Shown in pieces: positions 1-28,053 of a stretch of DNA of 28,053 nt. Source of the stretch: a virus; the IMG/VR virus record IMGVR_UViG_3300021960_000386, positions 1-28,053 of that record. The stretch is one strand, 5' to 3'. Positions within the stretch are counted from its first letter, which is position 1. Each line of letters begins with the position of its first letter. The position numbers and the translations under genes are program-made. The notes beneath the pieces were generated by a model. It saw only the letters and a list, made by a program, of their open reading frames with translations, was not told the DNA's origin and searched no databases.

Positions 1-1363
1 TAATAATCTTATGACTATTAACATCAACATCGCCTGTGCCGTTAGGGTCTAATACTAAATCACCGTTTGAGTTTGTTGTTGAAACTGTGTTGCCATCAAT
101 TGTAATGTTATCTACATCTAAAGAAGTAATACCATTTAAATCAGTTTGAGTTGCGCCTAATGATACACTATCAGAACCAATTGTGATTGATGAATTTGCT
201 AAGTGAACATTATCTACTGAACCGTCTGTAATATGTTCTGAGTCAATAGCGTCATCAGCAATCTTAGCACCAGTTATTGCATCACCAGCTATCTTTGCAC
301 TTGAAACAGAACCATCAACTAACTGAGAAGCATTAATAGTTTTGTTTGTAAGTGTTTCTGTACCAGCTAGAGTAGCAAATGAACCGTCTTGTAATGCTGT
401 ATTAAATTCAGCAGTTGTACCAGTTAATGTGCCTTCACCTAAATCTAAAGTTAATGTGTTAGATGCACTATCAATAGTTTTGTTTGTTAGTGTATCTGTT
501 GAATCTTCTGTTACAACATTTGAATCTAAGTTTACAGAAATCGTGTCACCAGTTACGGCAGTAGTAATACCAGAACCACCTGTAATTTTAAGTGTGTCTG
601 ATAATAAATTTATTGTTGCCGCTGTTGATGATTCGTCAACGATAGTTAAAGTAGTTGCAACACTAGCTGAACCGGCTGCTGTTAATCTACCTTGTTGGTC
701 TACTGTAAAGGTTGGTATAGATGTAGCAGAACCGTAAGAACCTGGAGTTACTGCTGTGTCATCTAAGTCAATTGAAATTTCATTATCTGTAACACTTGTT
801 GTAATACCTGTGTCACCTGAGAATGTAATTGTTTCACCAGTCGATACAGAATCATTTGAACCAGTATCAGCAGCTATAGAGAGAGTTTGTGTTACTGTTC
901 CAAAAGATAAGTTTCCTGAACCGTCTGTTTGTAAAAATTGACCAGAAGAACCATCGCCGTCTGGAAGAACAAATGTTGTTGTGCTTGTTACTGCATTAGG
1001 AGCTTTTAACGCAATGTAATTTGAACCGTTATTTGTTCCTTCATTTAATTTTACTGAACCGCCAACAGTTGTTGAGTTACCTATATTGAGAGTATCAATT
1101 GCTAGGTTACTATCAACTGTTAATGCTGAATTTGCTGTGAGTGTACCATCTACATGGTCTAGTTTATCTACGAAATATTGGCCACCTATTACTGTGACAT
1201 TGTTTGCAAAACCATCACCGCCGACACCACCTTCACCAATAAACAGTCTATCACCGTTATTGCCTTGGGTACCTGTTCCATATGTATAAGCAAATTCACC
1301 GAGGTATAGGTCTGACGGAGCTGAAGTATTTGCACTTCTTTTAATTTGAATAATTGTTGACAT
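1..1363 (-). CDS. Long fibre-like virion protein, N-terminal 454 codons (partial, runs off left edge)
   Basis: An open frame runs from an ATG at 1361-1363 to the window edge without a stop, so it is at least 454 residues. The start has AGGAG 9 nt upstream, overlapping the stop of the 90-aa gene. The N-terminus [20 protein letters not shown], then LGEFAYTYG and RLFIGEGG, is the typical opening of marine T4-like fibre proteins. After that come Thr/Ser/Ile-rich beta repeats, including two TLTNKTI motifs, an [20 protein letters not shown] segment (an alpha/turn linker common in fibres) and, near the edge, [14 protein letters not shown]. The receptor-binding end lies outside the window. Role inferred: fibre shaft. 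Confidence 0.9.
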
Positions 1364-1375
1364 TTATCTTAGCTC

Positions 1376-1648
1376 CTAAAAGTTTCCGCCATTGAATATA
1401 ATTGTACCTGTATTGGTCTCAATGGTCGTTTTTGTTACAAATTTATCACTAGGTGCATCATATTGCAATAAGGCGCCATCGGTAAGTGTGCTTGAATCAA
1501 CATCTGTTAAACTTCTAAGTCTGTTAGTATTTGCTACAGCCAGATTTGTGCTCGGAACTTGTACTGAAACTTGTTGTGGTCCCGCTGAAGTTGAGGAGTT
1601 GATATTTGCTCTAACTCCACCAGTTTGATTAATAACTGCTTTAACCAT
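1376..1648 (-). CDS. Small virion/fibre-associated protein (90 aa)
   Basis: The sequence starts MVKAVINQTGGVRANINSST and has a middle NTNRLRSLTDVDSSTLTDGA followed by LLQYDAPSDKFVTKTTIETN, ending TGTIIFNGGNF. The LTDVD...DGALLQYD pattern is frequent in fibre proteins of marine T4-like phages and is related to the LIYD repeats in the adhesins of this window. GAGAGAGGA lies upstream. It is directly followed by the long fibre-like gene, whose ribosome binding site overlaps its TAG stop. It probably works with that protein in a fibre or its attachment point. Confidence 0.8.
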   Translation of the reverse strand: MVKAVINQTGGVRANINSSTSAGPQQVSVQVPSTNLAVANTNRLRSLTDVDSSTLTDGALLQYDAPSDKFVTKTTIETNTGTIIFNGGNF

Positions 1649-1671
1649 TAATGGTCCTCTCTCTTTTGTAA

Positions 1672-1679
1672 TATTTATA
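1672..1679 (-). promoter_or_regulatory. T4-late-promoter-like TATAAATA before the 90-aa gene
   Basis: A perfect TATAAATA on the minus strand lies in the 53-nt gap after the 111-aa gene, 23 nt from the ATG of the 90-aa gene. A GAGAGAGGA ribosome binding region lies between. Likely drives the 90-aa gene and the long fibre-like gene. Confidence 0.6.
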
Positions 1680-1701
1680 ACGAAAATGTATTGAGGAAAG
1701 T

Positions 1702-2037
1702 CTAAACTTTTGGATTTACAGTAATAATACCTTCAATTACTCTGGTAACTGAGCTATCGGATGTCTTTGTAATGTAAACATCATAGACATATCGTGCCGG
1801 AGCATCTAAAGCTGTTGTTTGAGTATCTGTTAAAGATAAAGAAATGACACCTGTTGTAGTGTCACTAGCAATTGTTGTGGTAATCGTTGTAGATGAAGAA
1901 GAACCGTAGGCATCTGCCATAGCCGCTGATGCTGTATAACCTGCTAAATCAACGGCATCACCGTCTGAATTTGTAACAGTTACATCTGAAGTAAATGTTG
2001 CCCCTTGGTCTATTCTAAGATTTGCTACTGCTGCCAT
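1702..2037 (-). CDS. Virion structural protein with BppU-like beta domain (111 aa)
   Basis: The protein begins AVANLRIDQGATFTSDVTVT and continues DGDAVDLAGYTASAAMADAY, with TTGVISLSLTDTQTTALDAP and RYVYDVYITKTSDSSVTRVI later. This order (dynamic QG start, DLxGYTaxaamr-type strand, and a YDVYIT-IxGxITVxP end) resembles the N-terminal Ig-like domain of phage baseplate upper proteins (BppU type) and small virion proteins of marine T4-likes. It should be a single beta-sandwich. AGAAGG lies upstream of the ATG, inside the 3' end of the overlapping 74-aa gene. Role inferred: a tail or fibre-attachment component. Confidence 0.8.
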   Translation of the reverse strand: MAAVANLRIDQGATFTSDVTVTNSDGDAVDLAGYTASAAMADAYGSSSSTTITTTIASDTTTGVISLSLTDTQTTALDAPARYVYDVYITKTSDSSVTRVIEGIITVNPKV

Positions 2038-2239
2038 TGAATTGTTTTATACCTTCTGCAATTTTTTCGTTGTAGTAATTTGTTAATACATCAATCTTTT
2101 CCAATTCAATTTCATGTCGCACTTTAGATGTTTGTAATTCTTGTCTGGCCGCAATAGTATTTCTAAGGGCTAACGGAAGAACATCTAAATCATAATCTTT
2201 TCCGTCAATAGATATAACATTCTTTGGTTGTTCACTCAT
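2015..2239 (-). CDS. Small phage protein with an N-terminal IDGKDYDLD motif (74 aa)
   Basis: The chosen start is the ATG of MSEQPKNVISIDGKDYDLDV, with AGGAGA upstream. The short beta-type motif ISIDGKDYDLDVLP is followed by a helix with coiled-coil character (NTIAARQELQTSKVRHEIEL, then NYYNEKIAEGIKQF). This layout recalls the small DUF6447-like proteins common in marine T4-like phages; I recall the pattern but could not confirm the match. The end overlaps the next gene by 23 nt in another frame, which suggests translational coupling with that structural gene. Function is unknown; a small tail or assembly protein is possible. Confidence 0.7.
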   Translation of the reverse strand: MSEQPKNVISIDGKDYDLDVLPLALRNTIAARQELQTSKVRHEIELEKIDVLTNYYNEKIAEGIKQFNGSSSKS

Positions 2240-2243
2240 AATT

Positions 2244-2249
2244 TCTCCT
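2244..2249 (-). promoter_or_regulatory. Ribosome binding site fixing the start of the 74-aa gene
   Basis: AGGAGA lies just before the ATG at 2237-2239. An upstream in-frame TTG at 2252-2254 would put this site inside the gene, so the ATG is preferred. Confidence 0.65.
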
Positions 2250-2256
2250 GTCAAAC

Positions 2257-2264
2257 TATTTATC
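2257..2264 (-). promoter_or_regulatory. GATAAATA late-promoter-like site before the 74-aa gene
   Basis: GATAAATA on the minus strand overlaps the stop of the 94-aa gene and lies 17 nt before the next ATG. An AGGAGA lies between. It is one base away from the T4 late octamer, with spacing similar to the other sites. Confidence 0.35.
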
Positions 2265-2544
2265 CGTTTTCATTCAGTCTTTTGACAACAATATCGTGTT
2301 CTTCTAAAACCCGCCAAGTGGCTCCTCTATAACTGTGTATTTGGGTACCAATATTGTCTTCACTAGGATAAGTAGATAAAACTTCATTAATATTTATTGT
2401 TAAAGGTTTGCCTAAGTAAGGTTGCACACTACTGTTTTCTAATATTGAACCATTTGTAAATGTTTTAAATATACCTTTTGATTTTGTAATTTTTAGAGTT
2501 TTTAAATTATTCAAATCCACTTTATTTTTAGTTTCTTTTTCCAT
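2260..2544 (-). CDS. Unrecognised 94-aa protein after the oxygenase array
   Basis: Not recognised. The N-terminus is Lys/Asn-rich (MEKETKNKVDLNNLKTLKIT), followed by a mixed alpha/beta pattern: GIFKTFTNGSILENSSVQPY, LTININEVLSTYPSEDN, then IHSYRGATWRVLEEHDIVVK. There are no metal-binding clusters, signal peptide or membrane segments. A strong AAGGAG lies before the ATG and overlaps the end of the preceding oxygenase gene, so it is likely expressed with that block. Its function is open. Confidence 0.75.
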   Translation of the reverse strand: MEKETKNKVDLNNLKTLKITKSKGIFKTFTNGSILENSSVQPYLGKPLTININEVLSTYPSEDNIGTQIHSYRGATWRVLEEHDIVVKRLNENG

Positions 2545-2545
2545 A

Positions 2546-3187
2546 CTATCTCCTTATTTTTAAATAGTCTATTTGAGATTTTTTTGATAATAACTCTCCC
2601 TCAATATGAAAGTTAAATGCCATAGAGTATCTATCCATATCCGATATGTTGGCTTTTATACCGTGTAATAGAGAAGACGGAAATAAAATTATCATACCAT
2701 TTTTTGGTTCTAAAGAGTACAAATTACAATTATCTATAGTCAATTCAGAAAAAGGTAAATTACAAGATACTGGAAAAATAGGCCTATGATTTGTCGGAGA
2801 CTCAAAAATTATATTACCAGATTTTTCATTTGTTCGTAAATATAATACACCACTTATTAAACTATTTGCATGAAAGTGACTTTGCCCCCAATCGCCTTTT
2901 TCATGTTTATTAACCCAACTATTTTGTAAGTACCATTCTAAATGAGTATCATCCACTTTTAAAAAGTTTTTAGTGTATAATTCTAAATTATACATAATTT
3001 CTTTTTTCAACTCTTTAAATTGTTCCTTATCTAAAATGTATTTGTCTTTTGTTAGTTTACCATTTTCAGATTCCATTAATTCATAATCAGTATTGTATAA
3101 TTCTTCTAAATTGTATTTTTCCAAATCTATAAAATTTTGAAATACTGGAGTAGGAAATAAATTATATACTTTAAATTCTCTATTCAT
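2546..3187 (-). CDS. Putative 2OG-Fe(II) oxygenase with an HxH motif (213 aa)
   Basis: It opens with the VYNLFPTPVFQNF segment typical of the TIGR02466/2OG-FeII_Oxy_5 putative oxygenases. The core has LQNSWVNKHEKGDWGQSHFH followed by ANSLISGVLYLRTNEKSGNI, then PKNGMIILFPSSLLHGIKAN and DMDRYSMAFNFHI. Metal ligands would be H104, H106 and H175, and R186 is in the 2OG-binding position. Like the 235-aa protein it has HxH rather than HxD/E, which may be normal for this subgroup. It is the last gene of the oxygenase run. The next gene starts 1 nt after its stop-side boundary, with an AAGGAG inside its 3' end. Confidence 0.85.
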   Translation of the reverse strand: MNREFKVYNLFPTPVFQNFIDLEKYNLEELYNTDYELMESENGKLTKDKYILDKEQFKELKKEIMYNLELYTKNFLKVDDTHLEWYLQNSWVNKHEKGDWGQSHFHANSLISGVLYLRTNEKSGNIIFESPTNHRPIFPVSCNLPFSELTIDNCNLYSLEPKNGMIILFPSSLLHGIKANISDMDRYSMAFNFHIEGELLSKKSQIDYLKIRR

Positions 3188-3189
3188 TT

Positions 3190-3840
3190 TTATTTACCAT
3201 CAGGTATAGAATAATAGAAATGTGTTATTGTCCATCTGCCGTGTCCGAAAGGCATTTTTTGTTTCATTTTTATAGGCGTTACGGAGTGTAAATATGGGCA
3301 AGGAAAAAATATAGCTCTATTATGTTTACAATTAACAGTCACATTTGGTTCTTTAAATACAAAATCGCCACCTATAAACTTTTTTGGTGTTTTGTAAAAC
3401 CATACTAATTGCGTCCATTGAAATGTATCATAATGGTCGTCATAATAGTCTTCTTCTTCATAATAAGAAACCATATTAGAGTTTTTATTAGAACTCTCAA
3501 AACTTCTAAAATAAGGGTCACAAAATTTTAATTCATTTTGAAATTCATTACTTCTTACTTTGTATAATGTATTTTCAATTGGAAATCTAGGATAATGTTT
3601 ATCACTATAATACTCAGAAGTATACCATCTATAAGATTTTCCTCTAGCATTACCTTCTTTATCTCTTGCGACAATAGTATCTTCAGCCCTATCAATATCT
3701 TTTAGATGAGAATATAAATTCAATTCAGACCAAATAGCCTTTTCTTCTTCTGGTGTGTACCAATTATCAACTATCAGAAAAGGAAATTTTGGATTTTCCT
3801 CGAATTTTGTAAACTTCCAATACTGTTCAATTTCTAACAT
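3190..3840 (-). CDS. 2-oxoglutarate/Fe(II) dioxygenase, prolyl-hydroxylase type (216 aa)
   Basis: Start chosen at the ATG of MLEIEQYW, which has AGGA 8 nt upstream; a TTG 18 nt earlier is less likely. The N-terminal half includes FPFLIVDNWYTPEEEKAIWS, a common opening of this family. The catalytic core has MVSYYEEEDYYDDHYDTFQW with H136-Y-D138, then VWFYKTPKKFIGGDFVFKEP, and RAIFFPCPYLHSVTPIKM with distal H185. R202 (GHGRWTITHFYYS) is later than the usual +10 position because of an inserted Lys/Met-rich loop (KMKQKMPFGHG). All triad residues are present. The gene lies 2 nt before the next oxygenase and is cytoplasmic by sequence. The substrate is unknown. Confidence 0.88.
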   Translation of the reverse strand: MLEIEQYWKFTKFEENPKFPFLIVDNWYTPEEEKAIWSELNLYSHLKDIDRAEDTIVARDKEGNARGKSYRWYTSEYYSDKHYPRFPIENTLYKVRSNEFQNELKFCDPYFRSFESSNKNSNMVSYYEEEDYYDDHYDTFQWTQLVWFYKTPKKFIGGDFVFKEPNVTVNCKHNRAIFFPCPYLHSVTPIKMKQKMPFGHGRWTITHFYYSIPDGK

Positions 3841-3848
3841 TATATTAT

Positions 3849-3852
3849 TCCT
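3849..3852 (-). promoter_or_regulatory. Ribosome binding site fixing the start of the 216-aa oxygenase
   Basis: AGGA lies 8 nt before the ATG at 3838-3840. An upstream in-frame TTG at 3856-3858 would place this AGGA inside the coding region, so the ATG is the better start. Confidence 0.6.
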
Positions 3853-3858
3853 AATCAA

Positions 3859-4707
3859 TTAATCAATAACATATTTTTTTGTACCTGAAGTATCAATTTC
3901 TTGTATTGATGTTTCGTGGTTTTTTTCAGCATTATCAATAATATCTTCATCTCTAAATGAAGCAGGCAATCCTAATAAAGGTCTTCCGTCAAACATAATA
4001 TTATATTGGCCTGATTTTTCATTATAGTGCATAAAAAGTTGAGCATGATTTAATCCCATAAAAGGTTCTCTCCAATGTTCAACAATGTCTCCTCTATAAA
4101 TTAACATATCGCCAGGTTTCATGTGAATGGGCAGACCTGCTGTATCTTTTGTACCATCTTTAGGTCCTACAAACATAGGCCAATCCCAATCTGGATATTT
4201 CTTTTCATCTACATTTGAATTGTCGTAACCTAAACACAATGTTGTCGAAATCTCACAACTTGGTCTGTCTTTATGTCTTTTTAATTCTGTGCCTGTTGTA
4301 TAAAGTCTATGATATGTGTAAGTAGGAATTAATTCTTTACCTGTTAACTCATTCATTTTTTCTAACGATATACTCAACAAAGCGTCAAAAATAGGTTCAC
4401 CGTATTTACTAAAGTCGCCAGGAGCTTGTTTATCATTAAAAGTACCCCATACATCTGCATCATATTCAACACCTTGTTCTTCAAAGAAAGCCAATCTTGT
4501 GGATTCTAACTGTACATGATGATACAATAAATTGGCCATTTCAGTTGATAAAAATTTTTCAATTTTAACCCAACCATTTTCTTCAAAAAATTTAGCTGCA
4601 GGATGTACCACAGCAGGATTTAATCCAGTTTGACCCTTTAATAAAGACATAGCATCATTTTTCTGTTCTTCAGTTAAAGCGTCCCAATTTGCAATTTTAT
4701 TTTCCAT
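3859..4707 (-). CDS. 2OG-Fe(II) oxygenase-like protein without the usual 2OG arginine (282 aa)
   Basis: The longest oxygenase in the array. A helical N-terminal region (1-70) includes HPAAKFFEENGWVKIEKFLS. The core has YHRLYTTGTELKRHKDRPSC with H145-K-D147, then EISTTLCLGYD, and IHMKPGDMLIYRGDIVEHWR with distal H211. The residue ten after H211 is H221 and the next candidate is Q223 (NHAQLFMHYN); no Arg or Lys is present there. R213 is nearby but out of register. The iron site therefore looks intact while the co-substrate pocket is atypical. The C-terminal 50 residues are polar and extra to the core. An AGGAG precedes the ATG. Confidence 0.83.
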   Translation of the reverse strand: MENKIANWDALTEEQKNDAMSLLKGQTGLNPAVVHPAAKFFEENGWVKIEKFLSTEMANLLYHHVQLESTRLAFFEEQGVEYDADVWGTFNDKQAPGDFSKYGEPIFDALLSISLEKMNELTGKELIPTYTYHRLYTTGTELKRHKDRPSCEISTTLCLGYDNSNVDEKKYPDWDWPMFVGPKDGTKDTAGLPIHMKPGDMLIYRGDIVEHWREPFMGLNHAQLFMHYNEKSGQYNIMFDGRPLLGLPASFRDEDIIDNAEKNHETSIQEIDTSGTKKYVID

Positions 4708-4719
4708 TATAACTCCTAA

Positions 4720-5496
4720 CTATTTAAATGGTTTACCTAACGCCCATAATACTAATGAATATCTTGTTCCTTTAGTAACAGGTGTAACTTGATGATATAC
4801 AAATGATGGAAATATAATAATTGAACCTTGTGGTCTAATTTCAGTACATTCATGGAATCTTTTTCCTGAAGCATGAGGACCAAAGTCAAATTTTAAATTT
4901 CCTCCTTCATATTCACCTGGTTTATTTAGATTGATTGTCATTGACAATTTTCTTACTTTACCTACGAAATTTGGATTTTCAGAATATCCCGTAGGTAATC
5001 TACCTTTTTCGTCCTTTTTATGAACGCCAGGTATAAATCTTTTATATTTACCCTCGTGGTCACTATTACCATCAGCGTGCCAGCCATAAAATTGATTTAA
5101 ACCGTATTTTGTAAATTGAAATGATTCAGCACTATCGAATTCGTAATGCCATCCTGATGATTTATTTGCTTTGTGTAGAAACGGCCAAACTAAATCGTAT
5201 AACCATTGAGGATTCATCCAGGCAATTTCACTATCTCTAATAAATGTACCTTTTTGTATATCATTTGTAGCAATGCCTTTTTCATCTCTTAATTCTTCAT
5301 ATGTAACATCAGCCATTGGCTTAGAGTTTTCATCTATATCACCTTGTTTATGATTGTACCCCATTGTAGTGGCATTGGTTTCGCCACCTTTTTGTTTTGT
5401 TTCGTTGATTATATTTTCTCCCAAGTCAATAATTTTTTGACACATTTCTGGGGTCAATGCGTTTTGAAAGAAAAAATAAGAATTTTTAAGTAACAT
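4720..5496 (-). CDS. 2-oxoglutarate/Fe(II) dioxygenase, PKHD/prolyl 4-hydroxylase type (258 aa)
   Basis: This is the most canonical oxygenase of the array. The N-terminus has FFQNALTPEMCQKIIDLGE. The catalytic fold shows FTKYGLNQFYGWHADGN with H140-A-D142, then RKLSMTINLNKPGEYEGGNL, and GSIIIFPSFVYHQVTPVTKG with distal H235 and R245 (GTRYSLVLWALG). This layout matches the prolyl 4-hydroxylase/PKHD-type hydroxylases, which hydroxylate peptidyl proline in several systems (family knowledge). Here the substrate is unknown. The ATG has AGGAGT 8 nt upstream. It lies 12 nt before the next oxygenase gene, which starts behind its own AGGAG. Confidence 0.92.
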   Translation of the reverse strand: MLLKNSYFFFQNALTPEMCQKIIDLGENIINETKQKGGETNATTMGYNHKQGDIDENSKPMADVTYEELRDEKGIATNDIQKGTFIRDSEIAWMNPQWLYDLVWPFLHKANKSSGWHYEFDSAESFQFTKYGLNQFYGWHADGNSDHEGKYKRFIPGVHKKDEKGRLPTGYSENPNFVGKVRKLSMTINLNKPGEYEGGNLKFDFGPHASGKRFHECTEIRPQGSIIIFPSFVYHQVTPVTKGTRYSLVLWALGKPFK

Positions 5497-5515
5497 TATA
5501 TAATACTCCTATCAT

Positions 5516-6223
5516 CTATTTATCTTGCTCCCACACCATAGAATAATTACCAGATATGCTAACTCTAGTATCATCTGTCCAAAATGGATTAACACTATGT
5601 TGTAAATAAGACGGGAATATAAACATTAATCTTTCATAAGGTTTAACTCTAAATTCTGAACCATGTAGTGAATTTGGAAAAGATTCACCAAAAGCAAATA
5701 TAATTTCGCCTGGATGATTTGTATTTGATATTACATACGACTTATCAAATATTCTTTGAGGCACTTTTGTAAATATAACAAAAGATATATTTCCTGTGTG
5801 GGTATGTCTTGGATTAAAATCTCCAGCTTTTTGATAATTTATCCATAGAGATTCTAATGTTAATCCGCTAGTTTTAGAATTAAGAACATTTGGGGTTAAG
5901 AACTTTTCAATATAATCTTGGCCATATTTTTCAGCTATATTATCTAAATAGTCATTAACATAAGGAGTTAATTTTTTTGATATAAACTTTGCATATTCTT
6001 TATTGTAAAAAAAACTATTACCTGTTTTCATATTGCCAGCTAAATTTCTTCTAAAATCATTTTTCTCAACATTTAATTTATCGCCTTCTTCATTTAAAGA
6101 ATTAACAATGTCTTGTGAAACTTCTGTTTGATAAATTGGAGGACCAAAAGGTTTAATAATTTTAGAACCACTTGAACAAGTTTTGTGTATAGCGTTAGTA
6201 TCAAATGTATTATTAATCATCAT
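5516..6223 (-). CDS. Putative 2OG-Fe(II) oxygenase with an HxH motif (235 aa)
   Basis: The pattern fits the putative 2OG-FeII_Oxy_5 type family: an N-terminal segment with KPFGPPIYQTEV, then LESLWINYQKAGDFNPRHTHTGNI, HPGEIIFAFGE, and YERLMFIFPSYLQHSVNPF. The metal residues would be H140, H142 and H209. R220 (DDTRVSISGNY) is in the 2OG-binding position. The normal HxD/E carboxylate is replaced by His, as in the 213-aa protein later in the array, which may alter metal chemistry. Two ATGs open the frame (MM); AAGG lies 10 nt before the first. Enzyme assignment is good at fold level and uncertain for activity. Confidence 0.8.
   Translation of the reverse strand: MMINNTFDTNAIHKTCSSGSKIIKPFGPPIYQTEVSQDIVNSLNEEGDKLNVEKNDFRRNLAGNMKTGNSFFYNKEYAKFISKKLTPYVNDYLDNIAEKYGQDYIEKFLTPNVLNSKTSGLTLESLWINYQKAGDFNPRHTHTGNISFVIFTKVPQRIFDKSYVISNTNHPGEIIFAFGESFPNSLHGSEFRVKPYERLMFIFPSYLQHSVNPFWTDDTRVSISGNYSMVWEQDK
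5517..5524 (-). promoter_or_regulatory. GATAAATA motif before the 258-aa oxygenase gene
   Basis: GATAAATA lies 20 nt before the ATG of the 258-aa gene, with AGGAGT between. It overlaps the terminal Asp-Lys-stop codons of the 235-aa gene, as at 11565-11572, so the match may be partly coding coincidence. Confidence 0.3.
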
Positions 6224-6235
6224 ATAATTTTTACC

Positions 6236-6442
6236 TTATTTTGAGTGTTTTTTCAATTCTTTTATCATATTTGTTTTAGTTAATCTTTTGTCTAATTCTA
6301 TACCGACTTTTCTACCAACCTTTTCAATTTCATTTTTTGTTTTCTTTTCTAAAGATTTGATTTGTTCTTTTGTAATTTGTTCTTTTGATTCTACAATGAA
6401 TAAGTCAGTAATGAATTTTTTAATTTTATTAATTAGTTTCAT
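6236..6442 (-). CDS. Small basic helical protein inside the oxygenase array (68 aa)
   Basis: Not recognised. The first 16 residues (MKLINKIKKFITDLFI) form an amphipathic, Lys- and Ile-rich helix that could lie on a membrane. The rest is a highly charged helix (EQITKEQIKSLEKKTKNEIE) with coiled-coil character and a basic tail. It has a strong AAGGAG upstream of its ATG and is the only non-oxygenase gene in this block. It has no Cys, no His cluster and no enzymatic motif. It could be an adaptor or a small membrane-associated phage protein; nothing in the sequence decides. Confidence 0.7.
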   Translation of the reverse strand: MKLINKIKKFITDLFIVESKEQITKEQIKSLEKKTKNEIEKVGRKVGIELDKRLTKTNMIKELKKHSK

Positions 6443-6458
6443 AATTTTCTCCTTATAA

Positions 6459-7025
6459 TTATTTATTAGACTTTTTAAAGTTAATCCATCCTGTAATTAT
6501 CATCTTTTCATGTGTATCTGATATAATACCTCTATGTAAATGTGTAAACCCAGCTGGCCATATTATAGTATCGCCCTTAATACACTCAGTTGTTACATTT
6601 TGGTTTGGAAAATAAGTTCCTGCATTAGGAGTATTTGTTAAATAAGTCATAAAAACTAATTCTCTACTTCTAGTTTCAAATTCCATTCTCTCAGAATGTA
6701 ATTTTTTAAAGCCACCACCAATTGGATATTTTTGAATGTTTGTGCCTTCTAATATACTCAATGGACCATACTTACCTGCATCTGTTGGAATGTGTTTTTT
6801 CAAATACATTTTTGTCATTGCATATAAATTTGTATAATATTGTTGTATATATTTTTGTTCGTCAAACTCTATTCGTATTTCTTTTGATACTTTAGTATTG
6901 GTATCAACCTTTTGGTCTGAACTTATACAACCATCTATAGCATTACTTTCATTTTTTTGATATAAGTCAATAATTTCATCACACACACTCAAAGGCATTT
7001 CATATTTTTCAATAAATGTTTCCAT
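6459..7025 (-). CDS. 2-oxoglutarate/Fe(II) dioxygenase with an HxE motif (188 aa)
   Basis: The core reads FKKLHSERMEFETRSRELVF, then YLTNTPNAGTYFP and GDTIIWPAGFTHLHRG. H110-S-E112 replaces the usual HxD; Glu is an accepted variant in this superfamily. The distal His is H162 or H164. K174 (HEKMIITGW) is where the 2OG-binding Arg normally lies; Lys fills this role in animal collagen prolyl 4-hydroxylase (established). Length is typical of a minimal single-domain enzyme. It starts 1 nt after the previous stop (TAACATG), so the first two oxygenases are probably co-translated. The substrate is unknown, though the fold assignment is fairly secure. Confidence 0.82.
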   Translation of the reverse strand: METFIEKYEMPLSVCDEIIDLYQKNESNAIDGCISSDQKVDTNTKVSKEIRIEFDEQKYIQQYYTNLYAMTKMYLKKHIPTDAGKYGPLSILEGTNIQKYPIGGGFKKLHSERMEFETRSRELVFMTYLTNTPNAGTYFPNQNVTTECIKGDTIIWPAGFTHLHRGIISDTHEKMIITGWINFKKSNK

Positions 7026-7026
7026 G

Positions 7027-7614
7027 TTAACTCACATTATAATTTATAATACATCTTAAATTATTTTCTGGTTGACAAGCTGTATGCCAATAATAACCAT
7101 CAAATATAACAACACGGCCTTTTTTTGGTGTTATTCTTTGTTTTTCAACAAGTTCTGATATATGAGGTACTTTTTTACCGTCTTCAAAATTATTTTCGTA
7201 AATGACTGTATCGCCGTCACTATCTAAAACATAATAAAGTATTACCAAATGTCTAAAATCAGTAATATCTAAATGTGGACTATCGACAATATGTCTATCT
7301 TTAATGTTTAGGGGTAATTGGAAAAAGGCTCTTCCTTGGTGTATCTTAGAATATTGATAACCAATTTTTTTACAAGAATTTTTGATAATGGGTATTAAAG
7401 GTTCATGCCAATCGCTGTTGTCATTACCGTTTTTACTTACAAAATAATGTGAAAATCCTGGTCGTTTTTGTACATTATTTTTGATATACGAAACATCTGT
7501 ATTAAAAAACCAAGGAAAATTTAAACTAAGAAAAGTGTTTTGAATATCATCTTGTAATTTAACATCAATAATATCATCAAATACCCATACTTTTTTACGA
7601 AAAAACTCACTCAT
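7027..7614 (-). CDS. 2-oxoglutarate/Fe(II) dioxygenase, prolyl-hydroxylase type (195 aa)
   Basis: First gene of a seven-member oxygenase array. It has the complete facial triad of the 2OG-Fe(II) family: H114-L-D116 in SPHLDITDFRHL, and distal H177 in FDGYYWHTACQP. R187 (NNLRCIINYNV), ten residues later, is placed to bind the 2-oxoglutarate carboxylate. The double-stranded beta-helix strands around these (LVILYYVLDSDGDTVIYEN and GRVVIFDG) are clear. Such enzymes couple 2-oxoglutarate decarboxylation to hydroxylation of a substrate, often a protein side chain. No signal peptide is seen, so it should be cytoplasmic. There is no good Shine-Dalgarno. The substrate is unknown. Confidence 0.88.
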   Translation of the reverse strand: MSEFFRKKVWVFDDIIDVKLQDDIQNTFLSLNFPWFFNTDVSYIKNNVQKRPGFSHYFVSKNGNDNSDWHEPLIPIIKNSCKKIGYQYSKIHQGRAFFQLPLNIKDRHIVDSPHLDITDFRHLVILYYVLDSDGDTVIYENNFEDGKKVPHISELVEKQRITPKKGRVVIFDGYYWHTACQPENNLRCIINYNVS

Positions 7615-7634
7615 TTTTATAATATAAACCTCAA

Positions 7635-7653
7635 TCTTAGTTTTAAACTAAGA
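7635..7653. repeat. Perfect 9-bp inverted repeat between adhesin and oxygenase blocks
   Basis: TCTTAGTTT, one base, then AAACTAAGA forms an AT-rich hairpin 4 nt after the stop of the 526-aa adhesin gene, in the 43-nt gap before the first oxygenase gene. No U-run follows it on the minus strand, so it is not a classic intrinsic terminator. It may stabilise mRNA ends or mark a processing site, or be chance in AT-rich DNA. Confidence 0.35.
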
Positions 7654-7657
7654 ATAT

Positions 7658-9238
7658 TTAGTATTTGACAATGACGATACCTTTACCGCCATTACCGCCG
7701 CCAATGACATTGCCTTGTGAAGCGCCACAGCCTCCGCCGCCGCCTCCTCTATTTGCTTCACCATTACTGCCACCAGAACCCATAGTTCCTGAAGCAGCAC
7801 CGCCGCCTTGGCCGCCTGGTCCTGGACTTCCATCATTACCTGCAATTGCATTTTGTCCGCCTGAACCGCCACCACCTGCGTAGTAAGTAGATGTTCCTGA
7901 AATATTGTATGCTTTACCAATACCGCCTGCTCTACTTGGTCCTGGACCGCCGTTGTTTCCGGCTGCACCAGCGCCGCCACCTGAACCTGATGGTGTGCCT
8001 GGATTGCCACCTGTTGCACCTGAATTACCGAATCCGTATGTACCTGAATCGCCTGGTTGTGTTGGTTGAGTTCCACTAGGTTGTGGAGCAGCAGGTGTAT
8101 CTCCGCTTCCCCAACCGGCAGTACCACCGCCTGAGCCTCCATTTAGACCCTTATTACCGGCGTAACCGTCTGGATGGTCAGGAGAGGTGACACTTCCAGC
8201 ACCTCCGCCACCACCACCTTTAGCAGTTAGTGTACCAAATACTGAATCTTGTCCTAAGTTTGTAGGACCTGGATGGGATGTGTCAGCGCCAACAAAACCT
8301 TGACCTCCACTACCTACTGTAACTGAAACTGTTCCGCCTGGAGTTACCGGGAATGCTGGTCTAAAGATAAGACCTCCTGCACCGCCGCCACCGCCTGCAA
8401 CTGCGTTGGTATTTGAACCGCCACCTGAACCACCACCTGCAACGACTAATACATCAACAGATGTGACACCTGCTGGTACACTAAATGTACCAGATGATGT
8501 AAATGATTCTACTACTATAGCAGTAATAGTAATACTAAATGCTCTATCACTTGTGTTTGAATTAACATCAGTAGCTCTGATTGTAAAATTTGAAGTTGTG
8601 TTTGAAACTGGTTCTGTTGGTGTTCCAGAAATAACATATCCTGAACTTGTAGAAGTACCAGACAATCCTGCTGGTAGAGAACCACTTTCTAAAGTATATG
8701 TGATGTCGCCGCCGGATTCTGGATCCGCAGCTGCAATAGTAATATCTGACCAACTCCCGGAACTTGCTGAATATAAACTTCCAGCAGAAGTCGAAAATAC
8801 AGGTTGTCCATCAATTGTTAATGCGTCTGCTAATGTTCCTGCAAGACCAGATGAGTTAACAATTTTAATATCAAATGGTTCATTTGCGTTTGTTAAATTT
8901 GCTGTATTTTTTGCAACAACTAAAGTAACTTGTGTTGCACTATCTCTTGTAGTCGTATCAGGAGAAATTTCTACACCACCGTCTGTAATAATTTTAGCAG
9001 TTACACTTGTTGAGAAACCTGAACCTGTAACTACGATTGTATAGTTTCCTGTGCTATCGCCAGATAAAACATCAGAAGGTGAAATACTTGAAACAGCTGG
9101 TGGAGCGTCAATAGATTTCCATGCCGTACCATCATAATACTCCAACAAATTTGTTGTGGTATTAAATCTTAAATGTCCTTGTTCTTCAATACTTCTTTCG
9201 TTTGTAGAACCAGTTGATATACCTTTTCTTTTTGCCAT
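7658..9238 (-). CDS. Tail-fibre adhesin paralogue with TIG-like, He_PIG-like and polyglycine domains (526 aa)
   Basis: This is the third paralogue. Its N-terminus (1-47) is different and contains GHLRFNTTTNLLEYYDGTAW, a short module seen in phage and bacterial surface proteins. After it come a TIG/IPT-like domain beginning VSSISPSDVLSGDSTGNY (about 49-144), a He_PIG-like Ig domain with AAADPESGGDITYTLESGSL and GYVISGTPTE (about 145-240), and a polyglycine domain from SFTSSGTFSVPAG to GGKGIVIVKY. The last part has NGGPGPSRAGG, GNDGSPGPGG and the shared QPTQPGDSGTYGFG. It ends the adhesin block; the next gene starts the oxygenase array. AGGA lies just before the ATG. Confidence 0.9.
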   Translation of the reverse strand: MAKRKGISTGSTNERSIEEQGHLRFNTTTNLLEYYDGTAWKSIDAPPAVSSISPSDVLSGDSTGNYTIVVTGSGFSTSVTAKIITDGGVEISPDTTTRDSATQVTLVVAKNTANLTNANEPFDIKIVNSSGLAGTLADALTIDGQPVFSTSAGSLYSASSGSWSDITIAAADPESGGDITYTLESGSLPAGLSGTSTSSGYVISGTPTEPVSNTTSNFTIRATDVNSNTSDRAFSITITAIVVESFTSSGTFSVPAGVTSVDVLVVAGGGSGGGSNTNAVAGGGGGAGGLIFRPAFPVTPGGTVSVTVGSGGQGFVGADTSHPGPTNLGQDSVFGTLTAKGGGGGGAGSVTSPDHPDGYAGNKGLNGGSGGGTAGWGSGDTPAAPQPSGTQPTQPGDSGTYGFGNSGATGGNPGTPSGSGGGAGAAGNNGGPGPSRAGGIGKAYNISGTSTYYAGGGGSGGQNAIAGNDGSPGPGGQGGGAASGTMGSGGSNGEANRGGGGGGCGASQGNVIGGGNGGKGIVIVKY

Positions 9239-9243
9239 AATCC

Positions 9244-9251
9244 TATTTATC
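9244..9251 (-). promoter_or_regulatory. GATAAATA motif before the 526-aa adhesin gene
   Basis: GATAAATA lies on the minus strand in the 17-nt gap after the 198-aa gene. It is only 5 nt from the ATG and abuts the AGGA ribosome binding site. This is too close for a leadered transcript of that gene, so promoter function is doubtful despite the match. Confidence 0.2.
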
Positions 9252-9255
9252 TACC

Positions 9256-9852
9256 TTATGCCGGCAGCTCCCTAATATCAATTTTATCGTTGGCTGAAGG
9301 AGCCGTTGTTAGTGTCAAAGTTGTACCTGAAACTGTATAGTCTGTTCCTGGTAATAATACTAAACCTTCGTTCATTACTAATAAATTATCTTCTGATACA
9401 CCACTTGAAACTGTGAAAGTTGTTGTTGAACCGTCACCTGTATAATCTCTTTGTGTTGTGGCCTTGACAATATTACTTGTTTCAATCCACTTAACTTGTT
9501 GTGCTGATAAATCATACACTAAAAATCTGTCGTCTGAGGCCGCTCTTGCAGCTAATTCTGTAAAAGAAGTAAATGATGCTTGACCTACTACAGCGCCATC
9601 ATATGCAATTCCTAAGTAAATTAAAAATACATTTTCACTTGCACCAGGAGCTTCTGTGAATACGATTTGTGTACCGCCACTTCCTAGTGTATATGCTGAG
9701 TTAGGTTCCTGAAGTACACCAGCAACGGAAATTAAAATTGAACTTGTAGAAGCAACTGTATAATCTAAAGTGAAAGTAGTCGTACTACCATCAGCAGTCA
9801 ATGACTGTCTTTCAAATGCTCCGTATGTTGGTTCTCTTCCTAAATATGCCAT
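9256..9852 (-). CDS. Tail-fibre structural protein with two TGDGST beta modules (198 aa)
   Basis: The protein opens MAYLGREPTYGAFERQSLTA. It carries two similar beta modules, TADGSTTTFTLDYTVASTSS (about 18-81) and TGDGSTTTFTVSSGVSEDNL (about 136-197). Each ends in a (D/A)YTxxG...TxxTxAP pattern. The same module forms the N-terminus of the 657-aa adhesin. Between them is one LVYDLSAQQVKWIE repeat related to the LIYD repeats of the neighbouring adhesins. A TTAGGA precedes the ATG. It probably acts as a fibre shaft, base or connector. It carries no glycine-rich tip, so alone it may not bind receptor. Confidence 0.85.
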   Translation of the reverse strand: MAYLGREPTYGAFERQSLTADGSTTTFTLDYTVASTSSILISVAGVLQEPNSAYTLGSGGTQIVFTEAPGASENVFLIYLGIAYDGAVVGQASFTSFTELAARAASDDRFLVYDLSAQQVKWIETSNIVKATTQRDYTGDGSTTTFTVSSGVSEDNLLVMNEGLVLLPGTDYTVSGTTLTLTTAPSANDKIDIRELPA

Positions 9853-9862
9853 TTAATCTTTC

Positions 9863-11545
9863 CTAATATTGTACGATTACAATTCCCTTACCACCATCGC
9901 CGCCGTCATCAGAATTTGGTCCTGAGGTTGAACCTCCTCCGCCACCGCCGCCACGGTTAGCCGTGCCTGGTTCGCCTGTTCCACCAGCTGTAGGATGTCC
10001 ATCACCGCCGCCTCCTTGGCCGCCTACTGCAAAACCTTGGAAACCAGTTTCGCCTGAACCTCCGCCGCCGCCGGCATAATAAACACTTGTGCCTGAAATA
10101 TTGTATGCTTTACCGATACCGCCGTCGCCACATGTACTAGCACCTGGACTTCCAGGTTCACCAGCTGCGCCACCGCCACCGCCTCCGCCGCCTACATAAC
10201 CAGCAGGACCACTATTACCATCACCACCATTAGTTCCAAATCCGTATGTGCCTGAATCTCCTGGTTGAGTTGGTTGAATACCTTGGCCAATTTTGCCAGT
10301 AAGTCCAGATTCTCCTCTAGCACCACCACCTGAACCACCTGGAGCTCCAGGTTGTGTCATACCTCGGCCGCCTGAACCACCGCCGCCACCTTTGGCAGTC
10401 AATGTTCCAAATACTGAGTCACTACCAACTGTAGCAGGATTATTTACAGCATTTTGAGCTAGGTCATATCCACCACCTGATGCACCATTACCTACTGTGA
10501 CTGTAACTGTTCCTCCTGGAGTTACCGGGAATGCTGGTCTGTAAATTAGACCGCCAGAACCACCGCCTCCACCACCAGAACCTCCACCGCCGCCGCCACC
10601 GGCAACGACTAGAACATTTACTGAAGTTAACCCACTTGGTACTGAGAAAGTACCTGAAGATGTAAATGAATCAGTTACTGGTGCTTTAATTGTAATAGAA
10701 AATTCTCTATCAGCTGTGTTTGAATTAACATCAGCAGCTCTGATTGTAAATGTAGATGTAGTATCTGAACCTACGGCACTTGGTGTGCCAGAAATTACAT
10801 AACCTGAACTTTGTGATGCACCTGACATACCTGCTGGCAATGAACCTGTTTCTAAAGTATATGTGATGTCGCCACCTGATTCGGGGTCAGCTGCAGCTGC
10901 TGTATAAGTAGCACCTGAGGCTCTAGCTGCATCAAAAACTGTGGCCAAAGAACCTGATGCTGTTGACCAGGCTGGCTGAGCGTCAATTGTAATTTGTTGA
11001 TTTAATGATGATTGTAAACCAGAACCAGCAGTAACTCTAACACCAAAACTTTCATCTTCATTTGATAAACTTGATTTTGCAATTGTACCTGTAATCTGCG
11101 TATCTGAATCTATAGTTTGACTATCAAAAGAAACTTCTGTAGCATTATCTGATTTTATTAATTTTGCTGTTGCACCTGTAAAACCTGAACCTGTAATGAC
11201 AATAGTATAGTTACCTGTGCCGTCACCAGATGTTAAATTGGTTGGTGATACACTTGAAATTGTAGGGAAGTTTAAGAAATTTGTTTGAGTAACTTTTTTA
11301 AGAACACCAGCAGATGTATCGTAAATTAAAATTTGGTCTCCTGTAGCTGCCCCTTCTCCTAAGGCAGTTTTATTTGTAATAATACCAGGACCTACAACAT
11401 TTTGTGATTCGATAGCTTTTAAACTGTCATCGCTAGCATCATAAATTAAAAACTCATCCGTATCCGCAGCTTCTGAGCCTAGATTCGTTTGGTCTTTAAT
11501 TGAGCCTTTGTCTAACCCGCCTTTACCTACTCTTGTTAATGCCAT
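9863..11545 (-). CDS. Tail-fibre adhesin paralogue with TIG-like, He_PIG-like and polyglycine domains (560 aa)
   Basis: This is the second member of the adhesin family. It has a short N-terminus (MALTRVGKGGLDKGSIKDQT), two LIYD repeats (EFLIYDASDDSLKAIESQNV near 31-50, QILIYDTSAGVLKKVTQ near 71-87), a TIG/IPT-like domain beginning ISSVSPTNLTSGDGTGNY (about 95), a He_PIG-like Ig domain with AAADPESGGDITYTLETGSL, and a glycine-rich C-terminal domain from SFTSSGTFSVPSG to GGKGIVIVQY. The polyglycine domain contains QPTQPGDSGTYGFG and YNISGTSVYYAGGGGG, also present in its paralogues. The sequence between glycine runs differs, as expected for receptor-contacting loops. It lacks the TGDGST fibre module of the 657-aa protein. 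Confidence 0.9.
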   Translation of the reverse strand: MALTRVGKGGLDKGSIKDQTNLGSEAADTDEFLIYDASDDSLKAIESQNVVGPGIITNKTALGEGAATGDQILIYDTSAGVLKKVTQTNFLNFPTISSVSPTNLTSGDGTGNYTIVITGSGFTGATAKLIKSDNATEVSFDSQTIDSDTQITGTIAKSSLSNEDESFGVRVTAGSGLQSSLNQQITIDAQPAWSTASGSLATVFDAARASGATYTAAAADPESGGDITYTLETGSLPAGMSGASQSSGYVISGTPSAVGSDTTSTFTIRAADVNSNTADREFSITIKAPVTDSFTSSGTFSVPSGLTSVNVLVVAGGGGGGGSGGGGGGSGGLIYRPAFPVTPGGTVTVTVGNGASGGGYDLAQNAVNNPATVGSDSVFGTLTAKGGGGGSGGRGMTQPGAPGGSGGGARGESGLTGKIGQGIQPTQPGDSGTYGFGTNGGDGNSGPAGYVGGGGGGGGAAGEPGSPGASTCGDGGIGKAYNISGTSVYYAGGGGGSGETGFQGFAVGGQGGGGDGHPTAGGTGEPGTANRGGGGGGGSTSGPNSDDGGDGGKGIVIVQY

Positions 11546-11563
11546 TTTGTTCTCTCTTTATTA

Positions 11564-11965
11564 CTATTTATCTTCTGCCTTTGGTAAACTAGCAATTTTC
11601 TTAGCCAGTCTATTAACAAAATCATCTAAGTAATCAAGGTCAGCAGAAAATCCGATATGTGGTATTCTTATTTTATTACCCTCACTATCGGTTGTTTGTC
11701 TAAACCCTTGCATTGATTGACCAAGTCTTTCGTCTTTTGTCAATTGATGCCATACTGTATCTTCGACTTTCATCATTGGTACTGTTACCAATTGAAATCT
11801 CTCTTTTATTTCAGCTACGACCATATTTGTTGGAATTCCTGGTCTTTGCTCTAACAAATTTATAACTTCTTCTACTACCGACTTATCTCTATCAGTAATA
11901 TCGCCGTAGTCAAATAAAGGTTCAATATCTTTATCAGCTTCTACATTCGATTTAATTTTACTCAT
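11564..11965 (-). CDS. Unrecognised 133-aa soluble helical protein
   Basis: I do not recognise this protein. It is charged and mostly helical, unlike its beta-rich, Gly/Thr-rich neighbours: EVINLLEQRPGIPTNMVVAE near residues 33-52, DTVWHQLTKDERLGQSMQGF (about 69-88), then HIGFSADLDYLDDFVNRLAK towards the C-terminus. A good AAGGAG lies upstream of the ATG. It sits between two polyglycine adhesin genes. An accessory or assembly role, such as a fibre chaperone, is a possibility suggested only by position and composition. It could equally be an unrelated inserted gene. Confidence 0.8.
   Translation of the reverse strand: MSKIKSNVEADKDIEPLFDYGDITDRDKSVVEEVINLLEQRPGIPTNMVVAEIKERFQLVTVPMMKVEDTVWHQLTKDERLGQSMQGFRQTTDSEGNKIRIPHIGFSADLDYLDDFVNRLAKKIASLPKAEDK
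11565..11572 (-). promoter_or_regulatory. GATAAATA late-promoter-like site before the 560-aa adhesin gene
   Basis: The octamer differs from TATAAATA at the first base and lies 19 nt before the next ATG, with AGAGAG between. It overlaps the Asp-Lys-stop codons (GATAAATAG) of the 133-aa gene, so part of the match is explained by coding sequence. Confidence 0.35.
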
Positions 11966-12006
11966 TGTATATTCACTCCTTAGTTTGAATAATTAATTAA
12001 TTATAT

Positions 12007-13980
12007 TTAGTATGAAACAATTACAATTCCTTTACCGCCTGAGCCGGCAAGTCCTGGTCCTGGAGATTGATTATCTCCGCCGCCGCCACCGCCGCCTCTA
12101 TTAGCCGTACCTGATTGTGCATTACCGCTACTTTGTTGATTACCATTACCGCCGCCGCCGTTTCCGCCGGTGCCACCACCTTGTGCTGCTGGTTGAGCGT
12201 CTTCTCCTCCACCGCCGCCGCCGGCATAATAAACACTTGTGCCTGAAATATTGTATGCTTTACCTACACCACCATCTCCGCCTAATGTGGGTGACCCCTG
12301 TCTGGATTCACCAGCTGCACCTGCACCACCGCCGCCGCCTGCTGGGTCAGCATTACTATTCGAACCTTGGCCACCTGGATTACCGAATCCGTATGTGCCT
12401 GAATCTCCTGGTTGAGTTGGTTGTGTAGCTGTACCATGTGAGTTGTTAGGATAACCACCAGCACGGCCTCCACCTGAACCTCCTGGAGAACCTTGATTTG
12501 GTCCTGCATCACCAGTGTTGAAAGCTCCGCCTGAACCACCGCCTTTAGCCGTTAATGTGCCAAATACTGTATCTTGTCCATTACTTACTTGAGTACCTGC
12601 TGAATTACTAGCTGTGGAACCATCGCCTACTGTGACTGTAACTGTTCCTCCTGGAGTTACTGAGAATGCTGGTCTATAGATAAGACCACCTGCACCTCCG
12701 CCACCTCCGCCTTGTTGGTCACCGTATCCGCCAGCACCACCACCACCGACAACTAACACATCAACGGTCGTAAGTCCACTCGGTACGCTAAATGTTCCAG
12801 ATGATGTAAATGATTCAACTGTAGGAGCATTAACAGTAATACTAAATGCTCTATCACTTGTGTTTGAATTAACATCAGCTGCTCGAATTGTGAAATTAGA
12901 TGTAGTATTTGAAACTACAGCAGTAGCTGTGCCAGAAATTACATAACCTGAACTTGTGGATGAACCAGATAATCCTGCTGGTAGAGAACCACTTTCTAAA
13001 GTATAAACTACATCGCCGCCTGATTCGGGGTCAGCAGCTGCCATTGTGAAAGATACTCCACTTCTAGCAGAATCAAAAACACCACCTAAGCTGCCTGATG
13101 CTGTTGACCATATTGGTTGAGAATCTATATCAATTTGTCCTGTTAATGATGATTGTAAACCTGTAGCTGCGGTAACTCTAACACCATAAGGTGTGTTTGC
13201 TTCTGTTAATGAAGATTTTGCAATAACTAAAGTAATTTGCGTATCTGAATCAACTGTAGAAGTGTCTGCACTTACTGGAGCCCCTCCTGTTGTTACAAAT
13301 GAACCTGTTGCGCCAGTAAAACCTGTACCTGTAATGACAATAGTATAGTTACCTGTTCCATCACCGGATGATAAACTTGTAGGACTAACGGATGAAATAC
13401 TAGGAAAGTTTAATAAATTTGTTTGAGTAACTTTTTTAAGAACACCAGCAGATGTATCGTAAATAAGAATTAAATCGTCTATAGCCGCACCTGCTCCTAG
13501 AGCATCTTTGCCTGTAATAAGTGTTTCATTCGGTGTAACATTTGCTGCTTGAATTTTTTTAAGAGAACCTGTAGAAGCATCATGGATTAAATATGTGTCT
13601 GTATCAGCAGCCTGTTCCGCCAATTCAACTTGGCCTGTGATTGCGTCAACATTTAATTTACCAGATGTAATAGCATTATCGGCAACGGAAGAAAATTCGC
13701 CTTGTACTGTACCTGGATTTAAGATAACAATTGCATGACCATTTGTTGGTGCGCTTGTGAAAGTAACTCTTTTGTATTCGTTTGAACCATCTACACCTAA
13801 TGTATAATCATCACCAGGAATTTGTCGAACATCATTTACGAATACTTGTAAATCATTTTGGCCTGCTTCAGCCATAGCAAATTGCATATCAAAAGCGACT
13901 GTAGAACCATCACCTGTAAAAGTGTCTTTGTCGGTAAATGTTCTAAAAGCTGTACCTGGTTTATTTGCAATATAAGGCAT
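12007..13980 (-). CDS. Tail-fibre adhesin with TIG-like, He_PIG-like and polyglycine domains (657 aa)
   Basis: Domains in order: an N-terminal fibre module (about 20-90) with TGDGSTVAF and DDYTLG, shared with the 198-aa protein downstream; two LIHD/LIYDTSAGVLKKV repeats (about 120-190); a TIG/IPT-like Ig domain beginning ISSVSPTSLSSGDGTGNY (about 192-290); a He_PIG-like Ig domain with AAADPESGGDVVYTLESGSL and GYVISGTA (about 291-390); and a glycine-rich C-terminal domain (about 393-657) starting SFTSSGTFSVPSG and ending GGKGIVIVSY. The last type of domain is found in receptor-binding tips such as the Gly-rich adhesin gp38 of phage S16. The protein is the first and longest of three paralogues here. 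Role inferred: host recognition at the fibre tip. Confidence 0.9.
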   Translation of the reverse strand: MPYIANKPGTAFRTFTDKDTFTGDGSTVAFDMQFAMAEAGQNDLQVFVNDVRQIPGDDYTLGVDGSNEYKRVTFTSAPTNGHAIVILNPGTVQGEFSSVADNAITSGKLNVDAITGQVELAEQAADTDTYLIHDASTGSLKKIQAANVTPNETLITGKDALGAGAAIDDLILIYDTSAGVLKKVTQTNLLNFPSISSVSPTSLSSGDGTGNYTIVITGTGFTGATGSFVTTGGAPVSADTSTVDSDTQITLVIAKSSLTEANTPYGVRVTAATGLQSSLTGQIDIDSQPIWSTASGSLGGVFDSARSGVSFTMAAADPESGGDVVYTLESGSLPAGLSGSSTSSGYVISGTATAVVSNTTSNFTIRAADVNSNTSDRAFSITVNAPTVESFTSSGTFSVPSGLTTVDVLVVGGGGAGGYGDQQGGGGGGAGGLIYRPAFSVTPGGTVTVTVGDGSTASNSAGTQVSNGQDTVFGTLTAKGGGSGGAFNTGDAGPNQGSPGGSGGGRAGGYPNNSHGTATQPTQPGDSGTYGFGNPGGQGSNSNADPAGGGGGAGAAGESRQGSPTLGGDGGVGKAYNISGTSVYYAGGGGGGEDAQPAAQGGGTGGNGGGGNGNQQSSGNAQSGTANRGGGGGGGDNQSPGPGLAGSGGKGIVIVSY

Positions 13981-14004
13981 TCTTTATAACTCTCTCTTTA
14001 ACTA

Positions 14005-14012
14005 TATTTATT
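14005..14012 (-). promoter_or_regulatory. Late-promoter-like AATAAATA before the 657-aa adhesin gene
   Basis: AATAAATA on the minus strand differs from the T4 late octamer only at the first base. It overlaps the stop of the 121-aa gene and lies 24 nt before the next ATG, with GAGAG-rich sequence between. It is a weaker match than the TATAAATA sites. Confidence 0.35.
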
Positions 14013-14376
14013 ATACATCTTCAAGTATGGATAATGTAGCATCTAAAGAAGTTGCTGTTCCACAACTTACTCTAATTACATCTCCTGTAGTACCATTATT
14101 TTGTAATACAATCTTGTTACCTGCCATAACTTCTAAAGCTGAACCAGCAGGAACTGTTGCGTCTTTTACAATGTAAGTATCTGTTCCATCGTAACCATCT
14201 AAAAATATGCTAGCTGTAACACCTGTAGTTGTTTTATTTGCTAAAGTGATACCGATAACTATACTTTCTAAGGCAGATGAACCAGCACCAGCAGGAGTAG
14301 TGTACAATGCGTCTGCACTAGCTTCGGTGCTAGTTGTTGCACTACTGACTTGAAATCTTTTAAAATCGTTTGCCAT
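14011..14376 (-). CDS. Small beta-rich virion structural protein (121 aa)
   Basis: The protein starts MANDFKRFQVSSATTSTEAS and continues as alternating hydrophobic and Thr/Ser/Gly stretches (ESIVIGITLANKTTTGVTAS, YIVKDATVPAGSALEVMAGN, IVLQNNGTTGDVIRVSCG). The pattern resembles a single beta-sandwich domain, and it recalls small abundant virion proteins of marine T4-like phages. It ends in a hydrophobic LSILEDV. The triple late promoter directly upstream suggests strong late expression. A tail decoration or fibre-base role is plausible. No family name can be assigned with certainty. Confidence 0.8.
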   Translation of the reverse strand: MANDFKRFQVSSATTSTEASADALYTTPAGAGSSALESIVIGITLANKTTTGVTASIFLDGYDGTDTYIVKDATVPAGSALEVMAGNKIVLQNNGTTGDVIRVSCGTATSLDATLSILEDV

Positions 14377-14392
14377 TTTGGTCTCTTCCTAT

Positions 14393-14421
14393 TATTTATA
14401 CTTCTATTTATACTATTTATA
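14393..14421 (-). promoter_or_regulatory. Three tandem late-promoter-like octamers
   Basis: Three perfect TATAAATA octamers occur on the minus strand at 14414-14421, 14405-14412 and 14393-14400. They are in the 48-nt gap between the 160-aa and 121-aa genes. The last ends 16 nt before the 121-aa ATG, with AGGAAGAG between. Tight repetition of the exact T4 late consensus makes chance unlikely and suggests a strong or composite late promoter for the downstream structural and fibre block. Confidence 0.7.
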
Positions 14422-14424
14422 ATA

Positions 14425-14907
14425 TTATCCTAAGGCAATTGATTGAGCAATTGCAAAAGGTCGAGTAGCCACTCTTACAGAATTTTCTGTAATTATAGCA
14501 CTTTCAGTTGTTCCAGTAGCCGTGATATTTACAGCACTTGAAATTGACCCACTATTAATAGATAAAGTGCCATCTGTTATAGTGGTTGACGAAACACTTG
14601 TTAGTCCACTTATTGTACTATTTAGTGCTACTGTTAAAGTATCAGTTGCTGATACTGTAGCAGTAATGTTTGAACCTGATGAAATTCTGAATACATCACC
14701 TGAATTAACTTGTTGAGTTGTAGATGTATCGTCAGCAATAGTAAAGGCCGTTGTTACTGCACTATTAATTTCATTGATAGCCGCAACAATATTGGAAGTA
14801 TCAGTAGTATTTAAACCACTAATATCACCAACATCTGTTCCTAAAGAATTAAAGGTCGTTCTAAATTCTTCAAGTGTATTTGTTACTGCTACGCTTCTGA
14901 TTGCCAT
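14425..14907 (-). CDS. Virion structural protein, fibre-like (160 aa)
   Basis: The N-terminal 55 residues contain TNTLEEFRTTFNSLGTDVGD and NIVAAINEINSAV, a segment found at the start of many marine T4-like virion proteins, where it probably anchors to a tail partner. The rest is almost wholly Thr/Ser/Ile/Gly with alternating beta pattern (TVSATDTLTVALNSTISGL, TITDGTLSINSGSIS), similar in texture to the long fibre-like protein at the left end of the window. No enzymatic motif is seen. Its start overlaps the previous stop by 1 nt. Role inferred: minor tail or fibre component. Confidence 0.8.
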   Translation of the reverse strand: MAIRSVAVTNTLEEFRTTFNSLGTDVGDISGLNTTDTSNIVAAINEINSAVTTAFTIADDTSTTQQVNSGDVFRISSGSNITATVSATDTLTVALNSTISGLTSVSSTTITDGTLSINSGSISSAVNITATGTTESAIITENSVRVATRPFAIAQSIALG

Positions 14908-15128
14908 TACTTGTTACCTAAGTCCTTTAATAATTTTTTAATTTCAAATAATTCTGCTTTTAAATTATTTATTTCTTTACAAGCGTTTCTTATTTGGTCA
15001 CCTTGTTTTTCTCTTGCTTTTATTCTTTTCATATAAAGTTGATATTCAGATATATTTGTATTTACAATACCGTTTGAATATGTATCTCTAACTAAATCAG
15101 TATAACCTTCTACTTTTAGTTTAGTCAT
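14907..15128 (-). CDS. Small coiled-coil protein of the tail gene cluster
   Basis: This 73-aa protein has a polar N-terminus (VEGYTDLVRDTYSNGIVNTN) and a long charged helix from about residue 27 that ends in INNLKAELFEIKKLLKDLG, a likely coiled coil. Small proteins of this pattern occur beside fibre genes in marine T4-likes (recalled, not checked). It starts 4 nt after the giant DUF4815 gene without an evident Shine-Dalgarno, and its stop overlaps the next start (TAATG), so it is probably translated by coupling. It could be a small structural linker or an assembly factor; neither can be shown. Confidence 0.75.
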   Translation of the reverse strand: MTKLKVEGYTDLVRDTYSNGIVNTNISEYQLYMKRIKAREKQGDQIRNACKEINNLKAELFEIKKLLKDLGNK

Positions 15129-15132
15129 AACT

Positions 15133-18100
15133 TTATATTGCTAAAGCAATTCCTCTTAAATCTTGTATTACAGGCGGATATGCTGAGTTTGTGCCTTTCA
15201 TTACTACTTTAATTTGAAAAGCAGTAAAGTCATGGATGCCTGTTGCACTATATTTGTATTCTTTAAATGTAGCTGCATCTTCAGCTGGAATAACTGTAGT
15301 ATCTTCGCTACCGTCTGTGTTAAATGGAATCCAATTCAAGTCGTCAATATTTCTGACTTCTTCGGATGATGACACACGATAGTAAACTCTTACACTTGAA
15401 GTTGAACGAACATTTTGTGTTAATCTAACTTCTAATGATGTTGAATCATTTTCTAAAGTAATTGGTCTTGTACAGTAAATAGCTGCTGTTGAAGAACCTG
15501 TTGCTTGTTCATCATCTACAAAGTTTGGTGTATTTCCACTTGAGGGATTATTTAATCTGTTTTGTACAGTAATTGCACTCATTCTTTGAGTATCTAAAAC
15601 TGGTGAAAGTTTAGTATTTGATGTATTAAATTCTAAAGTAACAAATAATGATTTACTTCCACTCATTTCGTTTGTTTCATTAATTGTACTTGCTACCATT
15701 TGAGGAGCAGTAAAGTAAATATTATCATTTGCAATAACTGTTTGTGCATTTGTCGAACTTGTTAAACTAAATTCTGATTCAGAACCATGAATTGATTTAC
15801 CTGTTGTCGGTCTAATCTTATATGCAATAGTTGTTTCTGGTACTGTCATAGTTGCTAAGTTTAAGTCTAACACATCATAAACTCTATTCTGTGTAGCTGC
15901 AACACTTGAACCGCCAACATCACCACTAGCTGTTGCTGTGCCACTTGAAGTAACTTCATAACTATCTAAAGTTATATTTGAAATACTTGTGTATGTTCCG
16001 TTAATTTCTGAAGCATCAAGGCCGTTGTATGTGCCTGAAGCAATACCAGAAATTGTTACATTATTATCTGCACCGTGCATACCGTGGTTTGGATGTGTAA
16101 TTCTAATTGTAGAAGAACCATTTGTTGTTCTAATTGGATTAGTTGCAAGTGTTCTTGTAGGTAAGTCATCATTTGTTAATGTAACTGTACCTGTAACATT
16201 TTGGAACTCACATCTTTTTAATTTAAATTTAATATCTTCGTTTTGGTCAGCAGACCATGTAGTACCGTTTTGTGATTTAAATAATACACCGGCATATGGT
16301 TGTTCTGATATTGTTCTATCAGAATTAATTTGTGTTTCACCCATTCTTGCCACCCAAGCATTATAGTTTGTTGAGTTAGCCAACACAACAAGAGCATATT
16401 CAACATTTTCTTGTATGTAAACAGGACTCTTAAATGTAAATGTTGTTGCAGCTGATGAATCTTCACTAACTGTTACAGTATCAGGATTAATTGAAACTTC
16501 TGAGAATGGTAAAATTTTCGTTGAAGGATAACCATTTACAACTTCACGGATTTGTACAGTAATCGGTACATTATCATCTTTTGTTTTGAAATATAAATCA
16601 ACTGAAGATACAAATACACCACCACTATCATCAATTAAGAATGTTTGTGCAAGAGGATCCCACCAACCAACTTGTCTGTTAGTTTCTCTTGTAGATGTTC
16701 TTGTAATTTGTCTGTTATCAGTTGTACTTTCTCTAACAAGTCTTGGTTCTCTTGTTGATAAAATAGTTTCTTGTTGAGTTTCTAATAAACCTCTTGCTGT
16801 GTAGTCTGCTTCACCTGAAGTTTCTACATCTGAAGCTCTACTATCTGAAGCAGAACTTGTTAATCTGAATACTCTTGTACCTGTTCTCCATCTTGGATTT
16901 GCATCAACATTTGGGTCAGGTATTGCAAAAGTACCTGTTAAAGCACCGTTAGCATCTGTGACTAAGTTACCGCCTAATGAACCGCCATCTGGTGTAACAT
17001 ACGCTGTTACATCAATGTTATCAAAGAATGGATAAACTCTTGTGTTCGGTTTAAATCTTGTACCTTCAAAAGTAATTGTTCTACTTCTAATAAAAGGAAT
17101 AAATGCAACATTAATAATTCTGTCGCCAATTGAATTTCTTACAGTTTGAGGTACTAAAACATTTCTTACACCTGTTCTAGTTTGTTGTACTAATTGGCCA
17201 GTCGTAACTTCTTGTCTTTGTAAAACTCGTCTTGGAACACCAAAAGCAAAAGTACCTTCTCTTACAGGACCACCAAGACTTCTTACATCTAATTCTCTTG
17301 GACGGCCTGTCCACATATCTTGCCATTCATTCCAAACAGTACCAATTTCAATACTTTGTAAGTTTGGATTGCCTGCAATCATTGTATCAAAAGCACCTTG
17401 ATTGTTTAATACTAATTCAGGAGCTCTTTCTGTTTCTTTCCATTCATCACCAGGAGGTGTTAATTCAATTGTACCTACCCATGTGAATACATTGAAAGGG
17501 TTAACATTGATTGCTTTACTAGCAAATGGTTGGTCAACCAAAGTTTCTTCTGTATATGGTAATGTTAATAAGTCACCGGTCTTTTGATAATTTGCAGCTG
17601 TTCTATCAGCGGCCACAATTGCTGTGCCGTCATCATCTCTTTCAATTAATTGTACTGCATCTTCTTTAAATGTTGGTCTTAAATGTCCTTCTGCCATATC
17701 CATAGCAGCTTTGTAATCTAAATTGCCCACATCACCAATGCCGTGACCTGTGAAGTTATCAACAATAAATCCGTTTTTAAATCTATCGAAGCCATCAGCA
17801 TCTTGTATCTGTAAAGATTGTGCTGATTGTTCTAACATATTTAATTGAGTGTAATACTCGACATTTTCTAATCTCTTTTCTAATTTACCAATATCTCTCA
17901 TTGTGTATCTTTTATTATCAATGATTGATATTTCTACATGGTCAGTTGATAAAGTATAACTTTCTAACTGTAATGTGAATAGGTGCATTGCACCATCTAA
18001 ATTTTTAGGAACTTGTGGATTAAGTGATGAAGCACCTTTAACAACTCTAAAGACACCATCTTTATCTAAGAATACTTTATCAATTCTTGGTAAATAATAT

Positions 18101-21100
18101 TCAAAGTCAGCAGATACATCTGAATTAAATTTAATTACATCTATTGTTGAAGCACCTGTGCCATCAAAACTTCTGTCTTGGCCACCTGAATTAATAGTTG
18201 AAGCATCATCAACTCTTGGTCTAAAATCTAATACATCTCTTAACTGATAAATTTGACCTGTAGTATCTGAAGTATAACTTGGAATATCTTCATAATTAAT
18301 AACACCTGAATATGAATCGACATCAAAATAATCACCTGAACCGTGTGAGAAGTAATCAAAGTCAACTAATAAACGGCCTGTTGGTGTAATCGCACCATCT
18401 TTTAATTTTAATCTACCAATGTCATAGAAGTTATCTCTTTGACCGTTATCTAAATTAAATCTACTTGTAATATCTGTATCACTTGCTGTTGCAGCTGTTG
18501 AGAAATCAGCAGACATATAAACTGCGTTGATTTGGTAAACATCTGCCTTACCTAAACCAATTGTACCACTTTCAATCGTTGTTTGGTCTGAAATAGCAAC
18601 TGTAGAATTAGAGTTTAATGTTTTTGTTTTTGAACCTGCAACTGAACGGTCAACTGTTGCTAAAATTTTAACTTTATGTCCTTGATAGTTTGCACCAAAG
18701 TCAAGTGTTAAAGTTTTACCTACTGGAGAACCGCCAAGTGTGAATATTGCATCGCCTTCATGGTTGTTACCTGATAAACTTAAAACATCACCAACTGCAC
18801 CAGAACCACCAGCACCAGTTGACATAATAGAAACTGAGAAATCTTTTTCTAATAAAGATGTAAATGTTTCATTAGTACCAGCAGTAATTGTTACATCACC
18901 GTTTGATGATAATGTACCTGTGAAGTGTCTTCTTACTGCAAAGTTTGTATCTGTAACACCTGAATTATTAGTTGTTTTAAGTGTTTTAATTGTTTTGTAT
19001 GGTAACTTAAATAAAGAAATATTTTTATTTGAATCTTGTACTTTTGCTCTTCTTCTTACAACAATTGTTTTAGTCGAAGCTGCCGCTGTGACACTTGAAA
19101 GTGTTAAACTTGTATTTGAAATAATTGCTTCAACAATTTTAGTTTCTGTATTACCACTATCGTTAGTAAATGAAATTGAATCACCAATATTTAAATCATC
19201 TGTAAATCTTGTACCGATACCTGTAACATCAGCAGAACCTGAACCTACATCAATAACACCTACGATTTGTAAATTTTGTCCGTAAGTTGCATCTAAAGCC
19301 GCATCAGCAGTATATGATGGTGAACCTGCCATACCAACTTGTTTGATACTTGGTAAATCAAATGTTCTAACACCTGGCAAACCAACTGCATCTGTTTGAA
19401 TTGTTGCTGTGTTAGATGAAGTACCGCCTGTGATTGTTTCGCCAGCTGTAAATGCACCGTTAACACTTGATACAATAACAATACCATGTCTTACAACACC
19501 ACCTGAAGTATAAGAAGTTACATTGGCAATTGTTGTGCCGTCACTTTCATATAATTCAAAAGTATTTGTTGCTGGATTTCTTACAGTAAATACTGTTGCA
19601 TCTGTAATTGCTGATGAATCAACTTGGAAACCTGCGTTTTCAATTGTAATTTGTTGGCCTTCTTTTAAACCATGGCCGTTTGCTGTTACAGTTGAAACAA
19701 CACCTGGATTATCTGTGTTTGAAATAGCTGTGATTGCAACACTTGTTGTAGTTGAAATAGATTCAACAATACCAGCTGCACCTGAAGTACCACCTGTTAC
19801 AACTTCGCCTGTTGTAAATGATTGGTCAGTTGTAATATTTAAATGATTGAATAAGTTAATATCAAATAGATAATGTTTGTAAACTGCACCTGTTAAAGCG
19901 CCACTAGCAAAAGTATTCGATACTGCTGTTCCTGAATTTAATTCAAAACCTCTGGACTTTGCACGGCCAATTGTGTTGATACTTGCACCTGAACCTGTGT
20001 TTTCTGTGCCTCTACTTGATGTTGCTTCAGAATAAAGATTTACTCTTTTAAATGCCTCAACATCACCTGATACGAAACCAACATCTGGTGAACCATAAAC
20101 ATTTGTAACATTGATATAGTTACCTACATTAAATCTTGTGTTAAAATTGTTTTGTGTTTCAAAATCTCTTGCTTTGTCAATATCAACATATGTTGTACCA
20201 ACAGTTTCAATTTCATAACCTTTAACATATGCTTTACCTGGAGAAATACCAGCTGCAATTTTACTTTCAACACCACCATTACCTGAAGTGTAAATACCTC
20301 TATTATTTCCAGCAATTAAGTGTTCTCTTAAATCTAAATCAAAACCTCTAACTGTATAATCACCTGATTCGTCAAATGTTCTTCTAGCTAAAGTATCTTC
20401 TAATACGGCATATTCAGTTGTTCTAACTCTATTTTGAATGATACCATTTTTTAATCTTAATAATTCTACAAAGTTTTGGTCTTCTGTACTTGTTAAAGTT
20501 TTCTTTGCAAGTGTTAAATTAATTTTAAATCTGTGAGCGCCAGGAGCGTTAACATTAGAAGAACCAGCCGCATTATCATTTAAACTTGTGTCATCATTTG
20601 GAGTTACAAAAGATTCTGTAACTTCTAAACCAACTCTATAAGATGGTGAATTTGTATATTTGTCTAATACGATAATTTGTTCTGAAACTTGAACATGAAA
20701 GCCATTAATGTAGTAAACACCTTCGCCAATATATGTTGATGAACCTGTTGCTGTTGTATCTACTGTTACAGTAGCCGCTGTTGAATCTGCAAGTATACAA
20801 TTTAATGTTTCGCCGTCTGTAAATGCGACTGTGGCATTATCTGTACCTGAATTTGTGTATTTTACGAAAAGAGTATCCGGGTCAGTACCGTCTGTAGCGG
20901 CAACACCGACAACATTTGCTGTTACGCCTGAAGTTGCGCCTGTGACAACTAAACCATCATAGTTTGTAATTGAAGATGCCGACTTTGCTGATAGTTTTAC
21001 AGCATAGTAATTTAAATCATAAGAAATTTGGCCAGGAATGACCATTGCACCTTGCTTAAAGATGTGGTCAGATAATCTTTCAATCTGATTCTGTAAAATC

Positions 21101-21228
21101 GTTTGTGATTGTGTTAACTCTCTCGCCTGTACTGCAAATGATGGTCTATAAAGAACTCTATGGAACTTTTTAGATTCAGCATAATCATCATAATAAGGCG
21201 TGAGGTTAAAGTCAGTTGGACTTGGCAT
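15133..21228 (-). CDS. Giant DUF4815-type baseplate/tail structural protein (2031 aa)
   Basis: This is the largest gene in the window. Its first 70 residues carry the signature of the DUF4815 family of marine T4-like phages: FNLTPYYDDYAESKKFHRVL, YRPSFAVQARELTQSQTILQ, then IFKQGAMVIPG. A second conserved block near residues 1090-1150 reads YTMRDIGKLEKRLENVEYYT and DRFKNGFIVDNFTGHGIGD. Insertions include GExVxGxxSGA modules (about 90-112, 466-490 and 590-612) and two HGL/HGM-type beta modules (NGHGLKEGQQITI near 510; NHGMHGADNNVTISG near 1705). The C-terminal third is Thr/Ser-rich and beta-like. It probably forms a peripheral baseplate or long-fibre attachment component; the exact role is unknown. 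GAGGG precedes the ATG and the gap from gp8 is 11 nt. Confidence 0.9.
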   Translation of the reverse strand: MPSPTDFNLTPYYDDYAESKKFHRVLYRPSFAVQARELTQSQTILQNQIERLSDHIFKQGAMVIPGQISYDLNYYAVKLSAKSASSITNYDGLVVTGATSGVTANVVGVAATDGTDPDTLFVKYTNSGTDNATVAFTDGETLNCILADSTAATVTVDTTATGSSTYIGEGVYYINGFHVQVSEQIIVLDKYTNSPSYRVGLEVTESFVTPNDDTSLNDNAAGSSNVNAPGAHRFKINLTLAKKTLTSTEDQNFVELLRLKNGIIQNRVRTTEYAVLEDTLARRTFDESGDYTVRGFDLDLREHLIAGNNRGIYTSGNGGVESKIAAGISPGKAYVKGYEIETVGTTYVDIDKARDFETQNNFNTRFNVGNYINVTNVYGSPDVGFVSGDVEAFKRVNLYSEATSSRGTENTGSGASINTIGRAKSRGFELNSGTAVSNTFASGALTGAVYKHYLFDINLFNHLNITTDQSFTTGEVVTGGTSGAAGIVESISTTTSVAITAISNTDNPGVVSTVTANGHGLKEGQQITIENAGFQVDSSAITDATVFTVRNPATNTFELYESDGTTIANVTSYTSGGVVRHGIVIVSSVNGAFTAGETITGGTSSNTATIQTDAVGLPGVRTFDLPSIKQVGMAGSPSYTADAALDATYGQNLQIVGVIDVGSGSADVTGIGTRFTDDLNIGDSISFTNDSGNTETKIVEAIISNTSLTLSSVTAAASTKTIVVRRRAKVQDSNKNISLFKLPYKTIKTLKTTNNSGVTDTNFAVRRHFTGTLSSNGDVTITAGTNETFTSLLEKDFSVSIMSTGAGGSGAVGDVLSLSGNNHEGDAIFTLGGSPVGKTLTLDFGANYQGHKVKILATVDRSVAGSKTKTLNSNSTVAISDQTTIESGTIGLGKADVYQINAVYMSADFSTAATASDTDITSRFNLDNGQRDNFYDIGRLKLKDGAITPTGRLLVDFDYFSHGSGDYFDVDSYSGVINYEDIPSYTSDTTGQIYQLRDVLDFRPRVDDASTINSGGQDRSFDGTGASTIDVIKFNSDVSADFEYYLPRIDKVFLDKDGVFRVVKGASSLNPQVPKNLDGAMHLFTLQLESYTLSTDHVEISIIDNKRYTMRDIGKLEKRLENVEYYTQLNMLEQSAQSLQIQDADGFDRFKNGFIVDNFTGHGIGDVGNLDYKAAMDMAEGHLRPTFKEDAVQLIERDDDGTAIVAADRTAANYQKTGDLLTLPYTEETLVDQPFASKAINVNPFNVFTWVGTIELTPPGDEWKETERAPELVLNNQGAFDTMIAGNPNLQSIEIGTVWNEWQDMWTGRPRELDVRSLGGPVREGTFAFGVPRRVLQRQEVTTGQLVQQTRTGVRNVLVPQTVRNSIGDRIINVAFIPFIRSRTITFEGTRFKPNTRVYPFFDNIDVTAYVTPDGGSLGGNLVTDANGALTGTFAIPDPNVDANPRWRTGTRVFRLTSSASDSRASDVETSGEADYTARGLLETQQETILSTREPRLVRESTTDNRQITRTSTRETNRQVGWWDPLAQTFLIDDSGGVFVSSVDLYFKTKDDNVPITVQIREVVNGYPSTKILPFSEVSINPDTVTVSEDSSAATTFTFKSPVYIQENVEYALVVLANSTNYNAWVARMGETQINSDRTISEQPYAGVLFKSQNGTTWSADQNEDIKFKLKRCEFQNVTGTVTLTNDDLPTRTLATNPIRTTNGSSTIRITHPNHGMHGADNNVTISGIASGTYNGLDASEINGTYTSISNITLDSYEVTSSGTATASGDVGGSSVAATQNRVYDVLDLNLATMTVPETTIAYKIRPTTGKSIHGSESEFSLTSSTNAQTVIANDNIYFTAPQMVASTINETNEMSGSKSLFVTLEFNTSNTKLSPVLDTQRMSAITVQNRLNNPSSGNTPNFVDDEQATGSSTAAIYCTRPITLENDSTSLEVRLTQNVRSTSSVRVYYRVSSSEEVRNIDDLNWIPFNTDGSEDTTVIPAEDAATFKEYKYSATGIHDFTAFQIKVVMKGTNSAYPPVIQDLRGIALAI

Positions 21229-21239
21229 CTATTTCCCTC

Positions 21240-22700
21240 TTAAAATTCAATAATCAATTTAACATTTTCTGTTTGGTCTGAAGCTCTAGTAATTGGCGCT
21301 CTGTTTTCAATATAGATAACATCACCTGCGTCTGCGTCAATTTCAGAACTTGCATAACCTGAAGTAAATGACACACTATCAGTTGTGCCAGTTGTTGAAG
21401 AAGGTACACCAGTTGAACCTGAAGATTGTCCTGTGATTGTATTTGTACTTGAAAAAGCCGTTAAATCACCATTACTATCTACACCCTCATCATTAAATCT
21501 AGTTTGTAAGTAATATAAAATATTATTTACGGTATCGTGTTCAATTACTTTACCTACAGCACCTGTTGTTGCTTGATTAATTTCTTCGTCTTTTGTAAAT
21601 GTTCCTGAGTTACTTGCTAATAGAACTGCTTTTGTGCCTCTTAATGTTGTAGAAGTTGAAGCAGAACCACCTGATTCGATATTTCGAATAATTGCAACTC
21701 GTCTAAAGTCGTTTTCTACTGTAAAGTCACCAGAGTTTGAAGATTCATCACCCTCAAAGTTGGTGTTTGTCATTACATAGTAACCACCTAATTGTTGTAC
21801 TGCATTAAAACCGTGGCCACCTTTTGGTTCAATAATACAATCTAATTCTGCACCTGTAATACCTGTACCGCCAGCTGCAATAATGTCAGCCGCTGTAATA
21901 TAAGCATAAGTGTAACCTGAACCTACATTTGTTACTGTCACCGCTGTGATTGCACCAGATGAAATTGTTACTGAAACTGTTCCTGAAGAACCATCACCTC
22001 TAATCGGTACACTTGTATGTGTTCCGTCTGTACCACCTGAACCAGCAGATTTAATTGTTACAATATTAATTGCACCATCTGTTGCAGCTGCTGAAACTGT
22101 ACTATCAGTTGCAACGGCCATAAAGTCAGTTGATAAAAAGTTAACTTGTTGTGATGCTGATAATGAGTACATATATTTCCACTTGTAACCATCACCTGTT
22201 GTTAAAATAGATGTAGATGTGCCAGTTGGTTCTACAGTTGAAGATGAGTTACTATTATTATCTAAACATTTGTACACATTATTGTTACTGTTTAACACAT
22301 AAAAAGTTGAATCATATAGAGTAGATGCACCACTATTGGAAGTTTGAGTAGTTGTTGTGCCAGTTATTCTATTTCCATAGTCGTGTCTGTACATATCATA
22401 AGTTGTGCCTGTAGTCCAGTTTCTTCTTGGAATACAATATGATACATCTGAAGCTGTAATTCTTTTTGCAGCCAATAAGTCGTCAAAATAGTAGAATTCG
22501 TCTTTGACTGAATCGACTGGTGTTAATGGAGAAGTGTCAGAACCTTCGTTTTCTGTTCTACTATCACCTCTTGTCTTTGTGCCATAGGCCTGTGGTCGGC
22601 CGATAGCCATATGATACACAGTAGCTGCAGCTTCATTGAAAGATTCAACAAACTGTTCAGCATTGTGTATTCTAAATTTGTTAGTAATTATCGCTGGCAT
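21240..22700 (-). CDS. gp8: Baseplate wedge protein gp8
   Basis: This 486-aa protein matches T4 gp8 (334 aa), a dimeric wedge protein. The matching landmarks run in order: ITNKFR near the N-terminus (5-10), GRPQAYG (34-40), PVDSV (61-65), IPRRNW (90-95; T4 has IPRRDW), GDGYKWKYMYSL (about 168-179; T4 GDGYVWEYLFEI), and the C-terminal NRAPITRASDQTENVKLIIEF (T4 NRPPIIMAMDQTEEINILFTF). The protein is about 150 residues longer than T4 gp8. Much of the extra length is Gly/Ser/Thr-rich beta sequence around residues 200-290, with GSGY turns like those of the preceding 866-aa protein, and a later GAVGKV/ITGQSSGSTG module. It sits between two other large tail genes, and the 40-nt leader holds a late-type promoter. 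Confidence 0.95.
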   Translation of the reverse strand: MPAIITNKFRIHNAEQFVESFNEAAATVYHMAIGRPQAYGTKTRGDSRTENEGSDTSPLTPVDSVKDEFYYFDDLLAAKRITASDVSYCIPRRNWTTGTTYDMYRHDYGNRITGTTTTQTSNSGASTLYDSTFYVLNSNNNVYKCLDNNSNSSSTVEPTGTSTSILTTGDGYKWKYMYSLSASQQVNFLSTDFMAVATDSTVSAAATDGAINIVTIKSAGSGGTDGTHTSVPIRGDGSSGTVSVTISSGAITAVTVTNVGSGYTYAYITAADIIAAGGTGITGAELDCIIEPKGGHGFNAVQQLGGYYVMTNTNFEGDESSNSGDFTVENDFRRVAIIRNIESGGSASTSTTLRGTKAVLLASNSGTFTKDEEINQATTGAVGKVIEHDTVNNILYYLQTRFNDEGVDSNGDLTAFSSTNTITGQSSGSTGVPSSTTGTTDSVSFTSGYASSEIDADAGDVIYIENRAPITRASDQTENVKLIIEF

Positions 22701-22725
22701 AACTTCCTCTTTTTAATTCTAATTA

Positions 22726-22733
22726 TATTTATA
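22726..22733 (-). promoter_or_regulatory. T4-late-promoter-like TATAAATA upstream of gp8
   Basis: A perfect TATAAATA on the minus strand lies in the 40-nt gap before gp8, 25 nt from its ATG. An AGAGGAAGTT ribosome binding site lies between the octamer and the ATG. Spacing suits a short leader in T4-type late transcription. Confidence 0.6.
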
Positions 22734-22740
22734 CAAGTTT

Positions 22741-25341
22741 TTAGTAACTAATGGAGATTTCCGTAGGATGTGTAATATAAGTTTTTAAATCGTCCACTTC
22801 CAAGTCTTGGAATTGAACAACCTCACCGTCAAGTGATGTATTTTGTAATCCTATTAATCTCATATCTCCCCAATTGACCAATTTCATTGGTGTTATATAT
22901 GTGGTTACTGTACTATCTGCTCCAGCAGCTGCTGTTTGAGTATATGTATGATTGCCGCCGTATGGATTAGTAGAACTAAAAATTGTATCAATATTTAATG
23001 ACTTCATACGAGGTCCACAATATGCGTAACCGAATTTTTGGTCAGAACCTCTAACATTAATAAAGATGTCTGCTGGTTGTCTTATTAACTTTATTTTACG
23101 AGTTAATGTTAAATCTCTTGTATTTGGTGTAAAGTGTTCACTTGTACTATCATCAAAATCAGGATCCACGCCTAATTCTGGATTTGCTCTTAATGTTGTA
23201 CCATCATCTGTTGTTCCTAATCTTCTACCAAAGATAGTAGAGAATAGTGTTGCAATAACACCATAGATTGGACTTTCTTCAATACCAGAAACAATACCTT
23301 CAACTGGTGAAGTTATTTGAGCACTAATTTGACTTTCAATATTAACTTGACCTGTAAAATAGAAACCTGCTGTGTGCATAGTCTTTTTGAAACTATCTCG
23401 CCAGTCATTAATTGTTCGGCCAACTTTAATTACATACGAGAAGTCTTGGTAATATAAACTGTCTTGTATTCTCATTGCATCTTCAGAAATCCATCCATCT
23501 TGGTTTACAAAAGTACCAGCTGTATCTGCAACTGCTGTAACTGTAACACTTGAAGTCGCACCATCAACTTTTGCAATTGTAGCTGATGCACCATTACTAA
23601 ATGTAATTTCTCTATCAACTTCAAAAGTACCTGAAGCACTTATAACTTTAACAATTTGCAAATCAGAATTAAAAGAACTTACTGTTGCTGTAATACTTGA
23701 ACTAGAACTATCTAATGATGTCGCTGTTGTATCTGCAACAATCGAACCTGAAACATCTTTAACTAAAATGTATGTTGGTAATGTTAAAGTAGGTGGTGTA
23801 GGAGATTGTTGATACTCAGCCCCCGATTCTACAATTTTTAATCCTTGAACTTTACCAATTTCATCACCATAAGCAATAACTGAAGCATCTGCACCACTTG
23901 TACTTGTAATTGTGATTGTAGGTAAAGTTGTATAGTTTGAACCTGCATTAACGATACGAATGTCTGTAATATCGCCGACACCTGTTCCACTTTCTTGGAC
24001 TAATTTATTTCCTGTATAGTTATCACCTTTTACAGTTTCATCTTCTAAAACAATATGGTCATCTTCTGTTGAAGTTGATACTTCTTGTGTAAAACCACCA
24101 TTAACCACGGCTACTTCAGCCGAAGCCGCACCACCATTTGTATTTGCGTTATTGAAAACTAAACTGTCACCAATTTCATAACCTGTACCTGCATTATCAA
24201 TAATAAAATCTGTAATACCACCATTACCAATTGCATCTACTTGAATGATTGAGCCTGTTCCACCACCTATAATTGTTACACTATCATTTACATTATATAA
24301 ACTACCGTCATTTGAAATTGTAATTGTTCCAGGAATACCTGTTGTCGTCAATTTAATAAATGTATCATCAATACCTAAAGCTGTACCTCTTATAACTTCA
24401 CTTGTTTGAAAAGTACCATTAATACTATCATCATTTAAAATAAATTCTGTAACTAAATTTTCACCAATTTGAAATTGTTGTACACTTTCTACAATAGCAG
24501 TCGCACTTGAAGTTTCGCCTGTGATTGTTCTACCTACTAATTCTGTAGGGTCACCAGATTGATTAGATGATTGTATTGCTCTTAAAACTTTATTTGTTGT
24601 CCATTTACCATCAGAAACACGCAACATATTTTCTCTAGGATAAACTGTTTCTGAAGTTAAACCAAATAACAATCTAAAGAACATTTGGTGGCCTCTTGCC
24701 GTACCCTTTGCTCTGTAAACTGATTTAATATTTTTAATTAATTTTCTTTTATCAACATTGTCACCTAAAGTTTCAGGTAATGTATTTAAAAATTCATTTC
24801 TAAATTTTGTTAAGAAGTTAGAAATTACTTTGTCAGGATCCCTAAAGTTTAATAAGTCTTGTATGTTGTTTACGGGATTTGGTCTGTAATCATCAACAAT
24901 AGCATGAGCGTTTGATGATGCACCAATAATAGCTTCACCGATAATAAATTTGTCTTGTGCAGCTATGTAAAGCTTGCCATTATCAATGTCTTCGGTTAAA
25001 ATGGTGGATGTTGCACCAGATGATTGACCTGTTATGGTTTCTCCTCTAGTAAATTTTCCATAAGTTGTATTCTCTAAAAGAATTTTATCACCAGAATCTA
25101 ACTGTGTTCTATCTGTATCAATTCTGGATGCGTCAATTAATAATGAAGATTGACTTGCTTCAATTTCTGTTTCTAAACGAATACCATCTGTCTGTTCAAC
25201 ACTTGTCACGGCCAATTCTGCCGATTCCATAAATGTGTAATATGCTTTTAGAAATTCTAAAAATTTAGGGTGGTCAGAAACGACAAACTCTGGCGCCTGA
25301 CTGTTTAGAAGATTGGATATTTTATCAGTAAACTTGGCCAT
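22741..25341 (-). CDS. Large baseplate wedge structural protein at the gp7 position
   Basis: This 866-aa protein begins with a segment common in marine T4-like baseplate proteins (HPKFLEFLKAYYTFMES, about 25-40). A helical region (about 165-230) includes DKRKLIKNIKSVYRAKGTARG and FRLLFG, followed by VSDGKWTT. Between and after these lie short beta modules of the form GExIxGxxSGAxA (about 97-115, 132-149 and 267-285) and glycine-tyrosine repeats such as SAG-type GxGY turns (about 330-520), giving a beta-rich middle. The ATG is preceded by AGGAT, and the gene sits 11 nt after gp6 and 40 nt before gp8. In T4 the gene between 6 and 8 is gp7, the wedge initiator. I infer the same position here, but no specific gp7 motif was recognised. 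Confidence 0.8.
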   Translation of the reverse strand: MAKFTDKISNLLNSQAPEFVVSDHPKFLEFLKAYYTFMESAELAVTSVEQTDGIRLETEIEASQSSLLIDASRIDTDRTQLDSGDKILLENTTYGKFTRGETITGQSSGATSTILTEDIDNGKLYIAAQDKFIIGEAIIGASSNAHAIVDDYRPNPVNNIQDLLNFRDPDKVISNFLTKFRNEFLNTLPETLGDNVDKRKLIKNIKSVYRAKGTARGHQMFFRLLFGLTSETVYPRENMLRVSDGKWTTNKVLRAIQSSNQSGDPTELVGRTITGETSSATAIVESVQQFQIGENLVTEFILNDDSINGTFQTSEVIRGTALGIDDTFIKLTTTGIPGTITISNDGSLYNVNDSVTIIGGGTGSIIQVDAIGNGGITDFIIDNAGTGYEIGDSLVFNNANTNGGAASAEVAVVNGGFTQEVSTSTEDDHIVLEDETVKGDNYTGNKLVQESGTGVGDITDIRIVNAGSNYTTLPTITITSTSGADASVIAYGDEIGKVQGLKIVESGAEYQQSPTPPTLTLPTYILVKDVSGSIVADTTATSLDSSSSSITATVSSFNSDLQIVKVISASGTFEVDREITFSNGASATIAKVDGATSSVTVTAVADTAGTFVNQDGWISEDAMRIQDSLYYQDFSYVIKVGRTINDWRDSFKKTMHTAGFYFTGQVNIESQISAQITSPVEGIVSGIEESPIYGVIATLFSTIFGRRLGTTDDGTTLRANPELGVDPDFDDSTSEHFTPNTRDLTLTRKIKLIRQPADIFINVRGSDQKFGYAYCGPRMKSLNIDTIFSSTNPYGGNHTYTQTAAAGADSTVTTYITPMKLVNWGDMRLIGLQNTSLDGEVVQFQDLEVDDLKTYITHPTEISISY

Positions 25342-25352
25342 CTGATATTATC

Positions 25353-27221
25353 CTATGTTCCATAACTAGATGATGTTGTATATCCTACACCTGCGTCAGC
25401 AGAACCGCCAACAAATGTATCCGCTTCTACTGTGATTGATGAGTTAGCTGTATCAATGTTTATGATTTGGTCTCTAACTGGAATAATATCGTTTGAGTTT
25501 GGTTGTACTGTTAATTCAATAACAGTTGATGCACTACCTCTAATATTTTCGATTGATGCAATGTTTAATGAATTAATTGTAATTTGGCCTGTTGTGTAAT
25601 CAATTGTACCTTGTGTATTATTTGCATAAACACGAACTGCACCATTTAAACTGTATCGTCTAACATTTCCTTGGCCGTCATCATCTAAAAAGAATATTGT
25701 TGATGTATCACCATTGATTTTAAAACCAGAAGAAACTAAAATACCACCTTGTTCTGCTTTGTGACCAGAATGTGGATTATATAAACCATTTCTAAAGTAA
25801 ACATCATATCTTGTAGATGTGCCAATAGTTGGTGTAAATGTTTTTCTAATTCTTAATGTAGTAATATTAGAAACAATACTTGTATCTGTGTTATCAATTA
25901 AACCTGTCACTTTTGAGTATCTGAATACACCATCAAACTGATTTAAAGTATCTGTATTATAATTTGTTAAAGTTGTGATGATATTTGATTTTAAAGTATC
26001 AGCTGTTTTTGTAGTTGTCTTATCATTATATTTTACAGTTGAAGTTAAAAGAATTGTTGTTGTTTCAGGATCCACAATTTCTGGTCTAACTGAAACCACA
26101 TTATATCTTTTTAATTGTGTCTTAATACTTTCTTTAGTTGTCGTTGTTAAAGTTGAACCTGAAATAGGATTGATTGCAATTTTAATAACACCGTATTGTG
26201 GTGTTTCATCATCTTCTCCACCCCATGCACTAACTGATTGTGCATTTGGATAAATTGATTTGACAATTGTTTCGTAATCTGAAGTTGTTACGGCTCTGTC
26301 TTGTGTACCATAATTTAATGGTGCATTATATCTAATAGATTCTTTTGTTTGTGATTCTGCACCGTTAGCTGCGTTTGATGTAACTGCAATTGTAACATCT
26401 GAATTGCCATCAATATCACCTGAAAGTGTAAATGAACTTGCACCGTTGGCTTCTGTTTTATTTGTAACAACATATTCTAAGATAACAATATTACCATCAT
26501 TTAAAGATTTACCTAAAACTCCATCACCAAAGTAAACTTCAAATTTATTATCTTCAGCTTCTTGTGAAAAATAAACTGTAGATGTATCTGATAATTCAGA
26601 ATAACCAGATGCTAAAGAGTAAACAGTTGTTGTTGTATCTGATACTGAATTTTGAATTGAAACTTTTAAAGTAGATGTATCTGCTTGAGCACTTGGTATC
26701 AAAAATCTTTGGTCAGGATCCGAGGTGTCAACTGTATATTTAAAAGTAACTAAAGTACCTTCGTAAATGTTTACACTTGAAAAATTATAAACACCTGAAC
26801 TTGGTTGAATTGTGTAAGATTGATTTGTTACAAACTCATAACTTGTGCCATCAACTGTTGTGGTAAAAGTTGTGCCTTTGTCCATTGTAATTGATGATGT
26901 GCCTGGTGTTACGCCGTTTACTGTAATAGATAAATTTGCTATTGGTGCTCTGCAAGAGTTTGGTGTGTAACCTAACATCTTAGCTAATGAAACAATATTT
27001 TTTCTTATATCTGCACTATCTAAGTACATTTCATTAGCCAACATATTGGCGTTAAATCCTAGGTAGTGGGTGTTATAGGCAAGAATATCTAAAAGAACGG
27101 CAAAACCAGAACCTTCAAAATTATAGTCCTGAAATTCTGATTGACCTTGTAAAAAAGTTTTTAGATTTGCTTTGACATTATCAAAGTCGAATTCTGATAC
27201 TGTAAGTTTGTTTGACGCCAT
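25353..27221 (-). CDS. gp6: Baseplate wedge protein gp6
   Basis: This 622-aa protein corresponds to T4 gp6 (660 aa), which dimerises to form the iris-like inner ring of the baseplate. The N-terminal 100 residues carry the pattern typical of marine T4-like gp6: a DNVKANLKTFLQGQ helix, DILAYNTHYLGFNANMLANE (about 47-66), then LDSADIRKNIVSLAKMLGYTP. The conserved core segment YGTQDRAVTTSDYETIVKSI lies near residue 305. It shares the baseplate J-like fold seen across contractile tails (family knowledge). It lies 4 nt after gp25 and 11 nt before the next wedge gene, the usual order for these phages. A weak TTAGGT precedes the ATG. Confidence 0.95.
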   Translation of the reverse strand: MASNKLTVSEFDFDNVKANLKTFLQGQSEFQDYNFEGSGFAVLLDILAYNTHYLGFNANMLANEMYLDSADIRKNIVSLAKMLGYTPNSCRAPIANLSITVNGVTPGTSSITMDKGTTFTTTVDGTSYEFVTNQSYTIQPSSGVYNFSSVNIYEGTLVTFKYTVDTSDPDQRFLIPSAQADTSTLKVSIQNSVSDTTTTVYSLASGYSELSDTSTVYFSQEAEDNKFEVYFGDGVLGKSLNDGNIVILEYVVTNKTEANGASSFTLSGDIDGNSDVTIAVTSNAANGAESQTKESIRYNAPLNYGTQDRAVTTSDYETIVKSIYPNAQSVSAWGGEDDETPQYGVIKIAINPISGSTLTTTTKESIKTQLKRYNVVSVRPEIVDPETTTILLTSTVKYNDKTTTKTADTLKSNIITTLTNYNTDTLNQFDGVFRYSKVTGLIDNTDTSIVSNITTLRIRKTFTPTIGTSTRYDVYFRNGLYNPHSGHKAEQGGILVSSGFKINGDTSTIFFLDDDGQGNVRRYSLNGAVRVYANNTQGTIDYTTGQITINSLNIASIENIRGSASTVIELTVQPNSNDIIPVRDQIINIDTANSSITVEADTFVGGSADAGVGYTTSSSYGT

Positions 27222-27225
27222 TTAT

Positions 27226-27651
27226 TTACCTAATTCTTTGTAATGTAGTTGTGACAGAAACGGGATTTGGTAGATTTAAAACATAAAAATTAACTTGAAC
27301 ATCAATTGCGTTTCTATCAGGTTGTTCGTTAACTGCGATACCAGAAACTCTTGCTCTTGGTTCGTAGTTGTCTAAAACTTCTTGTACTTTTCTTCTAATA
27401 AAAATACCTGTTAATGGTGTATAGTTTTCAAATAATAATTCCCTAACACCACAACCTAATTCTGGATGAAAAGGCCTTTCATAGAAGTTTGTATTGATTA
27501 AGTTTCTAACACTTCTTTTAACTGCGTCAACATCTTCAATCTTAACCACATCATTCGTTACTGGATGACGAGTGAAATCTAAGTCTAAGTCTTTATAAGT
27601 CCTTACACTTTTTTTACTTTTATTTGTGCTTGAAGCGTCATAACTTGCCAT
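27226..27651 (-). CDS. gp25: Baseplate wedge protein gp25 (GPW/gp25 family)
   Basis: This 141-aa protein belongs to the gp25/GPW family, the most conserved baseplate component of contractile tails. In T4, gp25 (132 aa) joins the wedge core (with gp6, gp7 and gp53) and contacts the first sheath ring, passing the contraction signal. Features seen are the ERPFHPELGCGV segment (residues 58-69), the helix before it (KRSVRNLINTNF), and the family-defining EPR motif in NYEPRARV (E97-P98-R99). A Ser/Lys-rich extension of about 18 residues precedes the core fold. The stop is 4 nt from gp6, its known structural partner. There is no clear Shine-Dalgarno before the ATG. Confidence 0.95.
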   Translation of the reverse strand: MASYDASSTNKSKKSVRTYKDLDLDFTRHPVTNDVVKIEDVDAVKRSVRNLINTNFYERPFHPELGCGVRELLFENYTPLTGIFIRRKVQEVLDNYEPRARVSGIAVNEQPDRNAIDVQVNFYVLNLPNPVSVTTTLQRIR

Positions 27652-27659
27652 AACGGTAA

Positions 27660-27667
27660 TATTTATA
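27660..27667 (-). promoter_or_regulatory. T4-late-promoter-like TATAAATA upstream of gp25
   Basis: A perfect TATAAATA on the minus strand lies in the 29-nt gap between the PAAR gene and gp25. Only 8 nt separate it from the gp25 ATG, so a transcript starting here would have almost no leader. It matches the T4 late consensus, but AT-rich DNA yields chance matches. Confidence 0.45.
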
Positions 27668-27680
27668 CACCTTTTAGGAA

Positions 27681-27983
27681 TTAACCTGCAAAAACATTTG
27701 AAGAACCACTAATCATGGCTCCGGCATCTGCACTATCACCTATACGACCAACAGGTATACTATTAATTCGAACTGTGCTTGAACCAGCATTTAAAAAACG
27801 AACATGAGGTGGACATGGTGGTATTGGTGGTGCTGGGTGTGATACAGTTGGGGCTCCAACTACGATAGCATTAATACCATTTACTTTAACAGTACCATCA
27901 GTATTAGATGAAGCTATTGTAGTAACACCTGTACAAGCATGACCTGTTGATAGTGAATCTCCTACTCTACAAACTGCTGGCAT
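27681..27983 (-). CDS. PAAR-domain baseplate spike-tip protein (T4 gp5.4-like)
   Basis: This 100-residue protein is a stand-alone PAAR repeat protein, close in size to T4 gp5.4 (97 aa). PAAR proteins form a small sharp cone that caps the central spike of contractile tails and is the first part to meet the host envelope. Visible hallmarks are the N-terminal MPAVCRVGDS segment, a GHACTG turn (H15, C17), a Pro-rich SHPAPPIPPCPPH stretch (H49, C57, H60) and a C-terminal PVGRIGDSADAG repeat. The His/Cys residues are candidates for the metal site that in this family uses three His and one Cys. The start ATG follows the previous stop with no gap, and a GAGG lies 6 nt upstream. The baseplate genes that follow fit a spike role. 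Confidence 0.9.
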   Translation of the reverse strand: MPAVCRVGDSLSTGHACTGVTTIASSNTDGTVKVNGINAIVVGAPTVSHPAPPIPPCPPHVRFLNAGSSTVRINSIPVGRIGDSADAGAMISGSSNVFAG

Positions 27984-28053
27984 TTAAGCCCTCGCTGCCT
28001 CTAATTTTGCTTTTTTAGCAAGTCTTTTCTTTTCTTGTTCTATTGATTGTCTT
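27984..28053 (-). CDS. C-terminal end of an unidentified upstream protein (partial)
   Basis: Only the last 22 codons and the TAA stop are inside the window; the gene starts beyond the right edge. The visible tail (ending KAKKAKLEARA) is very rich in Lys, Glu, Arg and Ala and should be a charged helix or coiled coil. Its stop directly abuts the start of the PAAR gene (TAAATG), which implies translational coupling. By position it could be a baseplate-hub gene, but the fragment is too short to identify. Confidence 0.75.
   Translation of the reverse strand, partial: RQSIEQEKKRLAKKAKLEAARA

Follow-up and report, generated by a model that had tools for sequence, protein, structure and literature searches.

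Few genes of ocean phages are as common and yet as unexplained as 2OG-Fe(II) oxygenases, which number up to 24 per genome, as reported for S-SCSM1 (PMC9602691), and the hypotheses in print treat them as host-metabolism genes (PMC3037559, PMC9602691); prolyl hydroxylation of phage tail fibres appears in the literature we found only as brief speculation (PMC9301287). Several sequenced isolates carry the genes as arrays, with at least nine in a single run in cyanophage S-RSM4, six in Mosig, five in HTVC008M and a further array in S-SM1, and runs of 5–8 occur in many marine contigs. The arrays of these four isolates consist of the same families as the array described here (O1–O7, Table 1), each forming a single run that adjoins tail-fibre or neck genes, but differ from it in gene order and number; their O4 and O5 members are adjacent in Mosig and have other run members between them in the remaining three. 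In these isolates the annotation of several members reads ferrochelatase, DNA endonuclease or hypothetical, and no function drawn from the neighbouring fibres has been proposed for these arrays in the literature found.

We analysed a 28,053-nucleotide stretch of viral DNA (the window) from a T4-like marine myovirus, in which seven 2OG-Fe(II) oxygenase-type genes lie at 2546–7614, all on the minus strand, with the coordinates given in an earlier note on this DNA. An open reading frame check confirmed the run described there, the sole interruption being the 68-aa gene S, whose counterpart in Mosig is located among fibre genes. Megablast of window positions 1–12000 against phage records returned no match. 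The earlier note had also credited marine T4-like phages with single or paired oxygenases and had taken so dense a run as unusual, which S-RSM4, S-SM1, HTVC008M, Mosig and S-SCSM1 do not bear out: across marine phages such arrays recur, with varying order and number. The genes and arrays are of an already known kind, and the proposed link to a substrate appears to be new.

Table 1 Oxygenase array and neighbouring tail-fibre genes in the window.
Feature	Position	Strand	Description
O1	7027..7614	-	2OG-Fe(II) oxygenase-type protein, 195 aa; phrog_274
O2	6459..7025	-	2OG-Fe(II) oxygenase-type protein, 188 aa, H-x-E variant; phrog_61
S	6236..6442	-	conserved small basic protein, 68 aa; not an oxygenase
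O3	5516..6223	-	PF13759 oxygenase-type protein, 235 aa, H-x-H variant; phrog_81
O4	4720..5496	-	PKHD/P4H-like PF13640 oxygenase, 258 aa; phrog_61; candidate prolyl hydroxylase of Gly-rich fibres
O5	3859..4707	-	predicted P4H-fold protein, 282 aa; phrog_2954; frequent O4 neighbour
O6	3190..3840	-	PF13640 oxygenase, 216 aa; phrog_61
O7	2546..3187	-	PF13759 oxygenase-type protein, 213 aa, H-x-H variant; phrog_81
Gly-rich tail-fibre protein	7658..9238	-	PF21722; directly upstream of array; segment 35% Gly, 6.9% Pro; proposed substrate
Second Gly-rich tail-fibre paralogue	9863..11545	-	PF21722; segment 5.8% Pro; proposed substrate
Third Gly-rich tail-fibre paralogue	12007..13980	-	PF21722; segment 5.5% Pro; proposed substrate
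Tail-fibre N-terminal/T7-tail-like protein	9256..9852	-	between Gly-rich genes
Tail-fibre protein	2..1363	-	downstream of array; truncated by contig end

Profile searches and structure prediction together bring out all seven proteins as 2OG-Fe(II) oxygenase-type, upholding the earlier assignment through Pfam and PHROGs profiles, invariant metal-site residues and fold models of O1 and O5. Pfam matches exceed the curated cut-off for O3 and O7 (PF13759) and for O4 and O6 (PF13640) and fall below it for O1 (2.8e-5) and O2 (2.8e-4), and the sole 2OG match of O5 is Ofd1_CTDD at 0.086; PHROGs places O2, O4 and O6 in phrog_61 and O3 and O7 in phrog_81, both named '2OG-Fe(II) oxygenase'. The double-stranded beta-helix (jelly-roll) fold is indicated for O1 and O5 by AlphaFold2 and Foldseek, for O3, O4, O6 and O7 by Pfam above cut-off, and for O2 by a profile match alone, under the Pfam cut-off. 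In family alignments built with related viral contigs, the H-x-D/E...H triad is conserved in O1 (H114-D116-H177-R187, 28/28), O2 (H110-E112 with H162 and H164, 14/14), O4 (H140-D142-H235-R245, 40/40), O5 (H145-D147-H211, 40/40) and O6 (H136-D138-H185, 23/23), while O3 (H140-x-H142, H209) and O7 (H104-x-H106, H175) have an invariant H-x-H...H (63/63 each). A recognisable site in each protein, as claimed earlier, is present, but in O3/O7 and O2 it takes the form H-x-H and H-x-E rather than the canonical H-x-D. The 2OG-binding Arg/Lys expected about 10–12 residues past the distal His is invariant in O1 (R187) and O4 (R245), and in the window sequence O3 and O7 each carry one at +11, an Arg; the O5 family alignment has no Arg/Lys at this position, and O5 may therefore be atypical or inactive. 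The only clear similarity within the array is between O3 and O7 (28% over 180 aa), so that the array is not a recent tandem duplication, in agreement with the divergence seen earlier, and dN/dS values of 0.05–0.40 indicate purifying selection on all seven genes.

Two of the families carry misleading names in PHROGs, where O5 (phrog_2954) is a 'ferrochelatase' and O1 (phrog_274) a 'DNA endonuclease V'. Searched against Pfam, the full O5 family gave neither a 2OG nor a ferrochelatase family, with 0/26 members matching a ferrochelatase Pfam at E<=1, and a PDB profile search with O5 gave nothing significant, so fold prediction was needed. The AlphaFold2 model of O5 (pLDDT 82.7) matched prolyl hydroxylases in the PDB by Foldseek (E 5e-9, probability 1.00), best of all the Pseudomonas putida P4H solved with EF-Tu. 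Likewise, the O1 model (pLDDT 85.2) matched prolyl hydroxylases (E 6e-8, probability 1.00), with PHD2 and Dictyostelium hydroxylases as best matches, vCPH (5c5t) also matched, and a top 50 made up of 2OG oxygenases, most of them prolyl hydroxylases. We thus model O5 and O1 as prolyl-4-hydroxylase-type folds. The phrog_2954 profile found no match in 14 control genomes, which, together with the absent ferrochelatase Pfam and the P4H-like predicted fold, speaks against a ferrochelatase; a T4 endonuclease V fold for O1 is likewise not supported, given the 2OG-oxygenase fold matches and the invariant HxD...H...R. O4 matches the PKHD-type hydroxylases 3dkq, 9ghl and 9qn1, so that prolyl hydroxylases or PKHD enzymes are the closest solved relatives of O4 by sequence and of O5 by predicted fold. 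Many oxygenase arrays have been overlooked because their members are named ferrochelatase or DNA endonuclease; the names of phrog_2954, phrog_274 and phrog_2297 ('DNA endonuclease (V)' for the latter two) should be corrected, the more so as the 'ferrochelatase' label has already been carried into ecological conclusions on iron and heme metabolism.

The O4–O5 pair stands beside Gly-rich tail-fibre genes more often than chance in both myo- and podoviruses. Whole-record searches gave 10 records with both an O5 gene and a Gly_rich_2 domain, and in 9 of them the two lay 1.8–11 kb apart (midpoint distance); these include Pelagibacter podo- and myoviruses and cyanomyoviruses. Random placement matched the observed distances in 4 of 20,000 trials. 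The other 2OG genes of these records numbered 91, of which 36 were also <=8 kb from a Gly-rich domain, against 10.2 expected, and in S-MbCM6 the pair directly follows a 38%-Gly fibre annotated 'sericin-like'. Presence alone of a Gly-rich gene and O5 across 22 records was weakly associated (10/12 vs 4/10), and the signal is instead carried by distance and proline content. S-SM1 has O4/O5 near its Gly-rich fibre gene, and S-RIM50-type cyanophages also carry the pair. Some relatives (L028–L038) have the pair elsewhere in the genome, where the DNA examined holds no Gly-rich gene, and in S-SCSM1 O4/O5 and the Gly-rich gene, which is proline-poor, are 31 kb apart.

To compare proline content, loci were collected by their Gly-rich motif, blind to oxygenases, and the prediction of more proline near O4/O5 was fixed before the data. 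Among the matches listed, Gly-rich fibre domains had a median of 6.8% Pro with O4/O5 <=8 kb away and 2.9% without (30 vs 57 ORFs, p=3.5e-12), and at least 4.5% Pro was reached by 30/30 ORFs of the former and 5/57 of the latter (23/23 vs 2/29 in the exact domain motif subset). The difference held among listed matches from low-GC contigs only (7.0% vs 3.3%), and the background Pro of other ORFs was about equal in contigs with and without O4/O5 (4.3 vs 4.1%). Of the five high-proline ORFs without O4/O5 nearby, two were discarded as exceptions, since L242 encodes a collagen-repeat protein and L304 a tape-measure-like one rather than Gly_rich_2 domains; two more belong to L271, where there is a PF13640 oxygenase nearby and the Gly-rich fibres have a Trp halogenase and radical SAM enzymes next to them; and L267 is a true Gly-rich fibre with 6% Pro and no oxygenase found <=8 kb away. 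Short proline contexts such as NTPPVSPPQG, TGPGT and GNPGG yielded no single simple motif. At the sequence level, this tracking of O4/O5 by fibre proline hints, indirectly, at peptidyl-proline hydroxylation by these enzymes.

Given the predicted folds of O1 and O5, the PKHD match of O4, the proximity and the proline enrichment, we favour, with a probability of roughly 50%, the reading that the array is a late tail-fibre hydroxylation cassette in which O4, with O5, hydroxylates prolines of Gly-rich fibres. The 2OG-Fe(II) oxygenases would be expressed late and alter the phage's own tail fibres post-translationally, O4 with its frequent partner O5 hydroxylating prolyl residues in the Gly-rich domains of the adjoining fibres (7658–13980). 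These domains are probably poly-Gly/poly-Pro-II-like, and hydroxylation would stabilise them or tune receptor binding, by analogy with collagen, which is stabilised by prolyl hydroxylation. O1, O2, O3, O6 and O7 may, judging only by their position, hydroxylate other residues in the same or neighbouring fibres. The earlier interpretation, that the late structural region holds seven oxygenases divergent from one another and that dedicated protein modification fits them best, is retained here without the claim of exceptional density. A substrate lying next door and bearing a compositional signature would recast 2OG oxygenases as virion-modifying enzymes and explain their number. More tentatively, marine phages could possess a multi-enzyme line for decorating adhesins, in which O4/O5 would place hydroxyproline in collagen-like Gly-rich domains and the other oxygenases (elsewhere also Trp halogenase and radical SAM enzymes) would introduce further side-chain changes altering stability or receptor recognition; if true, such a line would amount to a phage version of collagen modification that is widespread but masked by faulty annotations.

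It is possible, though we think it rather unlikely, that the oxygenases instead target small molecules of the host or its 2OG/nitrogen signalling (NtcA), the fibre region being merely a hot spot for cargo. Such auxiliary metabolism has been proposed for cyanophages (PMC3037559, PMC9602691), and many 2OG genes are scattered across these genomes, with Mosig carrying other redox genes beside its fibres, but it leaves the tracking of O4/O5 by the proline of Gly-rich fibres unexplained. SAR11 phages are not known to share the cyanobacterial NtcA context, which also counts against it. We are more doubtful that protein hydroxylation is aimed mainly at host proteins (ribosomal proteins, EF-Tu or surface receptors), as with the bacterial P4H that acts on EF-Tu; the best fold matches of O5 and O1 would suit such targets, whereas the location of the array among late structural genes and its proximity and compositional link to fibre genes speak for the phage's own fibres.

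Equally doubtful is a coincidence of clade history, with O4/O5 phages deriving from a few lineages that have proline-rich Gly-rich fibres by chance and no functional link. Most O4/O5-adjacent loci do fall in one large linked contig set, and a 20-residue test of the raw set rejected the idea that proline alone differs: Leu, Trp and Tyr are lower and Cys is higher too, so clade composition contributes to the raw differences. Clustering in which oxygenase genes counted as links between contigs placed nearly all positives in a single family, and a clustering that ignored these genes took its place. Among the matches listed, the ten separate contig families with O4/O5 near (5.6–9.1% Pro) were then concordant and did not overlap the 19 without (0.5–4.5%; p=1.5e-5), proline being the most significant of the 20 residues in this comparison. 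The difference persists inside the single large family containing both kinds (7.1 vs 2.6% Pro), and in an exploratory comparison the two kinds of Kyanoviridae isolate show no overlap (7 vs 5, p=0.0025). That the proteins modify or repair DNA or nucleotides, as the PHROGs names and a weak PF09859 match of an S-RSM4 relative would have it, is extremely improbable against the 2OG profiles or fold of phrog_2297 and phrog_274 members and the lack of any AlkB or TET/JBP Pfam match among the window proteins.

The proposed fibre hydroxylation by O4/O5 can be set against four described systems. In HTVC023P-type pelagiphages the same O4 and O5 families adjoin Gly-rich genes, as a co-located '2OG-Fe(II) oxygenase + ferrochelatase', the partner having been interpreted as a heme-iron chelatase (PMC9599517) where our O5 model indicates a P4H-type oxygenase fold. 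The PKHD-type PiuC/YbiX group resembles O4 in sequence (3dkq, 9ghl, 9qn1), but comprises cellular iron-linked enzymes unlike O4 in substrate and context. Salmonella phage S16 gp38, a polyglycine adhesin going by a title in the literature, would be a Gly-rich fibre-tip protein like the window fibres; the S16 record, unlike the window, has neither a 2OG nor a PF21722 match, so that Gly-rich domains can work unhydroxylated. The vCPH of Paramecium bursaria Chlorella virus-1, whose activity has reportedly been demonstrated, is a single enzyme of a eukaryotic virus, whereas the window holds a phage array known from genes and models. Together with animal collagen P4H it nevertheless belongs to the same fold class as the array, as the O1 match to 5c5t indicates, and for it too, as for the array here, hydroxylation of proline in a viral protein by a virus-encoded enzyme has been proposed.

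The seven divergent oxygenase genes that the earlier note had described in an uninterrupted run were confirmed, with open reading frames O1–O7 extending from 7614 to 2546 and interrupted solely by the 68-aa gene S. Pfam 2OG-Fe(II) oxygenase profiles matched four of the seven above cut-off and two below it, leaving one without a usable match; metal ligands were retained in every O1–O7 family, as aligned by three-round profile searches using ORFs of 36 related IMG/VR loci and the Mosig and HTVC008M loci. O5 had the weakest Pfam support, and its AlphaFold2 model (pLDDT 82.7, 24 input sequences) matched the Pseudomonas P4H 4j25, the P4H-EF-Tu complex 4iw3 and PHD2 (~1e-8, probability 1.00); the O1 model likewise matches prolyl hydroxylases. 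Recognisable likeness inside the array was limited to O3–O7 (28% over 180 aa), and all array genes are under purifying selection in comparisons with the loci L006 and L009. The basic, highly conserved S lies inside the oxygenase run in relatives but among fibre genes in Mosig, and its place may therefore be with the fibres, not with the array.

Features of the window around the oxygenase-type genes
Feature	Coordinates	Strand	Remark
O1–O7	7027-7614, 6459-7025, 5516-6223, 4720-5496, 3859-4707, 3190-3840, 2546-3187	minus	oxygenase-type
S	6236-6442		68 aa
Three Gly-rich tail-fibre paralogues	7658-13980	array strand	PF21722; directly upstream of array
DUF4815 baseplate gene (T4-like)	15133-21228	array strand	
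Baseplate-wedge match	22741-25341	array strand	T4-like
gp6-like baseplate gene	25353-27221	array strand	T4-like

Tail-fibre and T4-like baseplate genes share the strand of the array. Among isolates, Pelagibacter phage Mosig EXVC030M has the O4 protein most like that of the window (55% identity), HTVC008M and cyanomyoviruses being more distant; we therefore infer that this 28-kb virus record comes from a marine myovirus of T4-like type that probably infects SAR11.

The interpretation given in the earlier note is supported in part. Its reading of the array as unusually dense did not hold, since S-RSM4 has at least nine oxygenase genes in one run between a giant tail fibre and gp13, further runs occur in S-SM1, Mosig and HTVC008M, and 24 such genes are reported for S-SCSM1 (PMC9602691). 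Among the matches listed, 15 newly fetched loci also carry runs of 5–8 genes. The array itself is thus not the novelty; arrays of its kind are known, though poorly understood. O4 and O5 are adjacent in most of the first 36 loci; exceptions include L039 and the isolates S-RSM4, S-SM1 and HTVC008M, in which other run members lie between them. The S-RSM4 run also includes an uncharacterised protein with weak 4Fe-4S matches (S-RSM4_134, phrog_33749; L044:15179-15880).

A Gly-rich neighbour is likewise found in Mosig, HTVC008M, the podoviruses HTVC023P and HTVC033P, S-SM1, S-RSM4, Bellamy and S-RIM50, and in S-MbCM6 as a 38%-Gly protein annotated 'sericin-like'. The closeness of O5 to Gly-rich genes in ten records holding both was equalled by 4 of 20,000 random placements, an optimistic figure because these records are related. 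In some relatives (L028–L038), O4-O5 is located elsewhere.

In isolates, Gly-rich segments near O4/O5 contain more proline than those of phages lacking O5 or carrying it at a distance. With prediction and thresholds then fixed in advance, we scanned IMG/VR for O5 relatives and, separately and blind to oxygenases, for a Gly-rich C-terminal DNA motif. Among the matches listed for the motif, median proline in Gly-rich ORFs was 6.8% with O4/O5 within 8 kb (n=30) versus 2.9% with none (n=57; p=3.5e-12), and 30/30 versus 5/57 reached 4.5%. GC content does not explain this contrast, since it holds among listed contigs below 40% GC (7.0% versus 3.3%) and proline in the rest of the contigs is about equal between the groups. 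Leu, Trp, Tyr and Cys shift as well in the raw data; once the listed contigs were sorted into families on the non-oxygenase proteins they share, the strongest signal still came from proline (10 versus 19 families, no overlap, p=1.5e-5), and the contrast was still present within the single mixed family. The sole clean exception among the matches listed is a fibre with 6% proline and no oxygenase found within 8 kb (L267:3166-5115).

Listed fibres with O4 and no O5 found nearby were proline-rich (6.7%, n=10). Six had O5 and no O4 found, of which three, each beside a PF13759-type enzyme, had 1.6–2.0% proline and three, all on one short contig (L281), 4.7–6.7%. These figures weakly favour O4 over O5 as the enzyme that counts for proline; the numbers are low, and contig ends may conceal genes. 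In HTVC023P, a proline-poor Gly-rich protein lies just upstream of a PF13759-type oxygenase (gp70-gp71; L042:12338-13951). Separate from this pair are four Gly-rich genes that are rich in proline and lie upstream of O4. L159, L207 and L211 hold pairs of a similar kind.

At L271:4567-8849 (IMG/VR 3300018428_000044), Gly-rich fibre genes stand beside genes for a radical SAM protein, which has a weak B12-binding match, for a PF13640 oxygenase and a Trp halogenase, and for a DUF6445/2OG-like protein. Together these may form an extended set for modifying fibres; as one case, this fits fibre decoration. A marine T4-like contig with the O4-O5 pair carries two different tandem Trp halogenase genes (L038:11254-14254), and HTVC008M has a Trp halogenase and a 2OG oxygenase between its large and small terminase genes (L005:10525-12484). 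Mosig has a second oxidative cluster by its fibres (L004:1-6035), comprising two Asp/Asn-hydroxylase-like genes, TauD, fatty-acid desaturase, aminotransferase, FMN reductase, peroxiredoxin, methylase and acetyltransferase.

O5 carries the PHROGs name 'ferrochelatase' (phrog_2954), on which published conclusions have been built: every phage-encoded ferrochelatase was reported to have a 2OG oxygenase as neighbour (PMC9599517), and phrog2954 and phrog61 were jointly enriched in seasonal viruses (PMC11561400). This assignment appears wrong given the predicted prolyl-hydroxylase fold, no ferrochelatase Pfam match in any O5-family member tested, and no match of the phrog_2954 profile in 14 control genomes. 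Likewise, 'DNA endonuclease V' for phrog_274 (O1) is contradicted by a predicted 2OG-oxygenase-like fold, and 'DNA endonuclease' for phrog_2297 by an S-RSM4 member above the PF13640 cut-off. These names appear wrong for the 2OG-oxygenase-like phrog_2954, phrog_274, phrog_2297 and, by cross-matches only, phrog_3531.

The putative link between O4/O5 and Gly-rich fibres is new as far as the literature searched shows, and is testable on existing proteomic data. We propose that O4, helped by O5, hydroxylates fibre prolines before or during assembly, a proposal supported by the comparative data; from their position, O1, O2, O3, O6 and O7 would act on other residues. The proposal for O4/O5 draws on the following: O4 is similar to PKHD/P4H enzymes, some of which hydroxylate peptidyl proline; Gly-rich domains of this type are expected to form polyglycine-II-like helices, sharing their geometry with polyproline II; and in collagen, hydroxyproline stabilises such helices.
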